Source of the DNA: a virus
Length of the DNA stretch: 39,996 nucleotides
Direction: 5' to 3' (one strand)
IMG/VR virus record: IMGVR_UViG_3300025298_000065
Location: 1-39,996 of that record
Below the pieces are notes generated by a model that made no database searches, was not told the origin of the DNA, and saw only the letters and a program-made list of their open reading frames with translations. Positions 1 to 39,996 of this stretch are shown here, one piece after another. The translations under genes were made by a program, and so were the position numbers. Every line of letters starts with the position of its first letter. Position 1 is the first letter of the stretch.

Positions 1-576
1 CGCTGGAACGATGGCACCACCGCGGCAACGATCAACGTATCGATCGCCGGAACGTATCAGCTTACCGTGGCAGACGCCAACGGATGTGAAAGTACGGCCA
101 CCAAAACGATAGCGTTTACGCCGCTGCCCGTAGTAACTATTCACACGGAAGGACTCACGCTCGTGGCCGAAGGAGCCACCACCTACGAATGGTATCGCGA
201 TGACGAACCCATTGGTGTCACGACAAATACGCTGGAGCCCAAGGAATCCGGTCGCTACACCGTCAAAGGCACAACGGCGGGGTGTTGGTCGTTTTCGAAT
301 GCACTGAGTATGATTATTACCGGCATAGAAGACATGAAGGGCACCACGTATGTTGAGCCTAACCCAACCACGGGTTTATTCACGGTGCATACCGCCGGCA
401 CTGCGGGCAAGCTGACCATCACCAACACGCTCGGCGTAGAGGTTTTCACAGCCAGTCTCCCGCATGCCGACAACGCGATAGAAATAAACCTCATGGGACA
501 AACACCCGGCCTCTACCTGATTACGATTCAGGATGCACACGGAGTCGACGTGCAACGGCTTATGATTATACGATAG
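1..576 (+). CDS. T9SS-exported protein, C-terminal part (5' end outside window)
   Basis: The frame is open from base 1, so the true start lies to the left. The visible 191 residues hold Ig/PKD-like repeat material (pattern GTYQLTVADANGC, then a second module around YEWYRDDEPIG) followed by a linker and a C-terminal domain of about 80 residues. That domain begins near VEPNPTTGLFTV, contains LGVEVF and GLYLITI, and ends QRLMIIR. This is the layout of type A sorting domains of the type IX secretion system, which route proteins across the outer membrane of Bacteroidota and are then cleaved. I infer an exported or surface-attached protein; its functional domain is not in view. Confidence 0.85.
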   Translation, partial: RWNDGTTAATINVSIAGTYQLTVADANGCESTATKTIAFTPLPVVTIHTEGLTLVAEGATTYEWYRDDEPIGVTTNTLEPKESGRYTVKGTTAGCWSFSNALSMIITGIEDMKGTTYVEPNPTTGLFTVHTAGTAGKLTITNTLGVEVFTASLPHADNAIEINLMGQTPGLYLITIQDAHGVDVQRLMIIR

Positions 577-678
577 TTTTTTGAAGTCACTATTTTGAGG
601 GCACCTATAAGAAAGGGACGGGAATGCCTGCGGCGATCTCCTGGCGAGTGAACATTGACACCCGTTTGGGTTTAAAGT

Positions 679-1131
679 TTACCCGTCGACTCCGCTTATC
701 TTTTCACTCGAAGCCTCAATCCCGCATCTCATGGCCGCCTCAAGCACATCGATGTCTATATCTTTTAGCGTCTTGAACTTAATACAATACCCGCTCACGC
801 TCGCCTTGCCGATCTTACTTCCATACGTTTGGGGCAAGTAAGTCTTATCCTTGATGCCAAGAATATGAACAGAGATCCCGGTTTTGTTGGCGAGCAAACC
901 AATTTGAAAAAATTCCCGGGTGGTTCCATCAGCATACTTTATGTTGTAAAATCCATATCCTATCGTAGGATTAGTAATGACTTTACCTTCGCTGTTTTTA
1001 CCATCGTAGAACCATAGCCTGCCTTCTGGCAACACTTGAAGCGTAATCCGCTGGTGCAACGCTCGCATCTCACTTCGTTTTGGTTCGGGCTGACTGGCGA
1101 TATACTTTTTGATTTGTTCTTGTACATTCAT
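679..1131 (-). CDS. DUF1801 domain protein
   Basis: A 150-residue protein starting MNVQEQIKKY. The ATG at 1131 is preferred over a TTG nine bases upstream, because a promoter-like box TAATTTTG lies directly before it. The sequence fits the small DUF1801 fold: helical start with PEPKRSEMRALHQ, then EGRLWFYDGKNSEGKV, NPTIGYGFYNIKYADG and a C-terminal segment SVSGYCIKFKTLKDID with a helix. The family is cytoplasmic and of unsettled function. It is transcribed away from the neighbouring pseudogene and appears to be a single-gene unit. Confidence 0.75.
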   Translation of the reverse strand: MNVQEQIKKYIASQPEPKRSEMRALHQRITLQVLPEGRLWFYDGKNSEGKVITNPTIGYGFYNIKYADGTTREFFQIGLLANKTGISVHILGIKDKTYLPQTYGSKIGKASVSGYCIKFKTLKDIDIDVLEAAMRCGIEASSEKISGVDG

Positions 1132-1137
1132 ACCATA

Positions 1138-1170
1138 CAAAATTACGGTTGCTTACTTTGTCCATTCAAA
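1138..1170 (-). promoter_or_regulatory. Bacteroidota-type promoter of the DUF1801 gene
   Basis: On the minus strand a TTTG element (plus strand 1167-1170) is followed after 21 bases by TAATTTTG (1138-1145), matching the Bacteroidota -33/-7 pattern TTTG...TAnnTTTG. The ATG at 1131 follows six bases later. Confidence 0.55.
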
Positions 1171-1238
1171 ACCCGGTTTACTTCTATCCGTCAACCGGGT
1201 TTGCTCCGATAGCCGCTTGTCCCGATGGCTATCGGAGC
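1169..1238. repeat. Two adjacent intergenic hairpins
   Basis: First hairpin: arms AAACCCGGTT (1169-1178) and AACCGGGTTT (1193-1202), a perfect 10-bp stem. Second hairpin: arms GCTCCGATAGCC (1203-1214) and GGCTATCGGAGC (1227-1238), a perfect 12-bp stem with a 12-base loop. No strong T run follows either one. They may be terminators or copies of a dispersed palindromic repeat. Confidence 0.6.
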
Positions 1239-1392
1239 TCGATCGGACAGGCAATCTTGCAAACAAAGACCGCTTTCTTGCAGTGCAAACACGACAATAA
1301 TAATGGCTGGATACGACAAAGTATTTGAGCCCATGTACAGGCTGCTGATCATATGCCTTGGAAACATTTTCGCGCTGAACGCCTGGTCACTT

Positions 1393-2041
1393 CAGGTCAG
1401 CACCTTCGTATTGTTTGGGAATAGGAAGATCAGGTCGCTCGTTTGTGTATTGAAAATTCAAATTCGCCATCATGGAAGATGACTACGACTATGATTTTCA
1501 TTACGCCGGCAAGCCGATGATGCCCATGGCAAGTCTTGACCTGAATGGAAATGTGGTTTACTTGGGTACGCTGACCAAGTCTTTGGCTCCTGCCATCCGG
1601 TTGGGATTTATCGTGGCGCCCGTAGAGTTTATACGCGCCGCTACGCATTTCCGGAAATACATCGACTCCCATGGAGACAGCATCCTTGAAAATGCCATTG
1701 CTGACATGTTCAAGGATGGCACCATTGTGAGACACATCAAGAAGTCTGTGAAACTGTATAAAGAACGAAGAGACCATTTCTGCAGCCTGCTAACGAGTGC
1801 GTTGGGGAAACACGTCTCTTTTAAAATTCCGGAAGGCGGCATGCTGGTGTGGGTCACATTCTTAAAAAAGAACCTGCCGCTGGTCTCGGAGAAAGCCCTT
1901 GCCAAAGGACTGGTCATGGGCAACGGCACCGATTACGACACAAAAAGAAAAAAATACAACGCCGTGGGCATGGGCTTTGCCTCCTTGAATTTCAAGGAGC
2001 AGGAGAAGGCGGTGCATATCCTGAAAGAGATCCTGGAGTGA
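1393..2041 (+). pseudogene. Remnant of a MocR/PdxR-family regulator (aminotransferase domain only)
   Basis: From 1472 the frame encodes the C-terminal half of a fold-type I aminotransferase: EDDYDYDFHY, then VVYLGTLTKSLAPAIRLGF with the PLP-binding lysine in the TKSLAP motif, then a C-terminal domain ending HILKEILE. The wHTH domain and first part of the aminotransferase domain expected in MocR proteins are absent. Just upstream, about 1393-1456, another frame reads QVSTFVLFGNRKIRSLVCVL, which matches the segment normally preceding the EDDYD motif. The two parts would join if one A were removed from the AAAA run near 1454. I call it a decayed gene with a one-base frameshift; a sequencing error cannot explain the missing N-terminus. 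Confidence 0.6.
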
Positions 2042-2224
2042 TACCTCACGACAAGTTTTTACAAAATCAAAACGATGTGAATCGGTTGAAAAATTTCAGA
2101 GTGGACACCATCTACAACGTTTGCATTGATGTAAAATTGATAACCCACGATTACGCGGGATGCTCCGCGGATGCAAACCAACGTTGCTGACCCACTACTA
2201 AGGCCCGTTTCTGAATAAATGTCT

Positions 2225-2232
2225 TATTTTTG
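2225..2232 (+). promoter_or_regulatory. -7 box upstream of the J-domain gene
   Basis: TATTTTTG matches the Bacteroidota -7 consensus TAnnTTTG and lies seven bases before the ATG at 2240, which supports that start over the ATG at 2219. A clear -33 element is not visible. Confidence 0.4.
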
Positions 2233-2239
2233 CGCCGCA

Positions 2240-2683
2240 ATGAAAAGAATCATCGAATACAGACGGCTTTTGGGTGTTGGCGCATCGGCCGATTTAAAAG
2301 AGCTGAAGACCGTTTACCGGAATTTCATGAAAGACTGGCATCCGGATAAATTTCAATCGGACGAGGAGAAAGCTGCCGCCGAAGAAAAAAGCAAAGCTTT
2401 TATTGAGGCCTATCATTTTTTAGTAAGCATCGCCCCCGAAACCCAGGCGCAGAAGCTTGAAGAGTATACCGCGGTGATCACGACTTCAAAAATAACCGAC
2501 TTTCAATATAAGGGGCAGACCCTGCAGGTCTATTTTGCCGATGGTGCTGCTTTTGAATACTTCGGGGTTCCCCGCAATATCTATCTGAAATTTGTGAACG
2601 CCGACTCTCCCGATCGTTTTGCCAGAAGACACATCTACCAGGCTTTCATCTACCGAAAGGTGACCAAGGCCGTTGAGGCTTGA
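2240..2683 (+). CDS. J-domain protein with C-terminal KTSC domain
   Basis: A 147-residue protein. Residues 1-65 form a DnaJ-type J domain with the diagnostic HPD tripeptide at residues 34-36 (DWHPDKF), which in the family stimulates the ATPase of an Hsp70 partner. Residues about 82-140 resemble a KTSC domain (LQVYFADGAAFEYFGVPRNIY, A.S...F...I...Y), a small module of unknown or nucleic-acid-related role. The start at 2240 gives a J domain of normal length; the ATG at 2219 would overlap the promoter box. It stands alone between a pseudogene and a long non-coding stretch. Confidence 0.75.
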   Translation: MKRIIEYRRLLGVGASADLKELKTVYRNFMKDWHPDKFQSDEEKAAAEEKSKAFIEAYHFLVSIAPETQAQKLEEYTAVITTSKITDFQYKGQTLQVYFADGAAFEYFGVPRNIYLKFVNADSPDRFARRHIYQAFIYRKVTKAVEA

Positions 2684-3504
2684 GTCCGGTTTCTCCGTGG
2701 AGATCCCCCATCGACCACTTCATTTCGTGAGGGCAAGACATGCGCCAACGCTTGGCCCAGCTTATAGGGACCGTTCCGTGGAGGTTTTGAGCCCCAAACA
2801 ACGGAACGACCAGATTGCGTCGCAGGCCTTTAACGCGCATTATACTCCCGTACGGCAGCTGTGGAAGTAGCGCACAAAAACGCAGGAAAAAATTATACCG
2901 AAACTTTTCCATGATCCCTCCTGGTCACCGAACAGTCGATGAAGCGCATGATGCTGACGTGAATTGACTTGAAATGGAGTTTAAATACAATAGTCGGTCC
3001 GGTGCAGCGATAAAAAACAACTGTCAACATATTTGTTGCTATCCCACTCGTTAACATGAGCGTATGGATCATTTGTGCCGTGTGCCTCTTAAAAAAAGTG
3101 TAGAACTTTTTTCGCTTGCGAAATATTATCCCCAAAATTTTTCTCAACAAAAGAAAATGGTACACGATCCGACGCCAGGATAACTCAAAACGCTTCAGCA
3201 GCGCTTTCGTTTTTCCATTATGCGTCATGTTCTTTTTTTCCGTCAAGCCACGCAAAGTGATTTTTCGATATGTTTTCTAATTTTTCGGGCGAAGAGTCGA
3301 TTAAGACGTTGGAGGTATAACAAATTTCTCATTGCTCCTTGAACCACCGGATAAATTCTTCCCTCTGGATGTTTTGATATACTAAGGTAAAGTTTAAAAT
3401 CCACCCTGATTTTTAAACAAAAGTGCGGGGAAAGTTACAAGTGTGCCAATTAACCATTATCAGATATGTTGGTTTATTTGCCAGTAAATCAAAAAAGCCC
3501 AAGC
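2684..3504. other. Long intergenic stretch without a convincing gene
   Basis: Frames here are short, lack family resemblance and have no clear start signals. I see no tRNA, insertion sequence or strong repeat. It presumably holds the promoter of the beta-helix gene, although no good TAnnTTTG box is evident. Confidence 0.4.
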
Positions 3505-6500
3505 ATGAGAAGAAGGATTCTAGGTTTGTTGATGGCCGTACTGCTATCTCCGATAGCGGTCATGGCCCAAAGCGGCTGCAAGTTCACCATTTCCACTTCC
3601 GCGACGGAGTGGCAATTTGATGGAGCAGCCAAAGGAGTGAAACCGGGTGACCGGATTTGTTTCAAAGGAGGAACCCGGACGGGTATTAAGCTTATCAATA
3701 TCCACGGTACGGCAGCACTGCCGGTTATTATTTCGAATGAGAGCAACAGCTCAGTCGTTATCAGCGCACCCGTGTCGTACGGAAACGTGGTTGAGGTCGA
3801 CAATGTGAGCTACGTGAAGTTCTCGGGGAGCAACAATCCGTCGGTCAAATATGGCATCGAGATCACCGGCGGGCAGATGGGGATCAACTTCCAGCAGTTG
3901 AGCTCCGATTTCGAAGTAGATCACCTCTACGTTCACAATACGGGTTGCGTCGGCATTGTAGCCAAGACCGACCCCACGTGCGACGCCTCCACCTGGAGAG
4001 GCCGTTTCACGATGAAGAACACATCATTTCACGACAACTTAGTCAGCAATACCGGATGCGAAGGATTTTACATAGGGAATTCACACTACGACTCGGGCGT
4101 AGGCATGACTTGTAACGGCACCAACCAAACCGTGTGGGAACACGATGTGGTGAACGTGAAGGTCTATAACAACACAGTACAAAACACCGCTAACGAAGGC
4201 ATCCAGGTCGGGTCGGCCATTTCGGGTTGTGAAGTGCACCACAACTCCATGACCAACTTCGGCACCAAGGCTGGCTATGGACAGGACAATGGTTTCCAGG
4301 CCGGCGGCGGCACCACACAGGCAAGAGTATACAGCAACGTCATCGATACAGGGAATGGCTATGCCGTCTGGGATTCCGGAGGGGGTGGTATCTATTTTAA
4401 CAACATTATCCGCAACGCCCTGATGGGAGGTTTCTCGCTAATAGACTATGCCGGCAATTATGCTCCGACCGGGTTCATGGTGATGAACAACACCATGGTG
4501 AACTGCTCACAATTCGATATCCTCATGTACAGCGAAGCCCCGGCCACGTCGCAGTTTGCCAACAACATCTTTGTGACGAATCAGGCCAGCGGCTACACCT
4601 ACATCAAATACAACGCTCCCAACGCACAGAAGCGCACAGTGGAATACAATAACCTGAAGACAAACAACATCGCCAGCGTGAAGTTTGCAAACGCGGCAGG
4701 CTTGGACTTTCACTTGTTGACGGGCTCACCGGCCATCAATGCGGGGATAGACTTGCTCTCCTTTGGCGTGAGTGTCGACAAGGATGGCAAGTTACGCATC
4801 GGGGCCTTTGACCAGGGTGCTTTTGAATTTGGAGGAGCAACCAATTCGGCGCCGGTGGTCAGTGCCGGCTCGGATAAAACCGTGACCCTGCCCACGTCCT
4901 CCACGACCATTACCGGAACAGCTTCCGATGCGGGAGGTTCCATTAGCAGCTACACCTGGACAAAAGTGTCCGGCGGCGCGGCTACGCTGACCAATGCAAG
5001 CACCGCCACCCTTAGCGTAAGCGGCCTGGTCGCCGGCACCTACGTCTTCCGCCTGACCGTGAAAGACAATGCCGGAGCCACCGCCAGCGACGATGTGACC
5101 GTGACGGTTAGCACGAACAAAGTGCCAACAGTAAGCGTAGGCACAACACTGAACATCGCCACGGCTACAACGTCGCTCACCGGCACGGCTTCTGACCCAG
5201 ACGGTACTATCGCCTCGTACACGTGGACAAAGGTATCCGGTGGCGCAGCCACGCTGACCAACGCCGGCGCCGCTACAGTCAGTCTTAGTGGACTGGTAAC
5301 CGGCACCTATGTATTCCGTCTCACCGTAAAAGACAATGGCGGTGCCACAGCCTACGCAGATAAGACGGTAATCGTTTTGATCGGTGGCACGAACGCAGCG
5401 CCAACGGTTAACGCGGGTGGCGCTAAAAACCTGGTGTTGCCCACCAATTCGGTTTCGCTGGTGGGTAGTGCGTCTGACAAGGACGGTACCGTCACATCAT
5501 ATACATGGTCCAAAGTTTCCGGAGGTAACTGTATGCTTTCCAACCCAACGTCGCCTACGGCCGTGGCAAGTGGCATGGCGGAAGGTTCTTATGTTTTCCG
5601 TTTGACGGTGAAAGATAATAAGGGCGCAGCGGCTAGCGCCGACGCCTCCGTGAGCGTTTCCAAAGGCGCTATCACGCGCTTCAGCTTCCGACCGGCAGCC
5701 GCCAGCATCAGCGGCTGGATCAGCGTGGCGGGTGCACCTCATGCCAGCGTGATCACGGCAACCGATCCGGCGACCAACGTCACCGTGAGCAGTGTGGCTA
5801 CCGGCCAGTGGAACCCGGCCAACTACGGCTCACCGATCAGTTCCTATGCCGGTGGCGTGAGCAACGGCACCGTTCAACCGGCAGCCGTCGTACAGAACAA
5901 CTGGTTCAACTACAACGCGGCGTATGGCACCACCGTTAACGGCGTGTTACAAGGCGACAACCTGAAACTGACCCGGCTCAATCCTACCCACCGGTACACC
6001 CTCCAAATGGGTGCTTCGCGTGCTGCCGGCAATGGTTCGCCCGATCAATATGGCGCCTTCGAATACCGCATCGGCGGTGTCGTGAAGACGTTGACCGTTA
6101 CCAATAATGCCAGCGTGCAAGTGGAATACGCCGGGGTTGCTCCGAACGCCAACGGCGAGATCGGCATCAGCGCACGCAAGATGGTCGGCAGCGCGATGAA
6201 CTTTGGCTATGTCGGCTGGGTCGTGGTCATCGACCTGACACAAGAACAATCGCTTACTGCCAAGGGCATCACGGTCGCCCGCGCGATCGACGTAGACCTC
6301 GCCTCCACGGCGCCAACGGACAATACTGCAGTTGACTCGACAACCACGGTCACCACGCCTTCGGAAGCTGACTTTGTGTTCCTGGACAATCGTTATCCCG
6401 GTGGCTATGACTACACCGTCGCGATCTTCGACGGCTCCGGTCGCCGCATATACCAGGGGCAGTGGAGCCCGGAGATGCACACGCAGACCTTTACACCCGG

Positions 6501-6573
6501 TGAATTGTATATCTACCACGTTCTCCAGAACGGCAAGAAGATAGACACGGGTAAGACGGTCGTGCAACAATAG
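3505..6573 (+). CDS. Secreted right-handed beta-helix protein with three PKD-like domains
   Basis: 1022 residues from the ATG at 3505; an in-frame ATG at 3466 is less likely because the later start puts a signal peptide (RRR, hydrophobic core, cleavage near AVMAQ, residues 1-22) at the N-terminus. Residues about 23-440 show asparagine-rich beta-helix coils (NNTMVN, NNIFVTNQ, GIEITGG) as in pectate-lyase-like folds. Residues about 447-718 hold three 90-residue PKD/REJ-like repeats sharing SYTWTKVSGG and GTYVFRLTVKDN. A beta-rich region (719-925) and a C-terminal segment (GYDYTVAIFDGSGRRIYQG) follow; the latter may be an atypical T9SS sorting domain. Likely a surface or secreted polysaccharide-binding or -degrading protein. 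No catalytic residues can be assigned. Confidence 0.85.
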   Translation: MRRRILGLLMAVLLSPIAVMAQSGCKFTISTSATEWQFDGAAKGVKPGDRICFKGGTRTGIKLINIHGTAALPVIISNESNSSVVISAPVSYGNVVEVDNVSYVKFSGSNNPSVKYGIEITGGQMGINFQQLSSDFEVDHLYVHNTGCVGIVAKTDPTCDASTWRGRFTMKNTSFHDNLVSNTGCEGFYIGNSHYDSGVGMTCNGTNQTVWEHDVVNVKVYNNTVQNTANEGIQVGSAISGCEVHHNSMTNFGTKAGYGQDNGFQAGGGTTQARVYSNVIDTGNGYAVWDSGGGGIYFNNIIRNALMGGFSLIDYAGNYAPTGFMVMNNTMVNCSQFDILMYSEAPATSQFANNIFVTNQASGYTYIKYNAPNAQKRTVEYNNLKTNNIASVKFANAAGLDFHLLTGSPAINAGIDLLSFGVSVDKDGKLRIGAFDQGAFEFGGATNSAPVVSAGSDKTVTLPTSSTTITGTASDAGGSISSYTWTKVSGGAATLTNASTATLSVSGLVAGTYVFRLTVKDNAGATASDDVTVTVSTNKVPTVSVGTTLNIATATTSLTGTASDPDGTIASYTWTKVSGGAATLTNAGAATVSLSGLVTGTYVFRLTVKDNGGATAYADKTVIVLIGGTNAAPTVNAGGAKNLVLPTNSVSLVGSASDKDGTVTSYTWSKVSGGNCMLSNPTSPTAVASGMAEGSYVFRLTVKDNKGAAASADASVSVSKGAITRFSFRPAAASISGWISVAGAPHASVITATDPATNVTVSSVATGQWNPANYGSPISSYAGGVSNGTVQPAAVVQNNWFNYNAAYGTTVNGVLQGDNLKLTRLNPTHRYTLQMGASRAAGNGSPDQYGAFEYRIGGVVKTLTVTNNASVQVEYAGVAPNANGEIGISARKMVGSAMNFGYVGWVVVIDLTQEQSLTAKGITVARAIDVDLASTAPTDNTAVDSTTTVTTPSEADFVFLDNRYPGGYDYTVAIFDGSGRRIYQGQWSPEMHTQTFTPGELYIYHVLQNGKKIDTGKTVVQQ

Positions 6574-6610
6574 TACAGTCCGCCCCAGGATTGGGGTGCT
6601 CAATAAACAT

Positions 6611-6650
6611 GAGGCATCGTGAACGTCGCCACCGGCTTTCGCGATGCCTC
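6611..6650 (+). terminator. Hairpin after the beta-helix gene
   Basis: Arms GAGGCATCG (6611-6619) and CGATGCCTC (6642-6650) form a perfect 9-bp stem 38 bases after the stop codon. The following T run is weak, so termination is inferred from position. Confidence 0.45.
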
Positions 6651-6768
6651 ACGTATTTGTAACGTGCTTGATACTGATGGGGAAAAACATCCCCGGCTCA
6701 CCCATAAAATGGTGCGTTGCTCCCCATCGTTCTTGCGGGGAGCCGTGTTGAGAAAATTTCAAAAACCT

Positions 6769-6996
6769 TTAATCGCTAACTTCTGCGAGATATTTCATGG
6801 CCAACTCCTGGTAGTGCAATGAAAGCGTTCGCCCAGGATGCCCGGGGTCAATTTCAGTCAGTTTCCAAGGGTCATCCCCCCAAATCTCCTCTGCATCACT
6901 CAATCTTCGGCCTACTTCAAAAAGCCGATCCGTCGCGATTTCTTTAAGCACCATCCCTTTGTTGATGGTAACTTCCGATGTGATTGGCGTAAACAT
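6769..6996 (-). CDS. Small protein of unknown function
   Basis: A 75-residue acidic, soluble-looking protein (MFTPITSEVTINKGMVLKEI...). It lies 34 bases downstream of the truncated receiver gene on the same strand and may share its transcript. I recognise no domain. The sequence has the balanced composition of a real protein, with charged residues and tryptophans in EIWGDDPWKLTEIDPG, but the evidence is thin. Confidence 0.4.
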   Translation of the reverse strand: MFTPITSEVTINKGMVLKEIATDRLFEVGRRLSDAEEIWGDDPWKLTEIDPGHPGRTLSLHYQELAMKYLAEVSD

Positions 6997-7030
6997 ATTT
7001 ATTTCGTTATGAGGTTATGCCTGTATAGAC

Positions 7031-7261
7031 TCAAATGGCATACCAAGCTTGCTTCATTCGGATTTCCTTCAACACTTCCTCGTCGTTCATCTTGGGCATA
7101 TTGCAGTCCACAAAAATAAAATCTACGGACTCCCTTCGCGTCCAGAGGAAGTGGAGCGCATCTAATGGATATGAAAAATTGAAACAAGCAGCGTCTGTAA
7201 ATGACTCGATTACGTCTTGTAGTGTGTCTTTATCGTCATCGATTAGAACGGCCGTTTTCAT
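7031..7261 (-). CDS. Truncated response-regulator receiver domain
   Basis: 76 residues matching the first half of a CheY-like receiver: AVLIDDDKDT with the acidic pair at residues 8-10, then VDFIFVDCNMPKM with the phospho-accepting aspartate near residue 52. Complete receivers have about 120 residues; the conserved Thr/Ser and Lys of the second half are missing, and no other frame downstream supplies them. It is therefore probably a non-functional remnant, although a short variant cannot be excluded. Confidence 0.55.
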   Translation of the reverse strand: MKTAVLIDDDKDTLQDVIESFTDAACFNFSYPLDALHFLWTRRESVDFIFVDCNMPKMNDEEVLKEIRMKQAWYAI

Positions 7262-7461
7262 GATGAAATTTAATAATGAGAGTAATTTTTGTAAAGAGGG
7301 ACTGGGTTTGTCTGGTGGGTATGCGTGGGGTTTCTTGAGATGTTGTTCTGGTGTTCGGTTGGTTCTTTATTTATATTTTATAGCGATTGATTTACAGGTC
7401 GTTACATGGAGGGTAGGAAGGGCGGGATTACCTGCGGTGATCCCGGTTTGGGCGTGGGCTT

Positions 7462-7592
7462 CAATCCCATAAATGCCCCGTTCGCTGCGCTCACTATATT
7501 TTGTTTAAAGAGGCTTTGCTCAAGTGAGGCACTCGGGCAAAGCCCTTTAAACAAAAATGCCCTCCTTTGGAGGGCGGGCATTTATGGGATTG
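7462..7592. repeat. Nested palindromic structure next to the tRNA-Ser end
   Basis: Outer arms of 17 bases (7462-7478, CAATCCCATAAATGCCC; 7576-7592, its reverse complement) enclose a second stem. That stem has TTTTGTTTAAAG (7499-7510) and GGCTTTGC (7512-7519) pairing with GCAAAGCC (7537-7544) and CTTTAAACAAAA (7545-7556), with one bulged base. A small stem AGTG/CACT sits at the tip. The right outer arm runs into the last bases of the tRNA. Confidence 0.7.
7551..7575 (-). terminator. Rho-independent terminator of the tRNA-Ser
   Basis: On the minus strand GCCCTCC, loop AAA, GGAGGGC is followed by ATTTTTG. It lies 16 bases beyond the CCA end of the tRNA fragment, where a tRNA terminator is expected, and so marks this side as the original chromosome. 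Confidence 0.7.
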
Positions 7593-7637
7593 GCGGAGAG
7601 GGCGGGATTCGAACCCGCGATACCCTTTCGAGTATAC
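7591..7637 (-). other. Attachment site: 3' fragment of tRNA-Ser
   Basis: Read on the minus strand this holds a long variable arm (stem ATACTC/GGGTAT around a GAAA loop), a perfect T arm (GCGGG, loop TTCGAAT, CCCGC) and the acceptor end CCTCTCCGCCA. A long variable arm with this acceptor is typical of tRNA-Ser. The anticodon arm, D arm and 5' acceptor strand are absent; the sequence beyond 7640 does not fold as a tRNA. This is the usual scar of integration into a tRNA 3' end. A complete tRNA-Ser with the same core, in the same orientation, is expected at the other end of the element. Confidence 0.8.
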
Positions 7638-7668
7638 ACACTTTTTAGCGTTTCTGGGCGCTTTTGTT

Positions 7669-7719
7669 GCTACCCTAACTTAGGGTAGCAGAAAAAATTA
7701 CCCTAGATTGCTACCCTAA
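7669..7719. repeat. GCTACCCTAA repeats, possible integrase arm-binding sites
   Basis: GCTACCCTAA (7669-7678) and TTAGGGTAGC (7680-7689) form a perfect palindrome about a single C. A third copy is at 7710-7719 and a degenerate copy TTACCCTAGA at 7698-7707. They lie between the attachment core and the integrase start, the usual place for arm-type sites of tyrosine recombinases. Confidence 0.55.
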
Positions 7720-7746
7720 AGGGCAGCAAAGTTATCCACATTCCGT

Positions 7747-9510
7747 ATGGGTTCGAATGATAAACTGAAAACCACCGTAGCGTTTGCACTAAAGACGCAA
7801 GTAAGCACCGACAACACCCGTCACGTTTTTGCATTCGTCCGGGCATACAAGTTCAAAAAACTGGTGTCCGAATTTAAGGTCTACGTTGCTGATGGCGATT
7901 CCCCTCTCCTACTGACCAAATCCCAATTGACCAAAAGTACCATCATCGACCACCCTAATTCAATCCGCCTGAACCAACTATTGGCAGGCATCACAGAAAC
8001 GATTAGGGCGACCGTGGACGAACTTTTAAAGAATGCCCATACATTGGAACCCGATATTGTTAGGACTGCTGTAAAGTCCTATACGAAGCGTTTCAATAGC
8101 GATTACCTTGCCTTCCTCAAAAGGGAAATTGTTACCATCACCAACGGCAACATTACCCGGTTTGATAGTCTACAGGTAGACAAAGACGTTCTTACCAAGA
8201 TTAAGAACAATCCCCCGTTGGACGAAACCGGGCAACCGGTTACGGGTGATGATATGGAAGACGTCTTGAACACCGAACAGGTAGAATATCAAAAGACCAT
8301 AGACGCACAGAAGATCAAGAAAATGAAAACCGAGGAAATCTATCGGTTGGGGCTTTGGAATAAGGCCAACATTTTCGAAATGTTTGCCAGCATCTACTTC
8401 GATCAATCTTGCCCGGCTACATATCAAAAAATTGTCCTGCGGTTGTTGGAGTACAGGGAGCACAAAAAGCCAAAGGAAGATGTTAAGCATCTAAACACAC
8501 AATGGCTGGTAGATTTCTTCAACTTCCTGAATGAAACGGGATTTTACGTTATCAACACCAGCAACCTAGACCCCCTTCGTTATGATCGGAAGATTTTCTT
8601 TCAAGATAAAAAAGAAGAGAACCCCAAGGAAAGAAAGCCATACGAACCAAAGTCACTGAATAAGATGATTGGAATTGTAAAAACCCTTATCGCTGGCAAA
8701 GACAAATTCACATTTTACAAAAAGGGTTACATTCCAAAACTTGATTTATCTGAATTGAACTTAGCTGCCATCACTGACAAAAAAGATGTTGACGGCACCA
8801 GAATAGAACACAACTTAGTGAAGAGCGAAGTTGACGAAATCTATCATTTCAAATTTACCAAGACTTCGTTAGACGAATATCAGGAGATATTCAACACCGT
8901 GAATAAATCCAAGAATGTCCCAATAACTATTGAAGATTTGGAAACAGCACGGCAACTGTTCATTCTTCAAATTTTCTTTGGTGGGTTACGTGGCTTCATT
9001 GAACTATCCACAGCCAAACTTTTGAAGCACGGCAAAGAACACGTGGTGACGTTTTACCAAAACAAGGTAACAAACACAGTGACCAATCCATTGAACGCCT
9101 ACACCGAGGCAATACTAAAACCATTGAATTACAAGATACCAGTATTGACCAGATACAACGCACAGGAAACCAAAAAACAGGTTACCAATATCAACTTGCT
9201 TGAAAGTCATTACAGATCATTGCTAAAAACCATTGGACACATTGTAAATCTTGACAGAGATGTTTTAACGGACAAAGTGAAGTTCCTTCATCAACCAATA
9301 AAAGAAATCTTCAACCCATACTTTAGCCGCAAGACATTCGGAACAATCTGTTTCTCGGACCTTGGTTTGAATGATTCCGAAATTTCCCTATTTACGGGGC
9401 ACAAAGACAGGAACAAAACAGAACTTAGTTCGTCATACATCCAAAAGGATACGATTAAGGATAAGAAGAAACTACTTGAGAAATTAAAGATAGGAAAGGC
9501 ACCCAAGTAA
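7747..9510 (+). CDS. int: Tyrosine-family site-specific integrase
   Basis: 587 residues. The C-terminal catalytic domain carries Arg415 (GGLRGFIELS), a likely Lys440 in the beta hairpin, Arg528 in YFSRKTFGT, His552 in TGHKDR and the nucleophile Tyr564 in SSYIQ. The histidine that usually precedes the second arginine (HxxR) is replaced, the motif reading YFSR. A long N-terminal part (1-390) would contain arm-binding and core-binding domains. It catalyses recombination between phage and bacterial attachment sites. The gene sits about 110 bases inside the tRNA-Ser scar, and the start at 7747 is the first ATG after the repeat sites. Confidence 0.9.
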   Translation: MGSNDKLKTTVAFALKTQVSTDNTRHVFAFVRAYKFKKLVSEFKVYVADGDSPLLLTKSQLTKSTIIDHPNSIRLNQLLAGITETIRATVDELLKNAHTLEPDIVRTAVKSYTKRFNSDYLAFLKREIVTITNGNITRFDSLQVDKDVLTKIKNNPPLDETGQPVTGDDMEDVLNTEQVEYQKTIDAQKIKKMKTEEIYRLGLWNKANIFEMFASIYFDQSCPATYQKIVLRLLEYREHKKPKEDVKHLNTQWLVDFFNFLNETGFYVINTSNLDPLRYDRKIFFQDKKEENPKERKPYEPKSLNKMIGIVKTLIAGKDKFTFYKKGYIPKLDLSELNLAAITDKKDVDGTRIEHNLVKSEVDEIYHFKFTKTSLDEYQEIFNTVNKSKNVPITIEDLETARQLFILQIFFGGLRGFIELSTAKLLKHGKEHVVTFYQNKVTNTVTNPLNAYTEAILKPLNYKIPVLTRYNAQETKKQVTNINLLESHYRSLLKTIGHIVNLDRDVLTDKVKFLHQPIKEIFNPYFSRKTFGTICFSDLGLNDSEISLFTGHKDRNKTELSSSYIQKDTIKDKKKLLEKLKIGKAPK

Positions 9511-9548
9511 CTCCGTTGTGTAGATTCGCGTTTTAAAAGCCCAATGTG

Positions 9549-9580
9549 AGGGGATGGTTTAACTACGATCCCTTTCTTTT
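9549..9580 (+). terminator. Possible terminator after the integrase
   Basis: AGGGGAT (9549-9555) pairs with ATCCCTT (9568-9574) with one G-T pair, followed by TCTTTT. The stem is short, but position and T-rich tail fit a terminator. Confidence 0.35.
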
Positions 9581-9653
9581 GTCATATTTAAAACCCCCAA
9601 CATCAGGGTATCTTGGTTTCATTTATTTACTTAAATTAGGATAAAAGTAGGCT

Positions 9654-9893
9654 ATGTTAACTGATTCCGAACGCGAGGCCATTGCCGATCAAATGGCCAC
9701 TGCCCGAAGCAAAATGAACTTCATCTGCGATCTGCTAAACGTGGAACTGATGGAAACTTCTATACTGTCAGACCAAAACAGGAAGTACGAACGCGAACAA
9801 GCCCTAGTTCTAAAAGTTCGCGAACTAAACAAAGTGGTCGAATACTACTCAATGAACCACAAACTACATTCCCTCAAATCACGGGAAAAATAA
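9654..9893 (+). CDS. Small helical phage protein, unknown function
   Basis: 79 residues beginning MLTDSEREAI, charged and predicted by eye to be almost entirely helical (heptad-like LNVELME, VLKVRELNKVVEYY). An A/G-rich stretch (GGATAAAAGTAGG) precedes the ATG. It follows the integrase by 143 bases on the same strand. No family is recognised. Confidence 0.55.
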   Translation: MLTDSEREAIADQMATARSKMNFICDLLNVELMETSILSDQNRKYEREQALVLKVRELNKVVEYYSMNHKLHSLKSREK

Positions 9894-9933
9894 ATCTGGA
9901 AACTAAGGTAGGGTCTAAGGCACCTTTGGAGAG

Positions 9934-10085
9934 TATATAAGTAGACCGTTGGCAGTTGGTGCCGCTAGGTCACATAGCAGGTTGGCAAACCAATTTCACC
10001 CTGCTTGCAAAATCCATTGTCTGCCCCCGCAAAGGGCAGTTGGTAGACGGATACACTCCAGCCGGGACGGTATCCGTTTTTTTTA
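9934..10085 (+). ncRNA. Candidate structured RNA with terminator
   Basis: No convincing protein fits here. Three hairpins occur in series. First, AGCAGG (9976-9981) pairs with CCTGCT (10000-10005), with an inner TTGG/CCAA stem. Second, CTGCCC (10021-10026) pairs with GGGCAG (10034-10039). Third, ACGGATAC (10047-10054) pairs with GTATCCGT (10070-10077) and runs into eight Ts (10077-10084). GGCAGTTGGT occurs twice, at 9951-9960 and 10035-10044. The last hairpin is a good plus-strand terminator. The 5' end is a guess, and I match no known RNA family. It could instead be the leader or terminator of neighbouring genes. Confidence 0.4.
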
Positions 10086-10213
10086 TTATCTTCACATACT
10101 TCCCCGACACATACCGTCCGGTATTGTAGTACGGGGCAAGGAATCAACTAAGGGTGAAGTAATCCAGACGGGACGAAAAGCCCTTTATTTTAGAAACCAA
10201 AACACCCGCCTAT

Positions 10214-10432
10214 ATGCCAGAAGTTATTAAAGTTGACATCAGTTATAGAGATGGAAATAATCCTACACCGAAAAGTATAACGGTTTTTTTACCAATCGAG
10301 GGAGTTGCAGCATACAAGCATATTTCCGGAAACGACTTCGAAATTTTCATAAAAAAAGACTATTCATCAACCTTTGGTACCGTGTTAAGTGCAAAAAGCA
10401 ATCTTTTAGCTGAAAAGTTCAAGGTGTTGTAG
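10214..10432 (+). CDS. Small phage protein, unknown function
   Basis: 72 residues (MPEVIKVDISYRDGNNPTPKS...), with alternating beta-strand-like segments and a central helix. Its stop lies one base from the stop of the convergent late operon. No family is recognised; no clear ribosome-binding site precedes it. Confidence 0.5.
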   Translation: MPEVIKVDISYRDGNNPTPKSITVFLPIEGVAAYKHISGNDFEIFIKKDYSSTFGTVLSAKSNLLAEKFKVL

Positions 10433-10433
10433 A

Positions 10434-10604
10434 CTACCTTTTATTTCGTTTGTATAGTCCCCAATTCTTCTGAACCCAATAGATCAGGGTTGCCAGCAAT
10501 ACCAAGCTGGTAAGTATCTCATTTAGACCAATAAAGTTTACACCCACTATGGCAAGGGTAGTAACGTATGAAAACACATCTTTCATCTCCTGCTTATTCT
10601 CCAT
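10434..10604 (-). CDS. Small membrane protein, holin candidate
   Basis: 56 residues from the ATG at 10604 (MENKQEMKDVF). Earlier in-frame starts would overlap the upstream gene more deeply. One long or two short hydrophobic segments (VTTLAIVGVNFIGL, EILTSLVLLATLIYW) are followed by a basic tail (KRNKR). It overlaps the preceding gene by 11 bases and is the last gene of the late operon. Size, membrane segments and charged tail fit a holin, but no endolysin is visible nearby, so the role is inference. Confidence 0.5.
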   Translation of the reverse strand: MENKQEMKDVFSYVTTLAIVGVNFIGLNEILTSLVLLATLIYWVQKNWGLYKRNKR

Positions 10605-10824
10605 CCTCTTTAGCATTCTTAAATAATATCTTGCCGAACACAATTTTTTCTAACCTTTCAATGAACACATCGGGAGCAAATAATAACATTATGCCCGATA
10701 CGAAAAGACCACCCAAAATATAGTAGTCAAAGGTGATGCCCTTGATTAGAAGGAACGCACCTAGAACCATCAAGGCAAGCCCAAGTATTGTTGATTTGTA
10801 GTATTTCAAATTTCTTATTATCAT
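10594..10824 (-). CDS. Small two-helix membrane protein, phage late gene
   Basis: 76 residues with two hydrophobic helices (STILGLALMVLGAFLLI and YYILGGLFVSGIMLLFA) and an amphipathic charged C-terminus. It follows the neck-type gene by three bases and overlaps the next small membrane gene. Paired small membrane genes at the end of a late operon suggest a lysis function, for example holin or antiholin. I see no specific family signature. Confidence 0.55.
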   Translation of the reverse strand: MIIRNLKYYKSTILGLALMVLGAFLLIKGITFDYYILGGLFVSGIMLLFAPDVFIERLEKIVFGKILFKNAKEDGE

Positions 10825-10827
10825 ATA

Positions 10828-11346
10828 TTATCGGTAGTTCAAAAATATTCCGCTTGCACTTCCAGTGTTTGGGGTGCAACTCGATCTGTATAATGGGTAA
10901 CTTGCTTTGTTCCTTTCTAGGTATGATTTTAGACGATCTTGGTAGAATTGAATTTTATCTTTTATTGCTTGTCTCTTAAATGTCAATTCTTCAAGGGTCG
11001 CGTTCTGACTATTATCAGATGATTGCAATACCTCCCCTTTCTGTTCAGTCTTTACGGCTGAAAATGGTAGATATTCAAACCACGCACCATAGGCTGCAAG
11101 AGGTCTAATGTATTGCGTCAACAACACTTGGTTAAGTGGAGTTATGGTAGATGCTGTTAAGCCTGTAGCCGTATTGCCAGATACTTGTGTTTGCAACTCA
11201 GTTAATAGTGCATCCCCAAGTATATCGTAAACATAATATTCTTCACTGATCAGAATATAAGGTTCAAGCAAGTCATCTTGGATGTTTTTGGAGATGCTGG
11301 TAACTTCCTTTAAGTCGGCAACTGTTGTTAATTGAAAGTATATCAT
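10828..11346 (-). CDS. Head-tail connector (neck)-type protein, DUF6712-like
   Basis: 172 residues. The layout resembles small neck or head-completion proteins of Bacteroidota phages (DUF6712-like by memory): N-terminal helices with LEPYILISEEYYVYDILGDALLTEL, a central QVLLTQYIRPLAAYGAWFEYLP segment, then a long charged helix. Its ATG overlaps the stop of the portal gene (TAATG), implying translational coupling and a shared role in the head connector. The family label is tentative; the structural role is supported mainly by position. Confidence 0.55.
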   Translation of the reverse strand: MIYFQLTTVADLKEVTSISKNIQDDLLEPYILISEEYYVYDILGDALLTELQTQVSGNTATGLTASTITPLNQVLLTQYIRPLAAYGAWFEYLPFSAVKTEQKGEVLQSSDNSQNATLEELTFKRQAIKDKIQFYQDRLKSYLERNKASYPLYRSSCTPNTGSASGIFLNYR

Positions 11347-12638
11347 TAGGCTGCAACGGTTGGAGTATTAATGTTATTTGTAGTTGAACCAGAAGTTGCC
11401 AAAGGGTTAAGACCCAAAACAATTTCACGTCTTTCATCAACAGTGGTATCTTCCGGTTGAAGTTCAGGAATAGTAAGTTTCAATGTTTGATTCAACAATG
11501 TTGCCGACCCTAAACCATTTGCCTCGAACAGTTTGTTGAAGCCGTCTAACAAATCTTCCTGATAGGAACTTACCACGTTGGCAATGTATTCCATTCTACT
11601 AACATTTATATCGTTACTGTCTGGATTGGATGAACCAAAGGAATCACTATTAGAAAGTCCCAAAAGGTTAAGGCTGGCACCGTGGGCAAAGCAAATCTGT
11701 TTGGTTGCTTCTCCCATAAAATCTTTAAAAATGGAATTACTTAAACTATCTTGAATAGGAACAAATTCAGGCTTTGCAATCGCGGTATCACCGAATACAA
11801 TCACAATAGACTTCTTATTGCGGTCAACACCCATATGCGCGTTCTCCCACTCTCTTACCATCTTTTGTTGTTCTTCAACTGGAATGTTGCTATTGATATA
11901 AAGAAATCCCTGAAGATGGTAGCCGTTGTGAAATTTGTTGGTCACGTATTGTCCAATCATATAAACCACGTTAATCCAAAAATCAGCGGCCATATAGCTT
12001 GGAATGATGTAAGCACCACCAGCAGAATCATATTTCTTGATGCGCAAGATTTGCCTTCCTTCCCCAATCTCGTTTGGATTGAAAGCAGGAATAATAACAG
12101 CATTCGCCAAATCATTCATTTTTTTCTTCTTTCTTTGGTTGGTGATTTCACCCCAAGTTGTGGAGTAGTAGTATTGATCGGGCACGCCATATTCGTTGCT
12201 CTCTCCTACTCTTATGGTGTTGAAAGGCTTGTGATAAACTTCAGCAATCTTGCCATCAGCAGAATAAATAACTTCAATAAAACATTCCTCAAAGATTGCC
12301 ATATCTGAACTTGCCTTTTTGAATACCTTTTGTACGTCATCACCTGCACCATTCTTTGTGGTAAGGAATTGAGCAAGGGCACTGTTGTTATCATCAGTTG
12401 GATACAACCCACCTGCATAAATCAATGAAGATTTGAGATTTAGGAAATGCGCGTGAATGCTGCTCTTTTGTTTAAGATCAAGCAACTTTTGTGGCATTGC
12501 ATTATCCTCTTCATCATTGCTTGAATTGAAATATTCAATGCAGCCACCATTTGCAGCGGGCTTGCTGGTTGTTATGTTTGGGTTTAACGCTTTGTAAAAT
12601 TTCTCTTCAAATCCCAGTATGTTAATTGGTGTTTTCAC
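11346..12638 (-). CDS. Phage portal protein
   Basis: 430 residues. The central region has the portal pattern: AADFWINVVYMIGQYVTN, FLYINSNIPVEEQQKMVREW, KKSIVIVFGD, EFVPIQDSLSNSIFKDF, then QICFAHGASLNLLGL and a C-terminal helix with SSYQEDLLDGFNKLF. Portals form the dodecameric ring through which DNA enters and leaves the head. The start is a GTG; an ATG seven bases upstream is out of frame. The gene lies after the tail fibre, away from terminase and capsid, which is unusual. Confidence 0.75.
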   Translation of the reverse strand: MKTPINILGFEEKFYKALNPNITTSKPAANGGCIEYFNSSNDEEDNAMPQKLLDLKQKSSIHAHFLNLKSSLIYAGGLYPTDDNNSALAQFLTTKNGAGDDVQKVFKKASSDMAIFEECFIEVIYSADGKIAEVYHKPFNTIRVGESNEYGVPDQYYYSTTWGEITNQRKKKKMNDLANAVIIPAFNPNEIGEGRQILRIKKYDSAGGAYIIPSYMAADFWINVVYMIGQYVTNKFHNGYHLQGFLYINSNIPVEEQQKMVREWENAHMGVDRNKKSIVIVFGDTAIAKPEFVPIQDSLSNSIFKDFMGEATKQICFAHGASLNLLGLSNSDSFGSSNPDSNDINVSRMEYIANVVSSYQEDLLDGFNKLFEANGLGSATLLNQTLKLTIPELQPEDTTVDERREIVLGLNPLATSGSTTNNINTPTVAA

Positions 12639-12663
12639 TTCTCATAGTTCAAAAAAATAAATG

Positions 12664-15600
12664 TTATGTATACAGGATCGTTTTCGATCCCTCTTTCAAC
12701 AATGCCATCATCAAACGTTCCGCCATTGCATTATGCCCGTACTCATTTAAGTGAATATGGTCGAATGAATCTAGTGCCGGGTTCAATTGGTTGGTTGTAT
12801 AAAACTTGGTTGCCTGAAAACCATCAACCAATGTATCACCGCTGGCAGTGTACGGTGAAAAAGTTGTGTACGCGGCATCGGTAGAATAATTTCGAGCAAT
12901 CGGCGAACCGTGTATTATGCGGACATACGGAATGTTTTGCTTCAAGTAGGTCACCAAGCTATTGTATTGAGTCGTGAAGCCTGTTGAATTCGCAATATCA
13001 TTTGAAAAATCATTGAGGTAGATAAAGCGGGGGTTAGAAAACTTGATTGTTCGTTTCAATTTATCAGCATCACGTATACCTGCATCAACACCAGAAAAGT
13101 TATTGAAACTCATACCCAAGCTGTTCGCCGCTTGTTCAATGTAACGTGCTCTGTTCTGTCCGGAATACACATACAAACCGTGACCGTTCGAATCAGAAAC
13201 AGCAACCAAGTCGACGTTCTTTTTATGGTTGGAAGTGATTTCCAAATCCATAATACTGATTGACCCACCGTGGTTATATATTACCGGCACGCCAACATTG
13301 TTTGACCAGAATGAACTTCCAGTCGTTGTTATGTTGTAATCATAGTGGCTTTCACCCTGCAATACGTTCGACGCATTATACAATCTTCCCCACAATCTAT
13401 TCTTCACACGTTCAACTTCAAAATAATACGTGCTGTTTTGAACTATGGTAGTATAACCAGATGATGGACGTTGTTGAGATGGTGACCCATTCAATAATGA
13501 ATAAAAATAGAAATCTGAACTTTCAGCAGACAAGCGACACACTTGGTCAATTTTGCTATAGCCGTTTGTGCTACGCATACCGAGACTGAAAGCATAAGTA
13601 GTTCCACCAACAGCAGAAGTAATTTTGAACTTTGCTTTAATCTTCCAAAACTCGAAACAGTTTTGGGAATCACCAGTGTAGCCCGGTTGGTTGAACTGGT
13701 CAATTGTTGCATACTGTGTAAAACTTCCCGTACCTGAAAACAATTGCAATACTCCTCCTGAGTGTAAGAAGCCACCAGTAGTTGTTAAGTATGTATTGCC
13801 AGCCTGTAAGAAATCAAAATAATATAACTGTCCAAGTGTTGTTGTTGCTGGTCGTGCTGGTCTTTCATAAGGTGCAAGAATATCATTAATATCATCAACG
13901 TCACCTTGTACGGCGTTAATCTGCGATGTGAGACCCGCAGCACTATTTGCGATTTGTTGGTTTACAAATCCCTTGTCCACAACTGATCTATCGCCAAAAT
14001 ATGCACTTTGATCCGATGTGTACTTTAATCCGTGTTCATCGAATCGAAGTTGAAATGGTGAAGGCGACGACCCAATAATACCAACACCATTACTTGAAGA
14101 TGATTTTCCGAGCAACGCGTAAGAAGGATCAAAAATAAGTCCAGCAGCATCGTTAAATAAAAAGATAGAAGATGTGAAGGTGTTAAGGTATCCATCAACA
14201 CCGTTCGCGTTGACGTTATGATTGGTCAGTGTATTGAACTTGCCGTAACCATCGGCTGTCATACTATAAATGTGTATGCCATCAGATGAAACATAAGTCA
14301 AGTTGCTTAGCGTGTCACCACTATACGTCACACCCTTTACCAATCTTCTATTCTCGATTGCTGATGTATCGAATCTGTTTCCAGAAAAATACAGAATGCC
14401 GTTAAGCGTAACGATGTTAGAAAAAGCGTTTGATGGAAATACATCACCCGAGTAATTACCCGATGTGGTCGAAAACTTCGTCATAAAATCAAATGACGGA
14501 TCGAAGCTGTACAATCCACCAGTTTGCGTGGTTATCCACATTTGAAAATTCGAATAGACAACATCCCTTGTCAATTGCTGAAGAATATCACCAGAATAGT
14601 TGCTACCAGACACATCATATTTCAAATGTCTGCCAGTGCTTATTGTGTATCTGGCTAATCCGTGTGAAGCAACTACAAAATAGACGTCATCGTTTGTGTT
14701 TTCATCCAACGCAATATTGGTACAGGCAAAGTTTTGAATCGTGTCGCCACTATAGTTTGAAGACGTGCTAGTGTATCGGGTATTGACTAATGATGTATAG
14801 TTGAATTTCCCGAAACCAAGAATATCATTCGACGTATAGTATAGGTCATCCCCAATCCATAGCCCTTTATTAATGTTGGCTGGAATGGCACTACCTGTAT
14901 AAGTTGATCCGCTGTTTGATGGGTTATAAACCGTCGACGTGAATAAATTAAGATCAATTATGTAAAGTCCACCCCCAAGCGTACCAAAAGTTAAAATTGT
15001 CTGGGTCGGGTCAAGGATAATAAACGTCACGTCATTATCTGGAAGATTATCACCGAGAATGCCATAGTTGTTCAAAAAATAGTCATTGACAGTGTTGATA
15101 AAATCAACTTGTGCGAATACATCACGTTGAGATTTCAACGTTGCCGTTTCAGCAGTCAGTGTTTCAAAATAGATTTTTGAATTGCTGTTGATGTATCCCA
15201 CATCCGGAATTGACCGAGGTCCAAAACTTGCTGAATAATCTCTGTCGTATTCAAGTCCTTTGAAACCATCCAATGTGGATGAAACGGTTGCACCAGTGGT
15301 GCCAGCAGCAGCAAGTTGCAATTGCACATCTTGACCGCCGATGTTATTATTTTTGGCAAGCAGTGTTGTTTTCCCCTCTGTTGCCGATATAGTCGATTCT
15401 GAATTATTTTTATTGATATACGCTCTCGCGTCTGTCAAACTTGCGCCGACCCTAGCAACGGGAACACCAGTATCGTAGGTCTGTATCACACCATCACCAA
15501 TGCCCAAAGCCATTTGCGAGGTATTACCGTTTACATCGAACGATACACTTTGTGCCGCCGTTACTTGAAAGTAGTTTAGTTGGTTTGGTGATCCTATGAA

Positions 15601-16179
15601 TAAATTTTGATTTTGGTCAAACGAGGAAATATAGGTATCACCAGTAAGCACACCCCCCAAACCTATTTGTTTGCCGCCTCCCAAAAGGGAAAGCCCGTTT
15701 GTTGCGCCTGTAATGGTTCCAGTTGAACCGGTTGGAATTTGAGACAGTACCCAAGACTTATCAACTAAACTATGATCATCATAGTTTGCTGAATAGTCAC
15801 CAGCATATTTAAGACCACCAGTAGTGGCAGAAATAACCAAATTCTTATTTGAAATATTTATGTTGGTGTTACCTGTGAGAGGTCCACCAAGTACAATGTT
15901 GTTGCCGATCTTTCTAAGACCGTTGTTAGCAGTTATGTTAACAGTTGTACCCGTTCCACTTCCACTTGCTTTCTCTACTAGGTTGGTTACGTCATTCTGA
16001 AACCAATATTCAGTTCCACCAGTCACTAAAACTGTTAAACCAACATATCTTTCATATGATGGGATTGTTGAAAGTACCTGACTTGTAGAAGCGTATGGTA
16101 AATTGTTTGCATTTAGATAACGCTTGTCAACTGGCTTGGGTGCTGCAACGTGTAAATTGTCATTAAACGGGATTGCCAT
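12664..16179 (-). CDS. Tail fibre with beta-propeller and C-terminal SGNH hydrolase
   Basis: 1171 residues. The N-terminal half contains fibre repeats of the form GLKY..DYSA.F..RSLVDKGYV, three copies. The middle has about five propeller-like repeats marked by YSGD and GGLYSFDP. A lectin-like beta domain follows. Residues from about 994 form an SGNH/GDSL hydrolase: SDSNG (nucleophile near Ser997; the usual GDS reads SDS), LNDFSND, and DHIHLNEYGH with the catalytic Asp/His near 1140 and 1143. Such fibre esterases deacetylate surface glycans during adsorption. It follows the fibre-associated gene by 13 bases. Confidence 0.8.
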   Translation of the reverse strand: MAIPFNDNLHVAAPKPVDKRYLNANNLPYASTSQVLSTIPSYERYVGLTVLVTGGTEYWFQNDVTNLVEKASGSGTGTTVNITANNGLRKIGNNIVLGGPLTGNTNINISNKNLVISATTGGLKYAGDYSANYDDHSLVDKSWVLSQIPTGSTGTITGATNGLSLLGGGKQIGLGGVLTGDTYISSFDQNQNLFIGSPNQLNYFQVTAAQSVSFDVNGNTSQMALGIGDGVIQTYDTGVPVARVGASLTDARAYINKNNSESTISATEGKTTLLAKNNNIGGQDVQLQLAAAGTTGATVSSTLDGFKGLEYDRDYSASFGPRSIPDVGYINSNSKIYFETLTAETATLKSQRDVFAQVDFINTVNDYFLNNYGILGDNLPDNDVTFIILDPTQTILTFGTLGGGLYIIDLNLFTSTVYNPSNSGSTYTGSAIPANINKGLWIGDDLYYTSNDILGFGKFNYTSLVNTRYTSTSSNYSGDTIQNFACTNIALDENTNDDVYFVVASHGLARYTISTGRHLKYDVSGSNYSGDILQQLTRDVVYSNFQMWITTQTGGLYSFDPSFDFMTKFSTTSGNYSGDVFPSNAFSNIVTLNGILYFSGNRFDTSAIENRRLVKGVTYSGDTLSNLTYVSSDGIHIYSMTADGYGKFNTLTNHNVNANGVDGYLNTFTSSIFLFNDAAGLIFDPSYALLGKSSSSNGVGIIGSSPSPFQLRFDEHGLKYTSDQSAYFGDRSVVDKGFVNQQIANSAAGLTSQINAVQGDVDDINDILAPYERPARPATTTLGQLYYFDFLQAGNTYLTTTGGFLHSGGVLQLFSGTGSFTQYATIDQFNQPGYTGDSQNCFEFWKIKAKFKITSAVGGTTYAFSLGMRSTNGYSKIDQVCRLSAESSDFYFYSLLNGSPSQQRPSSGYTTIVQNSTYYFEVERVKNRLWGRLYNASNVLQGESHYDYNITTTGSSFWSNNVGVPVIYNHGGSISIMDLEITSNHKKNVDLVAVSDSNGHGLYVYSGQNRARYIEQAANSLGMSFNNFSGVDAGIRDADKLKRTIKFSNPRFIYLNDFSNDIANSTGFTTQYNSLVTYLKQNIPYVRIIHGSPIARNYSTDAAYTTFSPYTASGDTLVDGFQATKFYTTNQLNPALDSFDHIHLNEYGHNAMAERLMMALLKEGSKTILYT

Positions 16180-16192
16180 TATATATAAAATC

Positions 16193-16960
16193 TTAACTTA
16201 TTGTCATACCACCGAAAGTGGTGGTTGGATAATTGGAAATGTGAACTGTGTATTGTACACCGTTGATGGTGATTGCATCGCCATCGGGGAATAGATTGCC
16301 ACCAATGTTAACGGTTCCCCCAATATCACCTTGGTTGATAGGAGAAACAGCCCAATGGGTTTTAACTCCGATGCTGGTAGGGTATGCAATCCAGATATAT
16401 TCACCAGATGCTTGAAAATCGATAGTGAAGTTGACACTGCTGGAAGTGAGAACCGTTCCACCAGTAACCAAACCTGCACTTGCCGTTGGTCTTGAACCCG
16501 ATGCTGTACCGAAATAAAAGATGTAATTGATAAGAGTATTTGAACCCAACGTTTTGAAACTCATATAAGAATCTTGAACAAGAGAAAAAGCAATGTTATT
16601 TGCATCATCGGCATTGGTGGCGTCCTCTTTATCGAGTGAATAGCCATTTTCAAAACCAGTGATAAATCGGTTGCCTTCACCATCTTCGAAAACGACAACA
16701 AAGGTCTTGCCCTCTAGGTCGAATACTGATTCTTCGTTGAAATCCAATACACTTAGATCGAATTTCTGTGCATAATAAACACCTTTCGCGTCTGTGGTTC
16801 GGTTTTGGGTGAATGTGCATTTTTCAAATAAAAATTCATCGAATATGGTATTGCCAGAAAGCACGATTTCATCATTCAAAATGAAGTATTCCAATGGTGA
16901 ATCTGTAACATCGTACAGAAAGAGTTTCATTATTCCCGGAAGTATTGAGCAAGATGCCAT
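16193..16960 (-). CDS. Fibre-associated or tail-tip structural protein
   Basis: 255 residues from the ATG at 16960 (MASCSILPGIMKLFLYD). An upstream in-frame ATG at 16999 would place the late motif inside the gene and run into the terminator. The first 120 residues are beta-rich with LDFNEESVFDLEGKTFVVVFEDGEG. The last 120 resemble a beta domain found in fibre-linked proteins (FYFGTASGSRP..., YIWIAYPTSIG). The opening MASC.LPG recalls the start of the tail-tube gene upstream. Function is inferred from position directly before the fibre. Confidence 0.55.
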   Translation of the reverse strand: MASCSILPGIMKLFLYDVTDSPLEYFILNDEIVLSGNTIFDEFLFEKCTFTQNRTTDAKGVYYAQKFDLSVLDFNEESVFDLEGKTFVVVFEDGEGNRFITGFENGYSLDKEDATNADDANNIAFSLVQDSYMSFKTLGSNTLINYIFYFGTASGSRPTASAGLVTGGTVLTSSSVNFTIDFQASGEYIWIAYPTSIGVKTHWAVSPINQGDIGGTVNIGGNLFPDGDAITINGVQYTVHISNYPTTTFGGMTIS

Positions 16961-16966
16961 ATAGTA

Positions 16967-16976
16967 TATATAAGTA
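16967..16976 (-). promoter_or_regulatory. Late motif copy 1 (TACTTATATA)
   Basis: TACTTATATA on the minus strand, continuing TACTATATGG into the start codon at 16960. It lies between a strong terminator (16998-17028) and the next gene, the best positional case for this motif starting a new transcript. Confidence 0.5.
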
Positions 16977-16997
16977 TCATTTTGAAAAAAGTCGGGC

Positions 16998-17028
16998 ATA
17001 AAAAAGGCTATCCGGGTTGGATAGCCTT
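16998..17028 (-). terminator. Rho-independent terminator after the tail-tube gene
   Basis: AAGGCTATCC and GGATAGCCTT form a perfect 10-bp stem with a 5-base loop (17004-17028), followed on the minus strand by a run of Ts. It separates the capsid/tail-tube unit from the fibre/portal unit. Confidence 0.8.
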
Positions 17029-17049
17029 AAATCTTTTGACTCACAACGG

Positions 17050-17583
17050 TTACGCGATGATAGAAGCAATCACAGATGAAGAAACTTCATCGGCGAAATC
17101 CAATGTATTCGCGATAAGAGACACTGTTGAACCTCCCTGATCGGTTGGAGCAACACCACGGGAAATGGTGAGGGCACCACCACCAGCGACTTGAAGACCT
17201 TTACCGGTCTCACCAGCGAGCTTGTAAGTTCCATCACTTTCTTGAACGATTGCCATAAGCTTTGCACGTTTCAAACGGGACAACACTTGTTTCTTTTCTT
17301 GAGAAATTTTTCTAAGGGTCATTGAAAGAGTTTGCTTTACAAAACCTCCTGCATCCCCCTGTACCTCTTCCTCCAAACCTGACCCGACCACATCGTCGAA
17401 TTCGAATCCATAGAATTTGCCGCCATTGCTCATTGTAATTCCGGTTATAACGTCTGTAGATGCATTCTTGCGAACACTCGATACTTGGGATTGGTTTGCT
17501 AGGTATACTTTAAGCAAACCACCAAACGAGCCATTGCAATCATCATCTTGTGTTGTTATACCGGTTGGTAATAGACACGCCAT
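17050..17583 (-). CDS. Tail tube (major tail) protein, putative
   Basis: 177 residues beginning MACLLPTGITTQDDDCNGSFGGLLKVYLAN, an opening I associate with tail-tube-type proteins of Bacteroidota phages. The middle (GFVKQTLSMTLRKISQEKK, LKRAKLMAIVQESDGTYKLAGETGKG) is beta-rich with a helix, and the end has LIANTLDFADEV. It lies 76 bases after the capsid gene and is bracketed by hairpin terminators on both sides, consistent with separately tuned, high expression of an abundant structural protein. Confidence 0.6.
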   Translation of the reverse strand: MACLLPTGITTQDDDCNGSFGGLLKVYLANQSQVSSVRKNASTDVITGITMSNGGKFYGFEFDDVVGSGLEEEVQGDAGGFVKQTLSMTLRKISQEKKQVLSRLKRAKLMAIVQESDGTYKLAGETGKGLQVAGGGALTISRGVAPTDQGGSTVSLIANTLDFADEVSSSVIASIIA

Positions 17584-17622
17584 ATTTTTAATTATTTAAA
17601 ATTTAAATGTTATTTGAAATAA

Positions 17623-17644
17623 GGGGTAGGTATGAACCTACCCC
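17623..17644 (-). terminator. Hairpin between capsid and tail-tube genes
   Basis: GGGGTAGGT (17623-17631) and ACCTACCCC (17636-17644) form a perfect 9-bp stem with a 4-base loop. On the minus strand it is followed by the moderately T-rich TTATTTC. It may attenuate transcription or protect the capsid mRNA end. Confidence 0.55.
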
Positions 17645-17659
17645 CTATTTTAGATTTTC

Positions 17660-18568
17660 TTAGAAACCTACCAACACGATTTGTGATACGTTGGTAACTG
17701 CTGGAACGTACTTCCATTCAGCTTCAATTCTTGCATTTCTTTCAAGAGTTACACCGTACATATCTTTGATGTTAATAGTTGCATCAGGCAAACCGATGTT
17801 AGAAGCAACGTGGAACGATTCACGAAGACCTGCCACGATAACGTTGGTGAACAAATCAACACCACGAACTTCGATACCCAAATAGGTAGCTTTGTAGTCG
17901 CTTTGAGTTGTATTGATACCTTGTTGTGCCAATGCTTGCTTATAGAAACCAAGGGCTTTGAAGGAAACAAAGATTACACCTTTGCTTGGGTCTTGGTTGA
18001 TGATCGATTTCACAGCATCAGGAATTGCGTCATATGCTTGACCCAACTTAGTTGTGATGTTGGAAGTTGAAAGGGTGTTACCAGCGATTTCAACCGCGTT
18101 ACCATTAAGCAACTTTACAAAACCATCAAACATAGTCTTGGTATAAGTACCACCAGTGGTTGAACCAGTGGCAAGCGAACCTTTCCAAAGCAAACTTTCA
18201 ATATTTGCCTTCATTGTAGCAGCAGTGGTTTTTGCAAGGGCATCTTCAACGTCAGAAGGCAAGCCATCATTTGCGGCAACGCCATTCCAAGAATTGTAAT
18301 AGTCCTTGTAACACTCTGTTTTATTGATGTGGAACGCCTTAACTTCTTTAGGGTCTTCGGTCACTGTGGTTGTACCAGCATCGGACCAGCTACAAGTTGA
18401 ACCGGTAGCGATGATGTTGGACATTGAGAATCCACGTGGGATGTATTTGTACTGGACATTGTTATCAATGGTGATACCAGCAGTTGAAAGTGTTGCACTT
18501 TCTAGGAAGGCAGAAGCGTAAAAATCTGTTACTTTGCCTGCGAAACTTGAAGTAATTGTACTTGCCAT
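17660..18568 (-). CDS. Major capsid protein
   Basis: 302 residues. It follows the protease/scaffold gene by 27 bases, as expected for an HK97-fold capsid gene. The sequence has the mixed alpha/beta pattern of such proteins: long helix VEDALAKTTAATMKANIESLLWKG, P-domain-like GQAYDAIPDAVKSIINQDPSKGVIFVSFKAL, then GIEVRGVDLF and a C-terminal ERNARIEAEWKYVPAVTNV ending IVLVGF. Position and pattern support the call; the exact capsid family is not recognised. It forms the icosahedral head shell. Confidence 0.75.
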   Translation of the reverse strand: MASTITSSFAGKVTDFYASAFLESATLSTAGITIDNNVQYKYIPRGFSMSNIIATGSTCSWSDAGTTTVTEDPKEVKAFHINKTECYKDYYNSWNGVAANDGLPSDVEDALAKTTAATMKANIESLLWKGSLATGSTTGGTYTKTMFDGFVKLLNGNAVEIAGNTLSTSNITTKLGQAYDAIPDAVKSIINQDPSKGVIFVSFKALGFYKQALAQQGINTTQSDYKATYLGIEVRGVDLFTNVIVAGLRESFHVASNIGLPDATINIKDMYGVTLERNARIEAEWKYVPAVTNVSQIVLVGF

Positions 18569-18595
18569 AACGTTTATAAATTCTTTTTTAATTCT

Positions 18596-19654
18596 TTAGT
18601 TTTTGTGCTGCAATCTGAATTTGTCAGCAGCAGATAATTTTGAGTAATCGATTTTTTCAGCAGGTTCAGTTTTCACAACTGGTTTTGCCAAAGGTGTTTT
18701 CTTAAGCTTTTCAACTTCTGCTTTCAAGTCGTTGATTTGCTTCGAAAGACTTACCTTGTCGGCTTCTGCTTTTACCAAATCCGCTTTCGCTTTTTCAAGT
18801 TCTGCGTTTGGTGCTGCTGGTGCCTCTTCCTTTTCTTGCGCTTGTGGTGCTGGTGCATCCTTAATGTTAGTTGCAACGCCTGAAGCTACAGTAATAACTT
18901 TGCCATCATCTAGTGTAATGTCCCCATCTGGTGCAGGTTCGCCGTCGATGGTAACAGCCTCACCAATGGACCCGTATTGAATGGCTTTGCCATCAGCGGT
19001 CTTACCAGACTCGAATTTCTTTTCTTCAACAACTGGTGTTTCTTCCTTTTCGGCTTCTGCCAAAAGTTGTTTGAATTTTTCTAAAATTTTATTCATCATT
19101 TTTTCAATTTTATTTTCGATTTTATGAAACTTTTGAAGGAAAATTTCCACGGAAAAACCGTTCAATTCTCCTGAAACGACCTTATTAAAAACTTCAGCAT
19201 CTTCAATTTTGTAAGCCACGAACCAAGAACCAATTGTGGCTTCCTCAATGCCCTTTGCCCTAACAGCAGCTAACATTTCCTCGCTATCTATGATGTAGCT
19301 TTCGATTAAGAAAGCATCAATGTAGTTGGTTGAAGAATGATCGGTATTGACGTTCGATGTTAGTTGTTCCTTATGGAATTTGTTTCTAATTCTTTCAATT
19401 GAATCTGCTGTGAAGTATCCATAATACTGTTCACCAGCATCATCATAACGAAGGATGTTTTTGTCTGGAATCAGGGCAAGACCTGCAACAACTTGCTTGT
19501 ACTTCTCTCCTTTCAATTGAACAAACTTGCTTTTCTCTTTAGAGAAAAACACAAAGTCACTTTCAATTGCAGGTTGGTCAACAAGGGATATAGTTTTAAC
19601 TCCACTTAGTGGGTTGGTTTCGTCTATATCAAATTTCACTCTTGGTATTTCCAT
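18596..19654 (-). CDS. Prohead protease (XkdF-like) fused to scaffold domain
   Basis: 352 residues. Residues 1-178 resemble XkdF-type serine proteases: TDHSSTN with His106, GSWFVAYKI with Ser143, then NGFSVEI. Residues from about 185 form a scaffold: basic/acidic coiled coil MMNKILEKFKQLLAEAEKE, a small beta module (DGEPAPDGDITLDDGKVI), a Pro/Ala/Glu-rich linker, a second coiled coil (LEKAKADLVKAEADKVSLSK) and a C-terminal tail. The protease matures the prohead and removes the scaffold. Met186/187 are candidate internal starts for free scaffold. Two late-motif copies lie upstream. Confidence 0.7.
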   Translation of the reverse strand: MEIPRVKFDIDETNPLSGVKTISLVDQPAIESDFVFFSKEKSKFVQLKGEKYKQVVAGLALIPDKNILRYDDAGEQYYGYFTADSIERIRNKFHKEQLTSNVNTDHSSTNYIDAFLIESYIIDSEEMLAAVRAKGIEEATIGSWFVAYKIEDAEVFNKVVSGELNGFSVEIFLQKFHKIENKIEKMMNKILEKFKQLLAEAEKEETPVVEEKKFESGKTADGKAIQYGSIGEAVTIDGEPAPDGDITLDDGKVITVASGVATNIKDAPAPQAQEKEEAPAAPNAELEKAKADLVKAEADKVSLSKQINDLKAEVEKLKKTPLAKPVVKTEPAEKIDYSKLSAADKFRLQHKN

Positions 19655-19664
19655 ACTGTTATCT

Positions 19665-19674
19665 TAAATAAGTA
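19665..19674 (-). promoter_or_regulatory. Late motif copy 2 (TACTTATTTA)
   Basis: TACTTATTTA on the minus strand, preceded by GG and lying 10 bases before the ATG of the protease-scaffold gene. Confidence 0.45.
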
Positions 19675-19716
19675 CCTACCCTGTTTTTTTCACGATCATT
19701 CAATGACCCCTTAATA

Positions 19717-19726
19717 TATATAAGTA
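19717..19726 (-). promoter_or_regulatory. Late motif copy 3 (TACTTATATA)
   Basis: A second motif in the same 97-base gap between the tape measure and protease genes, 62 bases before the protease start. Tandem copies ahead of the capsid unit would fit strong expression. Confidence 0.45.
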
Positions 19727-19751
19727 CATAGGGCGATTTTCTTACCTGTAA

Positions 19752-22022
19752 TTATGCGACAGCACCAATAGAAGCACGTGATTCTAAAACATCAACATTT
19801 GTATTGGCATCCCGAACCTCAGTAACTGCCACATAAATCTTGGCAGATTCAACGGCTGCTTTTATGCTTTGAGCAGTCAAAGCGTTAACGCTGGTAACGT
19901 CTGGTGTGATTGGTGGCAATGCTTCCGAACTGAAACCACCAACTGCCATAGGTCTTGCAGTTCTAGCCATTTCCAAATGTTGAATCATTGAACCATAAAC
20001 CGGATTTTCTACCATCCATCTTGGTGCAACCCACTCATTGGCGTGTAACTGTACCGGTCCACCTGCACGGCGTTCACCAGTGCTGTCTGTAGCACCACCC
20101 GGACCAGTGAAACCATAAGGAGCACCACCAGAAGCAGCAACCAAAGGGATAGGTTCAGGCTTATTGGCAATGATGATACCGGTTTGAATCGCACCGAGTA
20201 CACCAGCAATGATGGATAATGGTATAACTGGCAATGCTTTCACCACGCCGAGTGCTGTATTGATTACAGATGATATGATTGCATTGGCATATTCAATTTG
20301 GTTCTGCTTGTTCTTGGATTTTATTTCCTCATTCTGCAACCTCCTACGATCATCACTTAATTTCTTTTGTGTCTGTTGCTCCTTTTGGATGCTGGCAATG
20401 AGTGCTTCACGTCTTGCCCCTTCCGCATCCGACAATTGCCCGGTTGCCGCTTGTTGTGTGGCAACAGATTCTTGGAATTGAGTGTTGATTATGTCTAAAC
20501 GTGTTTCGATGTTATCAATTTGACGATTGATGGCATCGGAAAACGCGGTTGTGATTTGGTTGAAGGCATCGAGAGCAGCAGTTGAATAGGTACTGATTGC
20601 TTCAATATCTTTCTTAAACTGTTCTTCCTTCTTTTTGGCGTCCTCTTTGTGCTGATCATCCAATTTCTTCAACCGTTCCTGTTCCTTCTGCACATCGAGG
20701 TCGCGGTATTTTTGTCTGATCGAAACAACATCTTTGTTGCGTTGCTCTTCAATCAACAGTGTTTGCTGTGTTATCTGTGCTTCGCTACCTTGAAGGGCCT
20801 CAATCTTGTTCTTGGTATCAAAATCGAGTTGCGCCAACTCTTGATCTTGTCTTTCTTTCAGGTTGGCAATACGCAATTGAGTAATGTTCTTTTCCGCTGC
20901 AATTTCAGCTTGGATACGTGCTCTTAGAATCTGCTCGATCTCACGGGCATAGGCATCCACTTCTGCCTTGATGGCTTTCATCTTGGCATCTTGAAGTTTC
21001 TTTAAATCATCCTGTTTTTTCTTGTTGGCATCCCTTTCAAGTTGATTACGTTTTTCATCTTGAGCATTGAGCACGTCAAATTGGTCACGGACGTTTTGCA
21101 ACTGCTTGCCATACTCTTGCAATTGTTTATTCAGTTCGTTTCGCTTGGCAATCTGGTCATCAAGACCAAAGTTCTCGTTGAACCCAAATATTCTATTTGA
21201 TTTCTGCTTGGTTTCTATCTCATCATTGAGGGTGTTGATACGTGCCTGATAAAGCAGAATGGATTTTTGAAGCAACTTCTGTTCTTCAACGAGCTGTTCA
21301 CGGTTCAATTGGGAAATTTCATCTTCCTTACCGCCTTGGATTCCAAGCAATTTTATCTTTTGCTCGATCTTGGCATTCTGATCGTCAAGTAATGCATTGG
21401 CAATTTTCAAATTGATTACCTGCTTATTGAAATATTCCTCTTGCTTGTCTCCTGCAATACCAATAGCCTCGGCAATCTGATCCCAATACGCAACTATGGT
21501 GCCTAGGGCGACTATGAATAATCCTATACCCGTTGCCGTTAGTGCCGCGCGAGTTGTCGAACCAAAAAGCTTGGCACCGAGGGCAGATTCCTTGAAGCCT
21601 TGTATGTATGCTGCAAATGCCTTACGGTTGCTGCTGGATAGCGCTTCCATAATCGGCTTGATACCGGATACCACAACGTTAAGAGACGAAGCAACTTGAA
21701 TAGCTTTCTGAATCTCTTTTTCGGTTTCGGCACCAAATGCCGACGCGGCCACGGTCGCGATACTGAACGATGCCGCGAGTGCGCCCCCGATCTTGGCAAC
21801 AGAATCTAGTTTCTTTTCGTCTGAAATATCTTTCAAACTGTCCTTAACATCATTCAGTGAACCATTGGCTTTCTTAGCCAAATCGGACATATCGGCAAAA
21901 GCCTGACTGTTCACATCGAGCGTTTTTAACTCTTTGTTGATGTCTTTGATGGTTGCATCTAAATCGTTAATGCTCTTCGCATTTTTTAATTGAATTTCTA
22001 ATTCAACACTTCTACTTGCCAT
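19752..22022 (-). CDS. Tail tape measure protein
   Basis: 756 residues. The N-terminal 80 residues form coiled coil typical of tape measures (SINDLDATIKDINKELKTL..., SLNDVKDSLKDI). Hydrophobic segments occur near 165-195 (ATGIGLFIVALGTIVAYWD) and 610-660 (IPLSIIAGVLGAIQTGIII). Between them lie long charged coiled coils rich in K, E and Q (KKKQDDLKKLQDAKMKAIKAE; EQERLKKLDDQHKEDAKKK). The protein sets tail length and is ejected with DNA. At 756 residues it predicts a tail of roughly 110 nm by the usual 1.5 angstrom per residue rule. Confidence 0.8.
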   Translation of the reverse strand: MASRSVELEIQLKNAKSINDLDATIKDINKELKTLDVNSQAFADMSDLAKKANGSLNDVKDSLKDISDEKKLDSVAKIGGALAASFSIATVAASAFGAETEKEIQKAIQVASSLNVVVSGIKPIMEALSSSNRKAFAAYIQGFKESALGAKLFGSTTRAALTATGIGLFIVALGTIVAYWDQIAEAIGIAGDKQEEYFNKQVINLKIANALLDDQNAKIEQKIKLLGIQGGKEDEISQLNREQLVEEQKLLQKSILLYQARINTLNDEIETKQKSNRIFGFNENFGLDDQIAKRNELNKQLQEYGKQLQNVRDQFDVLNAQDEKRNQLERDANKKKQDDLKKLQDAKMKAIKAEVDAYAREIEQILRARIQAEIAAEKNITQLRIANLKERQDQELAQLDFDTKNKIEALQGSEAQITQQTLLIEEQRNKDVVSIRQKYRDLDVQKEQERLKKLDDQHKEDAKKKEEQFKKDIEAISTYSTAALDAFNQITTAFSDAINRQIDNIETRLDIINTQFQESVATQQAATGQLSDAEGARREALIASIQKEQQTQKKLSDDRRRLQNEEIKSKNKQNQIEYANAIISSVINTALGVVKALPVIPLSIIAGVLGAIQTGIIIANKPEPIPLVAASGGAPYGFTGPGGATDSTGERRAGGPVQLHANEWVAPRWMVENPVYGSMIQHLEMARTARPMAVGGFSSEALPPITPDVTSVNALTAQSIKAAVESAKIYVAVTEVRDANTNVDVLESRASIGAVA

Positions 22023-22052
22023 TATTCATAACGGGTAATCATAATATTATTT

Positions 22053-24095
22053 TTAAACTTTCAACAACGTGACCTTTGCCGTGTTGCCAACTGGGTCAAA
22101 ATTCTGAATGCTTATAAGCCTGTACAATTCATTGTCATATGACAATGGTCGCGATACTTGCATTTCTTGCCAATCGTTAGCGTTCATTCTCATATTGGCA
22201 GTCAACAAACTGCTATCCCTCAACGTGTCAAACTTGTTCTTATGGAAATAAGTATAAAGGTTGGGAAAGGTAAAATCACTATCTCCCATTGTCAATGAAA
22301 ATGCCGTTGGTTCGTGAACATCGGATAGCGTCCCGTTGGTCATATAGGTTTGTAACAACCCGTGCGCCTCCGCTGCTATCTCTGTTGACTTGTCATCCCA
22401 CGTAAATCCACTGATACGATTCATCAAAATTGACTTCTGATAATTACTCATTAGCTTGAAAGGCGATGCCGATGTTATGTAGTTCTTATAGAAGTTTGGA
22501 GCCGAACACGTTCCACCAGAAGTTGCCAACAGAAAATAGCTATACGTCTTATATTCCTCACTACTTGAAGTAGCACCAGTTAGAACGTAGTCATAGATGG
22601 TCGGTCCATAATAGAAGTACATTTTCATTTTGCCCGGATACTTCATATTTTCCGGACCGTTGCCAGAACAATAATCCTGATCATCTTCCGAAAATGGGTT
22701 ATCCTTATTATCAAGTGGTGTCTGATCCGAAAGTAATGGGATGCCAATAGTTAATGCTGGTGTGGGATATTTTGCGCTGGAATAATTCACTCCGGCAATA
22801 TTGGTTTCATTCAATAGCGTATATGAAAAATAGTTTGCTGGAGAAAACGCTAACTTAATTTCTTTGTCTCCTGTGGTCTTGTTCCAAAGGTTCGAAAACG
22901 CGTTCTTGCTGTACTGTTCGTTGATCTTGGCAAAATAAATTGAAATCGATCTGCGAATAAATGTGTTTTCACAAAGTGCATCAGTCGGGTTCTTCTCCCC
23001 TGCCAACACTCGATCATAGTCGAACCATCTTCCATATCCCATCACCAAGTTATTGCTATCGTCTTCAGTAAACGTAATCTTGGTATCAGTATCAGCGTTA
23101 CTTACGTCTATAGTGCTGGCATCAATTTTATAGGTCAGATCATACGGGTTCGATAGATCGTTGAACAGTACATTGTACGTTTCAAAACTGATCGACTTGT
23201 TAACCGGATCAATAGTGAAGTACAAGTTGAACGCGTTGATAACGCTGGTCAAAAATGTAACCTGATCAACATCCGGGAGAATCTTATTCAAGTTGAGATA
23301 GTTGGTGGTTCCCGTCTGAATGGCACCAGAAAAATCTTCTGGGTTGCCCGCAAAAGGAATTATGATTTTCTTAATGTCGGCATTTTCAAAAAATGTCCCG
23401 CCTAAACTAAAACCCGCATCATTGATAATCCCCTTGAAAATGGATTTCAAATAGATCGCTGGTGGAAATCTTTCATAGAAAAATGGATTCTTCTTACCCC
23501 AATTGAGGGAAGAATTGATGTTGTTCCAAAGTACCCCAAATTGAACTTCATCGTCTAGCTCACTGCTCGTGTCACTGGTGGTAGTGGCGGACAGCATAAA
23601 GGGAGTTTTATAAAACGAGTATATGAACTGAAAATCTGTTTCGTCCGCATTTTGATAGTTCGCGTCCAAATGCGTCTTAATGGTTTGCTCATAATTCCAT
23701 TCTATGGTAGGCAAAAATGTTCCATCAACGAGCTTCTTACCCTTCAGTTCGTCCACCAGTTGCGTGAAGCTGGAATAGAACACGCACTTATAGGTGTCGC
23801 TGTCATATCCTGAAAGTTCTATGATGCCATCAAGCAACAAAACATTGTTGTTGAACACCTGACAACCAAAAGATTTACCTTTAAAAATCTCTCGTCTTCC
23901 CTTCACATCTGGGAATTCAAAACATTTACGGTTGTTCTTGGTCTTGGGCAAACTAAGGGAATAGGAAAATTCCCCAAATCTCTTTGAAATATCCCGCAAA
24001 TCGTCAACGATACGGTTTAGTTTGATGCCTAAACCAGTATCATTTTCGTAATCCAAGACGTTGCCATTATCCAATAAAATCTTTATGTTGTTCAT
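22053..24095 (-). CDS. Large tail/baseplate protein (distal tail or hub type)
   Basis: 680 residues. It starts MNNIKILLDNGNVLDYENDTG and contains GEFSYSLSLPKTKNNRKCFEFP, a pattern seen in large tail proteins of Bacteroidota phages placed next to the tape measure. The sequence is beta-rich with many aromatic residues and no membrane segments, and ends YRLISIQNFDPVGNTAKVTLLKV. The start overlaps the stop of the upstream gene (TAATG), so the two products are coupled and probably assemble together at the tail tip. The precise role (hub, distal tail) is inferred from position. Confidence 0.55.
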   Translation of the reverse strand: MNNIKILLDNGNVLDYENDTGLGIKLNRIVDDLRDISKRFGEFSYSLSLPKTKNNRKCFEFPDVKGRREIFKGKSFGCQVFNNNVLLLDGIIELSGYDSDTYKCVFYSSFTQLVDELKGKKLVDGTFLPTIEWNYEQTIKTHLDANYQNADETDFQFIYSFYKTPFMLSATTTSDTSSELDDEVQFGVLWNNINSSLNWGKKNPFFYERFPPAIYLKSIFKGIINDAGFSLGGTFFENADIKKIIIPFAGNPEDFSGAIQTGTTNYLNLNKILPDVDQVTFLTSVINAFNLYFTIDPVNKSISFETYNVLFNDLSNPYDLTYKIDASTIDVSNADTDTKITFTEDDSNNLVMGYGRWFDYDRVLAGEKNPTDALCENTFIRRSISIYFAKINEQYSKNAFSNLWNKTTGDKEIKLAFSPANYFSYTLLNETNIAGVNYSSAKYPTPALTIGIPLLSDQTPLDNKDNPFSEDDQDYCSGNGPENMKYPGKMKMYFYYGPTIYDYVLTGATSSSEEYKTYSYFLLATSGGTCSAPNFYKNYITSASPFKLMSNYQKSILMNRISGFTWDDKSTEIAAEAHGLLQTYMTNGTLSDVHEPTAFSLTMGDSDFTFPNLYTYFHKNKFDTLRDSSLLTANMRMNANDWQEMQVSRPLSYDNELYRLISIQNFDPVGNTAKVTLLKV

Positions 24096-26677
24096 TACAC
24101 AGTAACGGAATTCTCATAGCTAGTCTGAATGAAAGTACATTCAATGTTGTACTCGTTCGACTGATTATTTTTTGTGTATTTGTAGGAATCCAAGACCAGA
24201 AAGTTTTCAAAATCGCTAGTGTAACTGTAAATCTTGGTAGACTTCATAAGTTCTATCAACCAATCAAACGTTGCTTGACTAACAAAACCACTGTTCACGA
24301 TGACTCGTTTTGTCACCTGCACATCATACACGGCATTCTTTATAAAGCCCACGGAATACGAGCCATCGGCATTGGGGGTAACTGGATATTCAATATCCTT
24401 TTTGGTTCGGTCAATGGTTTCTTCTCTGAGTCCAATGAAATCAAAACTATCGAACGTGCCCCAATCATTTTGGAATATCACACCGAAACGATGTGAAGGA
24501 TTGACATAGGGATATGAATATTTTTTTCTTTTCGTGTATGGTGCTGACGTTGGATCAGAAGTCAAACTTACTTTCTTGAAAAATACAGCGGTGTTGGTTG
24601 TGGTTCCAGTATTTTCTAAATGCACACGAACCGCGTACATATCATCGATTATGGTTTCAGGTATAGTTGTTGATCCAGATTTAGCTTTGGTGCTGATGCT
24701 TGAGAGAACGCCATATGAGTTATCCAACATTTCGGCAACCATACGGATATTATTGTTCGTGGTACCAGTAGTTGCCCAAACCCAAGTAAAAGTATGGTCA
24801 CTATCTTGCAAGCTGGTTAGTTCGTCCTGCATTAAATAGGTAGTCTTGTAACTAGTGGTATTGGCAGTTGTAAGTAGCTCGATAGAGTTTAAAAATATCT
24901 GATCGCCTGCAACGAAGTTCGTACTAGACACAGCTATGATAAATGTGTCACCACTAGTCCAAATAGCTGGATTGGTGATGTGTAACGTTGCTGTTTCTTC
25001 TGATCCTGTAGGACTGAAGTTTGTGAACTGCTGGTTGAATAGCTGGCTTGAACCCGCACGGACAATAAATGACATTTTCAAATTGCTAGATGCTGGTGAT
25101 GCTGGTAATTGCCATTTCAGACGCACATCAAATGGTTGTGATGGCATACTGATCGGATTTAGGCGAAGGGATTTAACACCAAAAGTCGAAACCGTTGTTG
25201 CCTTTAAAAAAGTGCTGCCCGTTACCCAACCAGCGGTTGAACCAGCAGTTGGAGTGGTGCAAGTTGTTAATGAAGCAGTATTGCACCAGCCATCATAAGA
25301 GGAATTGAAATTATATATAGCATATTGTGTAACAACAGTGGTGGTCCCCAGTCTTGCAATCGCGCTACCACCAGAATACGCACTGTATACAAACGAACTT
25401 CCCGTCCCTGCATTCTCCCAAGGGAATTGAAGAAATCCGGGAGGTGGCACAAATTCATCGAATGAACTATTTTCCAATTCTTCAACAACCACACCTTCAC
25501 CTTTGACAACGAGGTCAACGGTTTTGATTTTCTTGCCTGCAAGGTTCTCAATATCGTTTAGACCAGTATCGTTAAAACTTACGTTAAGACAATACAACCC
25601 ACCTTGGTTGGTCATACCGGTAACTATGGTAAGCAAATTTTGATTGAAAAGTTTAGAGCCATCCCAAAACGTAATGTCTCCCACCAGCTTCAACTGGTTG
25701 CCAATATTTTTTGGAACTAGGAAGTAAATAAATTGCTTTTGTTCTCTGTTGCTTATGAGAACTTCAGGGGAATTTGTCAAAAGAGTAACGGGCGATCCTG
25801 TAATGCTGGTAAGATTGTTGGCAGTTTCATTGTCAATCGCGGCATTCATCACCCACTTGAAAGTGGTTAACCCCTTGTTGGTCTTATGTACGCTGTTCTC
25901 GTTCGCGACAAAACGATATTTTTCACCGAACCGGAAGGCGAACGGCTTGATATAACTGTTGCTGACAGTCCCACCAAGCTGATTTAAGTCAGGTTTTGGT
26001 GTGCTTAAGTATGAATTGCAAACTTGGTGAACGTCGAATCTGTGAATATTGTCCTTTGAGAATGGTAATACCTGTTCAGTGAGACGGTTGAAATTGGACA
26101 TATTCAACACTTCGCCATATTCCGCGTTGCTATCATCTATAAACGTTTCCACGAACAGGCTATAATCTTGTATGGTGCTACCTTGAAACTCATCTGCACC
26201 GTCTTGTAACGTGTCATATGTGATGTTTGAACCATTGGAACTGTACACATTGCTTGCCGACAATTTCAATCTGGAACTTGGTTCCTTTCCGATCAGGTAG
26301 ACGTTGCTTCCACCTGAGTAATTGATATAGTAATAACGCGACAAAACTAAGTCCTTCTGAATGGCTTCTGCCAAACTGTTCGCAACCATCGCGGTTGTAA
26401 TTCCACTTTGAACAACGTTGCCAGCACTGTCTTTAATGGTGCTGGTGAAAAAGAAATTGTCTTGAAACGGTTGTTCATTCGCCCAAAATGATTTGGTGTA
26501 CTGCGTTGGTTGGACAAGTGAAAATCTTATCTCGTGGTTGTTGGTCGGTACGTTGGTAACTCTAAATCTAAACTTGCTAGTTTCAGGGGCACCAACGGTT
26601 CCCGTTGACAATGAAATTACAATCGGATTTTGTCCGGCTAGTAGATTTGATGGTTCTGTTATATTGACTATTGCCAT
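24095..26677 (-). CDS. Large tail structural protein
   Basis: 860 residues. The first 250 residues (NLLAGQNPIVISLSTG, YTKSFWANEQPF, RFDVHQVCNSYLSTPKPDL) and a C-terminal domain (DWGTFDSFDFIGLREETIDRTKKDIEYP..., SYTSDFENFLVLDSYKY) flank two carbohydrate-binding-like beta sandwiches, about 405-540 and 540-700, with repeated TTANTT..., TGTTNN elements. I read it as a tail-tip protein that may bind glycans. It is coupled by TAATG to the next gene and follows the gp10-like gene by 11 bases. No catalytic site is seen. Confidence 0.55.
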   Translation of the reverse strand: MAIVNITEPSNLLAGQNPIVISLSTGTVGAPETSKFRFRVTNVPTNNHEIRFSLVQPTQYTKSFWANEQPFQDNFFFTSTIKDSAGNVVQSGITTAMVANSLAEAIQKDLVLSRYYYINYSGGSNVYLIGKEPSSRLKLSASNVYSSNGSNITYDTLQDGADEFQGSTIQDYSLFVETFIDDSNAEYGEVLNMSNFNRLTEQVLPFSKDNIHRFDVHQVCNSYLSTPKPDLNQLGGTVSNSYIKPFAFRFGEKYRFVANENSVHKTNKGLTTFKWVMNAAIDNETANNLTSITGSPVTLLTNSPEVLISNREQKQFIYFLVPKNIGNQLKLVGDITFWDGSKLFNQNLLTIVTGMTNQGGLYCLNVSFNDTGLNDIENLAGKKIKTVDLVVKGEGVVVEELENSSFDEFVPPPGFLQFPWENAGTGSSFVYSAYSGGSAIARLGTTTVVTQYAIYNFNSSYDGWCNTASLTTCTTPTAGSTAGWVTGSTFLKATTVSTFGVKSLRLNPISMPSQPFDVRLKWQLPASPASSNLKMSFIVRAGSSQLFNQQFTNFSPTGSEETATLHITNPAIWTSGDTFIIAVSSTNFVAGDQIFLNSIELLTTANTTSYKTTYLMQDELTSLQDSDHTFTWVWATTGTTNNNIRMVAEMLDNSYGVLSSISTKAKSGSTTIPETIIDDMYAVRVHLENTGTTTNTAVFFKKVSLTSDPTSAPYTKRKKYSYPYVNPSHRFGVIFQNDWGTFDSFDFIGLREETIDRTKKDIEYPVTPNADGSYSVGFIKNAVYDVQVTKRVIVNSGFVSQATFDWLIELMKSTKIYSYTSDFENFLVLDSYKYTKNNQSNEYNIECTFIQTSYENSVTV

Positions 26678-26688
26678 TTCTATTTTTT

Positions 26689-27156
26689 TTATTTAATGAT
26701 AAACATACCAGCAAGTGAATCCGCAACCGCTTCCTCAAGGAAGTCACCCAAACTATTACTTGCATAGTCCGCAACAGTCTTTTCAACTTCATCCACATAG
26801 TTCTTGCCTTTAATTCCCTTCAGATAAATTGACTGTTGCATAGCAAATGCAAGTTGATTTGTTGTTTTGTTTGCTGATCTGACATTATTTTTCTTGATAA
26901 ATCTGATAAGGGCATCAATTGGGACTTTGCGGGGATTCCTCGGTTTTCTTCCTTTGCTGAGATATGAGTAATATTCATTCACGTACATATAAAGGGAATC
27001 GCGGGATTTCCCGTCTTCCCATTCAACCGACTTCACCAAATCAGAATTTTTATCAACTCCGTTCTTAATCAAAACTTGTTGAACGACAAGGTTCAATTCG
27101 TCTCGAAACTTTTTGCCTAAAGAGGAAAAGGGATTTTCGTTACGCTCCGTTGCCAT
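26689..27156 (-). CDS. Neck or tail-completion protein (gp10-like), putative
   Basis: 155 residues, basic and mostly helical, with VEWEDGKSRDSLYMYVNEYYSYLSKGRKPR and VDEVEKTVADYASNSLGDFLEEAV. Size, basic character and position resemble HK97 gp10-type head-tail connection proteins, but there is no decisive motif. Its ATG overlaps the stop of the preceding gene (TAATG). Confidence 0.45.
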   Translation of the reverse strand: MATERNENPFSSLGKKFRDELNLVVQQVLIKNGVDKNSDLVKSVEWEDGKSRDSLYMYVNEYYSYLSKGRKPRNPRKVPIDALIRFIKKNNVRSANKTTNQLAFAMQQSIYLKGIKGKNYVDEVEKTVADYASNSLGDFLEEAVADSLAGMFIIK

Positions 27157-27617
27157 TATTCGGGAATGTTAAATTGATCTTGGTAACCGGATTTGCAAAA
27201 TGCTCTAAACGTATCTCCCTGAATATCCAATCTTACACCTGATACATTGTCATCAGTTGAGTTACGCACAGATATACCGTTAACGCTAGTGATCCTAAAA
27301 CCCAACGGTTTCAAATCATCTTGCATTCGTGTTATGATGGCATCAGCTATGGTTTCCATATTTGAAATCTGCTGGTGATCGCCAACAACATCATCGAGGC
27401 TGGGATTGTTAAGCACCCACAGAGCGAATTGAACGGTTTTGAATCGGTTTGTCGCCAGTTCGTAATTGAAGGAATATGGTATCTCCAAATATGTCAGGGG
27501 ATATTCAACGCCCTTACCGGTTGCCATCTGGAAATCTTCCCCATAGTCGAACGTTTTTACATCGTTATGCTGTAAGCAGATGGTTTGAATCTGGTCCTTT
27601 AAATCTTGTAACGTCAT
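27156..27617 (-). CDS. Tail terminator or tail-completion protein, putative
   Basis: 153 residues with a beta-alpha pattern (VEYPLTYLEIPYSFNYELATNRFKTVQFALWVL; METIADAIITRMQDDLKPLGF; GVRLDIQGDTFRAFC) like small tail-completion proteins that cap the tail tube. The ATG overlaps the TGA of the frameshifted chaperone product (ATGA), and the stop overlaps the next ATG (TAATG). The gene therefore sits in a translationally coupled string of tail-assembly genes. Confidence 0.5.
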   Translation of the reverse strand: MTLQDLKDQIQTICLQHNDVKTFDYGEDFQMATGKGVEYPLTYLEIPYSFNYELATNRFKTVQFALWVLNNPSLDDVVGDHQQISNMETIADAIITRMQDDLKPLGFRITSVNGISVRNSTDDNVSGVRLDIQGDTFRAFCKSGYQDQFNIPE

Positions 27618-28434
27618 AACTTAAATAAGTATGACCTTGCGTTTAGGGATGCTATTTGCCTTGGGATTTTATGATTTTGTCCGTATGCTTTTTCAACCAG
27701 CTTTTGAACTTCTGAATCCAATTCTGCTTTTCTGTTTTTGAGGTTAAGCCAATGCAATACGATTTCCAACTTCTCCTTAAGAATCGAATGTATACGCGTA
27801 ATGTCGCCATCAGCAAGCGAGTAAATATGCCCCCACCAACTGGTTTCTTTCCCATATCTATTATATGCGTCATCGACTCCATCAACTGGTGATTTGACGC
27901 CTTTAGAAGATCGTGGTAATTGATTGAAAACAATCTTAAACTGTGCAAAAAAAAAGCATTCACTCTACTTGCTATGGAAATTGGCAATTCCAAAAAGTGG
28001 CTTGCACGTTCCTCAACATCAAAATCGGAAAGGCTTTCGCCATATTTTTTACACATAATGGCAACTACGTATGGTAGTGCTTTGTATGGTTGGGATTTAA
28101 AATTATCCTGAGTTGTTTGCAGGCTCACGTAGTCCTGAAATTCTCCTTTCAATAGGCTTTGAACAACATCGTATGTCTCTCCTTTGTATTCAAATTGTGC
28201 AATGGGGTCTGTCGGCAACGGCTCGCTGAAGAATGTCAGACGTTCAAGAATGGATTTCACGTCCTTTATATTCATCTTCTTTACTTCATCAAAAGGGATG
28301 TTGCAATATCCAGCAATGAAAGCAATTGATTTAAGGTCAGGATTTTCTTCTGAAAGCCTTTCAACTTCCATTTGTTGTCTTATAGTAATTTGGTCCCAAC
28401 TGGTGGGGATTGAAATATTCGAAAGTGTACCCAT
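27614..28434 (-). CDS. Tail assembly chaperone, -1 frameshift product
   Basis: Reading 162 codons from 28434 and slipping back one base on the nine-T run (27947-27955) gives a 273-residue protein. The new frame is open for 111 codons and looks like real protein: FAQFKIVFNQLP, DDAYNRYGKETSWWGHIYSLADG, ITRIHSILKEKLEIVLHWLN. WGHIYSLA.GD....D/I.....L..VL..L recalls the T part of G/GT-type chaperones. The frame stops at a TGA that overlaps the next gene's start (ATGA), a strong sign that this is the genuine 3' end. The N-terminal part is shared with the 260-residue frame-0 product. A homopolymer undercount of one T would give the same protein without slippage. Confidence 0.7.
27622..27631 (-). promoter_or_regulatory. 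Late motif copy 4 (TACTTATTTA)
   Basis: TACTTATTTA on the minus strand, four bases before the ATG at 27617. It also lies inside the last codons of the frameshifted chaperone frame, so it is the copy most likely to be coincidental. Confidence 0.35.
27652..28434 (-). CDS. Tail assembly chaperone, frame-0 product
   Basis: 260 residues without frameshift. Residues 1-162 (SWDQITIRQQMEVERLSEENPD; FFSEPLPTDPIAQFEYKGETYDV; LPYVVAIMCKKYGE) have the look of the N-terminal tail assembly chaperone domain that binds the tape measure. The 98 residues after the T run are strongly basic (RLLMATLRVYIRFLRRSWKS, KKHTDKIIKSQGK) and less protein-like than the alternative frame, so they may be an incidental open frame. 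The start follows a late-motif copy by six bases. The gene is separated from the large terminase by three opposite-strand genes. Confidence 0.6.
   Translation of the reverse strand: MGTLSNISIPTSWDQITIRQQMEVERLSEENPDLKSIAFIAGYCNIPFDEVKKMNIKDVKSILERLTFFSEPLPTDPIAQFEYKGETYDVVQSLLKGEFQDYVSLQTTQDNFKSQPYKALPYVVAIMCKKYGESLSDFDVEERASHFLELPISIASRVNAFFLHSLRLFSINYHDLLKASNHQLMESMTHIIDMGKKPVGGGIFTRLLMATLRVYIRFLRRSWKSYCIGLTSKTEKQNWIQKFKSWLKKHTDKIIKSQGK
27947..27957 (-). other. Slippery run for -1 frameshifting
   Basis: Minus strand GC followed by nine Ts and GC. In frame 0 it reads GCT TTT TTT TTG, so T TTT TTT allows tandem -1 slippage. The -1 frame continues for 111 codons to a TGA coupled to the next gene. 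Confidence 0.65.
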
Positions 28435-28440
28435 ATAGAA

Positions 28441-28450
28441 TAAATAAGTA
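28441..28450 (-). promoter_or_regulatory. Late motif copy 5 (TACTTATTTA)
   Basis: TACTTATTTA on the minus strand, followed by TTCTATATGG into the chaperone start at 28434. This extended match to copy 1 includes CTATATGG. It would restart late transcription after the inserted plus-strand genes. Confidence 0.5.
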
Positions 28451-28452
28451 CC

Positions 28453-28475
28453 TTTTGCTATATTGGGTTATCAAA
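28453..28475 (+). promoter_or_regulatory. Upstream element shared by two moron genes (copy 1)
   Basis: TTTGCTATATTGGG followed by TTATCAAA, 17-38 bases before the ATG at 28492. A near copy precedes the gene at 29049. TATATTGG differs by one base from the host -7 consensus TAnnTTTG, so a host-type promoter is likely. Confidence 0.45.
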
Positions 28476-28491
28476 TACAACCTACAGGCTT

Positions 28492-28998
28492 ATGACAGTT
28501 GACCAAATTATCGCATTGATTCAGGGATTAGGCACCCTCGCCATAGCAGCGTTTATACTCTTCCAAAACAAGATTCTCAACACCCAAATCACAAACCAGA
28601 ACCAAATGATTTCAAACTTGAAATCATTCCAAGAAATCATTGACATTAAAAAGGTTAGGGAATATGTTGACTTAAGGGAAGAAACCCACCAAGAAAAAGT
28701 AAAGCTAATGAAGAGTGAATTTGAAAAGACCTTGGAAAGCGAACTCAAAAAATCAAAAGATGAAGCCGAGAAAACAAAACAGTTCTATACAGAAACAACT
28801 TTGGCATTAAGCCGCCTACTCGTTAACCTAGATGAAAAAGAGCGACTTAAGTTTATGACTGCCAATTTAAAATCAAACTACTCCATTTATCAAAAATTGG
28901 TAACCATAATGACCAAAATTGACAACATCAAAATAAGCAAAATTGAGTTTATAGATTACGACAAACTGTTGAGTAACTATCAAAACAAACCGGAATAA
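28492..28998 (+). CDS. Membrane-anchored coiled-coil protein (moron)
   Basis: 168 residues. A membrane helix near the N-terminus (IIALIQGLGTLAIAAFILFQ, about residues 5-24) is followed by a long charged coiled coil (MISNLKSFQEIIDIKKVREY; KVKLMKSEFEKTLESELKKSKDEAEKTKQ) and a small C-terminal helical part. Topology suggests anchoring in the inner membrane with the coiled coil in the cytoplasm. It is on the strand opposite to the flanking late genes and has its own promoter-like element. A role in superinfection exclusion or defence is inference from position; no family is recognised. Confidence 0.65.
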   Translation: MTVDQIIALIQGLGTLAIAAFILFQNKILNTQITNQNQMISNLKSFQEIIDIKKVREYVDLREETHQEKVKLMKSEFEKTLESELKKSKDEAEKTKQFYTETTLALSRLLVNLDEKERLKFMTANLKSNYSIYQKLVTIMTKIDNIKISKIEFIDYDKLLSNYQNKPE

Positions 28999-29014
28999 AA
29001 ACTAAGCAAACAAA

Positions 29015-29036
29015 TTTGCTATCTTGGGCTGTCAAA
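29015..29036 (+). promoter_or_regulatory. Upstream element shared by two moron genes (copy 2)
   Basis: TTTGCTATCTTGGG followed by CTGTCAAA, 13-34 bases before the ATG at 29049. It matches the element before the gene at 28492 in 19 of 22 positions. Confidence 0.45.
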
Positions 29037-29048
29037 ACGATATGAGCT

Positions 29049-29660
29049 ATGACGAAAAATGAAATTGAAAATGCATTTGCCATTTTCGCGATGGGTGGTG
29101 ATCTGGTACTGGCAGGGCACGGACTTCCACCAGCATTTAGCGGACTTCAGGGGATAGTCAAAATGGTGTTCTCAACACGAGAAGCATTCTTAGAGGAAAA
29201 ATTAGTTGCATTCTTTGAAGCTGCTGGCAAAATTCCCACAGAAGAGCGAGACAAACTATTGAAGGAACTCGCAAAAGACAACCCAAAGTTTGGCGCATCA
29301 CTTCTAATCATTGTAGATCGGACAGAGAATGTGAGGAAAGCAACGTTGTTAGGGAAACTCTTCGGGGCAACTTTGAACGGAAGAATCACAACCAAGCAAT
29401 TTGAACGGTTTGCCAGTATGATTGAAAAGACTTTTTCCGAAAACTTGGAATATCTTATCAACGTAGGCAGTACACACATAGTTGGCGGTCCCGACTCAAT
29501 AGCAGCAAACCCGGACATTAACTACCAACTAGCTAGTGTTGGACTTATGAAATACCTTCTATTACCTCCCCCGACTTTTGCACAAGACGATGCAGTTATT
29601 GAAGCAAGATATGAGGTAACGGAGGCTGGTAGTATCATCGCTTCAATATGTAGTGAATAA
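29049..29660 (+). CDS. Soluble moron protein of an uncharacterised family
   Basis: 203 residues without membrane segments. The central part (TREAFLEEKLVAFFEAAGKIPTEERDKLLKEL; KFGASLLIIVDRTENVRKATLLGKLFGATLNGRITTKQFERFASMIE) has a pattern I have seen in many uncharacterised bacterial proteins, with KFG..LL.I.DR....KA..LGKLF.A...G.I, but I cannot name the family. It has its own promoter-like element and is followed six bases later by a membrane-anchored moron, so the two are probably co-expressed and may act together. Confidence 0.65.
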   Translation: MTKNEIENAFAIFAMGGDLVLAGHGLPPAFSGLQGIVKMVFSTREAFLEEKLVAFFEAAGKIPTEERDKLLKELAKDNPKFGASLLIIVDRTENVRKATLLGKLFGATLNGRITTKQFERFASMIEKTFSENLEYLINVGSTHIVGGPDSIAANPDINYQLASVGLMKYLLLPPPTFAQDDAVIEARYEVTEAGSIIASICSE

Positions 29661-29666
29661 ATATAT

Positions 29667-30299
29667 ATGAAAGAAGGAATACACCCAACCATAATAGCAG
29701 CATTGATTTCGTTTATGGCACTCTGCTTAGTTGTACCGTTGACAAATCACCTGAGAGAAAAGAAAAAGGAAAAAACAAGATTGAAGGCTGAATTGATCGC
29801 TCGCCTGCGGAATTTTTTTTCCGTAAGAAATGAAGCAACATTGTATTTCAACCTAAACCTCTTCAAGAACAAAGTTTTAGAGATGCTAGATGATGACCTA
29901 AAAAAAATCAAAGCATTAGCCGAAAAACATAAAGACAAAGAACCTATCGATGGGTTGGTGGCAAAGCACAAAGAATTTAGCGATGACGTGTATTCAACAA
30001 CGACAAAATTAACAGAACTATACAGGATGCAAGAAAAGGCAAAGTCGGAGTTACATTCGATTCTTTCACAATGTTCTTCCCATTTCCCTGCAAGAAAATT
30101 CTTACCTATCGAAACTTCAATAAAATACTACCTCAACACCTCCTATCAAAAAGCAGAACTACCCCAACTAGTGGAGGACGAAAACAGAGAGGATTTCAAA
30201 ACGGAATTTACAATTATGGGTAACCGAATTGATGCTGTAATCTTGCTGAGTGCAACCGAGGGTACGAAAATTCTTAACGAAATAGAATCTAAGTTGTGA
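29667..30299 (+). CDS. Membrane-anchored helical protein (moron)
   Basis: 210 residues. An N-terminal membrane helix (TIIAALISFMALCLVVPL, about residues 8-25) is followed by the basic stretch REKKKEKTRLKAELIARL and a helical domain of about 170 residues. The layout matches the two paralogous proteins upstream of the large terminase (membrane helix, basic LKKRRLREI-like stretch, helical domain of similar length), so it may be a distant relative. It starts six bases after the preceding gene and its stop faces the stop of the large terminase nine bases away. Confidence 0.65.
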   Translation: MKEGIHPTIIAALISFMALCLVVPLTNHLREKKKEKTRLKAELIARLRNFFSVRNEATLYFNLNLFKNKVLEMLDDDLKKIKALAEKHKDKEPIDGLVAKHKEFSDDVYSTTTKLTELYRMQEKAKSELHSILSQCSSHFPARKFLPIETSIKYYLNTSYQKAELPQLVEDENREDFKTEFTIMGNRIDAVILLSATEGTKILNEIESKL

Positions 30300-30308
30300 A
30301 ATATCGCC

Positions 30309-31751
30309 CTATATATACCAACGGAGTGTTCCCCGATTGGAAAGTAACTGATTAACTGTATAAACCAACGTATCAACTATCCCATCGTGCTTTGCCATAG
30401 GGAACGTAGATACTTGTTCTAGGAATCCATCATTCCAATTTCCCCTAACCAGTTTCACACGTCCCGGTTCCAGTATTGGAGTTATGGCGGTGGTTCGAGA
30501 AACTTTAGAATCTTTCGGTGCTGGCAGTTCCAATACATTCAACAACGTTTCTCGTTTCAAGCTGGCAACAACGTCTTTACCATTGGACTTGGGTTCTATG
30601 TAAACTTTACCCTTAGCATCGGCAACTTTCTGAATCAGGCGCAAGAGGTCCGGAAATTCCAACCAGACTTCAATACAATCCTTTATAAAAACCTGATTTT
30701 CTTTAGTACCCGCGATAAGTATGGTGGTTGGATCATTGTTCTTAACATCGGTGGTTTGGGCAGTGTCAATGAACAAATGATAGGGAATATCATTAGGACA
30801 AGCGTCAACAAACTTAAACCAATCCTTTTTAAGTATGCCCCCACCGATTGGAGAGGGTTTCATTAGATATTGGCAGGCGAATACATAATCTGAACCAGTG
30901 AGGTCTGGGAAACTGTCCACGGGGAACCGGCTGTTCCACAGCACCCCGTTCTTATAGTTAACAGCCAATTCCTTTGGCTCAACATCCGTGGTTAGTTCAA
31001 TTGGGAGAACGATGTTCTTATACTTATTTCGACCATCATTTGCACGCAAGTAACCGCTTAAGTCATTCTCGTGAACACGTTGACCAATGATTACCCTTAA
31101 ATCAATGCTTGGGTTGTTAAGCCTGTTGTAAATCGTTTCTCGATATTTACGGTTGGCGTTCTCAAGATTGATTTCAGAAACGTTGTTTGCGTCAATGCTG
31201 TCATCGATCACAATCACATTTGCACCAAAGCCCGTGATGCTGGCACCCATAGAAGTTGAGACACGAGCACCACCAAACGTATTTTTGAAATTGGATTTGG
31301 CTTGGGTGTCTTGTCTGATTTGGATGTTGGGGAATAGTTCTCTATACCAATCCGATTCTAAAAGGTCCTTAGTCTTGGATGCCAGTTCCACGGCCAACCC
31401 TTCACTGTGGGAAATCATCAGGAACGACATATAGGGATTTATACAACCCCACGTCCAAGCATTAAGGCAGACAGAAACAATAAGACTTTTTGAAGTTCTT
31501 GGTGGAACGTTTATGTTTAAATCTTGGGTCTTGGGCTTCTTATCGGTGATCCGTATGATTTCCCTTTGTAACTCGCTGGTTATATAGTCGTGGTGCCAAT
31601 TCCAATCCCAAGTATTGGAGGGTTCCAGCACCTTTGCCGCGTCTTGAACGAAATCAAAAAATGATGCCTTGTATAGTTGTCGGTATAGTTCTAATTGTGT
31701 CTGCTTGGAAAGGGCTTCACGATTAGCTTTAAGTTTTTCTTTAGTTGTCAA
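30309..31751 (-). CDS. terL: Terminase large subunit
   Basis: 480 residues. The ATPase domain has WNWHHDYITSEL, a Walker A-like NVPPRTSKS (residues 81-89), SFLMISHSEGLA, and Walker B VIVIDD (179-184). The nuclease domain has FIDTAQTTDVKNNDPTT (Asp329) and a C-terminal KHDGIVDTLVYTVNQL with further acidic residues. It packages phage DNA into the head. The only in-frame start is TTG at 31751; an ATG eight bases upstream reads ATG GAT TTT TGA and would be in frame with one more T. A late-motif copy lies about 40 bases upstream, inside the divergent moron gene. Confidence 0.9.
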   Translation of the reverse strand: MTTKEKLKANREALSKQTQLELYRQLYKASFFDFVQDAAKVLEPSNTWDWNWHHDYITSELQREIIRITDKKPKTQDLNINVPPRTSKSLIVSVCLNAWTWGCINPYMSFLMISHSEGLAVELASKTKDLLESDWYRELFPNIQIRQDTQAKSNFKNTFGGARVSTSMGASITGFGANVIVIDDSIDANNVSEINLENANRKYRETIYNRLNNPSIDLRVIIGQRVHENDLSGYLRANDGRNKYKNIVLPIELTTDVEPKELAVNYKNGVLWNSRFPVDSFPDLTGSDYVFACQYLMKPSPIGGGILKKDWFKFVDACPNDIPYHLFIDTAQTTDVKNNDPTTILIAGTKENQVFIKDCIEVWLEFPDLLRLIQKVADAKGKVYIEPKSNGKDVVASLKRETLLNVLELPAPKDSKVSRTTAITPILEPGRVKLVRGNWNDGFLEQVSTFPMAKHDGIVDTLVYTVNQLLSNRGTLRWYI

Positions 31752-31787
31752 AAATCCATATCTTCAAAAAATAAATGTTATCGCTAT

Positions 31788-32477
31788 ATGTATATAAGTA
31801 CCATTCTACTGATTGAGTCACCAGCACCAACTATAGTGGCACCCGAAAACTCAAGTTGGTTCACACCACCAGTAATAGCGGCGTTAGTTTCTTCTGGAAT
31901 CGCGGCACTTTTAGGTGGTTTTGTGGGAGCTTACTTGAAGGAATATTATTCAGAAACCTTTTTGAAAAAGAGACGATTGAGGGAAATCCGGGTTGCCATC
32001 AATTTAAATGCTGCTGCATTGTTCAGGGCAGTCAGACCCTACTTAACGAATGGCAACGTTGCCAAATTTTTCAAAACACTGATGGACATTGTTGAACCAG
32101 ACGATACAGAAGAGTCTATTGTAGCAAATAAACTTGCATTCGGCGAACCACTTGTCAAATTACAACCAACTGTGGATGCCCAATACAAAATCTTGAGTGA
32201 CTACGAATCACAATTGATTTCACTTGCATATGAATGTGAGGCATATTTGCCACTCAAAGACTACCAACAATTGGTAAAATTCATCAAACAGATTACTAAC
32301 CTAACGAAACGAGACTTTTATGCACTCGATTATCGCGGTATGACTAGAGATCAAGTGTTAAGAGAGTTTGAAAGTAAGAGTGAATCAGCCGTTGTAAAAA
32401 AAATAGAGGAACTAGATAAGGAGTATGATAAAGTTGCCGAACAAATCAACAACATCCTGAAAGTCAAAAAGAAATAA
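31788..32477 (+). CDS. Membrane-anchored helical protein, moron paralogue A
   Basis: 229 residues from the ATG at 31788; the start is fixed by alignment with paralogue B, which shares ILL near the start. Residues 29-50 form a glycine-rich membrane helix (VIAALVSSGIAALLGGFVGAYL), followed by KEYYSETFLKKRRLREI (51-67) and a helical domain with SDYESQLISLAYECEAYLPLKDY. The glycine pattern suggests helix packing, perhaps oligomers. The gene diverges from the large terminase and its first codons overlap a late-motif copy on the other strand. Function unknown; exclusion or defence is inferred. Confidence 0.7.
   Translation: MYISTILLIESPAPTIVAPENSSWFTPPVIAALVSSGIAALLGGFVGAYLKEYYSETFLKKRRLREIRVAINLNAAALFRAVRPYLTNGNVAKFFKTLMDIVEPDDTEESIVANKLAFGEPLVKLQPTVDAQYKILSDYESQLISLAYECEAYLPLKDYQQLVKFIKQITNLTKRDFYALDYRGMTRDQVLREFESKSESAVVKKIEELDKEYDKVAEQINNILKVKKK
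31791..31800 (-). promoter_or_regulatory. Late motif copy 6 (TACTTATATA)
   Basis: TACTTATATA preceded by GG on the minus strand, 39 bases before the terminase start. It lies within codons 2-5 of the divergent moron gene, so late transcription would begin inside that gene. Confidence 0.45.
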
Positions 32478-32504
32478 GACCTTCGATTTCAAAACATTTC
32501 ATAT

Positions 32505-33152
32505 ATGATTCTGCTAGCAGAGCTAACAAATTCGCAATCCACATCAGTCATATTTACATCACCAGTACTAGGTGCCCTTGTTGGTGCCATACTTGGTGGA
32601 CTGATCGCGTCCTACCTGAAGGAATTTTTTGGAGATGTTTACCACAAAAAAAGACGACTTAGGGAAATCATTACCGAGATGACCAGAAGCATAGGGTTGT
32701 TTGACCACGACTATCAAATGTATTGCAGGGAATCAAATCACCTCAAACTACACGTGGCGTTGTCTAAGACAATCTCGATCAGTCCTTCACTCCGAGACCG
32801 AGTACCCGAACTAAGGAAACAACACGAACAAAATGCATTGGCATTGGAACCGGGAACCGAATCGTTTTTTCAAAAGGCAACAACACATTGGGCAACTATC
32901 ACAGCATTGTCATACGAAACTCAACACTACATCAACTCCAAAAAATATAAGAAACTCAGGAAAGTACACGATGCATTTTTCGAAAGGGTAAAAGCAAACA
33001 CCGAAGTTAGTGCGGTAAAAGAAATGGACTATGCAACCCTGCTAACATATCTCCACACCGATTTCGGGAACGCTATAGATAAGTTAAATGAAATAATCAC
33101 CAATACATCAGAACATTTCATTCGAGATATAAACAACCTCCTTAAAAGTTAA
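32505..33152 (+). CDS. Membrane-anchored helical protein, moron paralogue B
   Basis: 215 residues. Membrane helix at 19-38 (SPVLGALVGAILGGLIASYL), then KEFFGDVYHKKRRLREI (39-55), nearly the same as paralogue A (KEYYSETFLKKRRLREI). The rest is a helical domain with WATITALSYETQHYINSKKYKKLRK, matching the LISLAYECEAYLPLKDYQQL region of A in pattern. It follows A by 27 bases and they probably share a transcript. Conserved anchor and diverged helical domain suggest different specificities on a common scaffold. Confidence 0.7.
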   Translation: MILLAELTNSQSTSVIFTSPVLGALVGAILGGLIASYLKEFFGDVYHKKRRLREIITEMTRSIGLFDHDYQMYCRESNHLKLHVALSKTISISPSLRDRVPELRKQHEQNALALEPGTESFFQKATTHWATITALSYETQHYINSKKYKKLRKVHDAFFERVKANTEVSAVKEMDYATLLTYLHTDFGNAIDKLNEIITNTSEHFIRDINNLLKS

Positions 33153-33176
33153 ATTGACACTTTCAAGTAAGTCATT

Positions 33177-33197
33177 TTATAAATTTTTATAATTTTT
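33177..33197 (+). terminator. AT-rich terminator-like repeat after moron B
   Basis: TTATAAA (33177-33183) and TTTATAA (33186-33192) form a weak palindrome followed by a T run, 25 bases after the stop. Confidence 0.3.
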
Positions 33198-33317
33198 GAT
33201 TTTGAATTTTTTATATAGACGTGACAGAGGGACAGGCGAACAACCTTTTTTTTCAAGTCGGGGGGAATTCCAAAAGCGAAATCTTCTTTGGCATTTGCCA
33301 CTATGGCACACGTTGCG

Positions 33318-33333
33318 AATCTTAGTTAAGATT
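33318..33333. promoter_or_regulatory. Operator-like palindrome, copy 1
   Basis: AATCTTAGTTAAGATT, a 16-base palindrome with 7-base arms. The same site (reverse complement) abuts the start of the small terminase gene at 34155-34170. Both copies are followed by GTCAC and a GCCAAACA/TGTTTGGC element. Confidence 0.5.
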
Positions 33334-33360
33334 TCTATCTTATGTCACCATACAGTTTCA

Positions 33361-33382
33361 GCCAAACAAGATTCTGTTTGGC
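33361..33382. repeat. Perfect hairpin GCCAAACA/TGTTTGGC
   Basis: Arms GCCAAACA (33361-33368) and TGTTTGGC (33375-33382) flank AGATTC. One arm, TTGTTTGGC, recurs at 34184-34192 beyond the second operator-like palindrome. No T run follows, so it is more likely a protein-binding or packaging element than a terminator. Confidence 0.5.
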
Positions 33383-33513
33383 AACAGCAAAAGGCGATTG
33401 CGAGATTTTCAAGGAAATAGCCAGAACGTTGCAACCAAGGGGGTAACACCCCACAGTTTTATAATTAGCACTATGTTAAGTAGGCGTGTAACTCACTGAC
33501 AACTAGCAACAGG

Positions 33514-33576
33514 ACGTTTTTGCCATTTTCACAAATCACCCCAAACTGATAGTTCATCTAACGTTTTGCCATTTTC
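33514..33576. repeat. Direct repeats ACGTTTTGCCATTTTC
   Basis: ACGTTTTTGCCATTTTC at 33514-33530 and ACGTTTTGCCATTTTC at 33561-33576, one base different in length, start to start 47 bases apart. Confidence 0.5.
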
Positions 33577-33674
33577 GTTGCGAATTTCATAATGTGTTTT
33601 TGATTTTCAATTATGAAAATCACAATTGCCATCATCAGAACAGACCCCCAGATTTACTCCCCTCATTCGCAATT

Positions 33675-34154
33675 TTATTCTGGGTTTGGGTTTAGATCAA
33701 TGATAGCTTCTTTACCTAACAGTTCCCGGATTTCATCCACCGACATTGCAGGTAGGTTAAGGTTGTTGGTTTGTGACAACGTCACGTTGCCAACGCTTGC
33801 CTTATCCTTATGAAGCTTATATAAGTCCTCTAAGCCCTTCAACGCCATCAATGCACTTCTCCTATCCCCTACTTCAATGGACTGTTTATAGATGAAATCA
33901 TAGCGTAAACTATGGCGTTCTATAATAGCCTGTTGTTCGTACTGCCCTTGCTTTGCCAACTCCTGATTAACCCACGTTACATCAGCTTCAAAACTCTTTT
34001 CACCAACGTTGTATTCATTCACATACCATTCCCTGATTTCATAGGGGTAAAATCCAGCAGCATATCTATCTAAGACGGCTAGACGTCTTTTATGCACTGG
34101 ACGATCTGAATTCACTTTCAGTAGTGGTGCAGTTGCACCCGTAGTATTTTCCAT
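33675..34154 (-). CDS. terS: Terminase small subunit, putative
   Basis: 159 residues. The N-terminal part is basic and helical (RRLAVLDRYAAGFYPYEIREWYVNEY, VTWVNQELAKQ) and could form the DNA-binding HTH. A middle helical section (RSALMALKGLEDLYKLHKDK) would form the oligomer core, and the C-terminal tail is acidic (ELLGKEAIIDLNPNPE). It lies first in the late region, upstream of the large terminase, but separated from it by moron genes and a repeat-rich region. An operator-like palindrome touches its start codon, implying repression or autoregulation. Confidence 0.6.
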   Translation of the reverse strand: MENTTGATAPLLKVNSDRPVHKRRLAVLDRYAAGFYPYEIREWYVNEYNVGEKSFEADVTWVNQELAKQGQYEQQAIIERHSLRYDFIYKQSIEVGDRRSALMALKGLEDLYKLHKDKASVGNVTLSQTNNLNLPAMSVDEIRELLGKEAIIDLNPNPE

Positions 34155-34170
34155 AATCTTAACTAAGATT
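34155..34170. promoter_or_regulatory. Operator-like palindrome, copy 2
   Basis: AATCTTAACTAAGATT directly adjoins the ATG of the small terminase gene at 34154. It is the reverse complement of the site at 33318-33333, and the downstream sequence (GTCAC, TGTTTGGC) is also shared. Confidence 0.55.
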
Positions 34171-34365
34171 TATAGTCACAATATTTTGTTTGGCTTGATG
34201 CCATTTAGGCACACCATATTTTATTTTGTTCGACCGTCACGACTTGTCGCGCCTCTCCGTTTTGTTTTCGCTACCGTTCATCGATGCCACTAACGCACTT
34301 TGTAATTTTTTTTAAAACCTCGATTTCCGATTTTGCCCTAGGGTTTTAACTTAATTATTTCTTTT
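34171..34365. other. Short non-coding gap
   Basis: Lies between the small terminase and the middle operon. Apart from the shared TGTTTGGC element at its left edge I see no gene or strong structure; it should contain the promoter of the small terminase gene. Confidence 0.3.
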
Positions 34366-34527
34366 TCATTCTTCTCCCGCGTTCGCTTTCAGAACCTTTT
34401 CAATCATCGCTTCTATTTCGGCAATGCTCATACCTATACTATCCTTGCCATAGTTAAGGCGTTGTCGTATCTGACTTAGGTTTTCTTCAATTGCTTTTTG
34501 TAAGTCTGCTTTTATCTTATCCTTCAT
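34366..34527 (-). CDS. Small helical protein at the end of the middle operon
   Basis: 53 residues, MKDKIKADLQKAIEENLSQI then RQRLNYGKDSIGMS and a helix ending NAGEE; charged and helical. The ATG overlaps the end of the preceding gene by 11 bases (GAT ATG AAG GAT AA pattern), indicating translational coupling, which is the main reason to accept such a short gene. It may act with its neighbour. No family recognised. Confidence 0.5.
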   Translation of the reverse strand: MKDKIKADLQKAIEENLSQIRQRLNYGKDSIGMSIAEIEAMIEKVLKANAGEE

Positions 34528-34981
34528 ATCCTAAAATTGTTCTTCTCATCAAAATAATATTTGCGTTCTCATTTCCACTGATGATGGCATACGCCCTTCT
34601 GATCCGTTCTAAATCATTATGACCATCGTATATCTCCTGTTTAACTGTCAGTGCAAAACGTTTATCTTTTTCTTCCTTCGTTAGATTTTCGGGTTCGGTT
34701 TTCTTAGTAAACTTCCCGGTTTGCTGATCTTTTATTGGATGTTTGTTCATAAGTATTTCTGCATTCTCATTTAATTCTTCTGATGCTGGTAATGGTTGAA
34801 AAGTGTTTTCTGTATCCATACTGGCAATTTTAGCTTTGATTTTGTTGTACACGGTTCCTGCATCGCAGTCACACGTTGGCGCGGGTCTTCCAAACAGTTC
34901 CTTGAAAATCCTCCTGTATTGTGTGAAGGAATCTTTTGTAAATGACTTTGCCATTAGTTCTTTATCAAAATCGGTTATCAT
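34517..34981 (-). CDS. Phage protein of unknown function
   Basis: 154 residues, charged and helical. N-terminal MITDFDKELMAKSFTKDSF, a CDCD cluster near residue 38, a polar linker (DQQTGKFTKKTEPENLTKEEKDKR) and a helical C-terminus. The start overlaps the stop of the sigma-like gene by an ATGA, so it is translated with it. A partner or antagonist of the sigma-like factor is possible but unproven. Confidence 0.5.
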   Translation of the reverse strand: MITDFDKELMAKSFTKDSFTQYRRIFKELFGRPAPTCDCDAGTVYNKIKAKIASMDTENTFQPLPASEELNENAEILMNKHPIKDQQTGKFTKKTEPENLTKEEKDKRFALTVKQEIYDGHNDLERIRRAYAIISGNENANIILMRRTILGYEG

Positions 34982-35745
34982 AGTTGTCTTGTGAATTGTT
35001 TGATTTCGTGGGCTTTGAAATTGCCCATAAGCTGTTCAATACATTTTTCTCTAACGCCCCTTTCGTTTTCCAATAGATATATTCCTTTCTTGGGTATCAC
35101 CGTTTGATTGAAGATGTTTCTCACGTTTAGTTTGTTTGAAATCTGGTATAGTGGATAATTGTTGACGTCTCGCCAAATCTCTTTTGACTCTTGGTGGATG
35201 ATGTATTTGATTAGGTTTCTTTTTACATCCTGTTTCATTTTGCTTAGGATGTTTTTCACACTGGACATTGTTACACCTGCTTGCGTCTGGACTATCTTCC
35301 TATAGGTGTTGTTCTCAGTAGTGTAATAGACTTTGAACAGTGTTGCGTGTTTGGCTGGGTAAAATCTTTCGAGGTATTGAAATAGGTATTTTGTTACTAA
35401 TTCCGTTTCGAAATGATGATGTTGGCTGTTGTGGTCATTCGCCTTCATCATCTGTTCGACTTCCCACTGATAGTCATCAGCACTTACAAAATGTCTTTTA
35501 GTACATTTACGTTCCTCTCTGTGGAAGTCGTGTTTTACGCTTTGTAGAATATATCCACCAAATTTGGTTGTGTCGGTGAACCCTGACTTTCTTATTCTTT
35601 CAATCGTTCTCTCAATTGCTCCATTCAATAGATCAACACTATGTTCTGAATGCTGGCAAATCGCATAAGATTTACGGACTAGTTCGGAATATTGATTACT
35701 TAGGAAGTGCCCAAATTGATTGCTTACCAACGTGTGACCTGACAT
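34978..35745 (-). CDS. Sigma-70-like factor fused to a NUMOD4-like module
   Basis: 255 residues. Residues about 15-80 resemble sigma region 2 (YSELVRKSYAIC; TTKFGGYILQSVKHDFHREERK). Residues 147-180 form a region 4-like HTH (TYRKIVQTQAGVTMSSVKNILSKM). Residues 188-245 resemble the NUMOD4 module of homing-type nucleases (EIWRDVNNYPLYQISNKLNVRNI...). I know of no standard sigma factor with this extra module. It sits in the middle operon ahead of the late region, where a late-transcription factor would be expected. Starts two bases after the preceding stop; its stop overlaps the next ATG. Confidence 0.55.
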   Translation of the reverse strand: MSGHTLVSNQFGHFLSNQYSELVRKSYAICQHSEHSVDLLNGAIERTIERIRKSGFTDTTKFGGYILQSVKHDFHREERKCTKRHFVSADDYQWEVEQMMKANDHNSQHHHFETELVTKYLFQYLERFYPAKHATLFKVYYTTENNTYRKIVQTQAGVTMSSVKNILSKMKQDVKRNLIKYIIHQESKEIWRDVNNYPLYQISNKLNVRNIFNQTVIPKKGIYLLENERGVREKCIEQLMGNFKAHEIKQFTRQL

Positions 35746-35747
35746 TT

Positions 35748-36131
35748 TTAGATAGAACGGGATTTGATAAAGTGATTCAAATTTTGCGCAAACACCGTTA
35801 TGCCACCGACTAGAATTGATTGCATAATGGTAAAGTGAAATAGTAATGCCAATCCCAACCCGAACCAGAATGCCGAACAGTAAATACAGGAGAACAATTT
35901 ATATAGATAACCGTGTATGCTGGCAATAATCACAACGGGTAAGATCAATAGGAGCAACGGATAAAACCACCCTCCTATTAACCGTCTGTACGCCTTGGGA
36001 GATGCTAACAACATTAAGACTGGGTATTGCTTATCCAAAAACAAAAGTCGTTTAAGATCGCTGTAAACCCATTGGTAGGACATTGCAGCACCAGAAATGG
36101 CAATAAGGGTTATGAAACTAAGGATGCTCAT
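35748..36131 (-). CDS. Multi-pass membrane protein with CxxC motif (DUF1360-like)
   Basis: 127 residues with about four hydrophobic segments: ILSFITLIAISGAAM, WFYPLLLLILPVVIIASI, SAFWFGLGLALLFHF and SILVGGITVFAQ. The motif LFSCIYCSAFWFGL (CxxC before an aromatic pair) is typical of small DUF1360-type phage membrane proteins. The pattern supports a membrane location; function is unknown. It is coupled to the upstream gene by TAATG and nearly touches the sigma-like gene downstream. Confidence 0.6.
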   Translation of the reverse strand: MSILSFITLIAISGAAMSYQWVYSDLKRLLFLDKQYPVLMLLASPKAYRRLIGGWFYPLLLLILPVVIIASIHGYLYKLFSCIYCSAFWFGLGLALLFHFTIMQSILVGGITVFAQNLNHFIKSRSI

Positions 36132-36520
36132 TACTTTTTTCTCAAAATCATCTTAAGTAATTCCCGATCCGTATAGACGTAATCAATCTTCTCATCTTCG
36201 GTAGGTAAGTCAAAGGTTGGCTTGCTTACGTTCTTATCTGGTATGATGGCATAACCCCAAAATCTTATTTTATGCGGGCTTAAGTCAGTTGCACCATTCA
36301 AAGCCAACATAGTCATATAATCGTGAAAATGACCCGGTGATGTTCTGATTATGTAATCTGTCCAAGTCTGATCCTTATTCCCACTATCGACTAGTTCTAC
36401 AAATCCCTTCATCGGGTATTCATAAGTTGGCTTTTCCTTTTCTTTATTCATATTTTTTCTTGTCTTGGGATGGTCGAAAATATCATCCATCCAATCAATC
36501 ATTAATTTTCTCAAGTTCAT
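36131..36520 (-). CDS. Phage protein of unknown function
   Basis: 129 residues from the ATG at 36520 (MNLRKLMIDWMDDIFDHP). ATGs at 36535 and 36502 are alternatives; the last leaves only an eight-base overlap with the upstream stop. Contains a polar N-terminus (PKTRKNMNKEKEKP) and a beta-rich core (PMKGFVELVDSG; DYIIRTSPGHFHDYMTMLALNGA; IRFWGYAIIPDKN). No family recognised. It is embedded in the overlapping middle operon. Confidence 0.5.
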   Translation of the reverse strand: MNLRKLMIDWMDDIFDHPKTRKNMNKEKEKPTYEYPMKGFVELVDSGNKDQTWTDYIIRTSPGHFHDYMTMLALNGATDLSPHKIRFWGYAIIPDKNVSKPTFDLPTEDEKIDYVYTDRELLKMILRKK

Positions 36521-37733
36521 TTTTTCTTTCTTCAATTTCTTCTGGGGTTAAGTATTTTGATTTCGGTCCACGATAAGGCTCCTTTTGATTTTGATATTCC
36601 GTATAGGCATCATAGATGTCTTCATCAGTCGCCAACTTCAGTGGCACCTTTAAATACTTATTTAGTATTCGAGTCGTGCTAACCTTATTCCTAAGGGCAA
36701 TGAAATCGTTTGGAATGACGTGTGATGCCCTAAGATCATTGATTACGTTTTTAATCTTAGCCGATGGTTCTAATCGTCTGCACAAAAAACCTAGAAAATA
36801 TTTATTCCCGTAGGTGTCATTTTCCAAAGCCGTTTCGATTATGTCAAGTACAGCCAACGTAAAATGAATCCTGTCTAAATGCTTTTTGTCAGCCTTGTCT
36901 TTTCTATACTTGTTTATCTTAGCTAAGAATTGACTCTTCAATTCCTTGATGTAAATACCATCATCGAAATAATTCTCTACCTGATCCACATCATACGTTT
37001 CCTCAAAGTCACTTGAAACAAACTCATATGGCGAATTATGTTTTACTCTATCCACGAAATACCATTTGAGCACGGTTTGGCAGTAACTATAGGTTCGACC
37101 GCGATCAGGTTGATAGTTCTTCAACGTCTCGGTAACTTTGGCTATGGCATCGTTCAAAAGGTCTTTGGTTGCCTTATAGCCGAATTGAATATTTCTGGCC
37201 GCAAAATATCTTCTCCAAATAATTTCACCCATCTCAAGTAACTTGGGATATATTTTTAGGTACACCCGTTCGGAACCTGTCCGATTAAACTCCATTATCC
37301 AATCGGCAACCTCTTCTTCCTGCCAGTAGTGGTTAACTGTTTTCGCCCTAATAGCTTTTATCTTGCTTGGTTTCTTGGGCTTTCTCGTTTCCTTTCGTTT
37401 ATAAAGACTTGGTGGAAGCTTCAACTTAAATCGTTGCAGCAAATACCGTGTTCTCGTTTCTGTGGCGTTGAGGATAGAACACAAATCGGAAAACGATGTT
37501 GCTTTACTCAACGCGAACACCACTACCTTCATATATTCATCCCCTAAACGATCTGTTGATTTTTTTTCAGAATCTTCATTTGCCTTTAGTCCATATTTTT
37601 TGATTGACTTTTGGACGTGCGAACGTGAAAGACTAAGTTCATTGGCAATTTGTACTATTGTCCTACCCTCGGCAATCAACTTCCCAAGCTCTTGTTTTCT
37701 GTCTACTACTGGCCTGCCCCTAACTTTACCCAC
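36495..37733 (-). CDS. Two-HTH protein with sigma-region-2-like segment, late-regulator candidate
   Basis: 412 residues. Residues 5-48 form a resolvase-type HTH (RGRPVVDRKQELGKLI; TIVQIANELSLSRSHVQKSI) and 66-105 a second one (FSDLCSILNATETRTRYLLQRF). Residues about 160-235 resemble region 2 of phage sigma factors: a long helix, then AIAKVTETLKNYQPDRGRTYSYCQTVLKWYFVDRV, like the KA-F-SY segment of T4-type late sigma factors. The start is a GTG overlapping the upstream stop. With the second sigma-like gene in the same operon, it is a good candidate reader of the recurrent late motif. Confidence 0.55.
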   Translation of the reverse strand: MGKVRGRPVVDRKQELGKLIAEGRTIVQIANELSLSRSHVQKSIKKYGLKANEDSEKKSTDRLGDEYMKVVVFALSKATSFSDLCSILNATETRTRYLLQRFKLKLPPSLYKRKETRKPKKPSKIKAIRAKTVNHYWQEEEVADWIMEFNRTGSERVYLKIYPKLLEMGEIIWRRYFAARNIQFGYKATKDLLNDAIAKVTETLKNYQPDRGRTYSYCQTVLKWYFVDRVKHNSPYEFVSSDFEETYDVDQVENYFDDGIYIKELKSQFLAKINKYRKDKADKKHLDRIHFTLAVLDIIETALENDTYGNKYFLGFLCRRLEPSAKIKNVINDLRASHVIPNDFIALRNKVSTTRILNKYLKVPLKLATDEDIYDAYTEYQNQKEPYRGPKSKYLTPEEIEERKNELEKIND

Positions 37734-38271
37734 GTTCCTCGAACAATTTTAAACTTCGGTTATTTCTTTCGTGAATGATGGCACGCACCTTTTCGATGTG
37801 TTGCATCAGTTGCCCGCTATTCGATCTCCGATAGATGTTATGGCGTGTTCCAATAATGAAATCAGCTTTATAGTAAGACAGTTCAGTTACTAGCTTTGTC
37901 TTCAAGTCCCTGTTTTCATAGGATGTTGGCAGAAGCATTTCTTTCCACACAGGGTCTTTGATTCCACGCATATCATAGATAAGAATTGCATTTTGATACT
38001 TAATGATGTAAAACCCGGTACCGCCAAATAAACGCGCACCATCCTTCAAGGCTTCATACTTGTCTTTTTCCAAAAACGTCGTATGTCTATGCGCCTCTAT
38101 GGGTGTATCTATTCTCTCTTTAAACTCGTAACAATGTTGTGTTCCAGCAGACACGAACATTCCATCCAACAGGCTATGTTCATTGTAGAACGGCGTATGA
38201 CGCGTAACACCATTAGTATGCATCCATTTCGCAAACAACATATTCAAAGCTGTCAATTCTCGATTACTCAT
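37726..38271 (-). CDS. PD-(D/E)XK nuclease-like protein
   Basis: 181 residues. HSLLDGMFVSAGTQHCYEFKERIDTP has the spacing of a PD-(D/E)XK nuclease core: acidic residue Asp36, then ExK at residues 49-51. It is followed by RHTTFLEKDKYEALKDGARLFGGTGFYIIKYQNAILIYDM, typical of the helix-strand after the active site. Cytoplasmic, possibly in phage recombination, host DNA attack or repair. First gene of the middle operon; its stop overlaps the GTG of the next gene. Confidence 0.5.
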   Translation of the reverse strand: MSNRELTALNMLFAKWMHTNGVTRHTPFYNEHSLLDGMFVSAGTQHCYEFKERIDTPIEAHRHTTFLEKDKYEALKDGARLFGGTGFYIIKYQNAILIYDMRGIKDPVWKEMLLPTSYENRDLKTKLVTELSYYKADFIIGTRHNIYRRSNSGQLMQHIEKVRAIIHERNNRSLKLFEERG

Positions 38272-38333
38272 TTTTTCGATTCGTTCTATACATACCTACT
38301 TGAAAAAAAAGCAACGACGCGATTTCATAAAAA

Positions 38334-38341
38334 TATTTTTG
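38334..38341 (+). promoter_or_regulatory. -7 box upstream of the right-edge gene
   Basis: TATTTTTG matches the host -7 consensus TAnnTTTG, 30 bases before the ATG at 38372. No good -33 element is seen. The 100-base gap also holds the promoter of the divergent middle operon. Confidence 0.4.
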
Positions 38342-38371
38342 TACTTTAGTTAAAACATAACGTTTCAGGCT

Positions 38372-39996
38372 ATGAAAATCACATCAGAGGATGACTTCAT
38401 TGAATTATTAAGAGACGCCAACGTGATAAGTGATCTTCACGTAGCGGTCTTCAGTCTTACCACATTGATACAAACTCGCAACTCCGTTGGACTAAATAAG
38501 ACTTTTATAGACTGCCAATTTGATGGCATTAGGCTAAATGGCGTAGCGATGGGAGATTGGACATTTAGAGATTGTACATTTAACGGGCTTGCAGTTAGTT
38601 CTGGCAGATCATCAAGTAAAATCGAACTCGAAAACTGTCAAATCGAAAGACTGGAGATTACAGGAAACCCATATTTTTTAGAAGCGTTGGAAATTCGCGG
38701 AGATAAATCCTCCGTCAAAGAACTAATTGTCGAAGGCGGAGTAAAGACAATGCATATCTCCGATGGCTTTGTGGGAAGTGCAATGATTAACGGTCTATCA
38801 ACCGATGGTGTCAGAATCCATTTCGATCAATCGAAAGTAGACATATTAATTCTTTCAGGGTCGATTCAACTCTTTGCAAGTAGTTCATCAATCTTTCGAA
38901 AAGCTGAATTGGCCAACTTGGAAGTACGGGATTTAATAACAACCTCCGAGGGCGAGATTGAAGAGTGGCATTTTTTCAATGTAACATTAGCTCAGATCAT
39001 TATCCTTGGTGGATCGTTTAATAGAATAAAATTCGATACAGTTATCGCAAGAGAACTGCTTATGTCTCCCGCTAAGTGCGGTGAAATCGACCTCATAAAT
39101 AAATGCTCTTTTGAGTTCCGCAATTTATCCAAAGAGGATCAATCGAATTTAGCGTTTAAAGTAAACGTTTTGAAATTTGACCGGTTTAAGTGCGATGTTG
39201 CTACTTCCATCGTTTTTACCAACGCAATATTTGAAAAGTTTATTTTGAATGATACAGATAATGGTGGCTTAATCAAGTTAAGGAATTGCGTTGTAAATGA
39301 AGAATTCAGTTTACTATCAAGTGAGGTAAAGAAACTACGACTAAACAAAGTGACTCTTGAAAAAAAGTGCGAGGTTAATATTGTTGATTCCGACATTTCC
39401 GATGTTCGATTTGACAATTTTAAATGGAATAATCGCTATAAATTGAAAGAGCAATATGACAAACTAAAACACGGTGAACAAAAATACTTTCACGTCACTT
39501 TGAGAGAATCGTACAGGCAGTTAAAGTCGTTATTTAACAAAAACGGAAATAGAATAGAAGCGCTTGAATTCCAGAAGCACGAATTGAGAATTCACTTTCT
39601 TGTTGTTCAAGAAGAAACTTTTAAACGCGGCGTATCCGGATTTATCGATAATATCGGGAATTACTTAATATTAGGAACGCATAAGTGGGCATCATCCTTT
39701 GGACTAAATATCTGGAAACCATTCTTTGGTCTATTCATCGCGCACTTCATTCTGTTTAGCATCTTTCTTCTCAATAACGACTTGGGCTACCATCTATCTT
39801 TTGATCCAGAATGTGACGCATCATTGCAAGCATCAAAAGATTATTTCTTTACTCTTTTGCCTACTCACGGGTTTACAATGAAGAATGTCTTTTGTACGGG
39901 ACTGGAATGCAAGGAGGTTAACATTTCCGGATGGTCGGACATTTTGCTACGGGTATTCTCGGGATACTTCATTTACTATTTCATTTCCGCATCAAG
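38372..39996 (+). CDS. Pentapeptide/beta-helix protein with channel-like membrane end (3' end outside window)
   Basis: Open from the ATG at 38372 to the window edge, 541 codons. The first 370 residues are beta-helix-like, with pentapeptide-type stretches early on (TFIDCQFDGIRLNGVAMGDW, FRDCTFNGLAV) and regular turns later. Residues about 375-440 form a charged helical linker. From about 449 there is a membrane helix (PFFGLFIAHFILFSIFLL), a loop with YFFTLLPTHGF that resembles a pore segment, and a second membrane helix (LLRVFSGYFIYYFIS). This is the TM-pore-TM layout of simple ion channels. It is divergent from the middle operon and reads like another moron. Effector-type membrane depolarisation is only a hypothesis. 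Confidence 0.65.
   Translation, partial: MKITSEDDFIELLRDANVISDLHVAVFSLTTLIQTRNSVGLNKTFIDCQFDGIRLNGVAMGDWTFRDCTFNGLAVSSGRSSSKIELENCQIERLEITGNPYFLEALEIRGDKSSVKELIVEGGVKTMHISDGFVGSAMINGLSTDGVRIHFDQSKVDILILSGSIQLFASSSSIFRKAELANLEVRDLITTSEGEIEEWHFFNVTLAQIIILGGSFNRIKFDTVIARELLMSPAKCGEIDLINKCSFEFRNLSKEDQSNLAFKVNVLKFDRFKCDVATSIVFTNAIFEKFILNDTDNGGLIKLRNCVVNEEFSLLSSEVKKLRLNKVTLEKKCEVNIVDSDISDVRFDNFKWNNRYKLKEQYDKLKHGEQKYFHVTLRESYRQLKSLFNKNGNRIEALEFQKHELRIHFLVVQEETFKRGVSGFIDNIGNYLILGTHKWASSFGLNIWKPFFGLFIAHFILFSIFLLNNDLGYHLSFDPECDASLQASKDYFFTLLPTHGFTMKNVFCTGLECKEVNISGWSDILLRVFSGYFIYYFISAS

What the first reader, a model, noticed from the sequence alone, without database searches (positions are those of the whole stretch)
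27614..28434. Tail chaperone gene with a nine-T slippery run and a -1 frame that ends in the next gene's start
The frame-0 gene (260 aa) contains GC-T9-GC at 27947-27957. Slipping -1 opens 111 codons whose sequence (SWWGHIYSLADGDITRIHSI, LEIVLHWLN) is more protein-like than the basic frame-0 tail, and which end at a TGA overlapping the ATG at 27617. Tail chaperones of many phages (lambda G/GT type) use -1 frameshifting. Here both frames stay open for about 100 codons, an unusual dual-coding layout. The alternative is a one-base undercount in a T10 run, which would make the -1 frame the plain gene.
Basis: partly seen in the sequence, partly recalled or inferred. Interest (0 to 1): 0.85.

Follow-up and report, generated by a model that had tools for sequence, protein, structure and literature searches.

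The report
Phage tail chaperone read two ways
A phage gene, probably a tail-building chaperone, carries a run of nine T's that lets it be read in two frames, giving two proteins with one head and different tails; relatives across the Bacteroidota keep the same nine-T run, so it is very likely a working genetic switch and not a sequencing mistake.

Summary
In detail: 260-aa frame 0, T9 at 27947-27955 (minus strand), and a -1 frame open to the TGA overlapping the next ATG (fused product 273 aa). It is not an undercounted T10. Divergent homologues in Bacteroidota phages and prophages carry a T run at the same codon, with the same C-terminal domain in the -1 frame: T9 in 17 of 20 representative lineages, T10 in one, T7 in one, T6G in one. 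Of 30 homologues that encode the fused protein in a single ORF, only one has a T run of 7 or more there. Both products look real: synonymous change is suppressed where the frames overlap in two close-relative groups. Gene context, a weak fold match to the HK97 tail chaperone and the G/GT-like layout support a chaperone role; no sequence family confirms it. The ~100-codon dual coding exceeds chance only in this phage and its nearest relatives (P about 0.001 in two, 0.02 in a third), where the frame-0 tail is itself conserved. Whether RNA polymerase (T9, no downstream structure) or the ribosome (U_UUU_UUN always present) slips is unresolved; I lean 55:45 to polymerase. New variant of a known kind.

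The parts
27652..28434 (-). Frame-0 product (G-like), 260 aa plus stop; shared N-domain residues 1-162 and a 98-aa basic helical tail
   Evidence: ORF; frame-0 homologues in L013, L114 and others; AlphaFold mean pLDDT 85.7
27947..27955 (-). T9 slippage run (GCT TTT TTT TTG), contains U_UUU_UUU and U_UUU_UUG
   Evidence: same position T9/T10/T7/T6 in the out-of-frame lineages; absent in 29 of 30 single-ORF homologues
27614..27955 (-). -1 frame C-terminal domain (T-like), about 111 codons after the run, ends TGA overlapping the next ATG
   Evidence: homologous -1 tails in relatives, in frame in single-ORF homologues; AlphaFold helices at pLDDT about 84-90 over residues 41-90
27614..28434 (-). 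Fused -1 product (GT-like), 273 aa
27652..27946 (-). Dual-coded stretch, about 97 codons open in both frames
   Evidence: Synonymous-shuffle null P 0.0003-0.0018; frame-0 similarity to L013 above null, P 0.0075
27156..27617 (-). Next gene, 153 aa; a similar gene follows the chaperone gene in L004, L013, L014, L050, L113, L114 (tail terminator/connector, inferred)
   Evidence: Seen by eye; no Pfam match
30309..31751 (-). Terminase large subunit, upstream; close upstream of the chaperone gene in L004, L048, L050, L114
   Evidence: phrog_38 E 2e-73
19752..22022 (-). Tape measure protein (likely client of the chaperone), fifth gene downstream
   Evidence: phrog_24676 E 7e-4; similarity to annotated tape measure proteins of Polaribacter and Cellulophaga phages

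Best explanation
The gene encodes a tail-assembly chaperone made in two forms. Normal reading gives the 260-aa short form: the N-domain plus a basic helical tail. Slippage on the T9 run moves a fraction of reading into the -1 frame and gives the 273-aa long form, whose C-terminal domain would, as in lambda GT, recruit the tail-tube protein to the tape measure; the ratio of the two forms would matter for tail assembly. Shown here: both open frames, the conserved run, the homologous -1 domain, constraint on both frames. Inferred: that both proteins are made, chaperone function, client binding, the ratio. Level of slippage, inferred: RNA polymerase stuttering on T9 is slightly favoured (about 55%) over tandem-tRNA slippage by the ribosome (about 45%); both could act. 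In the clade of this phage the short form has gained a long, conserved tail that overlaps almost all of the -1 domain.
For: T run at the same codon with the C-domain in the -1 frame in about 20 divergent lineages: P12024L, viral contigs, prophages of three Bacteroidota orders. Single-ORF homologues align straight across the junction, without FFF and without the run (19/20 against 1/30 with T of 7 or more, P 1e-11), so T9 is selected as nucleotide sequence and the fused protein is real. Synonymous conservation is higher in the overlap than on either side in two close-relative groups (P 0.0003-0.02 for four of five pairs). Frame-0 tail in W and L013 open beyond chance and conserved (21 of 86 identical, against 17 of 86 in the -1 frame; P 0.0075). 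Fold: N-domain matches HK97 tail chaperone 2ob9, Z 5.0 over 80 of 107 residues, and predicted viral tail chaperones; phrog_166 'tail protein' E 7e-4. For polymerase slippage: T9 in all three codon phases, no consistent downstream structure in T9 lineages, strong structure beside T6G in L090 (z -4.5); nine is a recognised slippage length (PMC1088944); Bacteroidia ribosomes do not recognise Shine-Dalgarno sequences (PMC9976891, abstract), a usual stimulator of ribosomal shifting.
Against: No mRNA or protein data. Pfam Phage_TAC_7 only 15 bits against a cutoff of 25; the HK97 fold match is weak and shares its score range with unrelated helical rows. The gene is not next to the tape measure gene. 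T6G and T7 members and the ubiquitous U_UUU_UUN heptamer favour the ribosome. A test for early +1 stops, expected to matter if polymerase also drops a base, showed nothing beyond the amino-acid context.
Confidence: 0.85

Rival explanations
1. The slip is purely ribosomal: tandem tRNA-Phe slippage on U_UUU_UUN as in phage P2 (from memory), and the extra T's only add tandem sites. This rivals only the polymerase part of the best explanation.
For: A canonical heptamer is present in every lineage whatever the phase; T6G (L090) and T7 (L048) members exist, L090 with a strong downstream fold. The lambda and HK97-like chaperones studied by experiment use the ribosome (PMC5009743, PMC3711429).
Against: 17 of 20 lineages have exactly T9, also where 7 or 8 would suffice; no consistent downstream structure or Shine-Dalgarno-like element in T9 lineages.
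Confidence: 0.45
2. Sequencing undercount: the true run is T10 and the -1 frame is the plain gene.
For: Homopolymers are error-prone; L098 has T10 with the C-domain in frame.
Against: T9 with the same out-of-frame layout in an isolated phage genome (P12024L) and many genomes; in the T10 marine group the C-domain is still in the -1 frame; constraint on both frames.
Confidence: 0.03
3. The long frame-0 tail is a non-functional read-out; only the -1 product matters and the short form needs only its N-domain.
For: Frame-0 tail length varies from 12 to 100 codons among relatives; in 22 of 24 lineages its openness is not significant.
Against: In W and L013 openness has P about 0.001 each and frame-0 residues are conserved above the null; AlphaFold gives helices at pLDDT about 61-79.
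Confidence: 0.25
4. A decayed prophage gene: an indel broke a fused single-ORF chaperone.
For: Single-ORF homologues exist.
Against: Same break at the same codon in some 20 lineages with purifying constraint; the other structural genes of the window read as intact.
Confidence: 0.02

Closest known systems
Phage lambda G/GT tail assembly chaperone (-1 ribosomal frameshift; PMC5009743)
   Same: Short and long products share an N-domain; -1 shift; C-domain only in the long form; late-gene setting
   Different: Slippery T9 in place of GGGAAAG (lambda site from memory); gene follows terminase and is five genes away from the tape measure gene; about 100-codon dual coding; no sequence relation found
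HK97 tail assembly chaperone (PDB 2ob9)
   Same: Weak fold match of part of the N-domain, Z 5.0, rmsd 3.6 over 80 residues
   Different: 11% identity, shorter protein (107 residues in the chain), different gene neighbourhood
Phage P2 E/E' (Phage_TAC family; T6G slippery site, from memory)
   Same: U-run slippery site; PF10109 sub-threshold match; L090 has exactly U_UUU_UUG
   Different: T9 dominates here; different position relative to the tape measure gene
Genes with T9/A9 transcriptional slippage (Thermus dnaX A9, Shigella mxiE; PMC1088944, PMC5009743)
   Same: Nine-base homopolymer inside a gene, product in two frames, no needed stimulator
   Different: Not phage tail genes; slippage here not demonstrated
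phrog_32199 (P12024L gp40 family, unknown function)
   Same: E 7e-124 for P12024L gp40, 1e-10 for the marine group, both homologous to this gene
   Different: Catalogue entry covers only the short product, gives no function and no frameshift; the window protein itself does not reach it

Membership tests
Lambda G/GT-type tail assembly chaperone | Two products with a shared N-domain, the longer by a -1 shift | tested here: inconclusive
   Layout, conserved run and constraint on both frames shown; production of both proteins not shown
Lambda G/GT-type tail assembly chaperone | Slippery sequence conserved at the junction | tested here: met
   T6 to T10 in all out-of-frame lineages found
Lambda G/GT-type tail assembly chaperone | Usual (not defining) place directly upstream of the tape measure gene | tested here: not met
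   Gene follows terminase; tape measure gene is the fifth gene downstream
Lambda G/GT-type tail assembly chaperone | Sequence or fold relation to known chaperones | tested here: inconclusive
   PF10109 15.3 bits against cutoff 25; 2ob9 Z 5.0; BFVD model named tail assembly chaperone E 2e-3, prob 1.00
Lambda G/GT-type tail assembly chaperone | Short and long form bind the tape measure protein, C-domain binds the tail-tube protein, both absent from the virion | not testable with these tools
   Needs pull-downs and virion proteomics
Genes using programmed transcriptional slippage | A or T run of about nine or more, conserved in length | tested here: met
   T9 in 17 of 20 lineages and in all three codon phases
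Genes using programmed transcriptional slippage | No dependence on downstream RNA structure | tested here: inconclusive
   No consistent fold after T9 (W z -1.0 and -0.04), but a few members z about -2 to -3
Genes using programmed transcriptional slippage | mRNA population heterogeneous at the run | not testable with these tools
   No RNA data
Genes using programmed -1 ribosomal frameshifting | X_XXY_YYZ heptamer in the zero-frame phase | tested here: met
   GC[T TTT TTT] and [T TTT TTG] in the window; a heptamer in every lineage
Genes using programmed -1 ribosomal frameshifting | Stimulatory hairpin, pseudoknot or internal Shine-Dalgarno | tested here: inconclusive
   Absent in most T9 members, strong fold in L090; pseudoknots not modelled

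The most novel reading that the evidence does not exclude
A family of phage tail chaperones in Bacteroidota makes its short and long forms by RNA-polymerase slippage on a conserved T9, with sister lineages that use ribosomal T6G/T7 sites, and in one clade both frames of a ~100-codon stretch encode separately functional tails.
Probability: 0.4. Interest if true: 0.75.

Novelty: new variant of a known kind. Interest (0 to 1): 0.58.

Why it matters
It gives Bacteroidota phages a recognisable tail-chaperone gene where catalogues list unknown proteins split at the run, so a bench target for tail assembly outside the model phages. If the polymerase makes the slip, it would be a tail chaperone controlled at transcription, with sister genes that use the ribosome, a natural comparison like that of dnaX. 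The dual-coded stretch is an uncommon case where the two frames can be tested for separate function.

Tried and rejected
Single-protein scans of viral and genome contigs and phage tblastn with the chaperone found nothing; relatives came only through the protease gene, which led to P12024L, and then a two-sequence profile. Terminase relatives belong to other structural modules and did not help. Early +1 stop test for polymerase slippage: null. PDB sequence hits to protein-A-fused capsid chains, an NCBIfam nickel-transporter hit far below its cutoff and weak Pfam hits were discarded as helical or compositional noise. The fold search over the frame-0 tail returned only generic helical matches, and that of the -1 domain nothing of note in the PDB. 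W against L013 synonymous comparison was saturated (27 of 64 in the N-part), so the shuffle tests were used in its place.

Full report
What is there. On the minus strand, 28434-27652 is an intact 260-aa frame. It contains GCT TTT TTT TTG, nine T's (A9 at 27947-27955 on the plus strand), the longest homopolymer of the window. One step back, the -1 frame runs 111 codons to a TGA overlapping the ATG at 27617; the fused product has 273 residues. The window is an IMG/VR record; its left end holds a bacterial gene 92% identical to one of Chryseolinea serpens, and an integrase-like gene lies at 7747-9510, so it reads as a prophage of a Bacteroidota host (inference).

Relatives. The prohead protease gene led to Nonlabens phage P12024L. 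Its gp40, right after terminase, also has a T9, and the frame past it carries a similar C-terminal motif beyond the frame-0 stop. A two-sequence profile then found nine viral contigs: L013 with T9, and a marine group L014-L021 with T10 in which the C-domain is still in the -1 frame. Profiles run over genomes of the orders of Chryseolinea serpens (G001), a Sphingobacteriales/Chitinophagaceae-like genome (G002) and a Tenacibaculum genome (G010) gave many more, and the family of G001 gave L114. Counting representatives: T9 in 17 lineages, T10 in one, T7 in L048, T6 followed by G in L090. Other homologues carry both domains in one frame. Aligned at the junction, 29 of those 30 have no T run of 7 or more, and most have residues there such as LHHF, VVWF or LMFY in place of FFF. 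So FFF is not demanded by the protein; the run is kept for its own sake. Against 19 of 20 in the out-of-frame class this is P about 1e-11, with the caution that lineages are not fully independent and that grouping them into 20 was my judgement.

Both frames count. In two close-relative groups, codon identity at conserved residues is 0.77-0.97 where the frames overlap, against 0.47-0.74 before and 0.54-0.70 after for the more divergent pairs (Fisher P 0.0003 to 0.02 for four of five pairs tested, 0.14 for the fifth). For the window phage, I kept the -1 protein fixed and reshuffled synonymous codons: a frame-0 tail of 97 open codons arises with P 0.0018 or 0.0003 depending on the codon-usage table. 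L013, with about 33% identity over the fused protein, gives 0.0013, and L114 gives 0.02. No other lineage falls below 0.05. Between the window and L013 the frame-0 tails are as alike as the -1 tails (21 against 17 identities in 86 aligned positions), above the null given the -1 proteins (P 0.0075). The long dual-coded stretch is therefore a feature of this clade, resting on two or three sequences.

What it does. A tail-assembly chaperone is the best reading: a weak phrog_166 tail-protein match, a sub-threshold Phage_TAC_7 match, a confident N-domain model (pLDDT mostly above 90) whose one phage-chaperone match in the PDB is HK97 2ob9 (Z 5.0, 80 of 107 residues), and predicted viral structures, mostly unnamed, among which two are named tail assembly chaperone. 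The -1 domain is a small helical domain, met in BFVD largely as separate small ORFs, which suggests that annotation commonly misses the fusion. Against it: the gene follows terminase and is not beside the tape measure gene as in lambda. I therefore say it works like a G/GT chaperone; membership by sequence is not shown.

How the slip happens. Every lineage contains a U_UUU_UUN heptamer, so the ribosome could do it. Yet exactly T9 is kept in all three codon phases, T9 members lack consistent downstream structure, and the one T6G member has strong structure (z -4.5). This echoes dnaX, where a run of nine A's works through RNA polymerase in Thermus and the ribosome does the job in E. coli (PMC1088944). 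In many genomes nine is the length from which A/T runs are avoided in genes (PMC1088944). Internal Shine-Dalgarno stimulation is unlikely, as Bacteroidia ribosomes fail to recognise such sequences (PMC9976891, abstract). A further test, enrichment of +1 stops, was negative once amino-acid context was allowed for. I put polymerase at 55%, ribosome at 45%.

Known or new. Tail chaperones with -1 shifts are long known (PMC5009743), and efficiencies of 6-7% have been measured for HK97-like ones (PMC3711429). I found no paper in the held library on T-run or transcriptional slippage in such genes or on Bacteroidota members; the library holds open-access papers only. The family, its T9 signature, the mixed T9/T6G/T7/single-ORF evolution and the long dual coding are, to that extent, new.

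Noticed in passing
L098, T10 at 1995 in the reverse-complemented locus: T10 at the junction with the C-domain in frame 0 and only 13 codons in -1: a reversed arrangement in which slippage would make the short product, or a miscounted T9.
   Followed up: partly
window 28492-30299 and 31695-33152 (+ strand): Opposite-strand, moron-like ORFs set inside the late operon around terminase, three of them between terminase and the chaperone gene; the two ORFs at 31695 and 32505 look paralogous (N-terminal membrane helix, KKRRLREI). Only weak PADLOC hits.
   Followed up: partly
NC_018272 (L004) 23946-24640: P12024L gp40 and gp41 are annotated as two hypothetical proteins; they are probably one recoded gene.
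   Followed up: yes
L090, T6 at 2043 in the reverse-complemented locus: GC-rich member with U_UUU_UUG and strong downstream RNA structure (z -4.5), a likely ribosomal counterpart of the T9 genes.
   Followed up: partly
window 7747-9510: 587-aa integrase-like protein with no PHROG match better than E 0.02; its class was not resolved.
   Followed up: no

Follow-up and report, generated by a model that had tools for sequence, protein, structure and literature searches.

A divergent sigma-like phage protein with a partial NUMOD4 motif at its C-terminus, encoded in one operon with a second sigma-like protein in a virus very probably infecting Bacteroidota

In sigma-70 factors of the ECF type (group 4), region 2 (sigma2) is followed by region 4 (sigma4), and some ECF groups carry an extra C-terminal domain. 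The NUMOD4 module (PF07463) is usually located in HNH homing endonucleases such as I-HmuI (1u3e), where its core follows the pattern W-x-D-(I/V)...Y-Q-(I/V)-S-N. In phage T4, sigma functions are divided between two phage-encoded proteins, gp55 (sigma2) and gp33 (a sigma4 mimic), and late promoters consist of a lone -10-type element with no -35 (PMC2988020). Here we analyze a 39,996-base virus record (IMGVR_UViG_3300025298_000065), taken whole and referred to below as the window, in which elements resembling each of these systems occur together. One protein, T, resembles ECF factors in having sigma2- and then sigma4-like parts within ~187 aa, and differs from them in being very divergent (under every curated cut-off), phage-encoded, and extended by a tail that starts with a NUMOD4 core. 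This tail resembles the NUMOD4 of homing endonucleases in its core (19-25 bits), yet lacks the conserved Gly and the HNH nuclease, shows no recognizable later strands, and is placed C-terminally after a sigma-like region. As in T4, sigma functions appear to be split between phage-encoded proteins, since a second sigma-like protein, S, has a gp55-like sigma2; unlike in T4, sigma2 and sigma4 occur together in T, S has two N-terminal helix-turn-helix (HTH) domains, and the motif TACTTATWTA replaces TATAAATA (Table 1).

The large terminase of this virus shares 30-38% identity with its counterparts in phages of Croceibacter, Cellulophaga and Chryseobacterium and in phage vB_RanS_PJN03, and by this protein its closest GenBank phages infect Bacteroidota, which very probably places the host in the Bacteroidota as well. 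Structural genes occupy the minus strand at 10.8-28.4 kb, with the large terminase gene at 30.3-31.8 kb. T and S are both encoded, S three genes upstream of T, in a short-spaced minus-strand operon that runs from 38271 down to 34366, upstream of the candidate small terminase and close to the terminase and structural genes that follow it. The reading frame that the initial annotation had assigned to T proved real (34978-35745, minus strand, ATG start, 255 aa), and it ends in an ATGA junction where its stop codon and the ATG of the following gene (34517-34981) overlap. In two IMG/VR contigs (L082 and L084), distant relatives of the first gene of the operon lie ~5 kb upstream of terL. Elsewhere in the window, the left arm (1-9510, plus strand) has a GC content of 0.487 vs. 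~0.40 in the late region and includes a 1035-aa protein with PKD repeats, a plus-strand gene at 2219-2683 encodes a DnaJ domain fused to a KTSC domain, and the ~520 bases that separate the candidate small terminase from two plus-strand genes (33153-33675) hold no convincing gene.

Table 1. Positions in the window of the sigma-like genes, their domains, neighboring genes and candidate late promoters.
Feature	Coordinates	Strand	Basis
T, 255-aa sigma-like protein with NUMOD4-like tail	34978..35745	-	ORF, ATG start
T residues 11-85, sigma region 2-like (HSVDLLNGAIERTIERI...KFGGYILQSVKHDFHREERK)	35491..35715	-	ECF HMM alignment; SigE family
T residues 120-179, sigma region 4-like HTH (NTYRKIVQTQAGVTMSSVKNILSKMKQDVKRNL)	35209..35388	-	ECF HMM alignment; PRK12526
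T residues 189-213, NUMOD4 core	35107..35181	-	Pfam PF07463; home-made HMM vs. shuffles
T residues 214-255, C-terminal rest without supported homology or HNH motif	34981..35106	-	Profile comparison
S, 412-aa second sigma-like protein, same operon as T	36495..37733	-	TIGR02937; ECF match; gp55 model
S residues 11-112, two HTH domains	37398..37703	-	HTH_28 E=1.1e-4; AlphaFold2 helices
S residues 184-250, gp55-like sigma region 2	36984..37184	-	gp55 HMM
First gene of the operon, 181 aa, no assigned function	37726..38271	-	ORF; distant relatives in IMG/VR
Gene after T, 154 aa, no assigned function	34517..34981	-	Start overlaps T stop (ATGA)
Candidate small terminase subunit	33675..34154	-	Position and weak similarity only
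terL, large terminase subunit	30309..31751	-	PHROG 38 E=2e-73
TACTTATATA, candidate late promoter upstream of terL	31791..31800	-	Motif
TACTTATTTA, candidate late promoter, 6 nt before ATG 28434	28441..28450	-	Motif
TACTTATTTA, candidate late promoter, 4 nt before ATG 27617	27622..27631	-	Motif
TACTTATATA, candidate late promoter, one of two sites before 19654	19717..19726	-	Motif
TACTTATTTA, candidate late promoter, 10 nt before ATG 19654	19665..19674	-	Motif
TACTTATATA, candidate late promoter, 6 nt before in-frame ATG 16960	16967..16976	-	Motif
TACTTATATA, same motif, no clear downstream gene	9934..9943	-	Motif

Broad evidence for a sigma ancestry of T comes from a model built from 20 Bacteroidota ECF sigma factors (including L173, the very sigma matched by T, which makes the comparison mildly circular). 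Residues 11-179 of T are collinear with positions 27-185 of this model, spanning sigma2 and sigma4, at 18.4 bits vs. 7.6 bits for the best of 1000 shuffles, and T and S rank first and second among the 424 frames of the window. In the NCBIfam library, weak matches to the SigE family (residues 9-85, E=0.067) and PRK12526 (residues 87-174, E=0.0037) fall in the right order for regions 2 and 4. A loosely set search of 395 Bacteroidota genomes gave T a single match at E<=1e-3, a genuine chromosomal ECF sigma factor whose alignment spans residues 6-192 of T (single-genome E=8e-4). With ~0.4 chance matches expected at this threshold over 395 genomes, the E-value alone means little, and the weight of the match lies, as far as sequence comparison goes, in the lone match being a sigma and being aligned across both domains. 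The region 2-like and region 4-like parts named in the initial annotation are thus best read as distant sigma-70 (ECF-type) kinship, and by profile evidence T is a sigma-70 relative, though it falls below the cut-offs of all curated sigma models in Pfam and NCBIfam (Sigma70_r2 and Sigma70_r4 of Pfam being silent, and the NCBIfam matches lying far under theirs). The similarity is faint, as no match to T was found in 397 further genomes of one family, and conserved sigma positions are partly eroded (region 2.2, DLLNGAIERTIERI, is without the Gln, and the Trp of region 2.4 is replaced by Tyr).

Full-length relatives of T were found neither by an exact-peptide scan of IMG/VR, nor by tblastn against GenBank phages, nor in scans of GTDB genomes, and no homologue carrying the NUMOD4 tail came out of the viral, phage or Bacteroidota genome searches; the 395 and 397 Bacteroidota genomes, together with 50 terminase-related records, gave just the ECF match and NUMOD4-only matches. 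AlphaFold2 run on the single sequence of T yielded no usable fold (pLDDT 36). A partial parallel is offered by G421, a 110-kb virus of the same terminase lineage (L248, 23506-23922; L243), which encodes an RpoD-like sigma and a 253-aa sigma (L248) with, like T, an ECF-like sigma4 and ~80 extra C-terminal residues; in contrast to T, its extension is not NUMOD4-like and its sigma2 is weaker.

The second sigma-like protein leans toward a different model. Residues 186-297 of S match TIGR02937 (E=2.4e-4), and its sigma2 reaches 15.1 bits with an HMM of T4 gp55 (best of 1000 shuffles, 7.8), higher than the 8.8 bits obtained with the ECF model, so that S by profile comparison carries gp55-type sigma2 homology, of a distant kind only. 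At E<=1e-3, S matches just one protein in the 395 Bacteroidota genomes, again a real ECF sigma (L252), and the sigma2 of T aligns with S residues 191-252 at 30% identity, weak taken alone (E=0.12). As S independently finds an ECF sigma and shares the sigma2 similarity of T, the sigma2 reading of T is strengthened. S had no match in PHROG 234, and homologue searches in viral contigs, phages and Bacteroidota genomes returned only the ECF match. In the AlphaFold2 model of S, the HTH part alone is usable (residues 11-110 helical, block-mean pLDDT mostly 73-84 with a dip to 54-65 at residues 51-70), and a fold search with this part retrieved nothing at E<=0.001.

The tail of T had been annotated as a NUMOD4 module, and of this a statistically real core at residues 189-213 stands (residues 189-204 being EIWRDVNNYPLYQISN), while the rest of the module, its Gly and an HNH nuclease do not. 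The Pfam model (PF07463) gives E=1.1e-4 and 22.8 bits with whole T, just under its 23.4-bit gathering cut-off, and 25.3 bits with the C-terminal 76 aa alone. An independent model of 17 NUMOD4 sequences scores the tail at 19.4 bits vs. 10.8 for the best of 2000 shuffles, which makes the C-terminal match significant. A NUMOD4 alignment including the tail finds I-HmuI (1u3e) at 3e-26, a strength that comes from its other members. Only ~26 of 49 positions are backed, however, the conserved Gly is replaced, and the later beta strands and the vHrLVAxxF stretch are unrecognizable. A complete NUMOD4/I-HmuI module was rejected: its second half is unproven (nominal p=0.012 against I-HmuI alone), and the family profile gives it no support. 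No HNH motif follows the core, and T ends at residue 255. On sequence grounds, NUMOD4 membership holds for the core only, and T is not a homing endonuclease; the tail may recognize sequence. An aldolase match of the tail was set aside as chance (E=0.13-1.1).

NUMOD4 is present in 28 of 296 Bacteroidota genomes. In the 30 Bacteroidota loci fetched, the match sits near the protein N-terminus or is repeated after another NUMOD4, and none has a sigma-like domain beside it. Two of these proteins (L213 and L232, 383-389 aa) contain two NUMOD4 copies, the second cut to its first ~29-40 positions as in T, so that a NUMOD4 core alone can evidently persist. Many Bacteroidota chromosomes also encode a ~196-aa protein of conserved length combining NUMOD4, an HNH-like part and a C-terminal HTH (L214-L231), which may be a homing endonuclease domesticated for DNA binding. 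The combination of a sigma-like region with NUMOD4 was met nowhere else in our searches of sequences or of the open-access literature; the initial annotation had likewise known of no such case, and the open-access papers contained no description of a sigma factor joined to NUMOD4.

We next consider the DNA that such factors could read. TACTTAT, the motif pointed to in the initial annotation, proved enriched, with 14 copies in the window vs. 4.5 expected (0 of 100 shuffles reach 14) and 12 on the minus strand vs. 2.2 expected. The extended form TACTTATWTA occurs seven times on the late-gene (minus) strand vs. 0.06 expected (at most three in 300 shuffles), an exact figure that is optimistic as the extension was picked after seeing the sites, the 7-base motif being that of the initial annotation. 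No -35 element is common to these sites, so that the sigma4 of T is unlikely to read a -35 there. In shape the sites would thereby fit T4 late promoters, which have a -10 element only. Four sites end 4-10 nt ahead of an ATG, and if the sites are -10 elements, late messages would possibly be leaderless or near-leaderless; in flavobacteria, such messages form a minority of 5.5% (PMC9723704). TACTTATWTA might alternatively be a translation-start signal, a possibility against which the spacing at 31800 and 19726 argues. The motif is unlike the -7 box of flavobacterial sigmaA (TAnnTTTG; PMC9723704), which was itself discarded as a late motif, its copies falling on both strands and seldom before genes. 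No conservation of TACTTATWTA was seen in related loci. Overall, it looks like a lone -10-type, strand-biased promoter-like element of the late strand. Given that the gp55-like S shares the operon and that the motif has the layout of gp55 promoters, T is not the sole candidate for its reader and may not be the best, S being the better candidate.

Taken together, we consider it somewhat probable that T is a divergent phage sigma-70 family factor which acts on the host RNA polymerase, contacts DNA through its tail, and is made with S to redirect transcription to late genes. The sequence shows two distant sigma homologies, a NUMOD4 core, a single operon and a strand-specific motif before late genes; that T binds RNA polymerase, that the motif is used, when the factors act and what the tail does are what we infer. 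The predicted layout of T is ECF-like (sigma2, short linker, sigma4, with no sigma1.1 or sigma3), and its tail would start with a NUMOD4 core of homing-endonuclease origin, with no nuclease attached. T would be co-produced with S from one operon, both probably as middle-phase regulators, and would bind the host RNA polymerase and help redirect it to phage late genes. Most likely S would read the -10 element, as gp55 does, and T would either supply a second specificity or bridge to the beta flap. The tail could add a DNA contact, specific or not, which might make up for the degeneracy of the sigma domains or for the missing -35 box of the late promoters. It is tempting to go further and envision a two-protein late system that replaces the host sigma, with S melting and reading TACTTATWTA, T bridging to RNA polymerase and its captured NUMOD4 module making a sequence-specific contact in place of -35 recognition, though we judge this full version to be quite unlikely.

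The division of labor could also differ. S alone may be the late sigma factor, its gp55-like sigma2 reading TACTTATWTA without a -35, with T, not promoter-specific itself, serving much as gp33 does, either as a sigma4-like coactivator or by competing with the host sigma. This is a tentative alternative, to which we give distinctly less than an even chance: S matches gp55 better than ECF (15.1 vs. 8.8 bits), the motif lacks a -35 like T4 late promoters (PMC2988020), and gp33 and gp55 have been described as the split sigma of T4, but T, unlike gp33, has a sigma2-like half of its own. Such a half also bears on whether T is a sigma factor at all, rather than a sigma4-like HTH late regulator of the ArpU/RinA sort. 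The position of T just upstream of the terminase genes would suit such a regulator, as would a sigma4-like protein ~3 kb upstream of terL in a prophage locus (L163) and the weak match of T region 4 alone to PHROG 633 'transcriptional regulator' (E=0.31). Yet the ECF alignment of T spans sigma2 too, S independently backs that sigma2, and no ArpU/RinA family model in Pfam, NCBIfam or PHROG matches T, which leaves this reading very improbable.

The tail, for its part, could be a relic, left when a homing endonuclease gene entered a sigma-like gene at its 3′ end, lost its nuclease and remained as a functionless read-through tail. That just the first ~26 NUMOD4 residues are recognizable, without the conserved Gly or an HNH part, in a motif otherwise typical of HNH homing endonucleases, would be consistent with such decay. 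However, GC and GC3 of the tail match those of its neighbors, which gives a recent insertion no compositional support, the overlapping ATGA junction is intact, and the tight operon with its ATGA overlap and uniform GC argues for a stable, expressed fusion. In other Bacteroidota proteins (L213 and L232) the ~30-residue core also stands alone, as a second copy inside the protein, and overall we see a relic as rather unlikely.

Returning to T as a phage sigma-70 family factor with a DNA-contacting tail, little was found in the open-access literature on how Bacteroidota phages take over host transcription, and in practice no curated model scores T or S well enough for standard annotation to pick them up. 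If our proposal is true, a sigma factor would have extended its promoter recognition in a new way, by recruiting a DNA-reading motif from selfish homing endonucleases, and if NUMOD4 replaces -35 reading, that motif would have been domesticated to give a sigma factor part of its promoter specificity. A phage that combines a pair of sigma-like proteins with a 10-bp late promoter of its own would then provide a compact, testable model of host transcription takeover in Bacteroidota.
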